Shown here: positions 1 to 64,000 of the stretch, in pieces
Layout: each line of letters opens with the position of its first letter
Numbering within the stretch: position 1 is the first letter of the stretch
DNA from: Tidjanibacter sp.
GTDB taxonomy: Bacteria > Bacteroidota > Bacteroidia > Bacteroidales > Rikenellaceae
Direction of reading: 5' to 3'
Assembly (NCBI GenBank): GCA_017466345.1
Contig: JAFTUI010000023.1
Location: 62,001 to 126,000 of the forward strand
Length of the DNA stretch: 64,000 bases
Notes under the pieces: generated by a model
Told to the model about the DNA's origin: nothing
The model's database searches: none
What the model saw: only the letters and a program-made list of their open reading frames with translations
Program-made: the position numbers and the translations under genes

Positions 1-12
1 TCCGTTTTTAGG

Positions 13-606
13 TTATAGTTTTTCGAGTATTTCCACAAAGGCTGTGAAGTCGGTATGCTCCGTCACGAACTTCTCGAACGAGTCGGCATCGCACCCCTTC
101 TCGGGCGTGTCGCTAACCATCTTCATAACGAGTGCCGGCACACCCCTTTGGGCCGCAATCTGACACACTGCCGTAGCCTCCATATCGAACAGTGCACAAG
201 GAGTGCCGAAACGCTCCTTTATCTCCTCAATCATCTCTTTGCCCACAAAGCTGTCGCCCGTATAGATTGTTGCATCGTCAGTGCCAAGCAGTGGGTAGGG
301 GTCGGTAAGGAAACTAACGCCATCCAACCCCTCGGGAACGTGCGCATCGTGGTAGCGGGCTGCCGAAGGGCACACCACATCGCCCGTAGAGAACTCCTTG
401 CTGGCTGCGGCATAGCCCACAACTGCCACAAGGTCAAACCTCTCCTCGTCCATTGCAAGGGCTGTGGCGGCTGCGGCATATACCTTACCTACATAGCCTC
501 GGCGGATGGTGTAGGCGTTAAGGAGTGGATTGGGATAGTTATTCAGTGCGGCGAGCATATTCTCCCTCTCGGACGCCATAGGGGTTATGATAAGTATGTT
601 TTTCAT
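13..606 (-). CDS. mtnN: 5'-methylthioadenosine/S-adenosylhomocysteine nucleosidase
   Basis: Hydrolyses S-adenosylhomocysteine and methylthioadenosine to adenine plus the ribosyl thioether, the step before LuxS in the activated-methyl cycle. The 197-residue protein is a compact PNP/UDP-phosphorylase-fold nucleosidase: FDMEATAV in the C-terminal half matches the substrate-binding DMExxA motif and KMVSDTP supplies the catalytic Asp of the usual ISD motif. It is about 30 residues shorter than typical MtnN. The start lies 9 nt after the luxS stop, so the two are co-transcribed with luxS first, which strongly supports the assignment. A futalosine hydrolase is a related alternative, but the luxS neighbour argues against it. 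Confidence 0.85.
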   Translation of the reverse strand: MKNILIITPMASERENMLAALNNYPNPLLNAYTIRRGYVGKVYAAAATALAMDEERFDLVAVVGYAAASKEFSTGDVVCPSAARYHDAHVPEGLDGVSFLTDPYPLLGTDDATIYTGDSFVGKEMIEEIKERFGTPCALFDMEATAVCQIAAQRGVPALVMKMVSDTPEKGCDADSFEKFVTEHTDFTAFVEILEKL

Positions 607-615
607 CGCTCCACT

Positions 616-1080
616 CTATTTGTTCAGTAACTGCTCCAAGAGGTCGCCATACTCCCTGAGGGCGGCGTTACTCTCCTCGATGTTGTAGAATTCGGGGTTG
701 CCACACTGCACCACCGTCAGTCCGGGAACATCGGCGGCTGTTTTGAGGTCTGACTGTGTGCGACATACCTCCAACACAGCCTCCATAACCTTGCGCTGGG
801 GCGTGAAACCCTTGACTACAAGATAGAAACCCGTCTTGCAACCCATAGGTGCAAAGGAGACGACCTTGTTGCCGAGCCTCTCACGCAGGTAGTGCGCCAT
901 AAGGTGCTCGATGGTGTGTATAGCCTCAGGCGAGAGGTACTGCTTTTCGCGAGGTGCGCGGAAACGCATATCGTAGGAGTTTATGGGATAGAACCCAAGT
1001 GCGGTGTATTGCGAACGGAGGTAGAACCCGCGATCGAGTGTTGTGTGGTCCACCGCAAAAGATGCTACTTTTGACTTCAT
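616..1080 (-). CDS. luxS: S-ribosylhomocysteine lyase LuxS
   Basis: Cleaves S-ribosylhomocysteine to homocysteine and the AI-2 precursor DPD. The 154-residue protein has the metal-binding HTIEHL (HxxEH) motif near residue 56, the catalytic-Cys segment MGCKTGFY near residue 80 and the late metal-ligand Cys in QCGNPEFYN. Length is normal for the family. The N-terminal MKSKVASFAVDHTTL is a standard LuxS start, so the first ATG is used. It is first in a two-gene operon with the nucleosidase that makes its substrate; a -7 box lies 28 nt upstream of the start. Confidence 0.96.
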   Translation of the reverse strand: MKSKVASFAVDHTTLDRGFYLRSQYTALGFYPINSYDMRFRAPREKQYLSPEAIHTIEHLMAHYLRERLGNKVVSFAPMGCKTGFYLVVKGFTPQRKVMEAVLEVCRTQSDLKTAADVPGLTVVQCGNPEFYNIEESNAALREYGDLLEQLLNK

Positions 1081-1107
1081 ATCTACTGATTATTATTTTT
1101 CAATCTT

Positions 1108-1115
1108 CAAAGGTA
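1108..1115 (-). promoter_or_regulatory. -7 box of the luxS-mtnN promoter
   Basis: On the minus strand the sequence reads TACCTTTG, a perfect match to the Bacteroidales TAnnTTTG -7 element, 28 nt upstream of the luxS ATG. No TTTG element is seen at the expected -33 distance, so this is a candidate from the -7 box alone. Confidence 0.5.
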
Positions 1116-1172
1116 CCAATTAAAATCCAAAGTTGAAAATTGATTTTTCTGTTACTTCGGTTTTGGCTTTCT

Positions 1173-1877
1173 CTATACCCCTGGCTCTCGTTGGCGAGCC
1201 TGCATCCTTGTCCAATTCACAAAACCGTAGAGGTCGTTGATGAGGAACATTGCAAAGCAGGCTATCATAGGCGCATAGGCAGGCTCCTTGATAGTCGCCA
1301 AAATCCACAACACTATAAGCACCACATCGTTTGCCGCATAACCCAGCGCATAGTAAGGACTGCGCAGGGCTGTGAGGTAGACCGCCACAAAGCTCGTAGT
1401 AACAGAAATGGTACTTACAAGGAGATTGGGAGTGGAGAGAGCCGCAAGGATGAAGTAGAAAATTGTGGTCACAAGCACCGTTAAAAGAGCCATCACGACC
1501 ACCTGCCCCGTCCTAACTCGTGCCACAGCCACCTCGGCACCATCTTCATAAGGGTGTCGTGCCCACTCTATGAGCGACACCACCGACATTGGCAGCGTCA
1601 TAAGGCAATAGGTTATAACCTCGCCCCAATACTCAAAGAAAAACGCCACAATGCCATAGAACACCGAAAAAACCACCGAGAGGATTTGACCAAGGAGCAT
1701 ACCTTTGGCAAGGAAAATGAGTGCAGTAACGCCCACAAGCGAGGTGGCGAGGTTGAACCAATCCTCCTCTGGCGCGAGCACAAACGATGCCACCACCACC
1801 GCCACAGAGGTCAGCCACAGCCCCCATTCAAAGCGGCTGAGCCTCCCGAAAGAGTGTTTAATACCTAAGTGTGTCAT
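1173..1877 (-). CDS. pnuC: PnuC-family nicotinamide riboside transporter
   Basis: Probable inner-membrane carrier for nicotinamide riboside (or a related vitamin), feeding NAD salvage. The 234-residue protein has about seven hydrophobic segments. The C-terminal signature of the family is visible: RSPYYALGYAANDVVLIVLW and later INDLYGFVNW, which match the PnuC substrate-pocket and ND.YGf.nW motifs. It is the last gene of a menA-CPBP protease-pnuC run with only 6 nt between this gene and the one upstream. The exact vitamin is not readable from sequence, and no riboswitch is seen upstream. Confidence 0.85.
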   Translation of the reverse strand: MTHLGIKHSFGRLSRFEWGLWLTSVAVVVASFVLAPEEDWFNLATSLVGVTALIFLAKGMLLGQILSVVFSVFYGIVAFFFEYWGEVITYCLMTLPMSVVSLIEWARHPYEDGAEVAVARVRTGQVVVMALLTVLVTTIFYFILAALSTPNLLVSTISVTTSFVAVYLTALRSPYYALGYAANDVVLIVLWILATIKEPAYAPMIACFAMFLINDLYGFVNWTRMQARQREPGV

Positions 1878-1883
1878 ACCGCA

Positions 1884-2537
1884 TTAGATGGGAAATATGA
1901 TGAAAACCGCCACATCCCACACTGCGTGCGAGATGATGAGTGTCCAGATACGATTGGGAAAGAGTCTATAAAGCAGTCCCCACACACCGCCCGCAACGGC
2001 AGCGGCGACAATAAGCATAAAGTTGAGTCCCCAAATGTGGCAGAGGGCGTAGATTGCTGTTGTAACGATGAATGCAAGTGTCGGCGTGCCTATTTTAGAT
2101 AGGTTTTCCTGCACAAATCCACGCCAGAAAATCTCCTCGGCAGGTCCCACCACAAAGAGCAACAGCACCACAATAAGCAGCGGCGAGGTACCGTCACGCA
2201 TAGAGTATATGGAGCCTATCTCGCCATCGGCAAAGGGGAACATCCACACCGCTACCTTGTCGCCAACCCAAAAGATACCCCACAAGAGAGCACCCAAAGC
2301 AACGCCCAACAGCAGGTCGTAGGGGCGGAAATTCTCTTTGAGCGAGGTGCGCAACTCGGGGCTCAGTGTGAGGCTCAGAGAGGAGAGGATAACCCCCGAA
2401 AGAGCCATCGTGAGCCAAAAGTTGAGATGTGGCGATGTCCACGGGCTGAACATCACAAACCACAAGAGCAGTGCCACCCCAACGGGTGTGAGTGTTCTGC
2501 GCAACGCCTTATCTTTTAGTACTTTGCCGAATGACAT
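1884..2537 (-). CDS. CPBP-family intramembrane metalloprotease
   Basis: Membrane protein of the CAAX-protease/bacteriocin-processing (Abi) family, with about six hydrophobic segments. The three family motifs are present: EEIFWRG (EExxxR), ALCHIWGL (H) and ISHAVWD (HxxxD/N). Substrate unknown. The start is placed at the internal ATG encoding MSFGKVLKDK, four bases after the menA stop; an upstream ATG at 2558 would overlap menA by 17 nt and is also possible. Middle gene of a tight three-gene operon. Confidence 0.8.
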   Translation of the reverse strand: MSFGKVLKDKALRRTLTPVGVALLLWFVMFSPWTSPHLNFWLTMALSGVILSSLSLTLSPELRTSLKENFRPYDLLLGVALGALLWGIFWVGDKVAVWMFPFADGEIGSIYSMRDGTSPLLIVVLLLFVVGPAEEIFWRGFVQENLSKIGTPTLAFIVTTAIYALCHIWGLNFMLIVAAAVAGGVWGLLYRLFPNRIWTLIISHAVWDVAVFIIFPI

Positions 2538-2541
2538 ACAC

Positions 2542-3441
2542 TTAGAGGATTGTTGCAATCACAAGACCGAGCGAGAGGAGCAGGCTGAAAAAGAGTTGCT
2601 GCTGGGATGTTGCCACGTCCATATCGGCAATAGCCCCTGCGCCATCTGTGAGGAGCAGACTCATACGGCGGCACATCTTGTATGCCCTCGGAAAGACTAC
2701 AAAACATAGGAGTGAGAATGCCGGCATTACACCCAAGGCAACCATCAAAGCCACCAACACAAAGGGCAAAAGGAGTTCCAATTGATAGACTCTTACAGCC
2801 CACTTGCCTCCGATGAGCATTGCGAAGGTGCGGATGCCTGCGTTTTTGTCGGTCTGGGCATCGCGAGTGTTATTGACGTGCAGAACGCCCACAGTGATAA
2901 GTCCTACGGGGAGTGCCAACGCCAATGCGGGTAGACACACCTCGCCAACGACTACTATCGAAGTGCCTATAACGGGCAATACGCCAAAGGTCAAAAGGAT
3001 ATCCAAATCTCCCAAGGCGCGATATTTCAGCCACGAATAGCCCACAGTGAGCAGTGCGCCCACAAAACCTACCCAAAGGATGTCGAGCCCCGTCATTGCA
3101 ATGAGCGTGAAGCCCACGGCAATACCTATAAGCAACATAGTAACGCCAAAGCGAACAAACTCGCGAGGCTGGAAGGAGCCGTTCACAAGGGGTAACATAT
3201 CTACTCCCTCGTCTACGCCTGTACGATGGTCGTTATAGTCGCTCAGCAGGTTGCCTGCGGCGTGGAATGCCACAATGCCTACGAGTGCGAGCAGTGCTGC
3301 CCACCAATTAACGCTGAGTGTGCCACATTGCTGCGAGTACCACCAGAGGAAAGCCGTAGTAACCACTACGGGCATAGCCGAAACTGTGAACGACCAAGGT
3401 CGTGTTGCGAGATACCACTCGCGAAGGGTGTGTTTTGCCAT
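2542..3441 (-). CDS. menA: 1,4-dihydroxy-2-naphthoate polyprenyltransferase (UbiA superfamily)
   Basis: Attaches the polyprenyl chain to DHNA in menaquinone synthesis, in the inner membrane. The 299-residue protein has about eight membrane segments and both Asp-rich UbiA motifs: NLLSDYNDHRTGVD near residue 65 and NNTRDAQTDKNAGIRT near residue 190. The arrangement NLLSDYxDxxxGxD is typical of MenA rather than UbiA. First gene of the menA-CPBP-pnuC operon. A TATTTTTG -7-like sequence lies at 3488-3495 on the minus strand, without a clear -33 element. Confidence 0.87.
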   Translation of the reverse strand: MAKHTLREWYLATRPWSFTVSAMPVVVTTAFLWWYSQQCGTLSVNWWAALLALVGIVAFHAAGNLLSDYNDHRTGVDEGVDMLPLVNGSFQPREFVRFGVTMLLIGIAVGFTLIAMTGLDILWVGFVGALLTVGYSWLKYRALGDLDILLTFGVLPVIGTSIVVVGEVCLPALALALPVGLITVGVLHVNNTRDAQTDKNAGIRTFAMLIGGKWAVRVYQLELLLPFVLVALMVALGVMPAFSLLCFVVFPRAYKMCRRMSLLLTDGAGAIADMDVATSQQQLFFSLLLSLGLVIATIL

Positions 3442-3580
3442 AATAAAAGATATATCTTTCTAATATATAGTATATAGTTGTTCAGCACAAAAATAAGAAT
3501 AAATAAACAAATAGAAGGTATTAAGGTAGATATTTAATACCTCCCAACTTGTCGATTTGCTCCGAGGGTATCCTCTATTA

Positions 3581-3624
3581 AAAAAACAAGAGTGCTATCC
3601 TGTAAAACGGACAGCACTCTTGTG
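3581..3624 (-). terminator. Rho-independent terminator after the DUF3575-like gene
   Basis: On the minus strand an 11-bp stem (ACAAGAGTGCT pairing with AGCACTCTTGT) encloses a second, imperfect inner stem and is followed by seven T residues. It lies 21 nt beyond the stop of the 3646-4188 gene and faces away from menA, so it ends that transcript. Confidence 0.85.
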
Positions 3625-3645
3625 TGCGTTTCTCTGTATCTAAAC

Positions 3646-4188
3646 TTAGAACTTGTAGCTAAGCGATACCTGTGCACGACCGGTAGGAAGAATCCACTGA
3701 TCAAACTTGGTATTGCCATTCGAGCGACCAAGACCAACACCGATACCTACGTTGGTGTCGATACCCCAGTGAGTATTGAGCTTGAAGTAGTAACCATAGC
3801 TTACACCCAAAGAAGCTACCTGAGCGTTCTCGTGCATACCTTTAACCCAAAGGATATTGCCACCTTTGCCATAACGTGCGAGCTGACCATAAGCACCAAA
3901 GTGGTGACCATTGAATGCTTTGCAGAGGTAGTAACGACCCTCAACAACGCCACTCCAACCATTCAAGTAAAGACCCTCGCCTCTACCACCTACGTTTTTC
4001 CAAGGCGAGAAGATGGTAACCATACCCGAAAGATCTACTGTCCACTGGGGAGCTACCGAGAACTCAGCGCCAACATTAAGGCTACCGATACCCAATGCAA
4101 GAGCATTCGATTTCAGAGCACAAACCTGTGCATTCGAAACGGTTGCAGCCGCTACGAGCGAAAGAACCAAAAGTGCAATTTTTTTCAT
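3646..4188 (-). CDS. Secreted outer-membrane-type protein (DUF3575-like)
   Basis: 180 residues with an N-terminal signal peptide (MKKIALLVLSLVAAATVSNA, cleavage near AQV) and alternating beta-strand-like stretches, ending in a terminal aromatic (SLSYKF) as outer-membrane barrels do. The spacing of GRYYLCKAF and GAYGQLARYGKG resembles the DUF3575 family of Bacteroidales. Function unknown; a small outer-membrane barrel is the likely fold. It is a single transcription unit, with its own -7 box at 4253-4260 and a strong terminator at 3581-3624. Confidence 0.65.
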   Translation of the reverse strand: MKKIALLVLSLVAAATVSNAQVCALKSNALALGIGSLNVGAEFSVAPQWTVDLSGMVTIFSPWKNVGGRGEGLYLNGWSGVVEGRYYLCKAFNGHHFGAYGQLARYGKGGNILWVKGMHENAQVASLGVSYGYYFKLNTHWGIDTNVGIGVGLGRSNGNTKFDQWILPTGRAQVSLSYKF

Positions 4189-4252
4189 CTCTAAAAAAGT
4201 TATTTGTTATTAAATCTAATTTCCTTTTCCCATACGGGTCGCATAATCACGC

Positions 4253-4260
4253 CAAAGGTA
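4253..4260 (-). promoter_or_regulatory. -7 box for the DUF3575-like gene
   Basis: Reads TACCTTTG on the minus strand (TAnnTTTG), 64 nt upstream of the ATG. A possible -33 TTTG lies at 4283-4286, 22 nt away, slightly longer than the usual 19-20. Confidence 0.5.
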
Positions 4261-4429
4261 ATACTTTTTTTGTTACCTAATGCAAAATTAATAAAATTTT
4301 TCGGTTATTTCTTGTAAAATTACCAAAAAAAGAGTGAAACATCGTCAGAGTGACAACAAAAAGCGTGCTGTGTTGGAGTTGTTGGGATGGTAAAAAGTAT
4401 CTCTCTCGAAAATAATTTTCGCAAAAAGG

Positions 4430-4460
4430 TTTGCAGATACGCAAAAACTGCTTATCTTTG
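4430..4460 (+). promoter_or_regulatory. Promoter of tRNA-Ser
   Basis: A full Bacteroidales consensus: TTTG at 4430-4433, a 19-nt spacer and TATCTTTG at 4453-4460. The tRNA begins 22 nt further on, which fits a short 5' leader. Confidence 0.85.
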
Positions 4461-4482
4461 CCACGCTTAATCAGTCAAGCAC

Positions 4483-4572
4483 GGAGAGATGGGTGAGTGG
4501 CTGAAACCAACAGTTTGCTAAACTGTCGTACGGGTAACCGTACCGGGGGTTCGAATCCCCCTTTCTCCGCCA
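4483..4572 (+). tRNA. tRNA-Ser (anticodon GCU)
   Basis: Class II tRNA with a long variable arm. The acceptor stem GGAGAGA pairs with the 3' TTTCTCC, the anticodon loop holds GCT between the arms CAGTTT and AAACTG, the T-loop is TTCGAAT inside a GGGGG/CCCCC stem, and a discriminator G is followed by an encoded CCA at 4570-4572. The consensus promoter upstream and terminator downstream make it a free-standing gene. Confidence 0.97.
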
Positions 4573-4574
4573 CG

Positions 4575-4709
4575 AAGAAAATTTTTCGATAGACAACTGC
4601 CGATTGGCAGTTGTCTTTTTTTTGTTTCTATTCGCATTGGGAGGTAACTCACATAAGGCAAATAGAAACAAAAAAAGATAACCGTACAGTGGTATCGAAA
4701 AATTTTCTT
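4575..4709. repeat. 135-bp imperfect inverted repeat just after tRNA-Ser
   Basis: Outer arms are perfect over 17 bp (4575-4591 against 4693-4709, core AAGAAAATTTTTCGATA), and inner arms match 14 of 15 (4621-4635 against 4658-4672). The element starts two bases after the tRNA CCA and includes the tRNA terminator hairpin. It could be a foldback (MITE-like) remnant or the scar of an integrated element; no coding sequence is in it. Confidence 0.6.
4592..4623 (+). terminator. Terminator after tRNA-Ser
   Basis: Ten-base perfect stem GACAACTGCC/GGCAGTTGTC with a four-base loop, followed by eight T residues. Placed 20 nt after the tRNA 3' end. Confidence 0.92.
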
Positions 4710-4750
4710 TGAGCATTAAGTAGTCGGGGGATCACTGAGCGTAGCGAAGT

Positions 4751-4767
4751 AATCCCCCCTTCTCCGC
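4751..4767 (+). repeat. Degenerate direct copy of the tRNA-Ser 3' end
   Basis: AATCCCCCCTTCTCCGC here repeats the tRNA segment at 4554-4570 (AATCCCCCTTTCTCCGC) with one mismatch in 17. Just upstream, 4725-4760 also looks like a T-arm with the loop replaced. This is what the distal att site of an element integrated into the tRNA 3' end, or the relic of a second tRNA-Ser, would look like. No integrase is present nearby. Confidence 0.55.
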
Positions 4768-4790
4768 AAAAAGGCAAGGAAAGCCTCGAA

Positions 4791-4815
4791 CCTCTGCAAA
4801 AGCAGAGGTTTTTTT
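4791..4815 (+). terminator. Terminator-like hairpin
   Basis: CCTCTGC, loop AAAA, GCAGAGG, then seven T residues on the plus strand. It can end transcripts coming from the tRNA side. A second stem-loop (CAAGGTGGCA at 4822-4831 with TGCCACCTTG at 4848-4857) follows and has no T tract on either strand; it may help end the polysaccharide operon that stops at 4944. With the tRNA and repeats this accounts for the 4189-4943 gap. Confidence 0.7.
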
Positions 4816-4943
4816 ATGCAGCAAGGTGGCATAGTGAATAAACTCACTGCCACCTTGTTGCGTAAAATAGTCTCTTATTGTAGAAAGAACCAAAATCTTA
4901 ATTGTGTGTACCAGCCCTCCTATCAATGCAATCCTTTTACGGT

Positions 4944-6059
4944 TCATATTTTGGACCTTTTAAACACTATCCCATACAATGAATTTAGAATTGATAATAT
5001 AACACTCTTGTGCATTATGTGGTGATATTTCCAAGCATGTGCAATTGAGTATTTAACAATACCCACCCTTTCCATCATTCCTGAACGAGCAGTTGAATAG
5101 AGAGGCTTTAAACCAAAGAGTATGTCATCTAATACTTTTTTCTCAATCCACTCGCTACAATTAACATTAAACAACGTGTGAAAGTTTCCACCTAAATATC
5201 TATCCGCCAGAATCGTTAGAGTGGTCGCAAATTTTCCCAGCTTTTGTACGGCCAATACATCCATTAATACGCCCCAATCAACTCTACCCGCCGCCTTATT
5301 TAGAATCATATACCAATCACACAAATGTCGCAATGTAAGACCCTCGGTCAAAAAATGGACGGATGTATGTCGTAGATACATTAGGATGTTGAATTCATCG
5401 CAAGGCAAAATAATCTTTGAGTCTTCTGAAATATACCTTCTTTTATTCTTATCATAAAGGTATCGATACATTTCCTGCTCATATCTAAGAGCCTTGCTCC
5501 CTTCCCGAACTTTCGTGCAATATCTATGGTTCTCTACAAGAAGTCCTTTGTATGTAAAATGAGAATGCTTATAGTCTTCTTTCTGAAGATTAATACCTTT
5601 TGATTGTAAGAATTTTTCAGCTTTGGTGTGTTCGCCAAACATATATGCATCACAATCACCACACTCTCTTAATAAAGGATTTGGATAATAGGAAGCAAAG
5701 GATATACCTTTAAGGACTGCAAACGGAACGCTAATAGAATCCATTAATGCCGCCAGAGAGTTAATTGTTTCCTGCTGTTTGCGGGCTCTGTTTATTATTG
5801 TCTCGGCACTCAACGCCCACTGCAATTTCAACCTACGAGGTGGCTGTGCATCTGTGGGGAGTTGTGAGATTACATCGTATATGATAGCTAGTACTCCGTG
5901 CTTGGCAGAAAGTGCGTAAAATTGTTGCCACTCATCTTCTTTTAGAGCTTGATAAATTGACACATCAATCTCACCACCTAATAGAGCGCCTCGTAAGGAC
6001 GAAAATAGTAGATTAGTATATAATTTCTTAGATTTTTTATCCATTGGATAAGTAGACAA
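4944..6059 (-). CDS. Nucleotidyltransferase-family protein (PF14907-like)
   Basis: 371 residues. The central part (PFAVLKGISFASYYPNPLLR, then ECGDCDAYM and later LLVENHRYCTK) matches the uncharacterised nucleotidyltransferase family often found in polysaccharide and peptide gene clusters; the paired acidic residues in GDCDAYM would be the metal ligands. No membrane segment. It is the most promoter-distal gene of the 21-kb polysaccharide operon and is AT-rich like the others there. Substrate unknown. A second ATG six codons in (6044) is an alternative start. Confidence 0.7.
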   Translation of the reverse strand: MSTYPMDKKSKKLYTNLLFSSLRGALLGGEIDVSIYQALKEDEWQQFYALSAKHGVLAIIYDVISQLPTDAQPPRRLKLQWALSAETIINRARKQQETINSLAALMDSISVPFAVLKGISFASYYPNPLLRECGDCDAYMFGEHTKAEKFLQSKGINLQKEDYKHSHFTYKGLLVENHRYCTKVREGSKALRYEQEMYRYLYDKNKRRYISEDSKIILPCDEFNILMYLRHTSVHFLTEGLTLRHLCDWYMILNKAAGRVDWGVLMDVLAVQKLGKFATTLTILADRYLGGNFHTLFNVNCSEWIEKKVLDDILFGLKPLYSTARSGMMERVGIVKYSIAHAWKYHHIMHKSVILSILNSLYGIVFKRSKI

Positions 6060-6078
6060 GAGGATATATTCAACTGTT

Positions 6079-6918
6079 TTATAGTACGATTTTGGGATAT
6101 TTATCCCAATCTATCATACCAATAGCCGCCTCTAAATTCACAAGATCGAAATCATCCAGATACTTCAAATACTTACCATAGGCACTTTTAAGACCTATGC
6201 GATTTTTGATGCGCTGGCGAGTTGACAAATGCGACATATCGGGCTGACCGGGATCAAAATCACTTGGGTGAAAATAGGTCATCGTATAATCCTGAGAGGC
6301 GGTAAGTCGCTTTATTAACGAATATGGGAATAATCTAAAATATCCACCTCCTGAGAAAACAATTTCTTTACCCAATACAGTCGCAGGATTGATGGGGAAC
6401 TCTTTGAACTGATAACCATTATGTTCGAGTATGCGAGGCTCCGATGCTCCGTAGTCAGGCATTCCGCCAAAGTCTCTCTTGGTGGGGAAAATTGAACAAT
6501 CAATAGTAAAGCCAAGCTCCCCCAAGACATCGAAGGCATAGAGATTATCCTTTGTTATGGAGAATGCTGGTGCCCTAAATGCTGTTATCTCCTTGCCGAT
6601 AGCATCTTCGATCAACAATTTTGCTTTGCGCGTATCCTCAAACAATGCTTTTTTGTCAAAATTTGTAAGCAACTCGTGCTGATAGGTATGACAACCAATC
6701 TGATGACCTGCATCGGCAATTTTTCGGATAGCAGCAGGATGATGTTCTGCAAGCCATCCAACAACGAAGAAGGTACCCTTCAACTTTCTCTCTTCGAGGG
6801 AATCCAATATCTTGTCCACACCTTCGTAGATGCGACACTCCAATTTATCCCACTCCTTATTGCCCGACTCCACATCGTGGCAATACCAATCTTCTATGTC
6901 GAATGTTAAGATATTCAT
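6079..6918 (-). CDS. Polysaccharide deacetylase (NodB-fold)
   Basis: Carbohydrate esterase 4-type deacetylase, likely acting on an N-acetylated sugar of the surface polymer. Visible motifs: FDIEDWY (catalytic Asp, residues 5-11), the metal-binding pair in CHTYQHE, RAPAFS, and FHPSDFD near the C-terminus. The N-terminal FDxEDWY plus the DUF3473-like tail resembles the XrtA/PEP-CTERM-associated and WbmS-type branch. The start is put at MNILTFDIEDWY rather than the ATG 57 nt upstream because homologues begin directly with this strand. Confidence 0.82.
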   Translation of the reverse strand: MNILTFDIEDWYCHDVESGNKEWDKLECRIYEGVDKILDSLEERKLKGTFFVVGWLAEHHPAAIRKIADAGHQIGCHTYQHELLTNFDKKALFEDTRKAKLLIEDAIGKEITAFRAPAFSITKDNLYAFDVLGELGFTIDCSIFPTKRDFGGMPDYGASEPRILEHNGYQFKEFPINPATVLGKEIVFSGGGYFRLFPYSLIKRLTASQDYTMTYFHPSDFDPGQPDMSHLSTRQRIKNRIGLKSAYGKYLKYLDDFDLVNLEAAIGMIDWDKYPKIVL

Positions 6919-6999
6919 TTTACGCATTTGTCGTAAAGTTTTTGAATATAGTATGATATGACCTTGCAATATCAAAACCTATAATTCTCATAACTACGC

Positions 7000-8166
7000 T
7001 TATTTTCTCTTGGATTTTCTAAAATCTGGATTTATTATTTTTTTCAACCCACCTAAGAATCCGCCAATAAATGGAAGCGGATCTTTTATACCACCATCCA
7101 CATAATAGACATTCTTCCCAAAGAAGTTAAACCAGCTTGGTTTGCTATGGAAACGATCTTTGCTGGAAAAGAACCAAATTATCTCTGTTGCAAGGTTCCT
7201 CATATAAAAACCCTCGTTGTATTCATATGTTTTATATGGGAGATTTTGAGCGTGACTCATCATTATTTCAGCCACATCAATACCCGCAATAAAACTTGCT
7301 TTAATAGTACCAGGAACACGAGGATTAATCTCCATAAGTAGGGTTTCTCCCGTTCTAGGATCTTCAATACAATCAAAATCCGCAAAACCAACCCAATCTA
7401 TACGATCCAATATCTTCGCATATCGAGTCACTAAATCTGGGCGGGAGATAATCTTATTACAAGTACTGGTACCTCCATCTATGGGATAATATCTGCATTT
7501 CTCATAGCAACTTGACAAGACAATCTTTCCATCGCCATTTCGATAAATCTGGACTTTTAGCTGTTTCCCTGTTTGGGGAATGAATTCTTGAATTGTGGAT
7601 TCTCCAAATTTGTCCACTATTTGCTGATAATATAAATCAAACTCGTGCTTAGAATTGATTATCTTGATTCCTTTGGCTCCTGCACTTAAATTTGGTTTTA
7701 TTAAACAAGGATAGCCCACGTATTCAATGGCCTTCTCATATCCTATCTTTGACGGATTTGCTGTTTTGGGATGAGGAATTCCTATATTGTAACATATATC
7801 CATCAACTTCTCTTTATCGTGAGCTTGTATAAATATGTCCCATTGTGGAATTTCCACACTACACCCACATTCTTCCAGCTGTTCCTTATATTTGCTTGCC
7901 AGCTCAGCCGTGTCATTGAAGAGAGGGATAATCAGATCCTGAGGATGCTCCAAGATGTAATTCTTAAGAAACAAAAAATACTCCTCATAGTTATTGTGAA
8001 CGTGTGGACAAATGACAGTCTTCTTTTTGTATCTCGAAAAGTATCCATAAGAGAGTTTGGATTCGCAAAAAATGGTAATCTCAACAGCCTTATTATTCAA
8101 AGACTCCAAAAAAGGCAAGACTTGTATTGTATGTCCATCTAAAAGCAGTACTCTATATTTGCCCAT
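7000..8166 (-). CDS. ATP-grasp domain protein
   Basis: 388 residues. N-terminal pre-ATP-grasp domain (RVLLLDGH), then ATP-binding residues in YPCLIKPNLSAGAKGI and the Mg-binding strand LLMEINPRVPGT, typical of carbamoyl-phosphate-synthase-like ATP-grasp ligases. Such genes in capsule clusters are thought to ligate amino acids or other carboxylates to sugars; the acceptor here cannot be read. The C-terminal 60 residues carry a hydrophobic GGFLGGLKK stretch. Followed downstream by the deacetylase after 81 nt. Confidence 0.78.
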   Translation of the reverse strand: MGKYRVLLLDGHTIQVLPFLESLNNKAVEITIFCESKLSYGYFSRYKKKTVICPHVHNNYEEYFLFLKNYILEHPQDLIIPLFNDTAELASKYKEQLEECGCSVEIPQWDIFIQAHDKEKLMDICYNIGIPHPKTANPSKIGYEKAIEYVGYPCLIKPNLSAGAKGIKIINSKHEFDLYYQQIVDKFGESTIQEFIPQTGKQLKVQIYRNGDGKIVLSSCYEKCRYYPIDGGTSTCNKIISRPDLVTRYAKILDRIDWVGFADFDCIEDPRTGETLLMEINPRVPGTIKASFIAGIDVAEIMMSHAQNLPYKTYEYNEGFYMRNLATEIIWFFSSKDRFHSKPSWFNFFGKNVYYVDGGIKDPLPFIGGFLGGLKKIINPDFRKSKRK

Positions 8167-8420
8167 AAATAAAACTATCTATAATTATTAATAATATCTC
8201 ACATCTTAAAGTTATTGCATAAGTACATTGAACATTGTGCAATATGGTTAATTTGTTTTTAATGCTTTATACCTTTGCTTATTAGATGGGAATTCAACAG
8301 CACTATTCCAGTATAATAATGCATCTGCATTACCTATACAAAACTGTACGCTCATATAAAAGATTCGACTCTCAGCGCATATAAGTATTTGAATGTAGTA
8401 TTTATTTCTCCATTCTATTA

Positions 8421-9242
8421 TCAATGACTTTTATGATTCCAAGCCCATCTTAGGATCTTATGACGAAGAGAAGATGGAACAATTCGCACAAAAGAGTGTG
8501 TAATAGAATTACATATAACATCTTTGGTTGTATAAAATCCCATTTTTCTAAATCTAAAGAAATTGCGTATTTCATTACGCGCGTATCTTAACCCGCCACG
8601 ACGTTTTGCCAAGTCCATTGAGGTTCTAACGTAACACAATACTTCTTGTATATTGTAAAATTTGCTGCCGCTCATAATCATTCTAACCCATAAATCGTAA
8701 TCTTCATATAGTAGATTATGTCTATAATTACCTGCTTTTATTACAGAAGATTTACGGAATGCGCAACCAGGATGGCAAATGGGAGATCGCTTATGCGCTA
8801 ACTTTACAATATCATCATGATGTTCGGGACGAGTTTTTACTGCAATAACATTGTTGATATTGTCCTCAAACAGAAGTGACCAGCAACTCACAATATCATA
8901 ACCTTTATTTAGTGCGTCTATCTCCTTCTCGAATCGTTCGGCGGGGATAATATCGTCAGTATCCATTCGAAAAACAAACTCATTCTCGCAAGCTAATATA
9001 CCTTTGGCCAAAGCGCGTCCCAAGCCCAAATTTGTTTCGTTTACCACGAACTTAAAAATAGGATATCGAGTATTATACTCATCAAGAATAGCATCAAGTT
9101 CAGCGGTTAGTGGGCCATCTTTTACCAATACTATTTCTTGGGGAAGAATGGTCTGCTTAAATACAGAATCTAATGCCTCGCGTAGATATGATGGTTTCTC
9201 TTTGTGGTACAAAGAGATCAATAACGAAAAAGGCGTTTTCAT
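8421..9242 (-). CDS. Glycosyltransferase family 2 (AmsE-like)
   Basis: 273 residues, GT-A fold: FSLLISLYHKEKPSYLREAL at the N-terminus, a VLVKDG nucleotide-binding strand, DTDD as the DXD metal motif near residue 97, and a YEDYDLWVRM acceptor/catalytic-base segment. The beginning and the ED(Y) motif are those of AmsE-type amylovoran/O-antigen transferases. Its start overlaps the stop of the preceding gene by 4 nt. The 254 nt between its stop and the ATP-grasp gene are AT-rich and I see no gene, promoter or repeat in them. Confidence 0.85.
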   Translation of the reverse strand: MKTPFSLLISLYHKEKPSYLREALDSVFKQTILPQEIVLVKDGPLTAELDAILDEYNTRYPIFKFVVNETNLGLGRALAKGILACENEFVFRMDTDDIIPAERFEKEIDALNKGYDIVSCWSLLFEDNINNVIAVKTRPEHHDDIVKLAHKRSPICHPGCAFRKSSVIKAGNYRHNLLYEDYDLWVRMIMSGSKFYNIQEVLCYVRTSMDLAKRRGGLRYARNEIRNFFRFRKMGFYTTKDVICNSITHSFVRIVPSSLRHKILRWAWNHKSH

Positions 9243-10363
9243 AGGTTAATCAATGGTAAATATTTGTTTTCCAGAAAGTCGTGTGTGTAAGTAGAGTATT
9301 TATTATCCCATAGAGTTTTGGCGTTTTCACCCTTTATGTCCATTTCTTGTTGAGAGATATTTGTTATTAAAGCAATAAGGTCATCAATTGACTCCTCTAT
9401 GGTATATCCGATATCGTCCTTTTCTACTTTATCGCCTATTATAATACCTTTGGTAGTAATGATAGGTTTCCCCAATAACATTACCTCATAATATTTATTT
9501 GGTGCAGCAAAGTAGTGGTTAGAGGAGACTTTGCAATACATTGCATAAATGGCATCTGAATTATACATTATCTCAAGTCCTTTGCCATATGGAACGCGTC
9601 CGAAATACTTTACATTGTCTTTTTCATTCAACATATTACACTTGTCTTCCAACGCTTTATTTCCATAACCCGCTATAAGTAAGTTTACCAACCCTCGTTC
9701 TGCGACATCTAATAATTCTTCTAAAAAGCGAGCATGGCCGAACCATCCCACATAAGATAATGTCAGTTTCTTATTGTCAAACTTATATTCATCTGATATT
9801 TTTTTTATCTCATCTACATCCTTAACCATAGGAATATTGGGCAAAACAATAATATCATAAAGTTCTGGATTTCGTATTTGACGTTTGCGCTCCTCTTCGC
9901 AAATTATTATTTTGTCAGAGCGTTTTAAGGTATAATGTTCCATCCTCTCAGTAATGTATAGGATTGGTTTGGGGGCATTACTTGATAGGGTGTGCGACAT
10001 CCAGTCAAAAACATCAAAAATCAAATATACTTTTTTGTTAAATAGTGTCTTGTAAACTGCCGCCGGGAATGCCGTATCAAGGTCACAAGCGTGAATAAAA
10101 GTTGGTTTCTCCTTCATTTTACATAATGTGCGAATAATGAATACAAACCAGAAAATTCTATTATACGCAGCTTTTATGCCTCCTACAACATATCCGACTT
10201 TGCGACGATAATATGTTGTATTCTCACATACGACACCTGTATTCAGTCTATCCCAAGCGACTATCTGATAATCAATATTTTTTTCTTTATAGAAGGATAG
10301 ATATTTTTCTACGCGCGAATCACTTAATATCTGATTACTTCGTAATAATATAACTTTACGCAT
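9239..10363 (-). CDS. Glycosyltransferase family 4-like
   Basis: 374 residues with a GT-B outline: N-terminal acceptor domain ending in HACDLDTAFPAAVYK, then a C-terminal domain with LSYVGWFGHARFLEELLDV, LLIAGYG, and a YEVMLLGKPIITT donor-site motif (the E-x7-E-type region). Likely adds one sugar of the repeat unit on the cytoplasmic face. Coupled by a 4-nt overlap to the downstream GT2. Confidence 0.82.
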   Translation of the reverse strand: MRKVILLRSNQILSDSRVEKYLSFYKEKNIDYQIVAWDRLNTGVVCENTTYYRRKVGYVVGGIKAAYNRIFWFVFIIRTLCKMKEKPTFIHACDLDTAFPAAVYKTLFNKKVYLIFDVFDWMSHTLSSNAPKPILYITERMEHYTLKRSDKIIICEEERKRQIRNPELYDIIVLPNIPMVKDVDEIKKISDEYKFDNKKLTLSYVGWFGHARFLEELLDVAERGLVNLLIAGYGNKALEDKCNMLNEKDNVKYFGRVPYGKGLEIMYNSDAIYAMYCKVSSNHYFAAPNKYYEVMLLGKPIITTKGIIIGDKVEKDDIGYTIEESIDDLIALITNISQQEMDIKGENAKTLWDNKYSTYTHDFLENKYLPLINL

Positions 10364-10371
10364 ATCTTATA

Positions 10372-11523
10372 TTATTTTAGTTGCTTTACGATCCTACCAC
10401 AAGCCAAACCATCGCCATAGGGATTGACAGCCTTGCTCATTGTATCATAATATTCGGAGTCATCAAGCAGGCTAGAAACCTCGCATACAATCCTGTCATA
10501 GTTGGTTCCTACCAACTTAACAGTTCCTGCCTCCAATGCCTCGGGACGTTCGGTCGTATCACGCATCACCAATACAGGTTTGCCCAATCCAGGTGCCTCT
10601 TCCTGAATACCACCACTATCGGTCAGGACAATCGTGGATTGCTCCATCAGATAAACAAACGACAAGTACTCCAAAGGTTCAATGAAGAACATATTGCCGA
10701 GATTTGATAAATCTTCACCAAACACCTCGTGAATGGGTTTGCGAACATTGGGATTAAGGTGCATAGGATAAACAAAATCAACCTCGGGATACTTCTGTGT
10801 CAAGTCCTTAATGGCTGTACACATATTTATAAAGCCATCGCCAAAATTCTCTCGGCGGTGACCTGTAATCAGCACCAGTTTCTTACCATTTACCAAGCGT
10901 GAAGTATCATATCCTGCACCCTTTAATAGATTTGCCAGCTCATTGGAGAGTGTAGCATCTTTCTTAATTTTGTCTACCACCATATAAAGTGCGTCAATCA
11001 CGGTATTGCCCGTAACCATAATGGCACTCTCTGCAACATTCTCTTTCAAAAGATTCTCCTTGCTAAGTGGCGTAGGAGAGAAGTGATATGTGGCAATGCG
11101 TCCCGTGATAAGACGGTTCATCTCCTCTGGCCAGGGACTATAAATGTTGTGGGTGCGCAAACCCGCCTCAACGTGACCTACGGGAATCTGTTGATAGAAG
11201 GCTGCAAGTGCCGATGCTGTGGATGTTGTCGTATCGCCGTGTACCAGAACCACATCAGGCTGTGCCTCCTTCAATACATCGCGCATTCCAACCAACACAC
11301 GAGCAGTAACATCGTAAAGGTCCTGGCCCTGTTTCATAATGTTTAGGTCATAGTCAGGGATTATCTCGAACAAACTCAATACTTGGTCGAGCATTTCTCG
11401 ATGCTGACCGGTTACGCAAACGATTGTTTTGAACTGTTCGGGATACTTTTGAAACTCCTTAACCAGAGGAGCCATCTTAATTGCTTCGGGACGAGTGCCG
11501 AAGACGAGCATTATCTTTTTCAT
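10372..11523 (-). CDS. wecB: UDP-N-acetylglucosamine 2-epimerase (non-hydrolysing)
   Basis: Interconverts UDP-GlcNAc and UDP-ManNAc, supplying ManNAc-type sugar (ManNAcA if oxidised). The 383-residue protein has all family hallmarks: MLVFGTRPEAIKMAPLV, VHGDTTTSTASALAAF, HVEAGLRT, GHRRENFG and TDSGGIQEEAPGLGKPVLVMRDTTERPE (split across residues 280-310). Normal length. Presence inside the polysaccharide operon points to a ManNAc-derived residue; a dedicated ManNAc dehydrogenase is not seen unless the ugd homologue serves. Confidence 0.93.
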   Translation of the reverse strand: MKKIMLVFGTRPEAIKMAPLVKEFQKYPEQFKTIVCVTGQHREMLDQVLSLFEIIPDYDLNIMKQGQDLYDVTARVLVGMRDVLKEAQPDVVLVHGDTTTSTASALAAFYQQIPVGHVEAGLRTHNIYSPWPEEMNRLITGRIATYHFSPTPLSKENLLKENVAESAIMVTGNTVIDALYMVVDKIKKDATLSNELANLLKGAGYDTSRLVNGKKLVLITGHRRENFGDGFINMCTAIKDLTQKYPEVDFVYPMHLNPNVRKPIHEVFGEDLSNLGNMFFIEPLEYLSFVYLMEQSTIVLTDSGGIQEEAPGLGKPVLVMRDTTERPEALEAGTVKLVGTNYDRIVCEVSSLLDDSEYYDTMSKAVNPYGDGLACGRIVKQLK

Positions 11524-11598
11524 ATCTACAAATTATATGAATTAATCAAATTATTATTCGCAAACACATTTGAATTTAGTGGACTGCCATAACAAAAA

Positions 11599-12558
11599 CT
11601 AATCTTGCAATATCTTACATATATTTTTACGCACTTGGCGTAGTTTGTACTGTCTTATTAGTATGTATGGACTTTGTAATATGTGCTTCAACATTCGACA
11701 TAGATAACTTGATTTTTTATTCAATTTAGGATGATTAAAAAACATTTCGTGTATCTTGTCGTAATACAAAAGAAGCTTACCCTCTAACCAACCTAACTGA
11801 GGAACAAAATATTTTTTATTGATATTGACCCTAATCATATTGTTTCTGTTGACTAATGTGGTGTCACTTAGACCAGATAGAGTGCCAGCTCTCATACGTC
11901 TTTTTATCAAATAGTTATCTATAAACCATATTTTATATCCGCTTGAAACCACCTTCATTGCAAATGCAACATCTTCCTGCATTGGGAATTCACAATCGTA
12001 GTAATCTACTTTCTCCAACAATTCTTTGCTTTTAAATAAGCCCATTGCTTCAAGAGGATCTTTTCTCAACAAAAATTGATGTTGCCAATATGCGGGAATT
12101 TTTTCCGAATGAAAATACTTATTAAACCCTTTACTGTCATATCCAAGAAAGTCATTATTCTCATTTATCTTGGCGAGTCCACATTGTACAATTTTTATAT
12201 CTGAATTTGAATTTACAAAATTCATAAATACTTCTATACAATCAGGAGTCAATAAGTCGTCACCACCAAGCCCCTTAATCCACTCGCCACGTGCAGCTCT
12301 TTGAGCGCGGTTAATATTATACGTCACTCCTGTATTTTTCTCCACCGTTAGAAGTTGCACGTTGGTAAAGCGCGACCTATTTTGTTCCAACCAACGGCTG
12401 CAACGCTCCACAGTATCATCAGTGGAACAATCATCACTTACAACAAGTTCTATGTTTTTATATGTTTGGTCCTTTACACTATTGAGGGTTTCTTCAATAA
12501 AGGGAGCATCATTATATGTAAGTATCACTACACTTACCAGCACATCATTTTTTTCCAT
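11599..12558 (-). CDS. Glycosyltransferase family 2
   Basis: 319 residues; GT-A start VSVVILTYNDAPFIEETL, SDDCSTDDT, then GLGGDDLL as the DXD region and MQEDVAFAMKVVSSGY as the ED motif. C-terminal region basic and helical, as in membrane-associated transferases. Overlaps the 3' end of wzx by 14 nt. Confidence 0.85.
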   Translation of the reverse strand: MEKNDVLVSVVILTYNDAPFIEETLNSVKDQTYKNIELVVSDDCSTDDTVERCSRWLEQNRSRFTNVQLLTVEKNTGVTYNINRAQRAARGEWIKGLGGDDLLTPDCIEVFMNFVNSNSDIKIVQCGLAKINENNDFLGYDSKGFNKYFHSEKIPAYWQHQFLLRKDPLEAMGLFKSKELLEKVDYYDCEFPMQEDVAFAMKVVSSGYKIWFIDNYLIKRRMRAGTLSGLSDTTLVNRNNMIRVNINKKYFVPQLGWLEGKLLLYYDKIHEMFFNHPKLNKKSSYLCRMLKHILQSPYILIRQYKLRQVRKNICKILQD

Positions 12559-14032
12559 AAAAGACTCTTTTTATCACTGAAATAATATCTATGCGTTTTT
12601 GAAATTCATAGAATGAGAATAGTAAGATCGCAACCATTATAATTACACTAATGATATACGATTGTCCAAAAATCTCTTGGGACAAAGGATACAATAGGAG
12701 CAAAAGAAGTTCTATTATAAATAGTCGCCAATACTTAGAATTATATTTTATGCGATATCTCAGCCAGCTAACTAAACTAACCCATAAAAAGAATACACAA
12801 TAAACAAAAGTATAAGCATATCCTATTCCAGACAGCCCCCAAATTTTATAACCTAGTAGATAGGAGGGGATGGTTATTAATTTGACTCCAAGTTCATTAA
12901 ATAAGTACATTTTTTTGTCTCCTTTTGCCAAGAAAATGTAACTAATACCAAATGAACCAGCTTTGATAATAGAACCTATTAAGAGCCATTTTGTCATCTC
13001 AATAATTGAGAGAAAGTCAGCCGAATACAAGATTCTTATGATTGGTTCGATAAAAACCACCATACAAACAATTAGTGGAGCCAGTATTAGAACGGATATT
13101 TCCGACTGCTCATTAACCATAACAGATAACTTACTATTATCTTGATAGACGCTAGATAGTCTGGGGAAATAATCCTTTGCAATTGCTGTAAACACCATAC
13201 CTAAATATGAAGCATTGATTGCCCAACCCGCTTGGTACAAACCCACATCAGAGACACCACCATGTCTTGCAATGAATGTCTTGATAATAAACTGCACCAA
13301 AAGTACCGATATGCTACCAATAGACATAGCGATTCCTAATTGGATCGTACCGCGGCCCAATTTATATGATTCTCTCCAAGATTGGCGTATTGCTGGAAGT
13401 TTGTGTTTGGCTGTGTAAAAACAACCTATTATCATTGTTGCAACAGCTCCAATTATTAACGACCAAACAATACCATCGATTTTATAGAAATAATATAATG
13501 GTAATGATAACAACAAGGTTGCCACAGCTCCGTAAACCGTGGCGTTTGCCATATCCTTTATTTTTCGTATTCCTTGTAAATAGGCGTAGTTGGCATTATA
13601 TACACCCATACAGAACACTACGATAGACAGCAATCTAATGTCTCTAACATAGTCTACATTTTCAAAGAACGCTATACTCAGTTGGTTGGCAAATAGAAAT
13701 GTTAATAGCGCACCTCCAACACTACAAACATAAACCCAACGCATTATGGCCTTATGTTTGCCAGCCAAAACATCCTGATTATTTTCTGTATATGCAATAG
13801 ACAGATCCCTAACTGCGCTACTTTGAAGGCCTAAATTGGTTGTTGTATGAATAAGGTTGGTAATGGTATTGTATATGCTAATAATACCAAAGCCTACGGT
13901 TCCCATTAACAAAGCAACCACTTTGGTTTTTATCACATTCAACAGAATTGTGCATATTTGTACGCCACCAAATACAGCTGTTGATTTAAATGCTGTTTTG
14001 TAGCCGGACGTTTCCTTGTTTGTTGTATTCAT
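12545..14032 (-). CDS. wzx: O-antigen/capsule flippase (MATE/MOP superfamily)
   Basis: 495 residues with about 12-14 membrane segments; the N-terminus ([17 protein letters not shown], then TVGFGIISIYNTI) is that of PST/Wzx flippases, with FLFANQLSIAFF and later repeats of the family. Moves lipid-linked repeat units across the inner membrane. Placed next to wzy, as in Wzx/Wzy-dependent loci. The start overlaps the end of wzy by 47 nt; no later in-frame ATG would keep the conserved N-terminus. Confidence 0.88.
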   Translation of the reverse strand: MNTTNKETSGYKTAFKSTAVFGGVQICTILLNVIKTKVVALLMGTVGFGIISIYNTITNLIHTTTNLGLQSSAVRDLSIAYTENNQDVLAGKHKAIMRWVYVCSVGGALLTFLFANQLSIAFFENVDYVRDIRLLSIVVFCMGVYNANYAYLQGIRKIKDMANATVYGAVATLLLSLPLYYFYKIDGIVWSLIIGAVATMIIGCFYTAKHKLPAIRQSWRESYKLGRGTIQLGIAMSIGSISVLLVQFIIKTFIARHGGVSDVGLYQAGWAINASYLGMVFTAIAKDYFPRLSSVYQDNSKLSVMVNEQSEISVLILAPLIVCMVVFIEPIIRILYSADFLSIIEMTKWLLIGSIIKAGSFGISYIFLAKGDKKMYLFNELGVKLITIPSYLLGYKIWGLSGIGYAYTFVYCVFFLWVSLVSWLRYRIKYNSKYWRLFIIELLLLLLYPLSQEIFGQSYIISVIIMVAILLFSFYEFQKRIDIISVIKRVFYGKK

Positions 14033-15137
14033 TGCTTAATGACAATATGGGTATATATATCATCAATATATATGTAATGTTAGTAATAAACGGACGCTGG
14101 AATAACACGCTGCAAATTATCAGAATGTAGATTAAGATATTTTTTAGGGATGGCCTCAACTTGTGAATTCCATACATTATGAATGCGGCTACATAAGCAA
14201 AGAAAAAGACTGCACCGAATTCAATAATACGATCTTTGTAAGAGGCTCCACCTGGGTTATACATTTCTTTTGTTCTGTGACCAAGCCCCCACCAGTAGTC
14301 TTCACTATTCTTAAAACTCTCATACCAATATTCATCAAGCCCTATGTCCCTATTATTTCCGACCATCATTCCATCTTCAAATTGCATTCGAGCAAAAATC
14401 AATTCATATAATAATGATTCTTGAGATACATATAAAGACAGTGCTATGAATATGGAAAGTAGTAATATTTTATACTTGGCCTGCGCAAATAATAAAATAT
14501 ACAGCATACATACAATGTAGAAGAACAATGAGAAAGATATGATGCCAAATATTAAAATTAAGATGTTTTCCTTTTGCTTTAAATTAAATTTTCGCATCAA
14601 TAGTATCACAGCGCAGATAGTGCCAATAACTCCTGGCTCATCAAAACAGCCAAAGAACCTAAATGATTCTATTCCTTTGTAAACAACAAGAAATGGGTAT
14701 GCATCGTAGGAATAGTCTTTTAACGTATTCAATGGAGCTATGGTGTGGTGTGGCAGATTAACACCTAAAACAATAACTAATAGATAAACAATTGCGGATA
14801 TTGTTGTTGTCCAAACAAATATCTTTATGCACTTATTATATGAGTTTATCATCAGTTTTTCGGAGGTTAAAAAGAATACGCTGTATAGCATAATACCCAA
14901 CCTACCCACAACAGATATGTTTAGTTTGAAAGAAAGCCATACAAATATAAATGACAGTAGGACTTTGTATGCAACATCGCTATAACGAACGTTAATAGAT
15001 GTTACACATAAAGCCACTAATGCAATTGTTAGAATGGACTGCAACTGATTGTATACACCCCAAATAAAATATGGCTGAAGAAACAAGTATATGAGAATGG
15101 CTATACACCATTCTCTAATATTTTCAATTCTATTCAA
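13986..15137 (-). CDS. wzy: Candidate O-antigen/capsule polymerase
   Basis: 383 residues with 10 or more hydrophobic segments and a large hydrophilic loop around residues 255-300 (with [19 protein letters not shown]), the layout of Wzy polymerases. Sequence identity to any Wzy is not recognisable, as is usual for this family, so the call rests on topology and on position beside wzx in an otherwise complete Wzx/Wzy locus. 8-nt overlap with the upstream aminotransferase gene. Confidence 0.7.
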
Positions 15138-16233
15138 AATTGTTGACTGTTTTGATTACATAATCTACCTCTGCTGCTTCCATCACGGGGCTGATGGGCA
15201 AGCTCAACTCCTCGTTGTGGATCTGTTCGGTAATAGGTAGCGACATACCATTCATCTCCTTATAGCACTCCTGCTGGTGGGGAGCAATGGGATAGTGGAT
15301 AATGGTCTGGATACCGTTATCTGCCAAATACTTTTGCAGCCTGTCGCGCTCGACACAGCGAATAGGGAACAAGTGGAATGCGTGACCTTTCCAATCTGCA
15401 ATCTGAGGCAACACAATCTTGGGATTGGTTATCTCTGAGCAGTAACGTTTTGCCACCTCTTGGCGCAATGCCACATCCTCGTCCAAATTCGCCAGCTTAA
15501 CATCCAAAATAGCTGCCTGAATCTCATCCAAACGACTATTGCGTCCGGTGTATTTGAAAACATATTTCTTCTGCGAGCCATAGTTTGCCAAAGCGCGTAC
15601 CGTAGCAGCCAGCTCATCATCATCGGTTGTTACCGCACCTGCATCGCCAAATGCACCGAGGTTCTTGCCAGGATAGAAAGAGTGACCAGCAGCATCGCCC
15701 AATGAGCCTGTTTTGCGGCCCTCATAGAGGCAACCGTGGGCTTGTGCATTATCCTCCACGAGTTTAAGGTTATATTTTTGGCACAACTCGCCAATCTTCT
15801 CGGTATAGGCACACTGACCGTAGAGGTGAACAATGCAAATCGCCTTAGTGCGAGGTGTTATTGCTTGCTCAATAAGCTCATCGTCAATCTGATAGGTAGA
15901 GAGTTTGGGTTCCACCAAAACGGGAGTCAAACCATTCTCGGTAATTGCCAAAATTGTAGCAATGTAGGTATTTGCGGGTACGATAACCTCATCACCTGGT
16001 TTCATAATACCCATTTCGATGTAGGCGCGGAAAATCCAGATGAGCGCATCCAAACCATTAGCGCAACCAATAGTGTGTTTCGAGCCGATATATTTTGAGT
16101 AGTTAGCCTCAAAACGCTCATTTTCGTGTCCTTGCAGATACCAACCAGAATCTACAACCCTCAAAACTGCCTCGTGCATCTTGTCTGCATACTTGGCAGT
16201 GACTTTTTGTAAATCAAGAAATTTTACTTGCAT
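15130..16233 (-). CDS. DegT/DnrJ/EryC1/StrS sugar aminotransferase (FdtB/QdtB-like)
   Basis: PLP-dependent transaminase that would convert dTDP-3-keto-6-deoxyhexose to the 3-amino sugar (Fuc3N or Qui3N). 367 residues; motifs [21 protein letters not shown] (phosphate-binding), VEDNAQAHG (PLP Asp), [15 protein letters not shown] with the Schiff-base Lys, and [12 protein letters not shown]. Adjacent FdtA/QdtA-like ketoisomerases and rfbA/rfbB make the dTDP-3-amino-sugar route the likely one. Whether Fuc3N or Qui3N is made depends on the isomerase and is not decided here. Confidence 0.87.
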
Positions 16234-16245
16234 AATTAGTCGTAA

Positions 16246-16908
16246 TTAGTCCAAACGAGTATTTTTAAGATATTTTGCTGGAACACCCGCGTGTATTTCG
16301 TAATCAGGAATATCGTGAGATACCAAACTTGCCGCACCAGCCATAGCATATTTGCCGACCACTTTATAGGCAAGCAAAGTCGCACCGACCGCCAAATCTG
16401 AACAAAGTGACAATTTAGAATATCCTGTCATAATTGCACCAACAGAACAGTGACACAACTCATCTATTACTGTATTGTGTCCAATAGAGCAGTTTGCCAT
16501 TATCAACGAGCACAAGCCAATATGCGCACCGGGACCAACATAGCAATTCGACATAACCATTACACCCGGCTCAATAACTGCCCCTTGACCAATAAATGCT
16601 GTTTTGTGAATAATGGTAGCAAATCGCTCTCGTGGAATAGCAGCTTCTCTGAACATCTTTTCGGTCAACACATTGCGTGCGACAAGATGGATACCCCACA
16701 TAAAATAGTAATCGGGGTTTTCTAATAGTGTTGGTATATCCTTTGTGGTACCTAACACGGGATAGCCACAAACTTCTTTGTCAAAATCATTAACAAAACC
16801 AGCGACCTCCCATTCAAGATCACCGTAACGCTTTCTATTATCCTCAATACAAGCAGCAATAACACCACCGTTACCTTCGCCGCCTACAATTATAACTTTC
16901 TTACTCAT
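16246..16908 (-). CDS. Hexapeptide-repeat sugar O/N-acyltransferase (NeuD/PglD-like)
   Basis: 220 residues: an N-terminal Rossmann-like part (VIIVGGEGNGGVIAACIEDN) and a C-terminal left-handed beta-helix with imperfect hexapeptide repeats (GAVIEPGVMVMSNCYVGPGA, INDEL-like turns, HSVGAIMTGYSKL). This is the NeuD/PglD arrangement. Placed directly after the aminotransferase, it probably acylates the new 3-amino group, the job FdtC/QdtC does elsewhere. Its ATG overlaps the end of the broken ferredoxin-like fragment upstream. Confidence 0.8.
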   Translation of the reverse strand: MSKKVIIVGGEGNGGVIAACIEDNRKRYGDLEWEVAGFVNDFDKEVCGYPVLGTTKDIPTLLENPDYYFMWGIHLVARNVLTEKMFREAAIPRERFATIIHKTAFIGQGAVIEPGVMVMSNCYVGPGAHIGLCSLIMANCSIGHNTVIDELCHCSVGAIMTGYSKLSLCSDLAVGATLLAYKVVGKYAMAGAASLVSHDIPDYEIHAGVPAKYLKNTRLD

Positions 16909-17053
16909 TTGTTATTCAACTTCTTTTGTTTGCGAATCTGTTTTATTTCTTCCAAGTTTTTGATGGCCATCTTATCAAAAGGCATATTGCATAACAAGCA
17001 GTACATCCGCAACACTCATCTGGTCTTAAAACAGATACGTTATCATTTTTCAC
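16905..17053 (-). pseudogene. Frameshifted remnant of a 4Fe-4S (F420H2-dehydrogenase-beta-like) gene
   Basis: Reading the minus strand from a GTG at 17053 gives MKNDNVSVLRPDECCGCTAC then YAIC, and after a one-base shift near 16981-16983 continues PFDKMAIKNLEEIKQIRKQ to a stop overlapping the acyltransferase ATG. Joined, the pieces contain CxxCxxCxxxCP, the first cluster motif of the coenzyme-F420-hydrogenase-beta-type proteins common in polysaccharide loci. Only about 49 codons remain of a gene that is normally several hundred. Too short for routine gene finders. Confidence 0.6.
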
Positions 17054-17058
17054 AACAC

Positions 17059-17943
17059 CTACTTGTTGCAAAGTTTATGTTTCATTATTATCTCTTTTGC
17101 CATTTTAACCATAGGGGGACCTATGAATTTATTGTCCTTTACGGCAACTCCTTTGCCCTCTCGTACAGCCTCTTCTGCCAGCGCCAACATCTCTGTTGCC
17201 CAAGCTACCTCCTCCTCGCTGGGAGAGAAATACTTGTGACACAAAGGCAATTCTTTGGGATTCAAGATAAGCATTCCCTCAAAACCGAGTTTCTTCGCTA
17301 ATTGAAGATTTTTCTCCAAATCTTCCAAGTCGTGAACCTTAATATGCACTGTGTCAATAGGAGTAACCCCACACGCCTTTGCACCCATTGCGATCATCGC
17401 TCTGGCTGTAAATATGCTTTGTCCCTCTGCATCGTGTTTGCCACCAAGGTCTGTAACAAAATCCTCGCAGCCAAACGCCACTGCAACAACACGATTTGGG
17501 CAAGCTGTGCATATCTCTTGAATGTTCATAACAGCACCCGCAGTTTCAATCAATGGAATGAGTTTGAATGTTCCGATAGGGAATCCTTTCTCATACTCAA
17601 TCGTTTCAAGCAATTTACCAATAAAATATATATCCTGACCACAACGTGCTTTGGGATACATAAAGCCAGTAACGCCCTCTATGGTAAGCTGATACACATC
17701 TCGCAACAATTCGCCACTTTCCCTATCATTTATGCGAGGGAATATAACTCTACCATCAAAAGCTCCAGATTTTATATACTTGATTATGTTGTCGCGAGCA
17801 ATTTGTTTATTGCATTGAGGTTGCACCGAATCCTCTATATCTAATAGCAGAACATCTGCATTACTGCGTGATGCGCTATTCATAAGTCGATCGTTATGCG
17901 CAGGAAGGAACATTAAACTGCGCATCAAAAAGTCGGTTTTCAT
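17059..17943 (-). CDS. HpcH/HpaI/citrate-lyase-beta (CitE-like) family protein
   Basis: 294 residues, TIM-barrel CoA-ester lyase family: RSLMFLPAHNDRLMNSA, LLLDIEDSVQPQCNK (the conserved D.EDsv), MYPKARCGQDI, LIPLIETAGAVMNI and VAFGCEDFVTDLGG. Members cleave or form 3-hydroxyacyl-CoA esters such as citramalyl- or malyl-CoA. The gene is sandwiched in the polysaccharide operon, 3 nt downstream of the MaoC-like gene, so the pair may make or remodel an acyl-CoA used to decorate the amino sugar. Exact reaction unknown. Confidence 0.82.
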   Translation of the reverse strand: MKTDFLMRSLMFLPAHNDRLMNSASRSNADVLLLDIEDSVQPQCNKQIARDNIIKYIKSGAFDGRVIFPRINDRESGELLRDVYQLTIEGVTGFMYPKARCGQDIYFIGKLLETIEYEKGFPIGTFKLIPLIETAGAVMNIQEICTACPNRVVAVAFGCEDFVTDLGGKHDAEGQSIFTARAMIAMGAKACGVTPIDTVHIKVHDLEDLEKNLQLAKKLGFEGMLILNPKELPLCHKYFSPSEEEVAWATEMLALAEEAVREGKGVAVKDNKFIGPPMVKMAKEIIMKHKLCNK

Positions 17944-17946
17944 TCT

Positions 17947-18405
17947 TTATGCCTGTTTTTTGATCAGAACCTTTCTACGGAACGAGAGAACATCTTCTCC
18001 ACGCTGATTGTATGCAATGCTCTCTACATACACAATACCCCTATCTCCTTTGGACTTAGACTCCCATTTGTCCAAAATTTTTGAGCGGACATATATAGTA
18101 TCGTTAATAAATACGGGATTAAGGTGTTTAACGCTCTCATACTCTAAGTTAGCGATAGCCTTGCCACTAATATCTGGCACCGTAATACCAACAGCCAAAG
18201 AAAACACCAATGTACCAACAACCAAAATCTTTCCGTGCTGATTTTGAGCTGCATAATCCAAATTGGTATGCACTGGATGATAGTTCATTGTTAAAAGAGA
18301 GAAGAAATTGTCATCACTCTCAAAAATGGTTTTAGAAAGTGAGTGTTTAATCTCTGCACCTACTTCAAAATCTTCAAAGTAGAGTCCAATTTGTTGTACA
18401 TTCAT
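17947..18405 (-). CDS. MaoC-like hotdog-fold hydratase
   Basis: 152 residues with the MaoC arrangement: GLYFEDFEVGAEIKHSLSKT at the N-terminus, FSLLTMNYHPVHTNLDYAAQ carrying the catalytic Asn/His-type segment, then VVGTLVFSLAVG. Family members add water to enoyl-CoA (or mesaconyl-CoA) to give 3-hydroxyacyl-CoA. Overlaps the upstream cupin gene by 4 nt and is 3 nt from the CitE-like gene, so translation is probably coupled. Role in the polymer inferred only. Confidence 0.8.
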   Translation of the reverse strand: MNVQQIGLYFEDFEVGAEIKHSLSKTIFESDDNFFSLLTMNYHPVHTNLDYAAQNQHGKILVVGTLVFSLAVGITVPDISGKAIANLEYESVKHLNPVFINDTIYVRSKILDKWESKSKGDRGIVYVESIAYNQRGEDVLSFRRKVLIKKQA

Positions 18406-18827
18406 AATTCCTTAAATTTTATAAACTCGTCATAATTTCTAATATAATCCGCTTCGGAATAGACCATCGATGCCAAAACAAGGCATACCGATCCGGAAGA
18501 GAAGTTCTCTAAGTCACGCCACATACCAGGCACAACCAACAGCCCCTGATATGGACGATTAAGGGTGAAACGCTTTTTATTAGTACCATCGTCCAGTACC
18601 ACATCAAAACTGCCACTTGCTGCCACAACCAGCTGATACAATTCTTTGTGTGCGTGCGCACCTCTCGACTCGCCACCAGGAATGTCATATAGATAATACA
18701 CACGCTCTGTATTAAATGGCACTGTCACTCCATTCTCTACAACCGAGATGTTGCCTTTGCGGTCGCTATGGTGTTTGTCAAGTTCCACAATGTAGCACTC
18801 GTCTACTGTTGTTCTCTTACCTTTCAT
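18402..18827 (-). CDS. Cupin-fold dTDP-6-deoxy-hex-3,4-ketoisomerase-like protein (second copy)
   Basis: WxcM/FdtA/QdtA family cupin, about 141 residues: DRKGNISVVENGVTVPF, YYLYDIPGGESRGAHAH (His ligands/catalysis), LVVAASGSFDVVLDDGT, VVPGMWRDLENFS. FdtA and QdtA use dTDP-4-keto-6-deoxyglucose to make the 3-keto sugar needed by the aminotransferase. The start is the ATG at 18827 (MKGKRTTVDE), 11 nt inside the upstream paralogue; the further upstream ATG would overlap that gene by 56 nt. Paralogue of 18817-19230. Confidence 0.83.
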   Translation of the reverse strand: MKGKRTTVDECYIVELDKHHSDRKGNISVVENGVTVPFNTERVYYLYDIPGGESRGAHAHKELYQLVVAASGSFDVVLDDGTNKKRFTLNRPYQGLLVVPGMWRDLENFSSGSVCLVLASMVYSEADYIRNYDEFIKFKEL

Positions 18828-19230
18828 ATTGCAACCAGGTTTTATAATCTTCGTAATTGCGGATATAGTCATCTTCGTTGTAGGGTGTCGAAGATAGAAT
18901 AAGAGCTACCGAATTGGTTGAAAAGTTGTCCATCTCACGCCAAACACCTTTTGGCACATAAAGACCATAGTAGGAGCGATTGAGCGAGAAACATTTTTTA
19001 CTCGTGCCATCATCAAGAATCACATCAAAACTTCCAGACAAGGCAATGATAAACTCTTCGTTCTCCTTGTAGGCGTGTCCTCCTCTACTCTCGCCCCCAG
19101 GTACATCATAAATCCAGTAGGCTCGTTTAATAACAAACGGAACCTGCTTGAAGTTCTCTGCGAACGAAAGATTTCCGCGTGGATCGGTGTGTTTGGGTAG
19201 AGTTACGAGTTTCGTTTCAAAATGGCACAT
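18817..19230 (-). CDS. Cupin-fold dTDP-6-deoxy-hex-3,4-ketoisomerase-like protein (first copy)
   Basis: 137 residues, same WxcM/FdtA/QdtA family: HTDPRGNLSFAENFKQVPF, YWIYDVPGGESRGGHAYKEN, IALSGSFDVILDDGT, VPKGVWREMDNFS. Near-identical layout to the next gene, so the pair is a tandem duplication that has diverged. One may be the ketoisomerase and the other may have a different product stereochemistry, or the two may form a heteromer; this is not decidable here. Confidence 0.83.
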   Translation of the reverse strand: MCHFETKLVTLPKHTDPRGNLSFAENFKQVPFVIKRAYWIYDVPGGESRGGHAYKENEEFIIALSGSFDVILDDGTSKKCFSLNRSYYGLYVPKGVWREMDNFSTNSVALILSSTPYNEDDYIRNYEDYKTWLQYER

Positions 19231-19249
19231 TGTTAGTTGACTTTACCTA

Positions 19250-20389
19250 TTATCTGTTATTATACATTATCTCGTAGTACTTTTCGTAGTCGCCAGAGGT
19301 GATATTATCCATCCACTCTTGGTTGTCCAAATACCAGCGGACAGTCTTCTCGATGCCCTCCTCGAATTGCAGAGAAGGCTCCCAGCCCAACTCCTTCTGC
19401 AACTTTGTGGAGTCAATAGCATAGCGTGCATCGTGGCCAAGTCGGTCGGTAACGTAGGTAATCAAGCCCAGCGAATGTCCCTCAGGGTTGCCCAAGATGC
19501 GGTCAACGGTCTTAATCATAACCTTAATAAGGTCGATATTCTTCCACTCGTTGAAGCCGCCGATATTATAGGTCTCTGCCACCTTACCCTCGTGGAAAAT
19601 AAGATCAATTGCGCGGGCGTGGTCCTCTACATAGAGCCAATCCCTCACATTCTCGCCTTTACCATACACAGGCAGGGGTTTGCCCTTGCGGATGTTGTTG
19701 ATAAACAGCGGGATAAGTTTCTCGGGAAATTGGTAGGGGCCATAGTTATTCGAGCAGTTGGTAACGATGGTAGGCAGACCGTAGGTGTCGTGGTAAGCAC
19801 GCACAAAGTGGTCGCTCGATGCCTTAGCTGCCGAATAGGGGCTATGGGGATTATACTTGGTGGTCTCGTAGAAGAACTCATCGCCATAAGCCTTATGCCC
19901 CTCCGAAGAGGCAACGGTTTTGAAGGGAGGCTCAATGCCCTCTGGGTGGTTCATCTTTAACGCTCCATAGACCTCATCGGTCGAGATGTGGTAGAAGCGT
20001 TTGCCCTCGTACTTCTCAGGCAGGCTCTCCCAATAGAGCTTAGCAGCTTGGAGGAGCGAGAGTGTACCCATCACATTAGTCTTCGCAAAGGTAAAGGGGT
20101 CTTTGATGGAGCGGTCAACGTGGCTCTCGGCCGCAAGGTGGATGATACCGTCAATCTGCTCATCCTGCATCAGCTTGTAGAATGCCTCGAAGTCGCAGAT
20201 GTCCATCTTCACAAACTTGTAGTTGGGCTTCGACTCGATGTCTTTGAGGTTTGCGAGGTTACCCGCATAGGTCAGTTTGTCGAGGTTGATGATGTTATAC
20301 TCTGGGTACTTGTTCACAAACAGCCTCACAACGTGCGAGCCAATAAATCCCGCACCACCGGTGATTACTATATTGCGTTTTGCTGTCAT
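19250..20389 (-). CDS. rfbB: dTDP-glucose 4,6-dehydratase
   Basis: Makes dTDP-4-keto-6-deoxyglucose, the common precursor of dTDP-rhamnose and the 3-amino sugars in this locus. 379-residue SDR protein: ITGGAGFIGSHVVRLFV (NAD-binding), STDEVYG, YSAAKASSDH (YxxxK) and NNYGPYQFPEKLIP. About 25 residues longer than E. coli RfbB, with an insertion around the SSEGHKAYGDEFFYE region. Start at MTAKRNIVITGG. Confidence 0.96.
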   Translation of the reverse strand: MTAKRNIVITGGAGFIGSHVVRLFVNKYPEYNIINLDKLTYAGNLANLKDIESKPNYKFVKMDICDFEAFYKLMQDEQIDGIIHLAAESHVDRSIKDPFTFAKTNVMGTLSLLQAAKLYWESLPEKYEGKRFYHISTDEVYGALKMNHPEGIEPPFKTVASSEGHKAYGDEFFYETTKYNPHSPYSAAKASSDHFVRAYHDTYGLPTIVTNCSNNYGPYQFPEKLIPLFINNIRKGKPLPVYGKGENVRDWLYVEDHARAIDLIFHEGKVAETYNIGGFNEWKNIDLIKVMIKTVDRILGNPEGHSLGLITYVTDRLGHDARYAIDSTKLQKELGWEPSLQFEEGIEKTVRWYLDNQEWMDNITSGDYEKYYEIMYNNR

Positions 20390-20408
20390 AAATTACAGGT
20401 TTATTTGT

Positions 20409-21260
20409 TTACGAATTTACTATACACTTTTTAAGCGACTCTCGCCACTCTGGAATATCAATTTCAAATGTTCTTTGGAACTTGCTCTTATCAAGTACTG
20501 CGTAATGCGGACGGGAAGCTTTGGTGTAATATTCAGCTGTGGTGCAAGGTTTTATCTCACACTTATTATGCCCTGCTATATGAGCAATCTCTTTTGCAAA
20601 CTGCCACCACGAGCACTCTCCGAGGTTGGTGTAGTGGTATATACCTTCGCGGAAGTTGCGCTCAGAGATAATCCTCACTATCACCTCCGCCAAATCGCCT
20701 GCATAGGTGGGAGAGCCTATTTGATCGTTCACAACTTTTACCTCCTCACGCTCGGCTGTAAGACGCAACATTGTCTTCACAAAGTTCCTACCCCACTCCG
20801 AGTAGAGCCAAGCTGTCCTGATAATAATATAGTGGCATCCCGACTCGCAAACCAACTCTTCGCCAGCAAGTTTGGTGCGACCATAGGCATTAATGGGCTG
20901 TGGATGGCTATTTTCGGTTAGCATCGCACAGCAACCTCCCATAAAGACGTAGTCAGTAGAGATATGAATCAGAAGCGCATTGTTAGACTTCGCAGCCTCG
21001 GCAAGAAACCCAACAGCTGTGGCATTGAGCATATACGCTTGTTCCTCTTCGGTTTCAGCACGCTCCACATCTGTATAGGCGGCGCAATTGATAATAACCT
21101 CTATCTCTTGTTCTGTCACATAGCGAAGTACTGTCTTGCGGTCGGTAATATCTAACTCCTGCTTGTTAGCAAAGATGTATTCATCTATCCCTGCCAACGA
21201 CACGCAACGAGCAATACTCCTTGCTAATTGTCCATCAGCTCCCGTGACTAAAACTCGCAT
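20409..21260 (-). CDS. rfbD: dTDP-4-dehydrorhamnose reductase
   Basis: Last step of dTDP-L-rhamnose synthesis. 283-residue [44 protein letters not shown] and YGRTKLAGEELV with the catalytic Tyr/Lys. Overlaps rfbC by 13 nt. Order along the transcript is rfbA-rfbC-rfbD-rfbB. Confidence 0.95.
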   Translation of the reverse strand: MRVLVTGADGQLARSIARCVSLAGIDEYIFANKQELDITDRKTVLRYVTEQEIEVIINCAAYTDVERAETEEEQAYMLNATAVGFLAEAAKSNNALLIHISTDYVFMGGCCAMLTENSHPQPINAYGRTKLAGEELVCESGCHYIIIRTAWLYSEWGRNFVKTMLRLTAEREEVKVVNDQIGSPTYAGDLAEVIVRIISERNFREGIYHYTNLGECSWWQFAKEIAHIAGHNKCEIKPCTTAEYYTKASRPHYAVLDKSKFQRTFEIDIPEWRESLKKCIVNS

Positions 21261-21796
21261 ATCTCACTGAGTTGTTTGCGATTGCGGTCTTTCTCCGAGA
21301 GGATTATTTCACTCTCATCAACACCCCACTCTACTCCTATCTTAGGGTCGTTCCAAGCAATTCCATCCTCCGATTCGGGATAATAGTACTCATCGCACTT
21401 GTATTGGAACACAGTATCATCTTCCAATACGACATACCCGTGAGCAAACCCCTTGGGAATATACATCTGGCGGTGGTTCTCGCCGCTGAGTTCGGTCATC
21501 ACATACCGACCAAAGGTTGGACTATTCTTACGAATATCGACCGCAACATCGAGCACCCTACCACGCACTACCCTCACAAGTTTTGCTTGTGCGTGTGGTT
21601 CCCTCTGAAAGTGTAAACCACGCAACACACCCTTGCGAGAGCGACTCTCGTTATCTTGCACAAACTTCACATCTATGCTCGTCAGCTCAGTAAAGTCACG
21701 TTCCGAGAAACTCTCCATAAAATATCCTCTCGGATCTTCAAACAACGTGGGCTCAACAACAAGAAGTCCCTCTATGGCAGTCTTAACGATTTGCAT
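21248..21796 (-). CDS. rfbC: dTDP-4-dehydrorhamnose 3,5-epimerase
   Basis: 182-residue cupin epimerase: [37 protein letters not shown] with the catalytic His, [20 protein letters not shown] and [10 protein letters not shown]. Normal length. Overlaps rfbA by 14 nt and rfbD by 13 nt. Confidence 0.96.
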
Positions 21797-22667
21797 TCTT
21801 TACAAGGTTTATCATATACTGACCATAGGCATTTTTCTTCATTGGTTCTGCCAAGCGCAACATATCCTCGTCAGACAGCCAGCCTTTAAGCCACGCAATT
21901 TCCTCCAAGCACGACACCTGAACTCCTTGACGAGTCTCAACAACCTCAACAAATCTTGAAGCATCAAAAAGGCTCTCTTGTGTTCCGGTATCGAGCCAAG
22001 CGAAACCACGACCCATAACCTGCAATTTCAGCTCACCGTCTTGTCTGAACCGCTCATTCACTGTGGTTATCTCCAATTCACCACGAGCCGAAGGTTTAAT
22101 CGTGTGAGCCACTTCTACCACCTTGTTGGGATAGAAATAAAGACCGACAACTGCATAATTGCTCTTAGGCTCCTTGGGTTTCTCTTCAATACTCACCACA
22201 TTACCTTCCGCATCAAATTCAGCAACACCAAAACGCTCTGGATCAGGAACCCAATAGCCAAATACGGTTGCCTTCTTATGCTGTTCTGCATTATTAACAG
22301 CCTCTTTAAGCATATGGGTAAAACCTTGACCATAGAAAATGTTGTCGCCAAGTACTAAGCACGCACAATCATCACCAATAAACTCTTTGCCAATGATAAA
22401 AGCCTGCGCTAAACCATCGGGAGATGGTTGCTCGGCATACTCAAAGTGCACACCATAGTTGGAACCATCACCAAGCAGACGTTTGAACCCAGGAAGGTCG
22501 TGGGGAGTAGAGATAATAAGAATATCCCTAATACCCGCCAACATTAGTGTTGAGATGGGGTAATAAATCATTGGTTTATCGTAAATAGGTAGCAACTGCT
22601 TGCTAACACCTTTTGTAATAGGATACAATCGCGTACCACTACCACCTGCGAGTACGATTCCTTTCAT
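21783..22667 (-). CDS. rfbA: Glucose-1-phosphate thymidylyltransferase
   Basis: First step of the dTDP-sugar branch. 294 residues: [55 protein letters not shown] and [20 protein letters not shown]. Standard RmlA length and motifs. 21 nt after the ugd stop. Confidence 0.97.
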
Positions 22668-22688
22668 AGGTTCATTTTTATGTTAATG

Positions 22689-23918
22689 TTAATCTCTATC
22701 AAAAATATCTCGTGTATATACCTTATCTTTCACATCATCAAGGGCGCTGTCGTAGCGGTTGGCTATGATGGTGTGACTATCGTTCTTAAAGCGGGTAAGA
22801 TCATTGACCACCTCCGAGCCAAAAAAGCGACTGCCATCGGCAAGTGTAGGTTCGTAGACGATAACCCTCGCTCCCTTCGCTTTGATGCGTTTCATCACGC
22901 CTTGCACTGCACTTTGACGGAAGTTGTCCGAGTCCGATTTCATCGTCAGGCGGTAGACACCTATCACACACTCCCGCTCCGAGGCTTTGTCGTAGCCATT
23001 ATTGGTGCTATACGCATAATAACCAGCCTTAGCCAGCACTTGGTCTGCAATAAAGTCTTTGCGGGTACGGTTGCTCTCCACGATGGCAGACATCATATTT
23101 TGTGGCACATCGTTGTAGTTAGCAAGTAGCTGTTTGGCATCTTTGGGCAGGCAATAACCGCCATAGCCAAACGATGGATTATTGTAGTGTGTGCCGATGC
23201 GAGGATCAAGCCCCACACCCTCAATAATTGCTTTCGTGTCGAGTCCCTTAATTGCTGCGTATGTATCGAGTTCGTTGAAATAGCTCACTCGCAACGCCAA
23301 GTAGGTGTTCGCAAACAACTTCACAGCCTCTGCCTCAGTGGTACCCATATACAACACCGCTACCTCTTCGGCAAGTGCTCCTTCTTTGAGCAGAGTGGCA
23401 AATCTCTCTGCCTCAATACTATTATCCTCAGAACATCCCACTATTATTCGGCTGGGGTAGAGGTTGTCGTATAGAGCCTTACTCTCGCGCAAGAATTCGG
23501 GCGAAAAGAGGATATTATCACAATTAAGCCTCTCTCGGATACTCCGTGTATATCCTACGGGTACTGTGGATTTAATGACGATTGTCGCTTGTGGGTTATG
23601 TGCGAGCACCTCGGTCAGGACCTGCTCAACTAATGAGGTATCAAAGAAATCTTTGTAGCTATCGTAGTTGGTCGGCACCGCAACCACCACAAATTCTGCC
23701 TCTCTATAAGCCTCCGTTGCGTCAAGCGTTGCTCTGAGATTTAGGTTTTTCTCCGTAAAGAACTTTTCGATATACTCATCCTTTATAGGGGATTTTCTAT
23801 CGTTAATAGCAGCAACCTTCTCGGGCACTACGTCCACTGCCACAACTTCGTTGTGCTGAGAGAGCAGTGTGGCTATCGACAAGCCAACATATCCCGTTCC
23901 TGCTACTGCAATTTTCAT
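22689..23918 (-). CDS. ugd: UDP-glucose/UDP-sugar 6-dehydrogenase
   Basis: 409 residues: [20 protein letters not shown] (NAD fold), [39 protein letters not shown], and [16 protein letters not shown] with the catalytic Cys. The closeness to Ugd rather than WecC is suggested by the length and by [11 protein letters not shown], so UDP-glucuronic acid is the likely product, but action on UDP-ManNAc (made by wecB in the operon) cannot be excluded. Confidence 0.9.
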
Positions 23919-23964
23919 AATATACTATCTCGTGGTTTTACTTTCTCGTTTTGTATGAATCAAC

Positions 23965-25167
23965 CTATGCTGCCATTTCGTCATCCGACTCTTCTTTGGG
24001 GGCAGATCTACGGTCCAACCAATTTTGTATACTACTCCAAATACCTTTACGCTCAATATGAGTAACTCTCGCAACCACTCGCATAACACGATATATTTTC
24101 GTATTTCGGCGGATATGGTAATAGATGAAGGCATAGAGGCCAAAGGTTGCTAATGTACTCATTGCAATCACAATGTACAGCTGAACGTCTATCGAAGCCC
24201 CACACTTATACGCTATTAACCACACCAACACTACCAATGTATTCATACACAAGATTGATACTGTTGTTCCGATATGCGAGAAGCCCAAATCAATAAATGC
24301 GTGGTGGAGATGTGTTTTGTCGGGATAGAAAGGCGAAGTACCTCGTGCTATACGGGCGCTCATTACCCTCAGAGTGTCAAAGATAGGCACACACATAATT
24401 GCCAGCGAGAGTGGGATAAGGCCCAAATTATCCGCAATGGGTGTTGCATCGGTAGACATAGTGAGCATATTTCGCACAAAGGTCGAAATCAATATGCCCA
24501 TCGACAATGTTCCTGCATCGCCAATGAACATTTTGGAATGTTTGCCAAACACATTGCAACAGAAGAATGGAATGAGAGCTGCAACCATAATCGCAGCCAG
24601 AGTTACCATTTTCATATTTCCGAGTCGGAAGAAAGCATAGCCGAAGTATAGACTGGCCATAATGCAATATCCCGATGAGTAGCCATCCACACCATCTATG
24701 AGGTTTATGGCATTGATAATACCCACGCACGCAAACACGGTTATTGGCACCGAAGCCCACGCGGGTAAAATATCTATACCCCACAATCCGTGGAAGTTAT
24801 TGATTTGGTTGCCCGTAACATACACCAAGTATAGAACAATCAGAATCTCTATTAAGAAACGAATCTTGGGCGATAGACCGTGTATATCATCTACAAGTCC
24901 GACAAACATAATAACCAATACTGCGGCGATAACCGAGAGCATACTATTCAGGTTGTCGAAAAAACTGAAACACATCACACCTACCAATATACCAAACACC
25001 ACAACAATACCACCCATCACAGGAATGGGAATACGTTGTAACTTACGGGCATCGGGATTGTCTACAATATTCTTATCCTTTGCAATTCTAAGAATATGTG
25101 GCTGAAACCAGCATACAGCTAATAGTGCAGTCAAAGCTGGCAACAGAATTTGCAGAAGTACATTCAT
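23965..25167 (-). CDS. Polyprenyl-phosphate sugar-1-phosphate transferase (WecA/TagO-like)
   Basis: 400 residues, about 11 membrane segments. Motifs of the MraY/WecA family: NIVDNPDARKLQRIPIPVMGG, GLVDDIHGLSPKIRFLIE, NAINLIDGVDGYSSG, FIGDAGTLSMG and DKTHLHHAFIDLG (HxHH). It starts the lipid-linked repeat unit by transferring a HexNAc-1-phosphate to undecaprenyl phosphate. Placed second in the transcript after upxY. C-terminal 40 residues are hydrophilic and charged. Confidence 0.9.
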   Translation of the reverse strand: MNVLLQILLPALTALLAVCWFQPHILRIAKDKNIVDNPDARKLQRIPIPVMGGIVVVFGILVGVMCFSFFDNLNSMLSVIAAVLVIMFVGLVDDIHGLSPKIRFLIEILIVLYLVYVTGNQINNFHGLWGIDILPAWASVPITVFACVGIINAINLIDGVDGYSSGYCIMASLYFGYAFFRLGNMKMVTLAAIMVAALIPFFCCNVFGKHSKMFIGDAGTLSMGILISTFVRNMLTMSTDATPIADNLGLIPLSLAIMCVPIFDTLRVMSARIARGTSPFYPDKTHLHHAFIDLGFSHIGTTVSILCMNTLVVLVWLIAYKCGASIDVQLYIVIAMSTLATFGLYAFIYYHIRRNTKIYRVMRVVARVTHIERKGIWSSIQNWLDRRSAPKEESDDEMAA

Positions 25168-25232
25168 AACACAACTTTATTTTTCGGATAGCCCACAAAA
25201 CTGTGGGGAATATGGAATGATTACTTTTATGC

Positions 25233-25784
25233 TTACATCACCTCAACGAACTCGTCTTTTATCTCTACGCTGACGGCGACAAGTGAGGGGAGAGTGATAA
25301 CGAGGTGTTTGGTTTTGGAGCCTCGGACGGTTTGGAGGATACCCTCGTATCCGTCAAGCGCACCACCGACCATTCGGACAGTACGACCGCACATCAGCGG
25401 TGTAACCTCCTCTGCCGAGTAGAATTTCGGGTTGTTTGCTGCCTGCACTGCGCCGATAAATCGTTCCATATCATCATCGGGCACAATGATAGGCTCGCCC
25501 TGCTTTCCCCCCTTTTTGAATCGATATTGAAGTGTTGGTGTCTTTGCCACTATGGGGTCGAGCCTCTTGCGACAGTCGTTCACGAAGACCAAATCTCGCA
25601 TCACCGGCACCTCTCGCTTTATGCGCTTGCCACCAACCACATAGAAACGACTCTCCATAGGAGTAAAAACCTCGAAACCCTCCTCTGCCAACTGCTTGTA
25701 GGCGGGCAAAATGGCGTTCGCTCTTTTCAGATCGCGCAATGCGTACCAATGCTTTTCACTATCCACTTGCTCGATCGCCATCAT
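25233..25784 (-). CDS. upxY: UpxY-family transcription antiterminator (NusG paralogue)
   Basis: 183-residue NusG-like protein: KHWYALRDLKRANAILPAYK (NGN domain start), ESRFYVVGGKRIKREVPVMR, FVNDCRKRL and a C-terminal KOW-type region (CGRTVRMVGGALDGYEGIL). UpxY proteins of Bacteroides are the first gene of capsular loci and let RNA polymerase pass terminators in their own leader. It heads the 21-kb operon and is preceded by a leader of about 240 nt. No UpxZ-type anti-antiterminator follows, which is unusual for B. fragilis-type loci but seen elsewhere. Confidence 0.85.
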   Translation of the reverse strand: MMAIEQVDSEKHWYALRDLKRANAILPAYKQLAEEGFEVFTPMESRFYVVGGKRIKREVPVMRDLVFVNDCRKRLDPIVAKTPTLQYRFKKGGKQGEPIIVPDDDMERFIGAVQAANNPKFYSAEEVTPLMCGRTVRMVGGALDGYEGILQTVRGSKTKHLVITLPSLVAVSVEIKDEFVEVM

Positions 25785-26024
25785 ACCCTCGCTTGTTCAC
25801 ATAAGCGCATACCTCTAATTCCTGCAAGATAATGTAAATATGGCATTTTCAAGCAGTTACAAGTATTGCCAGCAAAAGTTAGCAGTAAGCCACACTGCCA
25901 TTTCGTAGGTTTTTCTTTCATTTACCTCGGCTTATTTTGCAGAAAGAGCCACAGAGTGGTCACCACTTACGAGCTTCTTTCCACGCGAAAACTCCCTTTG
26001 GGAGAGTCTACAATTATACGCGTA

Positions 26025-26056
26025 CAAAGTTGGCAAATTATTGACAATTAGGCAAA
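26025..26056 (-). promoter_or_regulatory. Candidate promoter and leader of the polysaccharide operon
   Basis: On the minus strand TTTG (26053-26056), a 20-nt spacer and CAACTTTG (26025-26032, one mismatch to TAnnTTTG). Transcription would start near 26018, giving a leader of about 235 nt before upxY. The leader contains a hairpin (CTCCC/GGGAG, 25992-26004, followed by TTTT on the minus strand) that could be a leader terminator, and a perfect palindrome AGTGGTCACCACT near 25955. Two 19-20-bp near-copies (26032-26050 and 26052-26071) lie over the promoter. No inverted repeats for promoter inversion were found. Confidence 0.35.
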
Positions 26057-26200
26057 TTTTTCGACAATTATTTTCACCCCAACCACGGTCTCAAAATTAC
26101 CCCCCCCGAAATGCATTGACAATCAATACATTACACCTATAAGTGTAGCAAATTACCACAAAAACAACGATTTGGGTGTTTTGAGAGGACTATAAGGAAT

Positions 26201-26295
26201 GAGAGTGATGAGAGTGATGAGAGAAATGAGAGATAAGAACTCCCATAACTCCCATAAGCCTTAGGACTATTGACGTTAGACGTTAGACGTTAGAC
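26201..26295. repeat. Cluster of short tandem repeats
   Basis: Three arrays in a row: four 9-bp units of GAGAGTGAT (two exact, two imperfect, 26201-26236), two units of AACTCCCAT (26238-26255) and three and a half units of GACGTTA (26272-26295). They lie between the polysaccharide promoter and the ppdK terminators, where nothing is coded. Such arrays can vary by slipped-strand pairing. Confidence 0.8.
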
Positions 26296-26298
26296 AAA

Positions 26299-26329
26299 AG
26301 CGAGTAGTAGGCGCACAAGAAAACCACCT
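26299..26329. repeat. 31-bp direct repeat, copy 1
   Basis: Perfect 31-bp match with 26517-26547 (begins AGCGAGTAGTAGGCGCACAA, ends in ACCACCT). Copy 2 runs into the ppdK-proximal terminator; copy 1 is followed by a shorter stem. Together with the two terminators this suggests local duplication of the ppdK 3' region. Confidence 0.85.
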
Positions 26330-26404
26330 TTGTGGGCGTCAGAGTGCGCTTTTGTGTAAATGGTTCTACCCAAACGAGTGCATATCACTGAGGGATTTTT
26401 GCGA

Positions 26405-26458
26405 CAAAAAAAGGAGCGGGCTCCGCAGTTTACTTAGCGTAAATGAGGAGTCCGCTCT
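26405..26458 (-). terminator. Distal ppdK terminator
   Basis: Minus-strand stem of 11 bp (arms 26414-26424 and 26447-26457, one G-T pair) with an inner TTTAC/GTAAA stem and a tract of seven T residues (26406-26412). Same inner loop design as the proximal terminator. Confidence 0.85.
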
Positions 26459-26516
26459 CTGAATTTTGGTGCAAAAAGCACCAGCGAGATGTGCTCGCGG
26501 CGGGTGCGATTTGTAG

Positions 26517-26547
26517 AGCGAGTAGTAGGCGCACAAGAAAACCACCT
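26517..26547. repeat. 31-bp direct repeat, copy 2
   Basis: Perfect copy of 26299-26329. Its last nine bases form the descending arm of the ppdK-proximal terminator, and its central AGAAAA gives that terminator the T tract on the minus strand. Confidence 0.85.
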
Positions 26548-26580
26548 CCGAAGTTTACTCTCGTAAATGAGGAGGTGGTT
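26535..26580 (-). terminator. Proximal ppdK terminator
   Basis: Minus-strand stem AACCACCTCC/GGAGGTGGTT with an inner TTTAC/GTAAA stem, followed by TTTTCTTG. Lies 44 nt past the ppdK stop. Confidence 0.85.
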
Positions 26581-26624
26581 TATCGAGGTGCAACGACCTA
26601 ATCGCCTACAAGGCGCGGTCGCAA

Positions 26625-29354
26625 TTACTCTTGTTTAAGAGCAGCCTGTGCAGCAGCCAAACGTGCGATAGGCACACGGAAGGGCGAGCAGCTTACATAG
26701 TCCAGACCAGCCGAGTGGCAGAACTCAACGCTCGAAGGCTCACCACCGTGCTCACCACAGATACCGCATTTGAGGTTGTTGCGGGTGGTGCGACCTTTGG
26801 TTACGCCCTCGCGAACGAGGCGACCTACACCATTGCGATCGAGAATCTTGAAGGGGTCTGCCTTCAAAATGTTCTTCTCCAAGTAGATAGGCAAGAACTT
26901 GCCAATATCATCACGCGAGAAGCCCAGGGTCATCTGGGTAAGGTCGTTAGTACCGAACGAGAAGAACTCAGCAACCTCTGCAATCTGGTCAGCAGTTACA
27001 GCGGCACGAGGAATCTCGATCATAGTACCTACCATATAGTCGATCTTATCGTTGCGCTCAGCGAAGATCTCAGCGGCAACGCGGTCGATAATGTTCTTCT
27101 GGTAACGGAGCTCTTTGTGGTTGCCAACCAGGGGAACCATAATCTCCACCTTCACGGGCACGCCTTTCTCCCTTACGTTCATTGCAGCCTCCAAGATAGC
27201 GCGGGTCTGCATCTCGGTAATCTCGGGATAGGTGTTGCCAAGACGGCAGCCACGGTGACCGAGCATAGGGTTAACCTCTGCCAAAGCCTCAACCTTAGCA
27301 GCAATCTTTTCAACGCTCACGCCGATAACGTCAGCCAACTCCTGCTGCTCTTTCTCGGTGTGAGGAGCGAACTCGTGCAATGGGGGATCCAAAAGACGAA
27401 CGGTCACGGGAAGACCCTGCATAGCCTCGAAGATACCCTCGAAGTCCTCACGCTGCATAGGAAGAAGTTTTGCCAAAGCCACGCGGCGACCAGCCTCGTC
27501 ATCTGCCAAAATCATCTCGCGAACAGCCAAGATACGGTCGCCCTCGAAGAACATATGCTCTGTGCGGCAAAGACCGATACCCTGTGCGCCGAAGCTTACA
27601 GCCTGCCTTGCATCGCGGGGCGAGTCAGCGTTGGTGCGAACTTTCAGACGTGCATACTTGGTGGTAAGATCCATCAGTTTGCCGAAGTCACCACTAAGTT
27701 CAGCCTCTTTGGTAGCAACCTGACCGAGGTAAACCTCGCCGGTCGAACCGTTGAGCGAAATCCAGTCGTGCTCGTTGATAACAAGACCGTCAATCTCGAT
27801 AGTGCGAGTCTTGTAGTCAATTTTCAGCTCGCCTGCACCCGAAACACAGCATTTACCCATACCACGAGCCACAACAGCAGCGTGCGAGGTCATACCACCG
27901 CGTGCGGTGAGGATACCGGCAGCATCCAACATACCCTTCAAATCCTCGGGCGAGGTCTCGATACGAACCAAAACGGCTTTGATACCGTGCTCCTGATAGT
28001 ATTTCTCGGCATCCTCAGCAAAGAACACTACGGGACCTGTTGCAGCACCGGGGCTGGCGGGAAGACCCTTAGTGATAACCTTTGCATTCTTGATAGCCTG
28101 TTTGTCGAATACGGGGTGCAAAAGCTCATCGAGTTTCTCGGGCTCCTGACGAAGAACTGCGGTCTGCTCGTCAATAAGACCCTCCTCCAACATATCCATA
28201 GCGATCTTAACCATCGCAGCACCGGTACGCTTACCGTTACGAGTCTGCAACATCCAGAGTTTGCCATCCTGAATGGTGAACTCCATATCCTGCATATCGG
28301 TAAAGTAGCTCTCCAAGTGGTCTTTGATGTCGCAAAGCTCTTTGTAAACCTCAGGCATAACCTCCTCCAACGAGGGGAACTGAGCAGCGCGAGTAGCCTC
28401 GTCAATGTTCTGAGCCTTAGCCCAGCGGCGCGAACCCTCCAAAGTAATCTGCTGGGGGGTGCGGATACCTGCAACCACGTCCTCGCCCTGAGCATTCACG
28501 AGATACTCACCGTTGAAGATGTTCTCGCCGGTAGCAGCGTCACGCGAGAAGCAAACACCGGTAGCCGAGTTGTCACCCATATTACCGAATACCATTGCCA
28601 TAACGCTAACTGCGGTACCCCACTCCTGAGGAATGTTGTTGAGTTTGCGGTAGAGGATAGCCCTCTCGTTCATCCAGCTGCGGAACACAGCACAGATAGC
28701 ACCCCACAACTGCTCCCAAGGATCAACGGGGAAGTCTTTGCCGGTCTGCTCCTTAACTGCTTTCTTGAAGCGAACAACGAGCTCTTTGAAATCCTCAGCG
28801 GTCAGCTCAGCGTCATTCTTAACGCCTTTCGCCTCTTTAACCTCCTCAATAATTGCCTCGAAGGGGTCAATATCCTGTTTCGATGCGGGTTTCATCTCCA
28901 ATACAACATCACCGTACATCTGTACGAAACGGCGGTAGGAGTCCCAAGCGAAGCGGTCGTTGCCCGAGCGAGCAGCCACAGCCTCAACAGCCTTATCGTT
29001 CATACCGAGGTTCAGGATGGTATCCATCATACCGGGCATCGAAGCGCGAGCACCCGAACGAACCGAAAGCAACAGAGGCGAAACATCGCCACCGAACTTC
29101 ATACCGGTGGACTCCTCAATCATCTTGATAGCAGCCTCAACCTCAGCCTTGATGAGCTCGATTACTTTTGCCTCACCCTCGTTGTAGTACTCAGTACATA
29201 CCTCGGTAGTGATGGTAAATCCAGGAGGCACGGGCATACCGAGCAGGTTCATCTCTGCAAGGTTAGCACCTTTACCGCCAAGCAACTCTCTCATTTTACC
29301 GTTACCCTCAGCTTTCCTATCACCGAAGGTGTAAACTCTTTTTACGTTTGCCAT
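26625..29354 (-). CDS. ppdK: Pyruvate, phosphate dikinase
   Basis: Interconverts pyruvate, ATP and Pi with PEP, AMP and PPi; in Bacteroidales it serves glycolysis/gluconeogenesis. 909 residues, normal length. N-terminal ATP-grasp half (KMRELLGGKGANLAEMNLLG, SVRSGARASMPGMMDTILN), central swivelling domain with LTARGGMTSHAAVVARGMGK carrying the catalytic His, and C-terminal PEP-binding barrel (LCRTEHMFF, TVRLLDPPLHEF, FSFGTNDLTQMTLG, CGICGEHGG). Strong GC-skewed codon use typical of a highly expressed gene. Consensus promoter upstream and paired terminators downstream. Confidence 0.98.
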   Translation of the reverse strand: MANVKRVYTFGDRKAEGNGKMRELLGGKGANLAEMNLLGMPVPPGFTITTEVCTEYYNEGEAKVIELIKAEVEAAIKMIEESTGMKFGGDVSPLLLSVRSGARASMPGMMDTILNLGMNDKAVEAVAARSGNDRFAWDSYRRFVQMYGDVVLEMKPASKQDIDPFEAIIEEVKEAKGVKNDAELTAEDFKELVVRFKKAVKEQTGKDFPVDPWEQLWGAICAVFRSWMNERAILYRKLNNIPQEWGTAVSVMAMVFGNMGDNSATGVCFSRDAATGENIFNGEYLVNAQGEDVVAGIRTPQQITLEGSRRWAKAQNIDEATRAAQFPSLEEVMPEVYKELCDIKDHLESYFTDMQDMEFTIQDGKLWMLQTRNGKRTGAAMVKIAMDMLEEGLIDEQTAVLRQEPEKLDELLHPVFDKQAIKNAKVITKGLPASPGAATGPVVFFAEDAEKYYQEHGIKAVLVRIETSPEDLKGMLDAAGILTARGGMTSHAAVVARGMGKCCVSGAGELKIDYKTRTIEIDGLVINEHDWISLNGSTGEVYLGQVATKEAELSGDFGKLMDLTTKYARLKVRTNADSPRDARQAVSFGAQGIGLCRTEHMFFEGDRILAVREMILADDEAGRRVALAKLLPMQREDFEGIFEAMQGLPVTVRLLDPPLHEFAPHTEKEQQELADVIGVSVEKIAAKVEALAEVNPMLGHRGCRLGNTYPEITEMQTRAILEAAMNVREKGVPVKVEIMVPLVGNHKELRYQKNIIDRVAAEIFAERNDKIDYMVGTMIEIPRAAVTADQIAEVAEFFSFGTNDLTQMTLGFSRDDIGKFLPIYLEKNILKADPFKILDRNGVGRLVREGVTKGRTTRNNLKCGICGEHGGEPSSVEFCHSAGLDYVSCSPFRVPIARLAAAQAALKQE

Positions 29355-29449
29355 AAGTAAATGTAAATTGTGTTAATGTTATGTGTGTATAAGTTTGTTA
29401 TCTTTCTTATTTACAGCCACTTGGGGCATATTAGTCCCATTATAGCCTA

Positions 29450-29480
29450 CAAATATAGGTATTTTTCCCGAAAAACCAAA
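29450..29480 (-). promoter_or_regulatory. Promoter of ppdK
   Basis: Perfect Bacteroidales promoter on the minus strand: TTTG (29477-29480), 19-nt spacer, TATATTTG (29450-29457). Start of transcription near 29443, giving a leader of about 90 nt. The remaining bases of the 29355-29672 gap, toward the AraC gene, show no other clear element apart from an SD-like CAGGAG 6 nt before the AraC ATG. Confidence 0.88.
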
Positions 29481-29672
29481 AAATAAGGCAACGGCCAACA
29501 ACTTCCAAAACTCTCGTTTCTCCTGTCAAACCTCAAACAAAAACTCCTTTTCGTATGCAAAAATGTTCTATTTGGCGTATCGGGACAATAAAGTGAGCCG
29601 CAGAAGAGTTATTTTTGAACATTACGCAATGCGACAAAAAGAACATTTAACGCAAACTTAATTACAGGAGTT

Positions 29673-30557
29673 ATGAAATCTTTTAGCGTTCCGACTCTTT
29701 CTACCGACTCGTTGGGTAACTCACTTTTTGAGTGTATGACCATAGACGCCACACACGGAGAAATACCCATCGCTCACGACGAGCCGATAGTGGTACAGGC
29801 AGGTGTTATATGCCTATGTCTGAGGGGCAACGGAAGTATAATCATCAACGAAAAGGAGTACGAAATATCGAAAGGAAACCTCTTGACCATACTTCCCAAT
29901 GCGGTGGTGCAGAGCGCGAATTCCTCGGACGATTTTTTGGGCTATGCCATAGCTGCCGACACCAAATTTATGATGAGCATACAGATGAGCGATGTGATCA
30001 AGAGTTATGTCTATATCTCTGCCAACCCGCTACTGAAAATCAACGAGGAGCAGAGCGCCTCAATCATAGAGTTGTGTGAGATGTTGCGCCGCCGCAGAGA
30101 GGAGACAAACCACCTCTTCGGCAAGGAGATATGCCGCCATCTACTAACCATACTTTGCTACGACATACACAGCTTCTATCAGGAGCAGGTGGAAGAGTTG
30201 CAAGAGCTCACTTGTCGTTCGCGCCAAAGCGCACTATGTCAGGAGTTTTTCAAGCTTGTGGAGAAGAATGCCACCAAACATCGCGAGATGAGCTTCTACG
30301 CCGACAAACTCTGCATCACCCCCAAATACCTCTCGGTGGTTGTGCGTAAATCTTCGGGGCGCTCGCCCGTAGAGTGGATAGACCGCACTTTGATGCTCTA
30401 CGCTCGCACCTTACTCTCCTCTTCGGATATGACAGTTCAGCAAATATCCGCCGAACTTGGCTTCCCGAACCCCTCATTCTTTGGTCAGTACTTCAAACGC
30501 CACGAGGGCGTCACACCCAAGCGCTACCGCACGCAACGACTCTCTGCAAATGCTTAA
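29673..30557 (+). CDS. AraC-family transcriptional regulator
   Basis: 294 residues. N-terminal cupin-like sensor part (GVICLCLRGNGSIIINEKEY), then a linker and a C-terminal double HTH: MSFYADKLCITPKYLSVVVR and MTVQQISAELGFPNPSFFGQ followed by YFKRHEGVTPKRYR. Transcribed divergently from ppdK. A Shine-Dalgarno-like CAGGAGTT precedes the ATG, uncommon in this phylum. Ligand and targets unknown; the divergent ppdK promoter is a possible target. Confidence 0.9.
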   Translation: MKSFSVPTLSTDSLGNSLFECMTIDATHGEIPIAHDEPIVVQAGVICLCLRGNGSIIINEKEYEISKGNLLTILPNAVVQSANSSDDFLGYAIAADTKFMMSIQMSDVIKSYVYISANPLLKINEEQSASIIELCEMLRRRREETNHLFGKEICRHLLTILCYDIHSFYQEQVEELQELTCRSRQSALCQEFFKLVEKNATKHREMSFYADKLCITPKYLSVVVRKSSGRSPVEWIDRTLMLYARTLLSSSDMTVQQISAELGFPNPSFFGQYFKRHEGVTPKRYRTQRLSANA

Positions 30558-30593
30558 CGACTCACATAAAACAGGTTAATCTATAACCATCAC

Positions 30594-30617
30594 GGGCTCG
30601 GCACCTCTGCCGAGCCC
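30594..30617 (+). other. Stem-loop after the AraC gene
   Basis: Perfect ten-base stem GGGCTCGGCA/TGCCGAGCCC with loop CCTC, followed by TAAAAAT rather than a T tract. May end or protect the AraC mRNA. The rest of 30558-30872 contains only the lipoprotein promoter. Confidence 0.6.
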
Positions 30618-30825
30618 TAAAAATATCCACCCCACCCATTTTCCGAGCACCCTACCCCATCTAACAAAAGAGGGATTTGCATTTGTTATAAATAAGGCAA
30701 CGCGCTGGTCTTTCCGAGCGTGTTGTGGGTGGAAAAATTATTAGCCATTCTATTCTCGCCCCCTGTCAATTTACGAAAAATCGTATATTATTTTGGGAAA
30801 ATGGCACATATTACGTTTTATTCTC

Positions 30826-30833
30826 TATATTTG
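30826..30833 (+). promoter_or_regulatory. -7 box upstream of the large lipoprotein gene
   Basis: TATATTTG (TAnnTTTG), 39 nt before the ATG at 30873. Transcription would start near 30840, which rules out the in-frame GTG at 30725 as the true start. No good -33 TTTG at the standard spacing. Confidence 0.55.
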
Positions 30834-30872
30834 TACTATCGAAATATATAATAACCAAACCACTTATTTACT

Positions 30873-33049
30873 ATGAAACAATTGGCAACAACTTTAATGT
30901 CTTGGGTTTTCTACTCTTCTGTATGGTCGGCTGTGAACCTAAGCCCGATCCCACACCTAATGATGCCGAATTCAAACTGACAATCAATAATGTAACCAAG
31001 AGTACAATGGACTTTACCGTAGAGCCTCTTGACAAACAGACGCCCTATTTGGTTATGATTATCGACAAGCAGACCTTCGACTCATTTCCTTCGGTGGATG
31101 ACTATATTGACGATGACGTACAATATCTTGAAGAGATGGCAGAGTATTATGAGATACCTCTCAAAGACCTTCTTAAAGACTACCTTGTTGTAGGCGACAT
31201 CTCCGATTCGGCAGATGGACTTCAACCCGATACAGAGTATGTCCTCTATGCTTACCATATGACTTATGTTGGCGAGGTAATCTCAGACTTGGCACAAAAA
31301 ACCTTCAAAACCAATGGATATACGCTCAATGAGGACACCTTTGAGATTACTATGAGCGACATTTCCTACACCTCTGCGATAATCAACGTAAAACCATCGT
31401 CCAACACTACCCCCTACTTCCTCAATGTGGTCAGCGAAGAGGATTTGGCAAGTTATGGTGGCGGTCAGGAGGCGTACACCACCCATTTGGAGATGCTCCG
31501 CGACTACTATCTCTCCTTTGGTAAGACTCCCGAGGAGATGATTGCAAACCTCTGTTTCGTGGGAGAGAGGTCTTTGACTATGCAAAATCTTTCTGCCGGC
31601 AAGAAATACTACGCCTATGCTATGAGTGTGGACGATGAGTTCTTCGTATGCTCCCCAGTTGTAGAACAGGCATTTTCGACTCTCACCCCTCCCGAGTCAT
31701 CTCTTTCATTCGAGGTCAACGTGGAGGAGTATTTCTACAACCACATTACAGGTACCGTAACACCTTCCAACAACTATCCATACATCTGTACTATTCAGAC
31801 GGCAGAGTCACTCTCTCGGTATGAGACCGAAGAGGAGTATATGGCTTCTATTGTGAACGAACTGATTCAGTGGCAAGGAAGCGTTGATTCGGCACTCCGT
31901 ACTGGCGTAACAGACCTTTCGATCTATGGGGGACTCTATCCCGAGACAAGTTACATTGTTGTATGTTTTGGCTACAATGGAGCACCCAACACCTCGCTCT
32001 TCACCTATGAATTTACCACCTCCTCAGCCGGTGGCGATCTCAACCAACTCGAATTTGAGTTTGAGGCAAGCAACATCACCCACAACTCTATGTCGGTAAT
32101 CTATAAGCCCTCCGAGGGTGTGTACTACTTTGGCTCTTTGGTACCCAAATCGCAGATTGAGGAATACACCTTGTCTAAGGGTAGCGAGGCTGCTGCTCTT
32201 GTGGCGATTGCCAACGATGAGATTGACTATGGTGCTCAGTGGTTTAATTGCACCCGTGCAGAGTATCTTGCCGATATTGGCGCATCCATTGGTCAAGATA
32301 AGGTACCATTCAATCGACTGACGCCTTCGACTGACTATGTAGCTTATGCCGTTCCTGTGGATATGGAAACAGGAAAGTTAGCATCCGATCAGGTCTCTAT
32401 AAGTGAGGTATTCCGCACGCTTGACAAGATGGTCAGTGATGCTACTGTTGATTTCATCTTTGGTGATTATTACGATGGTTCTGCTCTGGCAGAACTCGAT
32501 GCAACTCTCTTCAACAATTGCCGCGGTCAGGTTGTGGTTCCCTACACCATCAGCGTGAATGATTCGGCAGCGGAGTGGTACACATCATTCTCCAATGGTG
32601 ATTACACAGAGTGGGATTGTACTGATGACGACATCTATGACGAACTTATAAAGTATGGTATTGAGTCTGGTTCCGATAAGGTGGCTGTCAGTGCGAAGTC
32701 TGGTGTTGCCGTATTACCCTATGACGAACCCTTCTCGTTCTTGGGTATGGCAAAAGATGCGAATGGCATCTTTGGTGTAGGTGCTCTCGAAGTCGTTTCG
32801 TTCAGCAGAGAGGGTGTATCGCCTGCCGAGGAGTTTATTGCTTCGTTGGAAGCCAAAGCACCTGCCAAGACACCTGCCAAAGCCACCGTTATGCCTCGTA
32901 GTAAGAGAATTCTCAGTCGTGCCGAGAACGCAACTATGGGTATGATGAGAAAGCCGGCAAATGTGAACACCCCGAAGATGGACACCCCGAAGGTGGAAAA
33001 ACCTGCCGTAAAATCCAACTTAGGCAAACGTATTATGGTGGTTCGCTAA
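30873..33049 (+). CDS. Large repeat-containing surface lipoprotein with an apparent frameshift in the signal peptide
   Basis: About 725 residues after the lipobox Cys. From the ATG at 30873 the reading is MKQLATTLMS, then the frame is lost; in the next frame it continues LGFLLFCMVGC followed by EPKPDPTPND, a perfect lipoprotein signal. One base is missing between 30900 and 30902 (a TTT run reduced to TT would explain it). The mature part has four to five tandem domains of about 110 residues, each a beta-rich FnIII-like unit ending in a YxxYA-type strand (EYVLYAYHM, KYYAYAMSV, SYIVVCFGY, DYVAYAVPV), and ends in a basic Lys/Pro/Ala-rich tail. Function unknown; outer-surface lipoprotein likely. 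The long intact body suggests either a recent mutation or a sequencing error. Confidence 0.65.
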
Positions 33050-33073
33050 CCACCTCGAATTACTATCATTTCG

Positions 33074-33110
33074 CACCCCCGACAGAGCCTCTCTATCGGG
33101 GGTGTGTTTT
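33074..33110 (+). terminator. Terminator of the lipoprotein gene
   Basis: Nine-base stem CACCCCCGA/TCGGGGGTG followed by TGTTTTG, 25 nt after the stop. Confidence 0.8.
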
Positions 33111-33118
33111 GTAGGAAA

Positions 33119-33155
33119 TGCCCCCAAAAGTTTGTTATCCGAACTCTTGGGGGCA
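33119..33155 (-). terminator. Terminator-like hairpin after cinA
   Basis: Stem TGCCCCCAA/TTGGGGGCA with an inner AAGTT/AACTC pairing, 6 nt beyond the cinA stop. The T tract on the minus strand is weak (ATTTCC). Confidence 0.6.
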
Positions 33156-33160
33156 CTTTA

Positions 33161-34405
33161 CTAATTCTTAGCCTTTATTTCGAAGCGTAGCATATTGATT
33201 ACGGCAGTAGCAGCGCGTTCGATGTTCACTGCACGGATTTTGCCGTGTTGTACACACTTGGCAATGGTGTGTGTTGGCGTAGCAACAGCCATCCATACGG
33301 TACCTACCGGTTTGTCGGGCGTGCCACCCGTAGGACCTGCTATGCCCGTTGTGGAGATGCCATAGGTGGTGCCGCAAAGCCTACGGACACCCTCTGCCAT
33401 CTCGCGTGCCACCTGTTCGCTCACAGCCCCATACTGTTCAAGACTCTCGCGTTTTACGCCCAAAACGCCCTCTTTGACGCTATTGTCATAAGACACCACG
33501 CCGCCCATAAAGTAGGCTGAGGCGCCGCTCATAGCCGTAAATTTGGATGCCACAACTCCACCTGTGCAACTCTCTGCCGAGGAGAGTGTTTCGCCCCTTT
33601 GGAGCAACATCTCGGCAACAGCACTCTGCACAGTGCAATCTCCCCAACCCACAAACAGGTCGCCCAGCAATGGCATAAGTAACTCAAACTGTTCCTCAAT
33701 CTCGCGTTCTGCCTGCTCTCGCTCCACATCGTATGCCGAGAGTCGCAATCGCAACTGAGATGGCGAAGGAAGGTAGGCGAGGTGGAGATGCGGGGGTAGA
33801 GCGTCTTCCCACTCGGCAATGCGCTCTGCCATCATACTCTCTGCCAATCCGTAGGTTATGGCTGTGCGATGAACAACCGAGGAGAGCACAAAAAACTCCC
33901 TAACACGAGGCAGCACACTCTCCGTCATAAGCGCCTCCATCTCGAAAGGAACACCCGGGAGCGATACCACAACTCTGCCCTCCTGCTCGAACCACATACC
34001 GGGAGCTGTGCCTTTGTGGTTGGCGAGTACGGTGCAACATTCGGGAACCATCGCCTGCCCTTTGTTGAGTTCGTTGAAAGCTATGCCTCGTGCAGCCATC
34101 ATACGCTCCACGCGCTCGTATGTTTCAGCGTGGCGAACCATTGGGGAGTTGAAAATATCCGCCAGCACCCGCTTTGTTATGTCGTCTTTCGTGGGACCAA
34201 GACCGCCCGTAATGATTGTCAGTTCGCTCTGCCTCATCGACTCCCGAAGGGCATCTACAATCTCCTCTCTACGGTCGCCAATGGAGTATTTGCGCCTTAT
34301 GCTTACGCCTATTTCGCCCAGACGGGCTGCAATCCACGCCGAGTTGGTATCGACAATCTGACCGATGAGTATCTCATCGCCTATGGTTATAATATCTGCC
34401 CTCAT
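33161..34405 (-). CDS. cinA: CinA-family protein (nicotinamide-nucleotide amidohydrolase)
   Basis: 414 residues, two domains. N-terminal MoCF-like COG1058 domain: ADIITIGDEILIGQIVDTNS, TGGLGPTKDDITKRVLADIF. C-terminal PncC-type domain: TLSSAESCTGGVVASKFTAM, GGVVSYDNSVKEGVLGV, STTGIAGPTGGTPDKPVGTV. The C-terminal domain deamidates NMN in pyridine-nucleotide recycling. Overlaps the DHODH-like gene by 4 nt. Full length for the family. Confidence 0.93.
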   Translation of the reverse strand: MRADIITIGDEILIGQIVDTNSAWIAARLGEIGVSIRRKYSIGDRREEIVDALRESMRQSELTIITGGLGPTKDDITKRVLADIFNSPMVRHAETYERVERMMAARGIAFNELNKGQAMVPECCTVLANHKGTAPGMWFEQEGRVVVSLPGVPFEMEALMTESVLPRVREFFVLSSVVHRTAITYGLAESMMAERIAEWEDALPPHLHLAYLPSPSQLRLRLSAYDVEREQAEREIEEQFELLMPLLGDLFVGWGDCTVQSAVAEMLLQRGETLSSAESCTGGVVASKFTAMSGASAYFMGGVVSYDNSVKEGVLGVKRESLEQYGAVSEQVAREMAEGVRRLCGTTYGISTTGIAGPTGGTPDKPVGTVWMAVATPTHTIAKCVQHGKIRAVNIERAATAVINMLRFEIKAKN

Positions 34406-35496
34406 TTTTTAGCATTTTTGTAGGCTTTTCTATGCTTCTTTTCGGCTATTCGTGCGGGTTCGGATAGTTTGCGACATATGCGACCTGGCAGTGCAGGACC
34501 CTCGTAGACCATTGCCGAGTAGCACTGCACAAGACTTGCTCCCGCATCGAGCATACGCTGTGCATCATCGGCACTCATCATACCACCCACGCCAATAACG
34601 GGATAGCTGTAATCCATCTTGCTACATACATATTTTATCAATTCGATGGTGCGCTCCAAGAGGGGTGCGCCACCCAGCACACACCCTGCCGCACGCCCCA
34701 TCTCGCGAGGGGAGAGAGCTCCCATAAATTGGCGCGAGCAATCGCTCACCACAAGACCATCTAAGGGGGTGTCGATGAGGATTTTAACCATATCGTCTAT
34801 CTGCTCATAGCTCCAATCGGGCGATATTTTCAGCAGTATGGGGCGGTAGTCGTTTTGACCTCGGCGGAAGTCGAAGAGCGAGTCGAGCATACTCTCCACA
34901 AAGGTCCTATCCTCGGGCGTATAATCTTCCCCGCTGCCAATTAGCGAGGTTACATTTATGGTAAAATAGTCCACATATTGGTAAAGACTGCGGAAGGGGC
35001 GCAGATAGTCTTTCAGAGCGTTTTCGCGCATTTCGAGCGAGCCTGCCGCAAGGTTAGCACCCACCACAACCTTCCTGCCGTGAGCCCTACGGCGCAGACG
35101 CTCCACAGCCTTTTCGAGTCCGCAGTTGGGCTCGCCCATACGGTGCAACAGAGCCTTAACACGGCGCATACGCATCAGCCTGGGGCGTGGGTTGCCATTT
35201 TGTGGTTTGGGCGTAAGGGAGCCAATCTCCACAAAACCAAAGCCCAAAGCCCCCAGAGGACGATAGAGCCTTGCATCGCGATCTATGCCCGCTGCGGCAC
35301 CAATAGGGTTGCGGAACCTAACACCAAAGACCTCTCTTTCGAGCGAGGGGTGGCGGTAGCCATAGAGGCGCGAGAGGAGCCATTCGCCAAAGCGCGAACT
35401 ACCAATCGTGCGGAGCAATCCGAGCGAAAAATTCCTCACCCTCTCGGCAGGGAACAAAAAGAGTATGGGGCGTACTATGCGACTGTAAAAGGACAT
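34402..35496 (-). CDS. Divergent dihydroorotate dehydrogenase (class 2-like)
   Basis: 364 residues from MSFYSRIVRPILFLF (start at 35496; the open frame runs 237 nt further upstream into a repeat). The class 2 outline is clear: N-terminal helical quinone tunnel, NPIGAAAGIDRD, GFVEIGSLTPKPQNGNPRPR, LLKISPD and VIGVGGMMSADDAQ, YEGPALP. However, orotate-pocket positions differ from the usual pattern: RMGFNN is RMGEPNC, NxSSPNT is NVTSLIG, and the TNTT strand is VSDCS. Either a sequence-divergent PyrD or a paralogue with a changed substrate. Operon with cinA. Confidence 0.75.
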   Translation of the reverse strand: MSFYSRIVRPILFLFPAERVRNFSLGLLRTIGSSRFGEWLLSRLYGYRHPSLEREVFGVRFRNPIGAAAGIDRDARLYRPLGALGFGFVEIGSLTPKPQNGNPRPRLMRMRRVKALLHRMGEPNCGLEKAVERLRRRAHGRKVVVGANLAAGSLEMRENALKDYLRPFRSLYQYVDYFTINVTSLIGSGEDYTPEDRTFVESMLDSLFDFRRGQNDYRPILLKISPDWSYEQIDDMVKILIDTPLDGLVVSDCSRQFMGALSPREMGRAAGCVLGGAPLLERTIELIKYVCSKMDYSYPVIGVGGMMSADDAQRMLDAGASLVQCYSAMVYEGPALPGRICRKLSEPARIAEKKHRKAYKNAKK

Positions 35497-35510
35497 ATCG
35501 TTGAGTAATT

Positions 35511-35560
35511 GAAAATTGAGAATTGAGAATTGAGAATTATGGTGCGCCTTTTGGCGCGAG
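35511..35560. repeat. Intergenic repeat (GAATTGA units plus GGTGCGCC hairpin), copy 1
   Basis: Three to four units of GAATTGA followed by GGTGCGCC-N2-TTGGCGC, which can fold as a short hairpin (GCGCC/GGCGC). A second copy with the same order is at 36746-36787. Looks like a dispersed REP-like element. Confidence 0.75.
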
Positions 35561-35698
35561 GCAAATTTCAATTCCCTCTTCAATAAATCTTCTATGCAAC
35601 CACAAAAGTAAGCAAACATTTCGATAGTTGTTACGGTGGGTGGCTTTTTTCTTGTGCTAAAAGTGCGCCCCGAGTGGCAAAATCCCACAAGAAATTTG

Positions 35699-35706
35699 TA
35701 TATTTG
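35699..35706 (+). promoter_or_regulatory. -7 box directly before pdxB (possible leaderless start)
   Basis: TATATTTG ends 6 nt before the pdxB ATG, so transcription would begin at or next to the A of ATG. No -33 TTTG at the standard distance, so this may be chance. Confidence 0.4.
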
Positions 35707-35712
35707 CCGATT

Positions 35713-36747
35713 ATGAAGATACTCATTGACCAATTTGTGCCATACTTGGCAGAGGCTCTTGCCCCCTATGCCGAAGTTGTGAGTGTAGATGGACGCACGC
35801 TAACGCCCGAAAGTGTTGCAGATGCCGATGCGATAGTGGTGCGTACTCGCACACGCTGCAACGAGGCTCTGCTCGGTGGCGCACACGCTCTGAAATTTGT
35901 CGGTACAGCCACCATAGGCTACGACCACATAGACCAACCCTACCTCGCCAGCCGAGGCGTAACATTCACAAGTGCCGCAGGTTGCAACGCCCGAGGAGTG
36001 TTGCAGTGGGTGGCAGCCGCACTTGCCCACCTTGCCCAAAAGCAGGGCTGGAAGCCCGAGAAGAAGACTCTGGGTGTTGTGGGCGTAGGACACGTTGGTA
36101 GTCTTGTAGCGGAGTATGGCAAGGCGTGGGGTTTCAGGGTGCTGTGCAGTGACCCTCCACGCGAGAGGGCTGAGGGCTTGGGCGAGAGTGACGGTTTTGT
36201 GCCACTCGAAAGGCTACTCAAAGAGAGCGACATCGTAACACTCCACACTCCGCTGCTCCGCGAGGGCGAGCACCCAACCTATCATCTTGCCGACAACGAT
36301 TTCCTCGCAAAGATGCACACAGGAGCCACGCTCCTGAACGCCTCGCGTGGCGAGGTTGCCGACACTGAGGCTCTGCTGGCTCACTCCGAGCGACTTACGC
36401 TCTGCTTAGACGTGTGGGAGGGCGAGCCCGACAACATAAACCTCAGGCTCTTGGAGGCCACAGAGATTGCTACGCCCCACATTGCGGGCTACTCCTTGCA
36501 GGGCAAGGCAAACGCCTCGGCGATAGTACTCCGTGCGCTTGCCCACAGACTCGGCATTGGCGAGTTGGAGGAGTGGTACCCCGAGGGTGTCCGCCCCAGC
36601 ACTCCTCAACCTATTGGTTGGGAAGAGATGTGCAGCCGCATAGACGACCACTGCCACCTCTTGGACGAAACAACAAGGATGAAACAACACCCTCACGACT
36701 TGGAAGATAGGCGAAATACCTACCCACTGAGGGAAGAGTTTTTTTAG
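35713..36747 (+). CDS. pdxB: Erythronate-4-phosphate dehydrogenase
   Basis: Second step of DXP-dependent pyridoxal 5'-phosphate synthesis. 344 residues from MKILIDQFVPYLAEAL; the ATG 39 nt upstream precedes the likely transcription start. D-2-hydroxyacid dehydrogenase fold: FVGTATIGYDHID, AGCNARGVLQWVAAAL, LGVVGVGHVGSLVAEYG (NAD-binding), LHTPL, NASRGEVAD, LDVWEGEP and TPHIAGYSLQGKANAS. The ATIGxDHID, AGCNA and HIAGYS segments and the C-terminal domain mark PdxB rather than SerA. Confidence 0.92.
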   Translation: MKILIDQFVPYLAEALAPYAEVVSVDGRTLTPESVADADAIVVRTRTRCNEALLGGAHALKFVGTATIGYDHIDQPYLASRGVTFTSAAGCNARGVLQWVAAALAHLAQKQGWKPEKKTLGVVGVGHVGSLVAEYGKAWGFRVLCSDPPRERAEGLGESDGFVPLERLLKESDIVTLHTPLLREGEHPTYHLADNDFLAKMHTGATLLNASRGEVADTEALLAHSERLTLCLDVWEGEPDNINLRLLEATEIATPHIAGYSLQGKANASAIVLRALAHRLGIGELEEWYPEGVRPSTPQPIGWEEMCSRIDDHCHLLDETTRMKQHPHDLEDRRNTYPLREEFF

Positions 36748-36787
36748 AATTGAGAATTGAGAATTTAGGTGCGCCGTTGGCGCAGAG
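36746..36787. repeat. Intergenic repeat, copy 2
   Basis: GAATTGA units followed by GGTGCGCC-N1-TTGGCGC, the same arrangement as 35511-35560, between the pdxB stop and the recQ start. Confidence 0.75.
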
Positions 36788-36796
36788 TTTTGAATT

Positions 36797-38716
36797 TTGA
36801 ATCCAAAGCCGAACATACTCGAAACACTCCGTAAGTGGTGGGGCTATACAGGGTTCCGCGAGGGACAGCGTGAGGTCATCGAACGTGTCTTGGCGGGCGA
36901 GGACACCCTTGCATTGATGCCTACGGGTGCCGGTAAGTCGCTCCTCTATCAGGTGCCAACAATGGCGCGAGAGGGTATCTGCGTGGTTGTCACTCCGCTT
37001 GTGGCACTGATGAAGGACCAAGTAGACAACCTGCAAAAGCGAGGCATAAAGGCGGTGGCTCTCCATAGCGGTATGACACGCCGCAGTATAGACATCGCAT
37101 TAGACAACTGCGTCTATGGCGATGTGAAATTCCTCTACATAGCTCCCGAAAGGATACACAACGAGATGTTGGTGGCAAGGCTCCGCAAGATGAATGTAAG
37201 CCTCATTGCCATTGACGAGGCACACTGCATCTCGCAGTGGGGCTACGACTTCCGCCCCGCCTACTTGGAGGTGGGCTACCTCAGGCGCATAGTGCCCGAT
37301 GCTCCCATACTCGCTCTTACCGCCTCGGCGACCGATGCTGTGGCACAAGATATTATGCGTCTGCTGCAATTCCGCGATGGCAAGATAGTAAGGAGCAGTT
37401 ATGCACGCCCTAACGTGTCTTTCGTGGTGCGCAGGTGTGACGACAAGAGGGAGCAACTCTGTCGTGTACTCTCCAATGTGGATGGTGCGGCAATTGTCTA
37501 TGTCCGTACAAGGGAGCGCAGTGTGAAGGTCTGCGAATGGCTCACAGAGGAGGGTTTCTCCTCACAATTCTACCACGCGGGCTTGCCTCACGAAGAGCGA
37601 GCCATACGTCAAGATGAGTGGCAGAGGGGCGATAGGCGCATTATGGTCGCCACCAACGCCTTCGGTATGGGCATCGACAAGAGCGATGTGAGGGCGGTTG
37701 TACACTACGATATGTGCTCTTCGCTCGAAGCCTACTACCAAGAGGCTGGTAGGGCAGGTAGGGATGGAAAGCGTAGTTTTGCCGTTATGCTTGTAGATCC
37801 CAACGAAGAGCACTCTACCACACTCAGAGTAGAAAATGACTTCCCACCGCTACCACTCATAAAAAGTATCTACTCTAAAATCTGCACCCAACTGATGATA
37901 GCCTATGGCGAGGGTGCGGGCGTGGGCAGGGAGTTCAACCCCTACGAGTTTGCCCACAAGGAGGGTATTACTATCGATATGCTCCACAACGCCACAAAGA
38001 TCCTCGCCCAAAATGGCTACCTCTCGCTGAGCGATGAGAGGGAGAATTCGGCACGACTGATGTTCTGCGTGGGCAGGGAAGAACTCTACGACTACCGCAT
38101 CCGCAGGGGCGAGATGGAGGGTGTACTACTCGCCATAATGAGGCTCTACGAGGGTGTCTTTACGGAATTCCGCCCCATTGACGTCCAAGAGATTGCCCTT
38201 TATAGCGGCTATGGGGTGGAGAGAGTGAGGGAGGAGCTGAAACACCTCTGGCGACAGCACATCATCCGCTATGTTCCGAGTAGTTATTCGCCCATAGTGA
38301 GTCTGCTTTGCGACAGGGTGCCCGAGGAGGATGTCTACATAGCCCCCGAGAGTTACCTCATAAGAAAGCAGTATGCCATCGAGCGTGCCGAAGCTATTGT
38401 GAACTACGCACTCTTGGAGGATGGTTGCAGGAGCCAATATATACAGGAGTATTTTGGCGAGAGGGACGCTAAGGCGTGCGATGCGTGCGACCTCTGCCTT
38501 GCAAGGCGCAAGCGCCGAAGCAAAGAGCCCGAAGCGCCCTCGGTAACTCCCGAAGAGGTGTTGGCGGTGGTGGCGACTAAGGATGGTATCTCGCCTCGCG
38601 ACCTTGCCAGAGAGTTCTCTGCCGAGCCCGAAAGCATAGCTCGTGCAGTGGAAATTCTCTTCGAGAAGGAGAAAATTTATACCGACAAAGGCGGTATTCT
38701 CAGGATAAAGCGATAA
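36797..38716 (+). CDS. recQ: ATP-dependent DNA helicase RecQ
   Basis: 639 residues, 3'-5' helicase. Helicase core: GFREGQREVIERVLAGEDTL, MPTGAGKSLLYQVP (Walker A, 41-54), TPLVALMKDQVDNL, IDEAHCISQWGYDFRP, ALTASAT, YHAGLPHEER, NAFGMGIDKSDVRAVVHYD and YYQEAGRAGRDG. The zinc-binding region is CDACDLC with an upstream Cys, and a winged helix follows; no clear HRDC domain. Start is a TTG (MNPKPNILETL); no ATG is available before motif I. Confidence 0.93.
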   Translation: MNPKPNILETLRKWWGYTGFREGQREVIERVLAGEDTLALMPTGAGKSLLYQVPTMAREGICVVVTPLVALMKDQVDNLQKRGIKAVALHSGMTRRSIDIALDNCVYGDVKFLYIAPERIHNEMLVARLRKMNVSLIAIDEAHCISQWGYDFRPAYLEVGYLRRIVPDAPILALTASATDAVAQDIMRLLQFRDGKIVRSSYARPNVSFVVRRCDDKREQLCRVLSNVDGAAIVYVRTRERSVKVCEWLTEEGFSSQFYHAGLPHEERAIRQDEWQRGDRRIMVATNAFGMGIDKSDVRAVVHYDMCSSLEAYYQEAGRAGRDGKRSFAVMLVDPNEEHSTTLRVENDFPPLPLIKSIYSKICTQLMIAYGEGAGVGREFNPYEFAHKEGITIDMLHNATKILAQNGYLSLSDERENSARLMFCVGREELYDYRIRRGEMEGVLLAIMRLYEGVFTEFRPIDVQEIALYSGYGVERVREELKHLWRQHIIRYVPSSYSPIVSLLCDRVPEEDVYIAPESYLIRKQYAIERAEAIVNYALLEDGCRSQYIQEYFGERDAKACDACDLCLARRKRRSKEPEAPSVTPEEVLAVVATKDGISPRDLAREFSAEPESIARAVEILFEKEKIYTDKGGILRIKR

Positions 38717-38729
38717 TTTTGCGCCCGAA

Positions 38730-39317
38730 ATGACAAAAGAACTATTCCAACATAGCATCACACCCGAAGAGATTAAGGATTTGCCCGTTGCAACATTTGA
38801 GGGCAAAATCGTCATTGTGGACTCCTCGGAGAAGTTGGCGAGGGCTTGTGAGCACCTATCGACACAGAGCGTCATAGGCTTCGACACCGAAACACGCCCC
38901 TCGTTCAAGGCGGGCGTGACCTACAACGTGTCGCTCATACAACTCTCCACAGCCGATGTCTGCTATCTCATAAGACTCGGCTCGGTAAGGATGGAGCGTT
39001 GCTTGATGCACCTCTTGGAGAGTCGCAAAACGCTGAAAGTGGGCGTGGATGTGGCAGGCGACATTCGTAACCTCAACAAGGTACGCCACTTCCGAGCCGC
39101 AGGATTTGTGGAGTTGCAAAAGGAGGTGGAGGCTTTCGGCATTGAGGATAAGAGCCTCAAAAAGATGGCTGCCATTATTCTTGGCGTGGGTGTGTCGAAG
39201 GCGCAAAGGCTCAGCAATTGGGAGGCACGCGAACTCACCGCAGCACAGATGCGCTACGCCGCTACGGATGCGTGGATATGCTTGGAGATGTACGATAAAC
39301 TGTTAAGGGCAAAATAA
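38730..39317 (+). CDS. 3'-5' exonuclease of the DEDDy (RNase D/WRN) family
   Basis: 195 residues. Exo I VIGFDTETRPSF (DxE), exo II LKVGVDVAGDIRNL, exo III MRYAATDAWICLEMYDKL (YxxxD), all three DEDDy motifs. Single domain without HRDC, like the WRN-exo-type proteins of Bacteroidales. 13 nt after recQ and 9 nt before rlmI; co-transcription with recQ suggests a repair or RNA-processing role. Confidence 0.88.
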   Translation: MTKELFQHSITPEEIKDLPVATFEGKIVIVDSSEKLARACEHLSTQSVIGFDTETRPSFKAGVTYNVSLIQLSTADVCYLIRLGSVRMERCLMHLLESRKTLKVGVDVAGDIRNLNKVRHFRAAGFVELQKEVEAFGIEDKSLKKMAAIILGVGVSKAQRLSNWEARELTAAQMRYAATDAWICLEMYDKLLRAK

Positions 39318-39326
39318 AGTAAGTCA

Positions 39327-40520
39327 ATGAGCAATAACAAAAAGATATATCTGAAAAAAGGCAAAGAGGAGTCGCTCCTGCGCCGCCACCCCTGGGTTTT
39401 TTCGGGTGCCATAGGGCGTGTGAGTGAGCAAATTGAGGAGGGCGAGATTGTCGATGTACTCTCCCACTCCGGCGAGTTCATTGCTCGTGGTCATTCGCAG
39501 GTTGGCTCCATTGCCGTAAGGGTGCTCAGTTTTGAGCAGGAGGAGATAGACCAGCAGTGGTGGAACTCCCGCATCGGCTCGGCACTTGCCGTAAGGCAGA
39601 CACTCGGGCTTACCGACAACCCCCAGACCACCTGCTACCGCCTTGTGCACGGCGAGGGCGACAATCTCCCGGGACTTGTCATCGACATCTATGGCTCTAC
39701 GGCAGTCGTTCAGTGCCACAGTGTGGGTATGTACCTCTCGCTCGATAGTATTGTGGCGGCTCTGAGGGAAAACTACGGCGACTCGCTCGGTGCAATATAT
39801 AACAAGAGTAGCCAGACTATGCCCTACAAGGCAGAGATTGAGGTTGAAGATGGTTACCTCTGGGGTTCGGGCGAGGGCGAAGAGGTCGTCTTGGAGGGCG
39901 GTCACAAGTTCGCCGTCAATTGGGCTAAGGGACAAAAGACGGGCTTCTTCATAGACCAAAGGGCAAACCGAGCACTCGTGGCAAAGTATGCCAAGGGGCG
40001 CAATCTGCTCAATACGTTCTGCTATACGGGTGGCTTTTCGATATATGCTCTTGCGGGTGGTGCAAAGAGTGTTACGAGTGTGGATAGTAGCGGCTTGGCA
40101 GTGGAACTCGTGGAGCGCAACGTGGCTCTCAACTTCCCCAATGGCGCACCCCACCGCAGCGCAGCAATGGACACCTTCGACTTCCTACGCACAACCGAGG
40201 ATGGCGAGTATGACCTAATAATCCTCGACCCACCCGCCTTTGCCAAACACCATAAGGTGCTGGGCAATGCACTGCAAGGCTATAAGAGGCTCAATGCGAG
40301 GGCTATGGAGAAGATTGCCAAGGGTGGCATTCTCTTTACATTTAGTTGCTCGCAGGCTGTCAGCAAGGAGCAGTTCCGCTTGGCGGTATTCTCGGCGGCG
40401 GCTATTGCAGGGCGTAAGGTGCGCATCCTCCACCAACTCACGCAACCCACCGACCACCCAATCAACATCTACCACCCCGAGGGCGAGTACCTCAAAGGCT
40501 TGGTGCTGTATGTAGAATAA
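39327..40520 (+). CDS. rlmI: 23S rRNA (cytosine-C5) methyltransferase, RlmI family
   Basis: 397 residues. N-terminal PUA domain (KKGKEESLLRRHPWVFSGAI), central EEHD-like domain (VNWAKGQKTGFFIDQRANRA), then Rossmann methyltransferase with NLLNTFCYTGGFSIYALAGG (SAM-binding), DLIILDPPAFAK and the catalytic-Cys segment LFTFSCSQAVS. Predicted to methylate 23S rRNA at the C1962 equivalent. Last gene of the pdxB-recQ-exonuclease-rlmI run. Confidence 0.9.
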   Translation: MSNNKKIYLKKGKEESLLRRHPWVFSGAIGRVSEQIEEGEIVDVLSHSGEFIARGHSQVGSIAVRVLSFEQEEIDQQWWNSRIGSALAVRQTLGLTDNPQTTCYRLVHGEGDNLPGLVIDIYGSTAVVQCHSVGMYLSLDSIVAALRENYGDSLGAIYNKSSQTMPYKAEIEVEDGYLWGSGEGEEVVLEGGHKFAVNWAKGQKTGFFIDQRANRALVAKYAKGRNLLNTFCYTGGFSIYALAGGAKSVTSVDSSGLAVELVERNVALNFPNGAPHRSAAMDTFDFLRTTEDGEYDLIILDPPAFAKHHKVLGNALQGYKRLNARAMEKIAKGGILFTFSCSQAVSKEQFRLAVFSAAAIAGRKVRILHQLTQPTDHPINIYHPEGEYLKGLVLYVE

Positions 40521-40559
40521 AAAACTAAGGGACTCCACAGAGAGTTCCTTAGTTTTTTG
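40521..40559 (+). terminator. Terminator of rlmI
   Basis: Stem AACTAAGGGA/TTCCTTAGTT (one mismatch) followed by TTTTTT; A-rich on the other side, so it can work in both directions. Starts at the rlmI stop. Confidence 0.85.
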
Positions 40560-40701
40560 TGGGAATTATGGGAGAACACTGCACGAGATGAGAGAAAACA
40601 AACCCTGCAAACCACACACTACCTTGTGACAGAAAAATTCCCCTTTCCCTACGACAGGGATATTGGGATGTGTGGTAACACACAGCAAATGGAGCCACAA
40701 C

Positions 40702-40733
40702 AAAAAAAGGCTATCCGAGTGGATAGCCTTTTT
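40702..40733. terminator. Bidirectional terminator at the edge of the accessory island
   Basis: AAAAAGGCTATCC, loop GAGT, GGATAGCCTTTTT: a perfect bidirectional hairpin. It separates rlmI from the minus-strand operon ending at 40873. The rest of 40560-40872 shows no gene. Confidence 0.88.
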
Positions 40734-40872
40734 CGTCTTGTGCTCCCTCTGGGGCATCGTTTTATGGGCTCTGTGTGCGTGTAAGGGCGATTTTTACCTT
40801 CTTCTTCACACTTTCTTCAAGCGATTTTCGAACTTAAAATGAGGCTAAAATATTGAGTTTTTCATGTGGCTT

Positions 40873-42090
40873 TTATCTGAACGACTCCAAGTCTCTGCCG
40901 CCTATGCCAACGGGGAGCATATCACAATAGCGGGCATACCATTGTATCTTTGCTGGGGTGATGTCGCTATCGTACTCGCTAATAATACAACCCGTTGTTA
41001 GGTCGTCTGCCAGGGCGAGAATTATCTCCGAGAGTTCGAGCGTCTGCTCCAACTCGCAACCTGCGGAGCAGAAGATGTTGCGTTGTTTGATATGCTCATA
41101 GCCGTAGATAGCACCCATAATGTTGCCCGTAATAGAGCCTGTCGAGTCGCTATCGCCATCGTGATTGACAGCTGCAATTATCGCCATCTCTACACTGTCA
41201 ATATGCCTAACAGCACAGAAGAGCGCAATCGCCCACGCATCGTCTGCCGTCCAACCCTCGCCAAGCATACTAATAGCCTCGGCATCGGGTGTGTCGGAGT
41301 TGGCCAAACGAAGAGCTTTTCTGCTCAACTCTCGCAATGCTTTCTTATATGGTGCATACTTCTCCTCCTTATATATACGCCCAAGAATCCGAATACAACT
41401 CTCAACAATATGGTCAATATCCTCTTTAACCTGGTCGGGAGTAAGGAATAGCACCTTATGGAGTAGTGTTGTGAGCAAAGCGGCAGGCAGGAAGCCGAGA
41501 GGGTGCTTGTGGGTACATTCAGCCACCTGACATCCCGCAGTAGCAAGTTCGGTAAGTGAGTAACCAGAGTGCTGATTGCGCAATTTATATCCAGCATCGA
41601 GTAGTGCCATCGGTGCCACACGCATAATACCTCCGCACCCTTTGCTATTATTCTTTACCTCTTGGTGATTGACGAGGCTTTCGAGTGCATTCAGACAAGT
41701 GATGCCTGGGGCTCGCCTATGTGCCATTTCGGGCAATCGGTATAGCCAAGTGTGGGGATAGTAATCTTTGGGCTTTCGGGTTTGAGTGTAGTACCAATCC
41801 ATATATGCATATTCCACATAGTCTTCTGGCCGACCTCCTATGCCACGCATATAACCACGAGTTAATCCCATCAACATACCGTTGGCGGTAAAGAGGGTCA
41901 TCTGCGTATCATCGCTGATGAGCGCCTTGCGGTTGGAGTCCAACTTAAACTCTCTAATACCACGCTCTCCATAGTGCGAGAGGATTGTTTTGCGGTTTAT
42001 GAACTCCACCTCATAACCCAGAGCATCGCCTGCTGCTCCCGCCATCAGGCAACCTCTAATTTTGTCGTTTAGTGTATTCTCGCTAATCAT
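40873..42090 (-). CDS. ADP-ribosylglycohydrolase family protein
   Basis: 405 residues of the DraG/ARH family, which remove ADP-ribose from proteins or nucleic acids using two Mg ions. Metal-site motifs are both present: ISDDTQMTLFTANGML near residue 58 and VNHDGDSDSTGSITGN near residue 310. N-terminal RGCLMAGAAGDALG is typical. It is the last gene of an operon of at least ten genes starting at 45466. In a setting of conflict genes it could reverse an ADP-ribosylation toxin or host/phage modification, but no ADP-ribosyltransferase is seen in the window. Confidence 0.9.
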   Translation of the reverse strand: MISENTLNDKIRGCLMAGAAGDALGYEVEFINRKTILSHYGERGIREFKLDSNRKALISDDTQMTLFTANGMLMGLTRGYMRGIGGRPEDYVEYAYMDWYYTQTRKPKDYYPHTWLYRLPEMAHRRAPGITCLNALESLVNHQEVKNNSKGCGGIMRVAPMALLDAGYKLRNQHSGYSLTELATAGCQVAECTHKHPLGFLPAALLTTLLHKVLFLTPDQVKEDIDHIVESCIRILGRIYKEEKYAPYKKALRELSRKALRLANSDTPDAEAISMLGEGWTADDAWAIALFCAVRHIDSVEMAIIAAVNHDGDSDSTGSITGNIMGAIYGYEHIKQRNIFCSAGCELEQTLELSEIILALADDLTTGCIISEYDSDITPAKIQWYARYCDMLPVGIGGRDLESFR

Positions 42091-42112
42091 ATTATTTCAA
42101 GTTTGTGTGTTG

Positions 42113-42772
42113 TTATACTAACTCCCAAACAACCTCCACATTCGCGTAGCCATTGAGGTCGGTTGGTGTTATGTCAATAGGTGTTCCATCGCCCATTGGA
42201 GTAGGGCTGCCGATGCAGTCGCCATACAATCTGCCATCGTAGTAGTTGTCGCGAGGAACTCCATAATTGACATTCGACACCTCGCCAAGCCTCTTGCCCA
42301 GAGTTGTTGCCATAACCTCCGCCTTTCTTTGTGCATCCTTAACCGCAGCCTCGATAACCTTTAATCTGGCGGAGTCCGTGTCGCTAACTGCAAAGCCGAA
42401 CTCAATCTCCACGCCTACTATCTCTCTGCCTATTTGGTCGAGTAGAGCGGTCAGTTGTGGGCAACCCATTTCGAGTTCGATTGTAAATCTTTGGTTGATT
42501 TTGTAGCCCTTAACAACCCACTGCCATTCGCCACGATCCATTTTCTTATGCACTCGGTGCATACTCACATCAAAACGAGAGGTCTTGGCAATATCTCTAT
42601 CAAAGCCGTGCTCGGCAAGAATATCTTTGATGTGGCTTGTGTTTTTTGCGCCAGCCTCAAAAGCATCATTGTAGGTGGAGTGGAGCGCATCAATATCCAC
42701 CGTTACTCGTGTTACATCGGGTATAAACTTCAAATCGCCCTGACCTAATACCTTAATTGTTCCCATTGTCAT
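42113..42772 (-). CDS. SIMPL (DUF541) domain protein
   Basis: 219 residues: KVLGQGDLKFIPDVTRVTVD, then DALHSTYNDAFEAG and VEIEFGFAVSDTDSARLKVI, the SIMPL/OMP28-type layout. Most family members carry a signal peptide; none is visible here, so the protein is probably cytoplasmic. Function of the family is unclear. 22 nt upstream of the ADP-ribosylglycohydrolase gene. Confidence 0.8.
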   Translation of the reverse strand: MTMGTIKVLGQGDLKFIPDVTRVTVDIDALHSTYNDAFEAGAKNTSHIKDILAEHGFDRDIAKTSRFDVSMHRVHKKMDRGEWQWVVKGYKINQRFTIELEMGCPQLTALLDQIGREIVGVEIEFGFAVSDTDSARLKVIEAAVKDAQRKAEVMATTLGKRLGEVSNVNYGVPRDNYYDGRLYGDCIGSPTPMGDGTPIDITPTDLNGYANVEVVWELV

Positions 42773-42786
42773 TTTGTTTTAAGATT

Positions 42787-43401
42787 CTACATTTTGTTTG
42801 TCGGATTGAAGATTCTCACACTTCTAATCCACTCTTTGCGAAGATACCAGAATGTCGCCTGGATTGTTTTGTTGCGTCGAGGGTGATCGTCATACCCTTT
42901 ATTGCGATAGTTCATATCAAAGATGCACTCCCAACTCTTCTTGATTTTCTCTTGCAGCTCGGTGGTGTACTGATGAAAGTAGGCTCCATGCTGGATGTTA
43001 TTGGCCTTCTCAAACGCATTAACCTCTTTTTCCAAAGCCCTGTCACCAATATGCCAACCATTTAGGCAGTGCCAACCCCACAAGTGAAAATTGCTCCCCA
43101 ATAGCAGTTCGTCTGGAATGTCGGCTTCGATGAAGACCTCGTGGAGATATTTGCCATCCACTTTGTTGGGTGTAAATTTGGGCTTTCGTGCCTTGTAACT
43201 CCCATACTGCACCCAGCACCACAGCGGGTACTTGATTTGTGGCATTGGCGGCGGACCGAGGCGCAGGTGCATCTGCTCGACCATCCAATCGTAGGCAAAC
43301 CTATACTCGTTGCATAGCCAACTCTCCCTGGTGCAGTAGGCAATGCCATTCTGTTCCAAGTCATCCAAAAAACTTATATCTTGCTGTGTCCAGACAATCA
43401 T
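42787..43401 (-). CDS. DUF3841 domain protein
   Basis: 204 residues. The N-terminus (VWTQQDISFLDDLEQNGIA, FAYDWMVEQMHLRLGPPP, YPLWCWVQYGSYKARKPKF) is the DUF3841 signature; the C-terminal 100 residues (W-rich, ending ATFWYLRKEWIRSVRIF) belong to the same family. No catalytic motif recognisable. Overlaps the phosphatase-like gene upstream by 4 nt, so coupled translation is likely. Confidence 0.8.
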   Translation of the reverse strand: MIVWTQQDISFLDDLEQNGIAYCTRESWLCNEYRFAYDWMVEQMHLRLGPPPMPQIKYPLWCWVQYGSYKARKPKFTPNKVDGKYLHEVFIEADIPDELLLGSNFHLWGWHCLNGWHIGDRALEKEVNAFEKANNIQHGAYFHQYTTELQEKIKKSWECIFDMNYRNKGYDDHPRRNKTIQATFWYLRKEWIRSVRIFNPTNKM

Positions 43402-43874
43402 TGGTTGCTATCTTCTTGTGTTTCGTTTAGTTTTCTAAGTATGTATTCAACTCCGTCTAATGGAGGCAGGTGGCCTGACTTGCAATCGTAAATCAAATGG
43501 TTGTCGTAACCTTTGTAGTGGTCAATGAAGTGTTCTCCGAACTTTGCATAGTGGAACGCCTCGATGACGAGCCTACTGCGGTGTTGTCCAAAATCGCAGT
43601 GAACAATCATTCTCTTGCCTTCTCTGTCGTACTCCAAAAGTGTCATGACAATGCGCACCAAGTTGTCCCACCCAACATCCTCCACCTCCTCGTCAAGAGG
43701 GATGTGTAGATAGGTAATGCCCTTTGACTCGATGATGTCAGCCACTATAGCACTATAATTTTGCGACACATTTACAACCAGAGCAACATCGGATTGAAAA
43801 ATCCAGGGGTTGTTCAAGTCGGCAATTGTCGGAAAACTGCGTGCTGCAATCTTTGAGAACTGATATATCTTCAT
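43398..43874 (-). CDS. Protein-tyrosine-phosphatase-like protein (CX5R)
   Basis: 158 residues. RMIVHCDFGQHRSR contains the HC-x5-R phosphate-binding loop (Cys93, Arg99), and LHIPLDEEVEDVGWD upstream could supply the general acid. This is the cysteine-phosphatase fold of the DSP/PTP type, with an unusual loop (DFGQH instead of xAGxGR). Substrate unknown; it could act on a nucleotide or sugar phosphate. Overlaps both neighbours by 4 nt. Confidence 0.65.
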   Translation of the reverse strand: MKIYQFSKIAARSFPTIADLNNPWIFQSDVALVVNVSQNYSAIVADIIESKGITYLHIPLDEEVEDVGWDNLVRIVMTLLEYDREGKRMIVHCDFGQHRSRLVIEAFHYAKFGEHFIDHYKGYDNHLIYDCKSGHLPPLDGVEYILRKLNETQEDSNQ

Positions 43875-44122
43875 CTTACTTCTTCATTTACGAAATCATA
43901 CCATTGCTTATCCTTGGACCGCCAAAACTCCCTGCCTTCGGGAGTGGCAGACCAGTCGAAGGCGTGGGCGAAGATGAACTCCGCCTCGCCCGCATCCCAC
44001 AAGGCTGCATCAAGGGCCGTGTGGCCGTTATGGAGCAGGAATGCAAGGTCGAACGCATCCTCGCACATCTGCTCCCGCAGGAACGAACGGAACGATTGGT
44101 ATGTGGGCGATGTTAGTCCCAT
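43871..44122 (-). CDS. Unknown 83-residue protein
   Basis: Acidic, Trp- and Phe-rich helical protein (FLREQMCEDAFDLAFLLHNG, FAHAFDWSATPEGREFWRSK). No family recognised. Coupled by a 4-nt overlap to the phosphatase-like gene and by a 10-nt overlap to the zinc-ribbon gene upstream, which supports that it is a real gene. Confidence 0.65.
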   Translation of the reverse strand: MGLTSPTYQSFRSFLREQMCEDAFDLAFLLHNGHTALDAALWDAGEAEFIFAHAFDWSATPEGREFWRSKDKQWYDFVNEEVR

Positions 44123-44319
44123 AGGATTACCTCACTGATTTTGTCGGCAAAGTCGGCATCTTGGGGGTTGTATCGCTTGTTGCAACAAGGACACCAGAAG
44201 GGCGCATAGTCATCAGCAATCTCCCCGCACCCCACGCAGGCGTAAACAAAACCCACGCCCGCCTGGTGCTCGAACTCCGAGCCACAACGCTCGCACTTAA
44301 CTCTATATATCACGCCCAT
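44113..44319 (-). CDS. Small zinc-ribbon protein
   Basis: 68 residues with paired cysteines CERCG (9/12), CVGCG (28/31) and CPCC (43/45/46), so one or two zinc sites. Tail DFADKISEVILWD. Possible nucleic-acid or protein adaptor. Starts 3 nt after the stop of a 26-residue membrane micro-protein, an operon-like spacing. Confidence 0.7.
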   Translation of the reverse strand: MGVIYRVKCERCGSEFEHQAGVGFVYACVGCGEIADDYAPFWCPCCNKRYNPQDADFADKISEVILWD

Positions 44320-44322
44320 AGC

Positions 44323-44403
44323 CTACCAATCTTTATTTCCACCCAATAGGTATCCCAATGCAAGCAGGAAGATACCTATGCAAATAATTATATCGTGTAG
44401 CAT
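44323..44403 (-). CDS. Candidate 26-residue single-pass membrane micro-protein
   Basis: ATG to TAG encodes MLHDIIICIGIFLLALGYLL followed by GGNKDW: one hydrophobic helix with a short polar tail. Three nt separate its stop from the zinc-ribbon ATG and 3 nt separate it from the stop of the gene upstream. Operon position and composition support it; no homologue known to me. Confidence 0.5.
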   Translation of the reverse strand: MLHDIIICIGIFLLALGYLLGGNKDW

Positions 44404-44406
44404 ATC

Positions 44407-44799
44407 TTATTTTTTGTATAACCTCACTGCTGGAACCGTCTTGTAACCATTTTTTGTAGGGTACTGATAGGTGCCCACTTGGCGCACACACTTGCCTTGT
44501 GACACTTTGATTATCTGGTCGTCATAATAGTTTGTGTTCTCATCTGCAAGAAATAGCACTACCATACCATAATAAGTATTGTGCCCACTTTCGGCATTTG
44601 CCAAAGCATTGCCACCATCAACCACTTGGAGTACCTCGTATGATTTGGCAGGCATTACCTCACCAGGCTGCTCAAAAAGAGTCAAACCTTGAATCTGCGA
44701 AGAGTTGTTCTCAACGCCCTTTGCGATAAGCAGCAACACGCCCAAAAGAACTACTGCACCCGAAATGAAACCAGCGAGAAAAATTAGAAATTTTTTCAT
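44407..44799 (-). CDS. Unknown membrane-anchored protein
   Basis: 130 residues. An N-terminal hydrophobic segment (FLIFLAGFISGAVVLLGVLL) without a cleavage site suggests a signal anchor; the rest (YEVLQVVDGGNALANAESG, GTYQYPTKNGYKTVPAV) is a soluble beta-rich domain, probably periplasmic. No family recognised. Part of the 45.5-40.9 kb operon. Confidence 0.7.
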   Translation of the reverse strand: MKKFLIFLAGFISGAVVLLGVLLLIAKGVENNSSQIQGLTLFEQPGEVMPAKSYEVLQVVDGGNALANAESGHNTYYGMVVLFLADENTNYYDDQIIKVSQGKCVRQVGTYQYPTKNGYKTVPAVRLYKK

Positions 44800-44850
44800 A
44801 GTAAGAATAGGTTTTATGAGTTAATAAATAGAAGATTCAATCTGTTGTAG

Positions 44851-44919
44851 CTAATCATCAAACCAACCAAATAGCCAAAGAAATAATAGCCATCGCCAAA
44901 AATTGTTGTGTCTGTCCAT
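44851..44919 (-). CDS. Candidate 22-residue Trp-rich membrane micro-protein
   Basis: Encodes MDRHNNFWRWLLFLWLFGWF plus DD. Strongly amphipathic or membrane-inserting, with five Trp and four Phe. Starts 8 nt after the stop of the next micro-ORF. Too small for automatic callers; the evidence is composition and operon spacing only. Confidence 0.4.
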   Translation of the reverse strand: MDRHNNFWRWLLFLWLFGWFDD

Positions 44920-44927
44920 AGTCGTAG

Positions 44928-45017
44928 TTATTTAAGTTTTCCTCCGCCACCGAAGAGAATATCAAGACACTCCATTAGCAGAGCAATCACCACCATAATT
45001 CCGAAAATTACCTTCAT
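44928..45017 (-). CDS. Candidate 29-residue membrane micro-protein
   Basis: Encodes MKVIFGIMVVIALLMECLDI then LFGGGGKLK: a basic start, one hydrophobic helix and a Gly-rich basic tail. Lies 38 nt after the stop of the 45056-45466 gene. Function unknown. Confidence 0.45.
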   Translation of the reverse strand: MKVIFGIMVVIALLMECLDILFGGGGKLK

Positions 45018-45055
45018 ATTTAAGATGTTATAATAATTAAAAATCCCTGTTAAGA

Positions 45056-45466
45056 TTAAATCAACTCCTTCACTATCATTTTCTTAACGATATCCATCCA
45101 ATTCTGATAAATCCAGACGGGTGTTACTTCTTTGTACTCTTTTAACATATGGCAAAATTCATGATAATAGGGCTGTTTGAGAAACAGATGATTACCTGCG
45201 CCCATATTTATGTGTTCCCAATCCTCAGGGTCACCATATAGACACTCCCACAAAGTGGGACATATAGCGCCACGAATAGTAACACTGTGAAAGCAAGAAA
45301 GGTTAAAGCAGAAAGCACTCCCATCAGCTTGTACTATCTCCACATTACCAGGAGACCCCATAGCACCGAATTCTGCGAACGAGAATACAATGGGGTTTAA
45401 GGGACAATAATCTGGGAAATTGTCACAGGTGAGATAAATCATTTTCTCTTCCATAGTGTGCGACAT
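45056..45466 (-). CDS. Unknown protein, first gene of the 45.5-40.9 kb operon
   Basis: 136 residues from MSHTMEEKMIYLTCDNF. The open frame extends upstream to 45565 through a TTG, but that part lies over the promoter, so the ATG at 45466 is chosen (45454 and 45442 are alternatives). Cys- and Trp-rich (FCFNLSCFHSVTIRGAICP, TLWECLYGDPEDWEHINMG). No family recognised. Confidence 0.65.
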   Translation of the reverse strand: MSHTMEEKMIYLTCDNFPDYCPLNPIVFSFAEFGAMGSPGNVEIVQADGSAFCFNLSCFHSVTIRGAICPTLWECLYGDPEDWEHINMGAGNHLFLKQPYYHEFCHMLKEYKEVTPVWIYQNWMDIVKKMIVKELI

Positions 45467-45497
45467 CGTTGTTGTGAATATAGAATCATTAAATAAA

Positions 45498-45566
45498 AAG
45501 TCCCGACAACACTTTCTTATGCTGTCGGGACAAAGGTACGGGGCGCTTTTGACAATTACTGTCAAT
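45498..45566 (-). promoter_or_regulatory. Duplicated promoter-operator element, copy 1
   Basis: 69-bp element 94 percent identical to 63218-63286 (65 of 69). Read on the minus strand: palindrome TTGACA-GTAAT-TGTCAA (45549-45565), 10 nt, TACCTTTG -7 box (45531-45538), then GTCCCGACA and TGTCGGGAC as a perfect 9-bp inverted repeat (45500-45530 region). Both copies keep TAnnTTTG although the nn bases differ. Drives the operon from 45466 to 40873. Confidence 0.75.
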
Positions 45567-45657
45567 TGCTATTTTTGATAGATTTTTAACGCATAAGTTT
45601 TAGTGTTTTACATCCATCCTCATGGCCCACTTTATGGATTCGCCGACAAGGGCGACA

Positions 45658-46440
45658 TCACATTCTTCCCCTAATAGAAGGCCCAAATAGCAGGTCTTCC
45701 AAAATCCCCACAAGCACAAAAAATGCAGCAACGGCAATGATTCCAAGCAAGATAAAACCAACTGCTTTGCCTATGCTTTTAAGGGTTGTTTTACTCCAAA
45801 ATCGTAGCCCTTCGTGGCGATATACCTTGCAAGTCCAAATGATAAAGTATGCCAGAGCAGAGCCACCCAATGCGAGAATAACAATCACACTTGGTGCGTA
45901 AAAATATCCCCATCCTACAATTGTCAGATAAGTAGAAAAGAGCATAATGATAGATATGGCCAAATCGCCACATATCAAAAACTCTCGTGCCGTCCTGACA
46001 AACTTAGAGTTCTGCCTTTTGCGCATACGGGTTAGCACAATAGCGTAGATTGCTGCAATTGAGAGTAAGGAGTAAAACAGCATCTGTATGGGCAAAAGTG
46101 TCATTCCGACAGCCGCCCCCTTGGGGCCACCAATGCCTCCAAATAGCGAAACAGACAGGAGAATGGGAATAACAAGAATCATTACCACCTCGGCAATAAT
46201 TCCAGGGATGACAAATCCCTTGAAGAGTTTGGTTTCAAAGTTTAGTGTATTCATAATGGTAGATATTTTTATGTCCTCTTGTGTAGGTGGGTTTATCATG
46301 CTCTCGGAATCATCAACCATATTCGCCCCGAAAACCCACTTTCCTACAACCCTCTGCCACCAAGGGCGATATTCAACATATACCCTATTTATTTGTGGCT
46401 TTGTGTATGTCTTATGTGCTTGTGTTGATTTATTCTTCAT
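45658..46440 (-). CDS. Unknown multi-spanning membrane protein
   Basis: 260 residues with five or so membrane segments (FVIPGIIAEVVMILVIPILL, IQMLFYSLLSIAAIYAIVLT, LAISIIMLFSTYLTIVGWGY, GFILLGIIAVAAFFVLVGIL) and a basic N-terminal cytoplasmic stretch. Start placed at 46440 (MKNKSTQAHK), 25 nt after the stop of the gene upstream; an ATG at 46485 would overlap it by 20 nt. Last gene of the six-gene operon from 51187. Confidence 0.65.
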   Translation of the reverse strand: MKNKSTQAHKTYTKPQINRVYVEYRPWWQRVVGKWVFGANMVDDSESMINPPTQEDIKISTIMNTLNFETKLFKGFVIPGIIAEVVMILVIPILLSVSLFGGIGGPKGAAVGMTLLPIQMLFYSLLSIAAIYAIVLTRMRKRQNSKFVRTAREFLICGDLAISIIMLFSTYLTIVGWGYFYAPSVIVILALGGSALAYFIIWTCKVYRHEGLRFWSKTTLKSIGKAVGFILLGIIAVAAFFVLVGILEDLLFGPSIRGRM

Positions 46441-46465
46441 ATTGCCTTTAATTTGGGTGTGGCTG

Positions 46466-47593
46466 TTACTCGTCATCTTCGGCATCCAACTCGGCCATTA
46501 AGGCTTGGACCTGGGGCGACTCAATTAAGCAAGACACTTCATCCAACATCCTACTATTGTGCTGGGGGCGGCTGAGTTCTTTTATCATTCGACCATTGCG
46601 TAGGCGAGTAGTCATATTGTTATCTATTGACTCCAACGGGAAGGTGTGTTTTCTCAGGGTGTCCCTAAACCAAGGTGTGCAAAAGACTGAAATGATTGGT
46701 TCGTGCTGAATGGATGAGCCACGAGGTCCCCATATTCTCTCTTGTATACTCAAAGACATATTTGTCACTCTGGCCCATATAATTATGTGGTCGGCCAAGG
46801 CTGGAACCAGCGTTCTTGCGATGTTCTCCTGGCGTGAAATGCGACTATAAATCTCACCCACCAGCCACTTGGCAAACTCAATCCACCTCGCCCTATATGA
46901 GTCCACATCGGAATAGGAGATCTCATCATCGAGTTTGCACCGAATGTCATAATATCTCTTGTAGGCCACATCGTTGAGGTGCATAAACTTCCTCGCAAAA
47001 TCCTCCTGGTCGGGTACTGAATTGAGTAACGCAGGAACACCCTTGGCATCGGTAATTGTGCCGAATATTACATCCTGAAAATAGGAGGAATCTCTTGTCT
47101 TCATCAACTCACTTTCATCTTGTAACTTACGATGCAAATCGCGAAGGACCAACGAGTAGATGGCTAATGTCGTGGCGTTTTTGCGCCCACCATAGAACTT
47201 GGTAATAACCTTCTCGTATAAGGGATTAGGTATGATATTGCCGAGGTAGAGTAGCGAAATGGCCAGATTAACCCTCTGTGTTGGAGGGATAATCTGGTCG
47301 AATACCTTGCGGTCGTGTTTGAGTAGTGCAGTGAGCAACTCCTCGGAACGCTTGGCATTACGCTCATTGGTGAGAAATTCCTTCGCTTCCCAGATGTTGC
47401 TCATACCATAGATGCGCTCCTCGCAATCGTAGGGCATAGGGAAGTAGAGCGATATGTCGCTGGCTATATAACGGAATCTAGTTGGGTCCCACGGATGGCA
47501 GATATCTCCACTCGTGAACACATATAGAATTTCTTTATAGTCGTGGTTATCTTGGAAATAATGATAACTCCTTAATTTGTTGCTCCTGCGCAT
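46466..47593 (-). CDS. Unknown 375-residue protein
   Basis: Soluble, helix-rich and charged. No motif recognised; the N-terminal part (YVFTSGDICHPWDPTRFRYI) could be a small beta domain, the middle (ISLLYLGNIIPNPLYEKVIT) and the end (EVSCLIESPQVQALMAELDA) are helical. Ends in an acidic tail. Fifth of six genes in the operon. Confidence 0.65.
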   Translation of the reverse strand: MRRSNKLRSYHYFQDNHDYKEILYVFTSGDICHPWDPTRFRYIASDISLYFPMPYDCEERIYGMSNIWEAKEFLTNERNAKRSEELLTALLKHDRKVFDQIIPPTQRVNLAISLLYLGNIIPNPLYEKVITKFYGGRKNATTLAIYSLVLRDLHRKLQDESELMKTRDSSYFQDVIFGTITDAKGVPALLNSVPDQEDFARKFMHLNDVAYKRYYDIRCKLDDEISYSDVDSYRARWIEFAKWLVGEIYSRISRQENIARTLVPALADHIIIWARVTNMSLSIQERIWGPRGSSIQHEPIISVFCTPWFRDTLRKHTFPLESIDNNMTTRLRNGRMIKELSRPQHNSRMLDEVSCLIESPQVQALMAELDAEDDE

Positions 47594-47644
47594 AAGTTGT
47601 TTTTTAGTATTTAGTTCTTATGAAGAGGTCAGTGGAAATCTATT

Positions 47645-48328
47645 CTAAAAAGGAACATCCTCAATTATTCCCCTATGATATCGGAAGTTCTCATCTGCAT
47701 AATTCACATATTCATATACTGCTATCGCTTCTTCGCAAACATCAACTGGGCGAAGGTAATCTCCATTGTCGAGCAGATAATAGACATAGCCGTTATCATC
47801 CTGGGCACTCACGGTCTTGTCCTGTAAGAATGCTGTGTGTTTTGACACTTCCAAAAGTGAGGTTTTCTTGTTCCGCACACTCTCTTTACCTTGGGGGCTC
47901 TGCCATATATCCGCACCCGATTCATCGGGCAGATACTTGTCAACACAATGATAGGCAAGAGGAATGACTCCCATCCATCCATTAGAATGTGCAAACTCTT
48001 TTTCGAAGTATTTCCACAAGGGCTCCCCTTCGTTGAGCCAATAGATCTCTGTGATTAGATGGTTATCTCCCCTGCAAGAGAAAAGGTGCAAGCCCGTTCG
48101 TTGAGCAAGTTCTTTGTTATCCCAAGTTTCTACCCAATATTGTTTGCAGGTTTCTATCTTCTTATAGTTCAGAGTTATGTATATACCCCATTCGTTGCAA
48201 TAACACCATATGCAATCTGAATGAATTTCAGACCATTTTATGACACCAATATGAATTATATATCGTCCATATTTAATCTCATACACCCCTTGGCGGTCTA
48301 TCATCCTATCAACTTCTTCTTTGGTCAT
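47645..48328 (-). CDS. Unknown 227-residue protein
   Basis: Soluble, Trp/Tyr-rich, likely beta-rich (YIIHIGVIKWSEIHSDCIWC, WGIYITLNYKKIETCKQYWV). The C-terminus (NGYVYYLLDNGDYLRPVDV) resembles a repeat unit of unknown type. No catalytic motif seen. Fourth gene of the operon. Confidence 0.6.
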   Translation of the reverse strand: MTKEEVDRMIDRQGVYEIKYGRYIIHIGVIKWSEIHSDCIWCYCNEWGIYITLNYKKIETCKQYWVETWDNKELAQRTGLHLFSCRGDNHLITEIYWLNEGEPLWKYFEKEFAHSNGWMGVIPLAYHCVDKYLPDESGADIWQSPQGKESVRNKKTSLLEVSKHTAFLQDKTVSAQDDNGYVYYLLDNGDYLRPVDVCEEAIAVYEYVNYADENFRYHRGIIEDVPF

Positions 48329-48439
48329 AATTTGGGCTGATTAAAATTGGTTGTTTCCCTCAAAGTTAGTAAATGTTAATCCCTCCACACAAGCATTTAC
48401 CGATAAATAGTTATCAACAGCCGCCAGGGATTATTGAGT

Positions 48440-49759
48440 CTAATTTGGTTGTGATGGATTGTTGGAGCGAATGGTAGATTGTGCTTCAATGCTCTTGTTT
48501 TGGCTTAACACCCAAGTGATGAACGATTCAAGGTCAGAACTTTTTGCCTCGCCGTAATTAAGGTGTTGCTCGCCATTTACACCACAGTAGAACCACAAGC
48601 CATTATCCGACATCTCCAAAGTATAGTATTGGCACTCCAAGGTACGGGTATTAACTAACACTGCGCCATACTTGGCTTCGGGGGCGATTTGAGGCTCTGG
48701 GAATTGATAGACTACTTGTTTGATTTCGCCATAGTCGCTCACGCTCAATACTCGGAATTTTGCCAATTCCGCCTCATCCACATATCGCTCGCGGCTACGA
48801 AGAGTATCCCTAATCCACTCCTCGTTCCACAAATCTTCAATTGAGAGCTTACCGCTTGTCAAGTGGGTTAATACGGAAGGAATCAGCCTATACGCCAGAG
48901 AGTATATGTAGTTGCGCCCAAGCGTAGGGTCGTTTTCCTGCTCATAGTTACTCATCACATTGTCGTGAGAATTGCTCAACCAGTGTGCAAAGTGCTCGAA
49001 GTATCGCTCCAACTCATCCATATATAGCATATGAGCCTCAATGGCATATACAATGCTATCATCAATAACAAACGCCTTGATTAGGTTGGCCGTTCTCGTA
49101 AGCTCATCCGTATATCTTCTAAATGTACCGAGATCTATTTTGTCATCATCAGATACCTTAAATCGTACATGCATCGTAAGAAAACCATTGTTGTAAGCGA
49201 CAACCATATTGAGATCTCCATACTTAAATACAATGCCGTCGTTGTATTGCTGTGGAGCATAGCCCATATTTGTTAGTGACTGAATAATTCGATCCTTCGA
49301 AATGAATTGTTCCGAGTAGTCCCTCAATTTGACCATCCGCTTGATGACCTCCAACTCATACTTGCGACTCTTTTTGTGAGAAACAACAAACACAGATATA
49401 CATATAGCAAGTATAACGAAAATGGAGATAATAAGCCATTCGAGCCTAGCCTCCAAGCCAAGCCAAATTAGCAGCGCAATGGTAGCAATGGTAGCACCAA
49501 TTTCCAGATACAGCGATCCCTTGTTTTTGATGCTCAAAATCACATCATTCAGATCATTAATAGTGTGTTTTAGTTGCTCGTCACTCAATTCAAACCCTGG
49601 GCAGGGAATGTTATCTCCCAAATTTTTATCATCATGGTCGCACACGATTTCATCGCCCTCGTGTTTGTGAAATCGGCAGTTTTTACAGAGTTTGTTGTGC
49701 GAAACATCTGCGATAAGTTCTGGGGTAATAGGTCCGTTTTTGTGTTTATTCGTATTCAT
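48440..49759 (-). CDS. Unknown membrane protein with N-terminal Cys cluster and YbjN/chaperone-like C-terminal domain
   Basis: 439 residues from MNTNKHKNGPITPEL (the 49801 ATG would overlap the upstream gene). Residues 25-55 hold CKNCRFHKHEGDEIVCDH and a further Cys, a probable zinc site. Two membrane segments near 85-125. Then FISKDRIIQSLTNMGY with DGIVFKYGDLNMVVAYN suggests a YbjN or CesT-like chaperone fold. The rest is not recognised. Confidence 0.6.
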   Translation of the reverse strand: MNTNKHKNGPITPELIADVSHNKLCKNCRFHKHEGDEIVCDHDDKNLGDNIPCPGFELSDEQLKHTINDLNDVILSIKNKGSLYLEIGATIATIALLIWLGLEARLEWLIISIFVILAICISVFVVSHKKSRKYELEVIKRMVKLRDYSEQFISKDRIIQSLTNMGYAPQQYNDGIVFKYGDLNMVVAYNNGFLTMHVRFKVSDDDKIDLGTFRRYTDELTRTANLIKAFVIDDSIVYAIEAHMLYMDELERYFEHFAHWLSNSHDNVMSNYEQENDPTLGRNYIYSLAYRLIPSVLTHLTSGKLSIEDLWNEEWIRDTLRSRERYVDEAELAKFRVLSVSDYGEIKQVVYQFPEPQIAPEAKYGAVLVNTRTLECQYYTLEMSDNGLWFYCGVNGEQHLNYGEAKSSDLESFITWVLSQNKSIEAQSTIRSNNPSQPN

Positions 49760-49769
49760 AAGTAATCGT

Positions 49770-50696
49770 TTAATTGGCGTTTTCGTTTTGTTGTTTTGCA
49801 ACTATATTGAACTCTTCGGTTAACATCTTCATCATATCGACTTTGATGGCAGTTGCTTTAATCATAAACTCCTCAAACTCGGCATTTGTAAGTATTTTAT
49901 CTTTTGATCCACCCGAATAAATCACATCGTATATCGGTTGGGATATTTCATCAAAATACAATGCGTATTCGATGACAGTCTCTCTTGTTGCCTCCAATTG
50001 TTCAGCCGAAGTTGCAAAGTCGCAAATGAGTCCACAATATGTCTTATAAAAGCACACTGTTTCCAAGACAAAGTAGATCTTCTGCAACTCCTCTTGGGTG
50101 AAACGATCCACCATTTTCGCGAGCTCTATCGTTCTGATTGTTTTCAACGGGAATCCGTAATCAATATCTCGGAATTCGTCATTTCTTTCTACCTTGTTTG
50201 CTATTGTGCGGAAAAGTTGGGTATAGTAATATGAATAGCCAGACATCTCCGCCAGTGCCACAATATCCTCGTAGTTGCTCTTGGCGACATTGTTAGCCAA
50301 AGAGTCGCAGATGGGCACAGAATTAAGCGCATATCCTGCCTCTTCGGGACAAACATATAGTCCTAAAATGCTCACAAAATAGTTCATTCCGTAAGCAAAC
50401 AAATTGTTCATCTGGAAGATGGTGGTCATCTGCTGTAAGAATGGACGGTCCATAGTAGTAACAACTTTATGGAGGCTATCCACCATTGAAGAAGCCCACA
50501 CGGTTTCGGTATCTCCGCCTATGGGTATAGATGCCTCCGACAGCTCTCTTATAGCACCACTTAAATCATTGATCATAGTTTTTTGCGTCTGCTCGGTCAA
50601 GAGAGGGAATGTATTCTTTTTCTCGACTTTGGGTCTGCAATTTGAGCATAAAAATATGCCGATAATAACGCTAATTAATAGTAAGGTATTTTTCAT
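49770..50696 (-). CDS. Unknown lipoprotein
   Basis: 308 residues. Signal MKNTLLLISVIIGIFLCSNC with a lipobox-like end (Cys20; Asn at -1 is unusual), so probably a membrane-anchored lipoprotein. The rest is helical (SLHKVVTTMDRPFLQQMTTI, FRTIANKVERNDEFRDIDYG). No family recognised. Second gene of the operon. Confidence 0.65.
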   Translation of the reverse strand: MKNTLLLISVIIGIFLCSNCRPKVEKKNTFPLLTEQTQKTMINDLSGAIRELSEASIPIGGDTETVWASSMVDSLHKVVTTMDRPFLQQMTTIFQMNNLFAYGMNYFVSILGLYVCPEEAGYALNSVPICDSLANNVAKSNYEDIVALAEMSGYSYYYTQLFRTIANKVERNDEFRDIDYGFPLKTIRTIELAKMVDRFTQEELQKIYFVLETVCFYKTYCGLICDFATSAEQLEATRETVIEYALYFDEISQPIYDVIYSGGSKDKILTNAEFEEFMIKATAIKVDMMKMLTEEFNIVAKQQNENAN

Positions 50697-50716
50697 ATTT
50701 CAACTTTAATTATAGG

Positions 50717-51187
50717 TTACCACAGCTTTATTTCTGGGTGGTTGGTAACGAGGTTGAGATAGTCCTCTTTGGTGAAGCCCGATTGTTCTTCAAGCATTCG
50801 GAAGGTCCTAACTTCATATCCCAAGACCTCCTCCTTCTCCTCATCTACGAAGCCGTACACCCAAACTTGAAATATCTTTTCGGGAGCATCCAAGAAAGAG
50901 ATGCTTACCCATAGTCCACCTCCAAGAAATGGTTGAGCTTGAAGTACAATAAACATACTATCCAACGCATCTTTGTTCATAGATAACACACCATCCCTCA
51001 CCGTTCCTTGTTGGAATGATGTGATATACTTTCGTATCTCACGATAGTAGTCGTTGTCTTGCCAATCGTCCTCGGTCCAATTTTCGAAGCGGATGTCGTT
51101 GAGGCTACGATGGGACTGTTCTTGTGCCGAACAGAGGGCGGGCACTGCAATCAGCGCCACCGCCAAAAGAGTAAGTAGTTTTTTCAT
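50717..51187 (-). CDS. Unknown secreted protein
   Basis: 156 residues with a cleavable signal peptide (MKKLLTLLAVALIAVPALCS, cleavage near SAQ). Mature part acidic (RFENWTEDDWQDNDYYREI). No family recognised. First gene of a six-gene operon (50717-51187 down to 45658), with an operator-bearing promoter 36 nt upstream of the start. Confidence 0.7.
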   Translation of the reverse strand: MKKLLTLLAVALIAVPALCSAQEQSHRSLNDIRFENWTEDDWQDNDYYREIRKYITSFQQGTVRDGVLSMNKDALDSMFIVLQAQPFLGGGLWVSISFLDAPEKIFQVWVYGFVDEEKEEVLGYEVRTFRMLEEQSGFTKEDYLNLVTNHPEIKLW

Positions 51188-51222
51188 GGTAAAAGCTGTT
51201 TGTTATTGATGTTTTCTCGCCC

Positions 51223-51257
51223 CAAATTTAAGAATACCCTGCGCACTCTTTGTTCGT
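51223..51257 (-). promoter_or_regulatory. Operator-promoter A (six-gene operon)
   Basis: Minus strand: palindromic ACGAACAAAGAGTGCGC (51241-51257), 10 nt, TAAATTTG -7 box (51223-51230). Start of transcription near 51216, about 29 nt before the ATG. No -33 TTTG: the palindrome replaces it. Confidence 0.75.
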
Positions 51258-51358
51258 AACCTGACTCACTATAATTAAGATGAGGATTAACGCGAATGTA
51301 GCCCATAAAGGCCAGTTTCTTAAGGGTTGAAAATATCAAGCCCTTAATAAAGATTTGC

Positions 51359-51393
51359 GCGAACATAGCGTTCGTGCCGCATTTTTAAATTTG
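51359..51393 (+). promoter_or_regulatory. Operator-promoter B (HAD-PRTase-DprA operon)
   Basis: Plus strand: GCGAACATAGCGTTCGT (51359-51375), 10 nt, TAAATTTG (51386-51393). Start of transcription near 51400, so the HAD mRNA leader is only about 7-13 nt. Divergent from operator A, 100 nt away. Confidence 0.78.
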
Positions 51394-51406
51394 TCGCCGA
51401 AAACAG

Positions 51407-52117
51407 ATGATTATGGCGACCACTATTACATATCCACAAGCATCATTAGTCGAAGTTGCACTCTCGAATTTGTGCAGAGAGTTATTCGATTTCAATGCTG
51501 CACTAGTAACCTCTTCTTTAAAAGAAGATGTGTGCACGCGTGATATGCATAGGTTGAACTCACTTGATTGGCAAGTGAGTGCAGGTGATGTGTTGCTCTT
51601 TGATATGGACGGCACCCTCATTGATACGGATGCCTGCAATACCAAAGCATACAAAGCAGCTATTGAAGTGGTGCTGGGTGGTGATTATGCGGAATTGCTG
51701 GATATTTCCCGTATAGAACGAAGGGTACTGCGTGAAAGGCTTTCCTGGATTTCCGAGAAGCAACTCGCAGATATCATCGCCCTTAAAGAGAAATTTTACA
51801 CGCAGTTCATTGACGAGATTAGCATTATCTCCTCAACAATGGAAATTCTCAACCGTTTTGTGGAAACTCACAAAGTGGTTCTAGTGACCAATGCTCGTCG
51901 TGGCAGGACTATGCAGACCCTCCGCCATCTGTATCTGGAAAATACATTTGATGCGATCGTAACAAAGGATGACTGCAATGGTACAGACAAGTTTACGACA
52001 GCTATTAATATTCTCGGACTCAACCCTAATAAAGTATGGGTGTTTGAGAACGAAGAGGTGCAGGCTATGGCAGCAGTAGCAGCAGGTATAAATATTAATC
52101 ACATAATTCTTAGGTAG
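51407..52117 (+). CDS. HAD-superfamily hydrolase
   Basis: 236 residues. LLFDMDGTLIDTD (motif I, Asp66/Asp68), VVLVTNARRGR (motif II, Thr) and VTKDDCNGTDK (Lys) followed by VWVFENEEVQ in place of motif IV. A 60-residue N-terminal extension precedes the HAD core. Likely a phosphatase on a small phosphorylated molecule. First gene of a three-gene operon; next gene starts 1 nt after its stop. A second ATG six bases in is an alternative start. Confidence 0.82.
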   Translation: MIMATTITYPQASLVEVALSNLCRELFDFNAALVTSSLKEDVCTRDMHRLNSLDWQVSAGDVLLFDMDGTLIDTDACNTKAYKAAIEVVLGGDYAELLDISRIERRVLRERLSWISEKQLADIIALKEKFYTQFIDEISIISSTMEILNRFVETHKVVLVTNARRGRTMQTLRHLYLENTFDAIVTKDDCNGTDKFTTAINILGLNPNKVWVFENEEVQAMAAVAAGININHIILR

Positions 52118-52118
52118 T

Positions 52119-52742
52119 ATGAAGAAATTTACAATCGAGGCAAACAACTTTCTTTCGCAGAACATTCAGGGCTATTTCCGTCAATACTACATAGGTGGAG
52201 AGAATAGGCATTTGAACCCCAAAAACATCGAGCACTTAATTTGCTCGTTCAAAAACGACATCACCGTAACACCTAACGAGGTAATGGAGTGTTGCATAGA
52301 TAGATTGAGCGACATCCTTAGAGAGGATTTGTGCGCGATTGTAGAGAATGAGAATCTTTCTTGTCCTACCATCTGCGTCATTCCTAGGGCTAAAGTCAGC
52401 TATCGTCCAGATCAAATGCTGTTTAAGGCTACCATTAAGAATGTAGTCCAGTCTATGAGCTGTGTTGTGGATGGCACGGATTATATCATCCGCACTGCCG
52501 ATACAAAAACTACCCATAGAGCACGCAGGGGATATGGTGGTGATGGTAAACTGCCATATCCAGGAATCACCATAGACACTTGTGCCATCTCCAATGATGT
52601 TAGAGGTAAGGATATTATTCTTATCGACGACCTATATACCAAGACCGTCAATATCGACGAGGACGCCATTGAAGCTCTCTTACGCAAAGGAGCCAATTCG
52701 GTAACTTTTTACTCGATTGGTCGCACTGTTTCTCGCTACTAA
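52119..52742 (+). CDS. Phosphoribosyltransferase-like protein
   Basis: 207 residues. DIILIDDLYTKTVNIDEDA (from about residue 165) matches the PRPP-binding motif hhhhDDhxTxGxT in general form, and VIPRAKVSYRPDQM with the basic RTADTKTTHRARRG segment fits a ComF/PRTase fold. Probably acts with the HAD protein on a nucleotide-like compound. The cognate base is unknown. Confidence 0.68.
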   Translation: MKKFTIEANNFLSQNIQGYFRQYYIGGENRHLNPKNIEHLICSFKNDITVTPNEVMECCIDRLSDILREDLCAIVENENLSCPTICVIPRAKVSYRPDQMLFKATIKNVVQSMSCVVDGTDYIIRTADTKTTHRARRGYGGDGKLPYPGITIDTCAISNDVRGKDIILIDDLYTKTVNIDEDAIEALLRKGANSVTFYSIGRTVSRY

Positions 52743-52770
52743 TTATTAATTTTGTAACAGATATAGGACT

Positions 52771-53742
52771 ATGAATTACACGCAGAACGCACTAAATGTA
52801 CTAGCAGTACGAACCTTTAAGGGTATTGGCAGGGCTTGGTTTGTTAAGAATTGGCAACCCAACCTCACCGATATGGATATAGTTGCACTGATCAATCAGG
52901 GCAACAAAGTCGATGTGCCAGCAACGATAGGCGATTTGGAGCAAAAACGCACAGCAATAAAGCGTCTGCTCGAACAATCGCAAGGATGCATGGATGGCGT
53001 AGTAGCATTGGGCGATAAGGATTTTCCCAAACACAGAGGCGATGTTAAGAATAGTGAGCAGCCTATTTTTCTTTTCTACAAGGGAGATTTGTCGCTACTC
53101 TCATTAACCAACCGCAATGTGGCTGTAATAGGACTATTAAATCCCACTCCTGAAATAGAGGGGCGAGAACGCCAAGTTGTGTCTGAATTGGTAAAACAAG
53201 GTGCTACTATTGTAAGTGGCTTGGCGTTGGGATGTGATTCTATTGCACACCGTACAACTTTGGAGTGTAATGGTAAGACTGTGGCGATATTGCCGAGTCC
53301 ACTGAGTTCTATTATGCCCGCAACTAATAGACCATTGGCGCAACAGATATTAGACCAGGGTGGTTTGTTAGTTTCGGAATATCTCACAGATGCAAAGAGC
53401 AAGATGGCGCTCAGTAGTCGCTACCAGGAGCGAGATAGATTGCAGGCTTTGTTTAGTGATGCCATTGTGCTTTCAGCAAGTTATGCCAAGAATAACTTGG
53501 GACTTGATAGTGGCTCTCGTTTGGCAATGAGCTACGCTGCGGATTATGGTATCCCTCGTGCTGTGATTTATGATGATTCGGAAGCAACCAACCCAATGTT
53601 CGACCTAAATAGGCAGTATATGAGAGAGGATGGCAGAGTGGTGGTTATAAGGGAAACAACATCGGCTTCTGACCTTGACCGATTGCTGCGCCTAAAACCT
53701 CGCACGGCTCAACCCAGATATTCACAGAATACCATTTTCTAA
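52771..53742 (+). CDS. DprA/Smf-like SLOG-fold protein
   Basis: 323 residues. NVAVIGLLNPTPEI then ATIVSGLALGCDSIAHRTTL (SGLAxGxDxxAH, 149-160), KTVAILPSPL and QGGLLVSEY, then QERDRLQALFSDAIVL in place of the FPxRNR segment. This is the DprA Rossmann/SLOG fold but divergent. With no competence genes near, it may sense or bind a nucleotide signal rather than load RecA. Third gene of the HAD-PRTase-DprA operon. Confidence 0.78.
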   Translation: MNYTQNALNVLAVRTFKGIGRAWFVKNWQPNLTDMDIVALINQGNKVDVPATIGDLEQKRTAIKRLLEQSQGCMDGVVALGDKDFPKHRGDVKNSEQPIFLFYKGDLSLLSLTNRNVAVIGLLNPTPEIEGRERQVVSELVKQGATIVSGLALGCDSIAHRTTLECNGKTVAILPSPLSSIMPATNRPLAQQILDQGGLLVSEYLTDAKSKMALSSRYQERDRLQALFSDAIVLSASYAKNNLGLDSGSRLAMSYAADYGIPRAVIYDDSEATNPMFDLNRQYMREDGRVVVIRETTSASDLDRLLRLKPRTAQPRYSQNTIF

Positions 53743-53781
53743 CCATAAAGGAGAGAGCTGCTGGCTCTCTCCTTTATGGTT
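53741..53781. terminator. Bidirectional hairpin between convergent operons
   Basis: Perfect 18-bp stem (53741-53758 and 53764-53781, arm starts AACCATAAAGGAGAGAGC) with a 5-nt loop. Lies between the DprA stop and the end of the retron operon. T tracts are weak (CCTCTTTATT on the plus strand). Confidence 0.8.
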
Positions 53782-53786
53782 CCTCT

Positions 53787-54422
53787 TTATTCCTTAATCA
53801 AATCGTTTAATAGGTTCTTCAATTGCACCAACTCTTGCTTGGTGGCAGTCCTTTGTATGATTTTATACACCTTAATAATATTCATAAGTATTTGATCATC
53901 TTCTGCACCTGCTGTTTGGGGGTTCCAATCCATCCCAGTGATTTCAGTAAACAAATTTTCTCCTTCTACAAACCATTGGTCGTATTGTTCCGACATTCGT
54001 TCAAAGCGGTCATCTTCTTGTATGGCCATATCCACACGATAGACATCTGTGGTTTTATATGGAACCAACTCATCTTTCTTATTCTTGTAAGCTCCATTTT
54101 TGGGAATGTATGTTAATCTTGCTTCAACATAGATTGGGTTTTCCAATTCAAGAGAACGAACATATCCTAATTGTGGTTTTAGAGGACAGTCTACTTGACT
54201 CCCCGATAATTTCATAAGGTTCTCGATGGTTAATAAGTTCGTACAAAATTGCTGACCATAAGACTTCTTCATCAAGATGTTGTCAAACTTCTGCCCTGTT
54301 ATCAGATCAACGGCATATATGCGCAACAACTCATCAAAGACGCCCTCTCTTTCGCCTCGAATTACCGTGCCTTTTATATGGGTAATTTTAAGATGATATT
54401 GTTTGCTTTGTGGCACAACCAT
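53787..54422 (-). CDS. Unknown retron-associated protein
   Basis: 211 residues, beta-rich first half (YHLKITHIKGTVIRGEREGV, YVRSLELENPIYVEARLTYI) and helical end (KIIQRTATKQELVQLKNLLN). No family recognised. 31 nt after the HEPN-like gene, last in the retron operon; it could be a third component or an immunity/regulatory partner. Confidence 0.6.
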   Translation of the reverse strand: MVVPQSKQYHLKITHIKGTVIRGEREGVFDELLRIYAVDLITGQKFDNILMKKSYGQQFCTNLLTIENLMKLSGSQVDCPLKPQLGYVRSLELENPIYVEARLTYIPKNGAYKNKKDELVPYKTTDVYRVDMAIQEDDRFERMSEQYDQWFVEGENLFTEITGMDWNPQTAGAEDDQILMNIIKVYKIIQRTATKQELVQLKNLLNDLIKE

Positions 54423-54453
54423 GTCTGAACTACAATAACTATTGTTTATTATT

Positions 54454-55359
54454 TTACGAATTCGTTGTGTCTGAGTTCTTCAAATTGTCAGAGATGGTAT
54501 TGGCAAGTTTGGTCAAAGCCTCAACTATTTCAGCAAATGGTGTGGTGTGGACAAAATTGGCAAAACTAGCATTTTGGGCAAACTCTTTATACTCATTTAC
54601 AGTCATTCCAATCTCTCTATTGAAACTGTCTTTTAGTGTATCATCGCTAAAGCGTCTATAATCTATATTATACCATTGTCTATTAAACCACAATTTATTG
54701 GCTCTTGCAAAACGATCAACTCGGTTGATTATCTCAAAACTATCAGTATGAGTGTTTTTAATAGTCCTATGACTCTGTATATTTCGTACTTTTCTTACTG
54801 CGTCAAGTATGCTGAAGACATCTATTTTGTATTGTGAGTTAAAGGCATATAGCAATGTGCCATATGCTGCTAAGTCCTTTGCTTTGGGATTATAAAGTAT
54901 CACATTTTCTTTGATAGCATTCGTGTCGCTATTAAACTTAATATCATAATAATAGTTCAACAGTGGTTCTGTTTGCAGTTGCACATATCTGCAAAACTCA
55001 AAGAAGTCTGTTTTATGTCCCCTTAAACCATATCTACAACGAAGCATTTCTCTATAATCTGCCTCTAACTGATTGCGTACATCAGTATCTATCACAAAAG
55101 AGTAGTCAATGGCGGGCTTTGCTGAATCTAACCTATAGTCCAAACCAAGATATTTTTCTATGGCATCAATCTTTGCATTGGACACACCTTCGTGAGTGAC
55201 ATTCTTTTGAGGTTCAACAATAGGCGAGCTCTCTTTTGTTTCGTGTGTTTCTCTTAGCACCATCCTTAAATCAGCAATGAACTCCTCGTTGCCAGGGAGT
55301 TCTTTGACTGCTTTGACGAAAGCCACTACTCTATCTAATTCTTGCTTATTTAGTCCCAT
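54454..55359 (-). CDS. HEPN-like protein next to the retron reverse transcriptase
   Basis: 301 residues from the ATG at 55359 (a TTG two codons earlier is an alternative). AVRKVRNIQSHRTIKN carries RNxxxH (Arg192, Asn193, His197), the HEPN-ribonuclease signature, inside a helical region (FCRYVQLQTEPLLNYYYDI, AAYGTLLYAFN). N-terminal 60 residues are charged linker. 11 nt after the RT stop. Probable effector RNase of the retron; HEPN assignment rests on the motif and helical context only. Confidence 0.55.
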   Translation of the reverse strand: MGLNKQELDRVVAFVKAVKELPGNEEFIADLRMVLRETHETKESSPIVEPQKNVTHEGVSNAKIDAIEKYLGLDYRLDSAKPAIDYSFVIDTDVRNQLEADYREMLRCRYGLRGHKTDFFEFCRYVQLQTEPLLNYYYDIKFNSDTNAIKENVILYNPKAKDLAAYGTLLYAFNSQYKIDVFSILDAVRKVRNIQSHRTIKNTHTDSFEIINRVDRFARANKLWFNRQWYNIDYRRFSDDTLKDSFNREIGMTVNEYKEFAQNASFANFVHTTPFAEIVEALTKLANTISDNLKNSDTTNS

Positions 55360-55370
55360 ACTCAATCATT

Positions 55371-56960
55371 TTATAAGTTATCAGGCTCTGGAATATCTGC
55401 CTCCATAAGAGCAATTAACCTTTCACGATTAGCAATCTCTACACGATCAGAGGCAATATCTTCCATGCTCACAACTTTGTAATTTTTACCATCAACTTTA
55501 TCTTCGTTAAGTACTTGCGAGAAGATGTCGCTCTCAACCAATGCAGAAAGTTCTTCCTGCAACTCAACTGTCTTTCGTTTACCAGCTTTGGTGTGTTGTG
55601 GCGCCACCAATTTTTTGTGGAGCATATAAAAGAGCGAGATGCCGTTGTCGCAAAGTGAAATCTGATATTTGCGCCACAATTCTGCTGCTTCATCTCCCTT
55701 AGCGAACAACTCTTTCACAGGAACTGTTTGGCTGACTGTAATAGGTCGTATATCATCGCCCACTTTGAAAAACAAAGCAGGTGTTGTTTCGGGATTGTAC
55801 TCTATTTGGCTAGAGAGGGTTTCCTCAAACTCTTCTCGATTCATTGTATGGACATAAGCGAGTGGCTTCTTTGCATACTTTATGGGAGCCAATTCTTGTC
55901 CTTGCAATTTGGCAAAACGACTATTTAGAGCCTTGTAGGTCGCATCCTCTGCACCCTTAACCATTTTGAGATACTGTAACTTACCCATCAACACAGCGTC
56001 CAAACTTGGCATACCTCCTTTGTGGCGATGTGTAGGGTTGAGTTTGCGAGCCCTCATATAACTCTCACAAGCGGCCATATGACCAAACTTCTCCCATATG
56101 TGAAGCAGTGTGCGTACCTCACGGGTGTATGTGCGTACAACATTGACCTTATCTGATAAAATAAGTCCTGTTACTTCCTGGCGTTCACCTACTTTTTGGA
56201 GTCGGGTTTTCTTTTCGTTTATGGTAAAATGATTGTCGGCAATAATTCGGTGCAACTCCTTTATGAACTCGCCTTCGTTGGAATAGATATAGTTCATACT
56301 GCTGAATGTGATATCATCAGCATAGCGACTATACTTTGCACCAAACCTTTTGGCAAGACCACCGAGTTGTCGGTCAAGCTTCTCGCAGATGATGTTGGTA
56401 ATGGTAGGAGATGTGGGCGCACCTTGTGGAAGAACATAGCGAGTCTCCTTGCCATCCTCTTCCAAGCGCATAGTGCACAAGCCTGCTATCACATCCGACA
56501 ATTCGCTTGGGAAGTTGAATGGGGGTAGAGTGAGGCGCTTCCATAGCCTTGATTTGTCAATGCTGGGGAAGAAATCTTTTAGGTCGAGATTGTAGATGTA
56601 GTTTTGTCCGAGATGCAGTTTTGCATTATCCACCACAGAACGACCTTGCACAAAGCCCATCGCATATTTCGATGGCTCATAGATTGCCTGCAAGATTGTA
56701 TTGAGGGAAAACAAGATCGATTTCAGCCCTGCTACAGGTGCGGAAATAACCCTCTCGCCACCACTCTTTTTGGGTATGGTGAAGTTTTTATATCGCTGGT
56801 GTGTTGCTCGCTTGGGGTTGCAATGATATGTGATTTGATTGAGGTGGAAAGGGCGAAATTTGTCACCCAGCGCATCTTGCTTCACCTGATTGAGCAATCG
56901 GCGAAGGTCTTTGATATTCTTCATTGCAAGGGCTGTTGTTCTAATTTCGGTTCTCTCCAT
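55371..56960 (-). CDS. Retron-type reverse transcriptase with C-terminal extension
   Basis: 529 residues. RT core: NAKLHLGQ (the NAxxH retron motif, 112-116), YNLDLKDFFPSI (126 on), VLPQGAPTSPTITN (RT4), SRYADDITFS (YADD, 213-216), and VTGLILSDKVNVVR (the VTG motif, 263 on). NAxxH and VTG mark retron RTs and separate them from group II intron and DGR RTs. After about residue 350 an extension of some 180 residues follows with no motif I recognise. Start 22 nt after the a2 end of the ncRNA. Makes msDNA from that RNA. Confidence 0.9.
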   Translation of the reverse strand: MERTEIRTTALAMKNIKDLRRLLNQVKQDALGDKFRPFHLNQITYHCNPKRATHQRYKNFTIPKKSGGERVISAPVAGLKSILFSLNTILQAIYEPSKYAMGFVQGRSVVDNAKLHLGQNYIYNLDLKDFFPSIDKSRLWKRLTLPPFNFPSELSDVIAGLCTMRLEEDGKETRYVLPQGAPTSPTITNIICEKLDRQLGGLAKRFGAKYSRYADDITFSSMNYIYSNEGEFIKELHRIIADNHFTINEKKTRLQKVGERQEVTGLILSDKVNVVRTYTREVRTLLHIWEKFGHMAACESYMRARKLNPTHRHKGGMPSLDAVLMGKLQYLKMVKGAEDATYKALNSRFAKLQGQELAPIKYAKKPLAYVHTMNREEFEETLSSQIEYNPETTPALFFKVGDDIRPITVSQTVPVKELFAKGDEAAELWRKYQISLCDNGISLFYMLHKKLVAPQHTKAGKRKTVELQEELSALVESDIFSQVLNEDKVDGKNYKVVSMEDIASDRVEIANRERLIALMEADIPEPDNL

Positions 56961-56982
56961 ACTCGTTTTAGGCTAAAAAAGA

Positions 56983-57344
56983 GCGCTCTTTGAGTCAGCT
57001 TATTGAAATTTCTTTTCTTTGTCTATGAATAAGTAAACGCAGTTTAATTATTCTCACTTGACGCAAAATACGGAGTATTTTGCTTAATGATATTCAAGTT
57101 CAGACTTGAATATCACCCATATCACTTCGAAGAAGGGATATGTTGTTATTTAATATTAACTTCTTAAGTTAATATGTTCTCAATTTATTGAGAATACTTG
57201 ACTTTTAACAGACAGGAACTGTCGGTCAAAAGTCCAATAACAACAAGACCTTGGTTTACCCATTGAAGTTACCTCCTTTGGGCCAGCTGTACAATACGAC
57301 AGCCTAAATCAAAATGTCATTTCAATAAGCCACTCAAAGAACGC
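56983..57344 (-). ncRNA. Retron msr-msd non-coding RNA
   Basis: The ends are complementary: a1 (57319-57344) and a2 (56983-57009) match over about 25 of 27 positions, with the shared core CTTATTGAAAT and TCTTTGAGT. Between them are at least six stem-loops: 57200-57234, 57177-57194, 57153-57175 (10-bp stem, ATATTAACTT), 57119-57141, 57089-57114 (11-bp stem, GATATTCAAGT) and 57063-57083 (9-bp stem, GCAAAATAC). Position upstream of the RT and a promoter with its -7 box 20 nt before a1 fit a retron. At about 360 nt it is longer than most known msr-msd RNAs; the exact branching G and msr/msd border are not fixed. Confidence 0.82.
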
Positions 57345-57364
57345 TTTAGTTTTGTTTCGTGCTG

Positions 57365-57399
57365 CAAATATAATACCCCATTGCGCACTCTATATTCGC
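57365..57399 (-). promoter_or_regulatory. Operator-promoter C (retron)
   Basis: Minus strand: GCGAATATAGAGTGCGC (57383-57399), 10 nt, TATATTTG (57365-57372). Transcription would start near 57358, 14 nt before a1. Places the retron under the same control as the WYL gene. Confidence 0.78.
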
Positions 57400-57459
57400 A
57401 CTATTGCAGTGTGCTATAATCCTCTACAAATATACAAAAAACTGTATAGATACCACATC

Positions 57460-58515
57460 CTATTCGCGATTTCTTACGATTAGGCGGTTTGAGCAAGGCT
57501 CGTTGCCTGGGAGGTGTTTCCATTGCCCTTCGTTGGTGCAATTTACAACTTTAGATGTGACTCGATTAATAACTCCCATATATTCATCATCGCACGCATC
57601 GTTAATACTTTGAATGCCTGGGTGTAGTATGCTAACATCTGTTTGCTTAGTCGCTTTGCCGTATTTGTTGATTGAGTCGAAGCCGCCACCAACTTTGATT
57701 CTTACATTGTTTGTGAGGATATATCTGTCGTGGAAGGTATTGGAACTTGTGTTTTGCTCTACGAACATATCAAACTCAAAATCCAGATTAGGGCGAATCT
57801 GTTTTATCTTTTCGACTAACTGGCGGTATATGTTCTCATCATTTCTAGTGTTGCTTTTATCTTTTGCTGTAATGATTGTCAGGTAAAACTTATCTTCTCG
57901 TGTTACTCCTGGTATCTGCCTGGGTAGTAGTGCATTCAATATCTCTTCTAGGTTGTTGAGGCTTTTAAGGATGTAATTATCAATAATGACTATCGAATTG
58001 CAGTTCGACAGATTGTGTTGACTTTGCAGTATATCTGCCCACTTGAGATACTTACCCTCCTCAACAGATTTGCCACAATCTCTAAAGAGGTAAGAGTTGG
58101 CATCCGCATCTTCTTCGCTGCTCCAGCAAGTTGGAGATAGCGTCACTATACCAAACTTCGAAGCGTAATTTCTGCAAATACCAGCCGATTTGTCAATTAA
58201 GTATGTGGTTCGTGTGCGTTTGGTTGATTTGTTGACATTCTCCACATACTCAAATCCGTGAGTGTCGGAACATACGCATTCGCCCTGCACATACTTCTTG
58301 GCGATATTTAGTTTTTCGGGTAGAGTCTGAAGTTGTTGTGCAAATTGTTCATCCTTAATATCTATCATAATTTGAGATTTGCGGATAAACTTTCCAACAT
58401 TCAGCCACATTTGCACCGCATTCTCATCGGTGAGTATATTAAACGCAGAGCTTGAGTCCCTATACTTTTTTAGGAACTCAAACTCGCAATAGACTTGCTT
58501 TCTGTAGGTAGCCAT
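57460..58515 (-). CDS. Unknown protein with a PLD-like HDR motif, partner of the AAA ATPase
   Basis: 351 residues. FHDRYILTNNVRIKVGGGF (around 265-285) resembles one half-site of PLD-superfamily phosphodiesterases (HxR/K followed by a glycine-rich strand). Upstream SIVIIDNYILKSLNNLEEIL looks like a Rossmann-type strand-helix. N-terminal half unrecognised. Starts 1 nt after the ATPase stop. Possibly a nuclease effector controlled by the ATPase; function unproven. Confidence 0.5.
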   Translation of the reverse strand: MATYRKQVYCEFEFLKKYRDSSSAFNILTDENAVQMWLNVGKFIRKSQIMIDIKDEQFAQQLQTLPEKLNIAKKYVQGECVCSDTHGFEYVENVNKSTKRTRTTYLIDKSAGICRNYASKFGIVTLSPTCWSSEEDADANSYLFRDCGKSVEEGKYLKWADILQSQHNLSNCNSIVIIDNYILKSLNNLEEILNALLPRQIPGVTREDKFYLTIITAKDKSNTRNDENIYRQLVEKIKQIRPNLDFEFDMFVEQNTSSNTFHDRYILTNNVRIKVGGGFDSINKYGKATKQTDVSILHPGIQSINDACDDEYMGVINRVTSKVVNCTNEGQWKHLPGNEPCSNRLIVRNRE

Positions 58516-58516
58516 A

Positions 58517-60595
58517 CTAACTCATTGCTTTGAGGGTTAATATGTCGGTTACCAGATTGTCGGCCTCGTCGAGGAAGCCAGGCCCGAACGGGGCGAGCAA
58601 AATGCCATCCTCCCTGATTGGGATGTCCTTGACTTGTGGCTCTCCCTGTGGGCGCTGCTCGATGTTGGGGTTGTAGAAGTATTGCAACGACACCTCCTTG
58701 GGAGTGAGTTCCTTGCGAGCAACTAGCACTTGGAGTTTACGCACCATATACTCACTGTGGGTCTCCACAATGAAATGAATGCCATAGTTCTTGTAGGCAT
58801 CTGTAAACATCTCCGCCAACAGCGACTGGAACTTCGGATGGAGGTGATTCTCTGGCTCCTCAACGGCAATGGTTATCCCTTTGGTTGTCCTTTCGTTATT
58901 TTTAAGAATTTCGAGTTCCACATTAATAAGGGTACCTAACAACTTCGTTATTCCCAAACCCTCGTCGGCTAAGAAAACTCCTATATCTTCTGGTGTTTTG
59001 TGGAGTTTGACAATCAAACCCAAACCCTCCGCCGTGCTTGTAATGGAAATGCGATCTCCCAACTCAAACTTCTTTACCCATTTGTTTATGTACTCACCTG
59101 CAACGGGGGTGTGATACATTGTTTCACCTTTAAGTTCGTCGGGCAAATCAACTTTCGCTTCTTCTTTGGGAGCGTATTTTCTCGCAACATCGGCATATTC
59201 AAACAATGTTTGGGTGAAAGCATCTTGTTTATCATCAGCAGTATAAACCCTTTTGGACAGAATAGCAGAGTCTGGCACATATTCTACACCTTTGAACATA
59301 GCTGGTGACAATACCTCAGCCAACATTTCTGAATAAAAATCTCTCAGATATGCAAAAACCCAATGTCCACCATTGGAATCATCATGCCAGGAACCTTCGA
59401 TCCAGGAACCTTTGTAGCTTTTCATATACTCTTGACGCTCTACTCCCATTTCATTGCCAATGAATTTATCAGCAAGATGTAGGGTAAAGAATATACCTCC
59501 AAAACCATCTCCATTGAATATTGGGAACTTTTTAAAATCATCTAATTCGTAGATGCCTATATCATCAAATATGTACTCCGAAGTAACTTCTTGAAGAGTA
59601 ATGTCTTGTAGCCACTTCTTCTCCTCTGCAACAAAATACGAAAGTAGAGAGCAGTGTTCGGATTCCTCGAACCAAGTCAAGATTTGATCGAGAAACTCTA
59701 TATACTCAAAAGCGCATCGGTTTTCTTCGACACCATTTCTTCTGTTTCTAGACTCCGCCTCGGCAATCCAATTATGGAAGGTCTTTCTAACATCACATTT
59801 TGCAATACCATCAAGAGCTTTCCAGATCGGCATAGGAAATAGGGTATCTTGTTGTACTGCGCTATCAAACAAAGGGGCGATGGCCCAAAATGGACTATCC
59901 TTGTGATTTTTCGCAGAGTAGTCAAAATAAGGATCTATTCTCGCTTCATTTAATCTATTAACAAAGCGATCAAATTGCTCGGGAGTAACAATGCTTTTTA
60001 AGAGATCTATCTTGTCAGGCAACTCGTTTTCGTGGCTATACAAAGCATCAAAGGCAATATACTTTATTGTGGCTGCCAGATAGTTGTTCTTAATCGAAAG
60101 TAGGTTATTTACTTTTAATACCAACTTTCCATATTTGTGATTGGCAAAGAGATTCTCTTTCTTATCCCTATTTACCATAGCATCAAGGATAATGGTTCCA
60201 TCAAGTTTCTTAATTAGAATATCGCAAAGCCATCCATTATTTAACACATCATTGGTATCCGCTATAAATGTCAACTCAATATCAACATCCTCGTCGAGAA
60301 GTCCGGAATGTATGGTGTAGGAAAAAGTCATCTTGCTACCCTCTCGAGACTTATTATTACGAGCAAGGTCGAACATACCCAATTTGGCAGTTCCCAAAAA
60401 GTCAAGTTTGCAATCTGCAAACTTCTCATATTCCATCTGACAGAAGAAACTTTTAAGCAACAGCAACGCTTTGGCAAACGAACTCTTACCAGAGCTATTA
60501 CAGCCTGTGAGCAAGGTAATGGGAGCGAGATTAATAGTTCCGCCATTTTCACTATCAAATACTCGGAAATTCTTTATTTTCAGACTTGTTTTCAT
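58517..60595 (-). CDS. AAA/ABC-type ATPase (DUF3696-like, OLD/RecF superfamily)
   Basis: 692 residues from MKTSLKIKNFRVF at 60595; the earlier ATG (60667) lies over the -7 box and is rejected. Walker A TGCNSSGKSSFAKALLL (31-38), a long middle insert, then Walker B TIAVEEPENHLHPKFQSLL and the H-loop FIVETHSEYM, then a DUF3696-like tail. Such ATPases pair with a nuclease in several defence systems. First gene of a two-gene operon under operator D. Confidence 0.85.
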   Translation of the reverse strand: MKTSLKIKNFRVFDSENGGTINLAPITLLTGCNSSGKSSFAKALLLLKSFFCQMEYEKFADCKLDFLGTAKLGMFDLARNNKSREGSKMTFSYTIHSGLLDEDVDIELTFIADTNDVLNNGWLCDILIKKLDGTIILDAMVNRDKKENLFANHKYGKLVLKVNNLLSIKNNYLAATIKYIAFDALYSHENELPDKIDLLKSIVTPEQFDRFVNRLNEARIDPYFDYSAKNHKDSPFWAIAPLFDSAVQQDTLFPMPIWKALDGIAKCDVRKTFHNWIAEAESRNRRNGVEENRCAFEYIEFLDQILTWFEESEHCSLLSYFVAEEKKWLQDITLQEVTSEYIFDDIGIYELDDFKKFPIFNGDGFGGIFFTLHLADKFIGNEMGVERQEYMKSYKGSWIEGSWHDDSNGGHWVFAYLRDFYSEMLAEVLSPAMFKGVEYVPDSAILSKRVYTADDKQDAFTQTLFEYADVARKYAPKEEAKVDLPDELKGETMYHTPVAGEYINKWVKKFELGDRISITSTAEGLGLIVKLHKTPEDIGVFLADEGLGITKLLGTLINVELEILKNNERTTKGITIAVEEPENHLHPKFQSLLAEMFTDAYKNYGIHFIVETHSEYMVRKLQVLVARKELTPKEVSLQYFYNPNIEQRPQGEPQVKDIPIREDGILLAPFGPGFLDEADNLVTDILTLKAMS

Positions 60596-60664
60596 TCGCT
60601 TATAATTGGAGGTTAGTTCTGCAAATATAGTAAATTGAGTTGGGTTTTGCCAGTTTCGATGATG

Positions 60665-60699
60665 CAAAAGTAATGAAGTGGAGCGAACGCTATGTTCGC
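60665..60699 (-). promoter_or_regulatory. Operator-promoter D (ATPase operon)
   Basis: Minus strand: perfect palindrome GCGAACATAGCGTTCGC (60683-60699), 10 nt, TACTTTTG (60665-60672). Overlaps the last base of the WYL gene stop codon. Leader of about 63 nt to the ATG at 60595. Confidence 0.82.
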
Positions 60700-61727
60700 T
60701 ATTGTTTATATCCTCTCGCCAATTTCTCGAATCGCTCTCTCATCTCGTTGTGGAGTGTGGCGGGAGTAAGGACTACAACACCATCCATAAACGAGGCGAG
60801 GAGTTGTTTGAGCTCGGTGTTGATTAGGCAGCGGAGCTCCACGAACTGTCCGTTTTCGAAGCCGTATTGTGCTCGCAGTTGATCTGCTCGACCACCCTTA
60901 ACAATCTTCTGGGATCCGTGGATGGGCTTTGTTTCGATATAGGGCAGCTGACTATCCGACACCCACAAGAGAATCTTCTCCACCTCGGCATCCTTGAAAA
61001 TAGTAACACCTACGATGTCGTCGAATCGCTCCTCTAACTCCTCCGAGGGCTCGATGTACTTCTTGCCAAACAGAAGCTCAAAGCCATCGATGCGGTCGAG
61101 GGCAAAGTTGAGAATATATCCATCCTCGGCCGCCGCAATCAAAAACCAGCGATTGTTATACTGTTTGAGCAGATATGGGTGCACTGTGATTGTTTTGGAC
61201 TTGTCGGGCTCAGCAAAAGTGTGATATGTAAGGGCGATAACCTGCTTATTGGCAATGGCTGTAAAGAGCGAGCCAAGCAGATTGGACCCTGCGAGATAGT
61301 CGGGGTTGGTGCTGAACTGAATAATGCGCCTACCTTCCTGCACACTGAGTCGTTGTTTGAGACCATCGAGCCACTCAAAATTGTCGAGCCCATCGAACTG
61401 ACCGAGCGTATTGAGCACCTCGCCCAGCAGATGTTCCTCGTCCTCGGAGAGTTTCTTGGTGAAGATGGAGAATGCAGGGTCGGCATAGTGGACATACTCC
61501 TTGCCATCGCGTCTCTCTTTGCGCTCCAACTCGACCATAAAGACCTCCTCTTCGAGGGCCTTGATGTCCTTCTGAATACAACGCAGCGATACGGGGTCAA
61601 AGCAATCCATTTGCAACTGCTCGTTCACATAGTCGCAGATCTCACGCGTGGTAAAAAACTTGTGCTTGTGCGATAGGCACTCATCTATGTAGCGATAACG
61701 AATTACCGCATTCTTGTTCATCGGCAT
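60699..61727 (-). CDS. WYL-domain transcriptional regulator
   Basis: 342 residues. N-terminal winged-helix part (RYRYIDECLSHKHKFFTTREI, SLRCIQKDIKALEEE), then the WYL core (VIALTYHTFAEPDKSKTITV, HPYLLKQYNNRWFLIAAAED) and a C-terminal extension. This is the BrxR/CapW type, which control phage-defence operons by binding inverted repeats in promoters. Its own promoter has site E, and five neighbouring promoters share the motif, so it is the prime candidate for the shared regulator. A second ATG (61721) is also possible. Confidence 0.88.
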   Translation of the reverse strand: MPMNKNAVIRYRYIDECLSHKHKFFTTREICDYVNEQLQMDCFDPVSLRCIQKDIKALEEEVFMVELERKERRDGKEYVHYADPAFSIFTKKLSEDEEHLLGEVLNTLGQFDGLDNFEWLDGLKQRLSVQEGRRIIQFSTNPDYLAGSNLLGSLFTAIANKQVIALTYHTFAEPDKSKTITVHPYLLKQYNNRWFLIAAAEDGYILNFALDRIDGFELLFGKKYIEPSEELEERFDDIVGVTIFKDAEVEKILLWVSDSQLPYIETKPIHGSQKIVKGGRADQLRAQYGFENGQFVELRCLINTELKQLLASFMDGVVVLTPATLHNEMRERFEKLARGYKQ

Positions 61728-61750
61728 AGGCTCATCTATTTAATTTTCGG

Positions 61751-61785
61751 CAAAGGTAGGACACTTATGCGAACCCTTTGTTCGC
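61751..61785 (-). promoter_or_regulatory. Operator-promoter E (WYL gene)
   Basis: Minus strand: GCGAACAAAGGGTTCGC (61769-61785), perfect arms, 10 nt, TACCTTTG (61751-61758). Leader about 17 nt. Supports autoregulation. Confidence 0.8.
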
Positions 61786-61841
61786 GAAAGGCGTTTACAA
61801 ATTTATGGATTTATCTTTTGAAACGCAAATAACCCAAATTA

Positions 61842-62231
61842 TTATGCGATGTGTAGCTCTGGATCTTCTGCAAGTTCTATTCGTACACGCATATTAAGGT
61901 TGTCTCGAATCATCATTGCGACAAATTTTGAGTGGGCGATCGGAGTCTCTAACTTCCCATCGTAACAAAGAACTCCCCAGAGCCCATCCTTCTCTACACA
62001 GTTGTATGGCGTGCGACAACTGAGCGGACCTGCATATTTGTCATATTCGGGTTTTACAATCACCTCGCCGAGTTCCCAATTTACAAATCCCACTTTACCA
62101 CCTACTTGAATGGGAGAAATCTCCCACATGGTATCAAACTGACAACCATACTGCATTAGTAGGTTGATTACACTCTGCAAATCATCCTCACTCTCAAACA
62201 TCAATGGCACCTTAACACACTCTTTCGTCAT
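61842..62231 (-). CDS. Small WG-repeat-like protein
   Basis: 129 residues from MTKECVKVPLMFESEDDLQ (62231). IQVGGKVGFVNWELGEVIVK and NCVEKDGLWGVLCYDGK resemble two WG (KWG-type) beta repeats. The in-frame GTG at 62267 lies over the -7 box and is rejected. Own promoter F. Function unknown. Confidence 0.65.
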   Translation of the reverse strand: MTKECVKVPLMFESEDDLQSVINLLMQYGCQFDTMWEISPIQVGGKVGFVNWELGEVIVKPEYDKYAGPLSCRTPYNCVEKDGLWGVLCYDGKLETPIAHSKFVAMMIRDNLNMRVRIELAEDPELHIA

Positions 62232-62255
62232 ACCCCTAAACTTTGTTTCACGGCA

Positions 62256-62289
62256 CAAAAATACCACCTCTTGCGTACGCTATGTTCGC
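62256..62289 (-). promoter_or_regulatory. Operator-promoter F (WG-repeat-like gene)
   Basis: Minus strand: GCGAACATAGCGTACGC (62273-62289), 9 nt, TATTTTTG (62256-62263). Spacing one shorter than the others. Confidence 0.7.
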
Positions 62290-62345
62290 GAGGTGGTTGG
62301 ATTTGTGAAAAGTTCTTGAGAAATATTAAAGCAATATTCGCGCGG

Positions 62346-63119
62346 TTATGGCTCAAGCGTAAGGGTGATTACTCCATCTACGGCCTCTTTTTGAAAGTCT
62401 TGTACGCATCTTAACCACGAAATATAGTGCTCTTTATTGATGGCTGCAAGTTGTGTGTCGGACATGTCGGTTTCGTTCATAAAGGTTGCGTATTGTACAA
62501 GCATAGATTCTACTTTATCTTTACTTCTGTCTCCATCCTCACTCATCACTCCATCAACACCAGACCTGGCAAAACAAAAGCCATCCCTAACACGATATCC
62601 ATATTTTGCACTATCCCCATAGGCTTCTAGGCGTCTATTTATCTGCTCGTTCATCTCGATTGGCATACCTATTTTATTTCGAGTTAGATACCTGCAAACA
62701 ATCTCGTTTGAGCCTATGGATTTGTCCTTCCAGATCCTCTCATTATAGCGTTCGAAAAAGTGTCGAGAATAGATACTCACTTGTCGAATGAGTTGGAATG
62801 GGCTTTCTTCGGTATGCCTATACCCAGTAGGGTATGCTTGTATTATGTATCGACCTTTAGAATCATACACAACGGCATAGAAGTCCACATATGGCCTTTC
62901 TATCCTGGATCGACTTTCGGCATAAAAGAAGATGATATATTTATTGTTAGACTCTGGAATTGTATATTCGTACCATCTCCACGCAGGGAACTTCCGCTCT
63001 TTCTTAAACTCTCTGATAGCCTTTGAGCGTAAGAAGTCTTGTTTGATCTTTATCTTATTATGATAGTCCTTGGTGATATCGTCGTATATCTCCTTGTTTG
63101 TCATTGTTGGGATTAGCAT
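62346..63119 (-). CDS. Unknown 257-residue protein
   Basis: Soluble, basic, Tyr/Arg-rich. VSIYSRHFFERYNERIWKDK is a possible nucleic-acid-binding or catalytic region (His, Glu, Arg); FYAESRSRIERPYVDFYAVV looks like a beta hairpin pair. No family recognised. Transcribed from the second copy of the 69-bp promoter element. The ATG at 63104 (MTNKEIYDD) is an alternative start. Confidence 0.6.
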   Translation of the reverse strand: MLIPTMTNKEIYDDITKDYHNKIKIKQDFLRSKAIREFKKERKFPAWRWYEYTIPESNNKYIIFFYAESRSRIERPYVDFYAVVYDSKGRYIIQAYPTGYRHTEESPFQLIRQVSIYSRHFFERYNERIWKDKSIGSNEIVCRYLTRNKIGMPIEMNEQINRRLEAYGDSAKYGYRVRDGFCFARSGVDGVMSEDGDRSKDKVESMLVQYATFMNETDMSDTQLAAINKEHYISWLRCVQDFQKEAVDGVITLTLEP

Positions 63120-63217
63120 ATCCTTTCTTTCTATTTAGTTGTTTTAAGTTGTTATTAGTAAATTCATTAAGGCGCCATTTTCAAACTATATCACGCTAAT
63201 AATTCCCACATTGGAGA

Positions 63218-63286
63218 AAGTCCCGACAACACTTTCATATGCTGTCGGGACAAAGTTACGGGGCTGTTTTGACAATTACTGTCAAT
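63218..63286 (-). promoter_or_regulatory. Duplicated promoter-operator element, copy 2
   Basis: Second copy of 45498-45566. Minus strand: TTGACA-GTAAT-TGTCAA (63269-63285), 10 nt, TAACTTTG (63251-63258), then the GTCCCGACA/TGTCGGGAC inverted repeat. The TGA of the upstream gene sits inside the palindrome. Leader about 125 nt to 63119. Confidence 0.72.
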
Positions 63287-63995
63287 CTGAAAAATTCCTT
63301 ATATTTGTTTGGTTTGCGAGTACAAATTCGAAGTCGGGCATATCTTTCGTTGCATTTAACTTCTTCTTCTGAAATTCAAATACAGCATTGAATAGTTCTT
63401 GCATATCAACTTTGACAATCTCTTCTATGGTTTGGTCATAGACCACAGTCAAGGCATCTATCCCTAATTCACTGGGATTATAAATTAGGTAAATGAAGCG
63501 TATTTTGTTTTTGGCATCATCATTTGTTAAATAGTTGGCAGAGATTGCCAAGAAGTGACATATCAACTGTTTGAAATCCAAATGCTCAATTGGGCTGCAT
63601 TTATACTTAAATTCGCACTTAAATCGGTTTTTATCTCCCTTGATGTCGCCTTCGTTGGTGTAAATATCGCCAACTGATTTGGCAATGGCATCATAAACTG
63701 GCATATATGCTCTTTTTACCGATTTGTTTTTGCTACCATAGATTTCTCGACATTTTGCCTCAATAAAAATCTCGCAATTCTCTCTGGCTATATAGGCGTC
63801 AAGATAGGCTGTACCACCCACTTTAGTCTCCAAAGGGCATTCAAATTTAACATCGGCGACATCTCGTAAAAGCAAATAGATAAAACGACTTGAAGATCCA
63901 TAGCAAGCCATTTTTGGAGGATACCTACCCTCTTTAATCTCTCCGCCACCACCATTATGATAGTTGTCGTGATGTCTTTTATATTGCTTAGCCAT
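63282..63995 (-). CDS. PD-(D/E)XK nuclease-like protein
   Basis: 237 residues. GTAYLDAYIARENCEIFIEA followed by KCRE gives Asp66, Glu79 and Lys81 on the usual strand pair of a PD-(D/E)XK nuclease; a Gly-rich N-terminus precedes it. Resembles PGN_0703-type putative restriction endonucleases. No methyltransferase is in the window, so a solitary restriction or repair nuclease cannot be told apart. Next gene or promoter upstream lies beyond 64000. Confidence 0.65.
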   Translation of the reverse strand: MAKQYKRHHDNYHNGGGGEIKEGRYPPKMACYGSSSRFIYLLLRDVADVKFECPLETKVGGTAYLDAYIARENCEIFIEAKCREIYGSKNKSVKRAYMPVYDAIAKSVGDIYTNEGDIKGDKNRFKCEFKYKCSPIEHLDFKQLICHFLAISANYLTNDDAKNKIRFIYLIYNPSELGIDALTVVYDQTIEEIVKVDMQELFNAVFEFQKKKLNATKDMPDFEFVLANQTNIRNFSD

Positions 63996-64000
63996 ATTTC

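Follow-up and report, generated by a model that had tools for sequence, protein, structure and literature searches.

The closest described counterparts of the locus analysed here are WYL-domain transcription factors of two activator and two repressor types. DriD of Caulobacter crescentus is a WYL activator of several promoters that carry its site at one fixed distance from the −10 element, over the −35 region; in the excerpted parts of the publication, it joins a wHTH through a helical linker to WYL and WCX domains, acts on DNA-damage genes and leaves its own gene unregulated (PMC12340889). The mycobacterial WYL activator PafBC, described as a heterodimer with a −26 motif, works by sigma adaptation and takes the place of −35 recognition before the −10 element, at least in the excerpted text (PMC11804915). 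BrxR and CapW, the WYL regulators of BREX and CBASS, are homodimeric wHTH-WYL-WCX proteins binding inverted repeats in defence promoters and repressing the neighbouring system or island; their sites overlap or follow the −10 element, or overlap a predicted −35 element, and the excerpts of the three reports describe no fixed geometry over several promoters (PMC9122601, PMC9122589, PMC9122588). Co-ordination of several defence systems by one regulatory pathway was described for Gac/Rsm of Pseudomonas, where the control is post-transcriptional and genome-wide, with no WYL regulator and no common operator mentioned in the excerpted part (PMC11888443). No description of a multi-system WYL regulon or of a defence WYL activator was recognised among the best matches in the open-licence literature.

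The window (the whole 64,000-nucleotide stretch of the Tidjanibacter sp. contig) contains six 17-bp palindromes, proposed in a first-pass annotation to be operators of one WYL protein. A sequence check found all their coordinates and strands to be correct (Table 1), as was the claimed spacing to the TAnnTTTG box, which is exactly 10 bp in five of the six and 9 bp in the site at 62273, the sole exception in the window. Inverted-repeat sites in putative defence promoters, a feature of BrxR and CapW, are present here. A whole-genome motif scan gave six exact matches in the 1.82-Mb genome, all inside one 11-kb stretch, a count that is partly circular because the consensus was derived from the same six sites; four further matches had one mismatch, with no TAnnTTTG within 40 bp after any of them. 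The pattern with up to three mismatches occurred 15 times in the window against 11.6 expected, which is no clear excess and makes this loose pattern uninformative alone. A comparison of TTG at the −33 position was significant, but it was largely dictated by the operator's own letters and is given little weight. The non-circular tests of the operator pattern are the scans of other genomes.

Table 1. Features of the putative WYL regulon (positions in the window).
Feature	Positions	Strand	Basis or remark
Operon of seven ORFs	45056..51187	−	ORF list; 50717-51187, 49770-50696, 48440-49801, 47645-48328, 46466-47593, 45658-46485, 45056-45565
−7 box TAAATTTG of site 1	51223..51230	−	
Operator site 1 (ACGAACAAAGAGTGCGC)	51241..51257	−	10 bp from box; seven-ORF operon promoter
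Operator site 2 (GCGAACATAGCGTTCGT)	51359..51375	+	10 bp from box; HAD-ShosTA promoter
−7 box TAAATTTG of site 2	51386..51393	+	
HAD-family protein	51407..52117	+	
ShosT-like phosphoribosyltransferase	52119..52742	+	
ShosA-like DprA family protein	52771..53742	+	
Third gene of retron unit, 211 aa	53787..54422	−	
RT partner protein, 303 aa	54454..55365	−	RN-x(2-3)-HR motif
Retron-type reverse transcriptase (RT), 529 aa	55371..56960	−	profile matches
Predicted retron ncRNA	56973..57349	−	RNA folding; long terminal a1/a2-like pairing
−7 box TATATTTG of site 3	57365..57372	−	
Operator site 3 (GCGAATATAGAGTGCGC)	57383..57399	−	retron promoter
NsnC-like protein	57460..58515	−	phospholipase-D-like MIT_C match
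NsnB-like AAA_15 ATPase	58517..60595	−	692 aa from ATG
−7 box TACTTTTG of site 4	60665..60672	−	
Operator site 4 (GCGAACATAGCGTTCGC)	60683..60699	−	NsnB-NsnC promoter
wHTH-WYL-WCX regulator, 342 aa	60699..61727	−	putative binder of the six sites
−7 box TACCTTTG of site 5	61751..61758	−	
Operator site 5 (GCGAACAAAGGGTTCGC)	61769..61785	−	promoter of the WYL gene itself
WG-repeat-like gene	61842..62231	−	ATG chosen as start by eye; listed ORF begins at GTG 62267
−7 box TATTTTTG of site 6	62256..62263	−	
Operator site 6 (GCGAACATAGCGTACGC)	62273..62289	−	WG-like gene promoter; 9-bp spacing

The 342-aa protein has the composition of a WYL transcription factor, with Pfam matches to WYL (2.2e-11) and WCX (5.6e-7), and its predicted structure (pLDDT 89) consists of a wHTH, three linker helices, WYL and WCX. 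The best fold match is DriD and the best sequence-profile score belongs to the PafBC family; the scores of BrxR and CapW are lower than those of PafB and DriD. PafBC likewise belongs to the WYL-WCX family and takes the place of −35 recognition, as is proposed here, but a residue comparison indicated that the ssDNA-binding arginines of PafB are not conserved in the 342-aa protein. Unlike DriD, it would control its own gene together with five other units, of which three are defence-like. DriD-type activators bind ssDNA in the WYL domain and activate transcription, a response that is putative for the 342-aa protein.

Judging by their sequence matches, three of the six units look like phage-defence systems, and the first-pass identifications of these three hold. 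The HAD-PRTase-DprA unit is ShosTA-like, with profile matches to ShosT (4.5e-8) and ShosA (7.7e-51) in one operon, and differs from ShosTA in an extra HAD gene in front. The retron unit combines a retron-type RT with a strongly folded RNA adjoining it upstream (z −9.6, paired ends); an Rfam scan for retron RNA returned nothing at the gathering score except a tRNA. The RT partner may be HEPN-like, a reading made by eye only, since its fold model (six-row alignment, mean pLDDT 42.5) is too poor for a structure search. The ATPase pair matches NsnB (4.7e-37) and NsnC (3.7e-8). Menshen consists of NsnABC, and no NsnA was found among the ten ORFs scanned, so the pair is labelled only NsnB/NsnC-like. 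The listed TTG start of the ATPase ORF lies inside its own −7 box, and the ATG at 60595 is the likelier start; likewise, the listed GTG of the WG-like ORF lies inside its own box, and the ATG is likelier. The WG-like gene of the window has no Pfam match; the gene in the equivalent place behind the WYL gene on viral contig G509 is a Pfam WG_beta_rep protein, and BLAST found no homology between the two. The unit at site 1, annotated initially as a six-gene envelope operon, extends to 45056 and comprises either six ORFs or seven; the word "envelope" reflects signal or membrane stretches noted by eye only. It is the weakest member among the six units, and nothing equivalent occurs at the other loci compared.

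Pattern scans blind to the regulator revealed three further loci with a WYL gene of 47–50% identity beside the sites (G141, G231 and G509), and one genome, G019, with one site and no WYL relative. Twelve viral contigs with a site-like pattern at 8-bp spacing and no WYL relative were discounted as chance occurrences or a different motif. The site is present at 10 of the 11 loci with a WYL protein at least 43% identical to the 342-aa protein, and 26 of 27 matches lie exactly 10 bp from TAnnTTTG when distances of 0–30 bp are allowed; a sequence-blind comparison also peaks at 10 bp. As in the DriD promoters, the sites stand at one fixed distance from the −10 element and are centred over the −35 region. 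The mean identity of the operator letters is 0.764, a value raised by the pattern-based choice of sites, and that of the 10-bp spacer letters is 0.316, near random, at constant length. The AWAG centre reads forward in 21 of 31 sites and reversed in none, a bias that comes from picking the sites with an oriented pattern and was not used as evidence. The modules exchanged between genomes include the WYL gene itself, the retron, ShosTA with HAD, NsnB/NsnC and a helicase, and one module set is carried by an element with integrases, MobC, a relaxase and a primase.

In a comparison over 127 loci, some of which may come from the same genome, more distant Bacteroidota WYL proteins retain the 10-bp geometry and use different half-sites; at least five half-site classes occur (CGAA, TGCA, TTCA, CGCA and CACA), and the recognition helix changes together with the class. 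The scan of genes behind distant-type sites covered 33 first genes from 50 sites, the remainder being 6 followed by WYL genes, 3 lacking an ORF and 8 with ORFs outside the scan (L056:20313, L071:20577 with two sites, L085:10390, L102:1252, L103:14388, L114:9569 and L155:5007). Some of these left-out ORFs do not resemble defence genes.

Cross-genome comparison strongly supports the proposal that one WYL protein stands over all six units: the 342-aa protein very probably governs them, since related WYL genes elsewhere again have the site next to them, equivalent modules bear it in other genomes, and the site class shifts with the recognition helix. The most probable explanation, to which we assign a probability of about 0.6, is a dedicated defence WYL protein that activates transcription in the manner of DriD and PafB. 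Its dimer would bind RCGAA-N7-TTCGY-like sites at six promoters, including its own, with the operator centred over the −33 position 10 bp ahead of the −7 box; the operator would replace the −33 element, and the promoters would therefore be weak by themselves. By family analogy, the signal sensed by the WYL domain may be a nucleic acid, upon which the dimer would hold RNA polymerase at the promoter, and the retron, ShosTA, NsnBC, the WG-like gene, the seven-ORF operon and the WYL gene would be switched on together. The operator-promoter would serve as an adapter, so that any module bearing one joins the regulon and the sets differ by genome. Comparison of sequences supports the site, the fixed spacing, the link to the WYL gene, the exchange of modules and the correspondence of site class to recognition helix; binding, activation and signal are what we infer for the protein.

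It is possible, though less likely, that the 342-aa protein is instead a repressor of the BrxR/CapW type. It would then sit over the −33 region of promoters that are otherwise active, shut down its own gene and the five other units, and be released by a ligand. Excerpted descriptions present the defence WYL proteins of known function as repressors and place Acinetobacter BrxR over a predicted −35 element; moreover, the WYL gene bears its own site, toxic modules would benefit from repression, and a promoter without a −33 element could still be active, given that this element is unidentifiable in one member of the phylum. Yet a repressor does not need a fixed spacing, and here the distance stays constant to the base although the letters of the spacer diverge; CapW sites overlap the −10 element and the Escherichia fergusonii R-BOX lies downstream of it, according to the same excerpts. 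Divergent promoters, too, carry one site each and share none (51241 and 51359 in the window; 9867, with the box AATCTTTG, and 9924 in L048), except in L114, where a single palindrome has a box at 10 bp on both sides. The constancy of the spacing, an operator placed over −33 and the apparent kinship to PafB and DriD, whose sequence scores are nearer, make the evidence lean towards an activator that substitutes for −33 recognition.

Two further readings would make the 342-aa protein a passenger or dispense with a common regulator. Another regulator seems very improbable: a second WYL gene (G000:C14 126141-127043) does occur immediately beyond the right edge of the window, where it shares a neighbouring operon with Zorya-like genes and type I RM genes, but a search of the other site-bearing loci (G410 outside the search) found no relative of it (best E 0.52). 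By contrast, 10 of the 11 site-bearing loci, all except G019, have a relative of the 342-aa protein, and it is this family whose recognition helix the site class tracks. An alternative sigma factor fits poorly with a box that is an ordinary TAnnTTTG. Copying of a promoter cassette along with horizontally moved modules agrees with their exchange between genomes and with the mobile element, but is barely credible, as the operator letters stay alike while the spacer drifts at constant length; copying is also insufficient because distant WYL proteins use different half-sites in identical geometry.

We give even odds to a broader form of the activator reading, in which WYL activators throughout Bacteroidota would replace −33 recognition, with an operator that keeps a distance of exactly 10 bp from the −7 box irrespective of its half-site letters. 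Retrons, type I RM, BREX-like, ShosTA, NsnBC and other modules would move with their own operator as a plug-in defence regulon, controlled by what would be the first WYL activators linked to defence, possibly in response to ssDNA of phage or retron origin.

Phage-defence systems cluster in islands; to our knowledge, joint switching of several independent systems within one island is hardly known. The arrangement described here is real and modular and adds a new form of defence control by WYL proteins: a single regulator appears to command itself and five separate units, and exchangeable modules each bring the same operator at a fixed distance. The sequence rule (operator, 10 bp, TAnnTTTG) allows defence genes to be found by their regulation, not by homology, and makes it testable whether WYL proteins activate immunity as well as repress it.

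The six 17-bp palindromes reported in the first-pass annotation are present in the window sequence, and the claimed spacing to the TAnnTTTG -7 box was borne out, with five of them ending 10 bp before the box and one 9 bp before it; the latter counts against a regulon governed by the WYL protein. A scan of the whole genome (1.82 Mb) for the motif found exact matches at these six places only, and none of the four matches with one mismatch had a -7 box within 40 bp behind it. As the consensus was derived from the six sites themselves, tests in other genomes were relied upon.

A regulator-blind search for the site and box matched three genomes among 200 relatives at spacings of 9–10 bp, namely the window's own genome (6 sites), G141 (2) and G019 (1), and three among 393 genomes of the order at spacings of 8–10 bp, namely the window's own, G141 (2) and G231 (1). 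Among the viral contigs, only G509 had the 10-bp spacing (2 sites); 12 others had the 8-bp spacing. A WYL protein of 47–50% identity adjoins the sites in each of G141, G231 and G509; no WYL gene was found in G019 or in the 12 other viral records that matched the site pattern, and the G019 site counts against the regulon reading. The palindrome on these 12 viral contigs (L129, L131–L139, L141 and L142) is CGAA-like, lies 8 bp before TAnnTTTG and is accompanied by no WYL relative; it may be the site of another regulator. WYL proteins of at least 43% identity were found in eleven loci (the window, L048–L052, G141, G231, G509, G410 and G503), G509 and G231 having first been found via the site pattern, and the site is present in 10 of the 11; G503, where the WYL gene has an in-frame stop, showed no site within the 4 kb examined.

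The distance between operator and box is nearly invariant. In eleven site-bearing loci (ten with the WYL gene, plus G019), with all distances of 0–30 bp open, exactly 10 bp separated operator and box in 15 of the 16 exact matches; when up to two mismatches were allowed the figure was 26 of 27, and when up to three were allowed it was 30 of 35. The identity of the 10-bp spacers between sites is near random (0.316 versus 0.277 expected), so the distance is kept while the letters drift; operator identity is 0.764, a value raised by how the sites were chosen. According to PMC7366714, the -33 element shows weak conservation in part of the phylum, and its absence therefore says little. At locus L114, a single palindrome serves two divergent TAnnTTTG boxes, exactly 10 bp from each.

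The same geometry extends to more distant WYL proteins (33–38% identity, 75 loci). No exact CGAA site before a box was found there; RTGCA-N7-TGCAY precedes the box instead, at exactly 10 bp in 39 of 48 cases (30 loci, distances 0–30), and none of 23 permuted half-sites occurred at 10 bp. Palindromes of any sequence lying no more than 500 bp from one of 107 WYL genes were also counted: 38 had the 10-bp distance, and no other distance had more than four. TTCA, CGCA and CACA form additional half-site classes. No site was recognised at 70 of 127 WYL loci, many of them short, which counts against the regulon reading. The recognition helix varies with the site class: at residue 50, all ten CGAA loci have C, T or S, 31 of the 35 TGCA loci have Q and all four CGCA loci have T, and the usual arginine before it is missing in the five TTCA and two CACA loci. 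Threonine is found in every class, so no single residue alone sets the class. Eight CGAA-class WYL proteins form one clade (SH-aLRT 100; the tree had 47 rows and did not include L052, G410 or G503). Among 33 first genes selected from 50 distant-type sites, counted per family with possible overlap, were 15 N6_Mtase, 6 RVT_1, 5 AAA_15, 4 DUF2130, 1 BrxA, 1 Fic and 1 HAD.

The RNA predicted to start at the site-3 promoter of the window has long paired ends and a z of -9.6, as expected of a retron ncRNA. The window-type RT (E 1e-70 or better) occurs in 12 of 393 genomes, and the WYL family (E 1e-30 or better) in all 12 versus 61 of 393 overall (hypergeometric 7e-11, the genomes not being independent of each other). 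Seven of the 12 have a recognised site in front of the RT (four CGAA-class, three TGCA-class), and in the other five none was recognised; all seven agree in class with the WYL protein of the same genome, the recognition helix having been inspected in six and G466 assigned by identity alone. For the RT partner protein, neither the copy in the window nor the three relatives scanned matched a Pfam family, and its fold model was too poor for use; it carries a conserved RN-x(2-3)-HR motif and looks HEPN-like by eye, and RT and partner may be a retron whose effector is an RNase. The RT of the G509 mobile-element copy is split into two ORFs.

Relatives of the window's modules follow the same site in other combinations elsewhere, and it also stands before a UvrD-like helicase, an AAA ATPase located behind the WYL gene, and other genes. 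The G019 site stands before a gene for a leucine-rich-repeat protein; next comes an RT with 64% identity to that of the window. On G509, an integrase lies on either side of the cassette, and MobC, relaxase and primase genes are also present; the cassette can therefore probably move. To the right of the window lies a minus-strand run with HsdM, ZorA/ZorB-like, DrmD-like helicase and second WYL regulator genes (PADLOC) and, by eye, HsdS-, HsdR- and 1643-aa ATPase-like ORFs; its last genes extend into the window.

Features and loci of the site-bearing units and their relatives
Feature	Position or locus
WYL gene, own site	window 60699-61727 (-)
HAD-ShosT-ShosA, behind site	window
Retron, behind site	window
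NsnB-NsnC, behind site	window
WG-like gene, behind site	window
Seven-ORF operon, behind site 1	window 45056-51187
ShosTA and HAD behind site	L049, G231
RT behind site	G141, L049, L051, G231, G509, G410
NsnB behind site	L050, L052
UvrD-like helicase behind site	G141
AAA ATPase behind WYL gene	L048
RT partner protein copies	window 54454-55365; L049:15817-16737; L152:4381-5301; L161:11976-12902; L143:17608-18495; L051:15821-16765
RT of G509, split into two ORFs	L161:10475-11973
Palindrome between divergent boxes	L114:9939
RCGCA half-site class, own recognition helix	L188, L191, L193, L025
RCACA half-site class, own recognition helix	L158, L159
Minus-strand run right of window	G000:C14 124500-144000 (L146)
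Part of this run inside the window	62346-63995

WYL control of defence is already known from BrxR and CapW; excerpts of two papers place BrxR relatives beside many systems (PMC9122601) and describe the WYL regulators of phage defence found to date as repressors (PMC10693628). In the literature listings searched we recognised no description of a defence WYL activator, nor of a single WYL protein that controls multiple exchangeable systems and has a fixed operator–promoter geometry. The operon behind site 1 consists of seven mostly unassigned ORFs, one with a DUF1810 match, and, if the regulon reading is true, it is a candidate for an unknown defence system.
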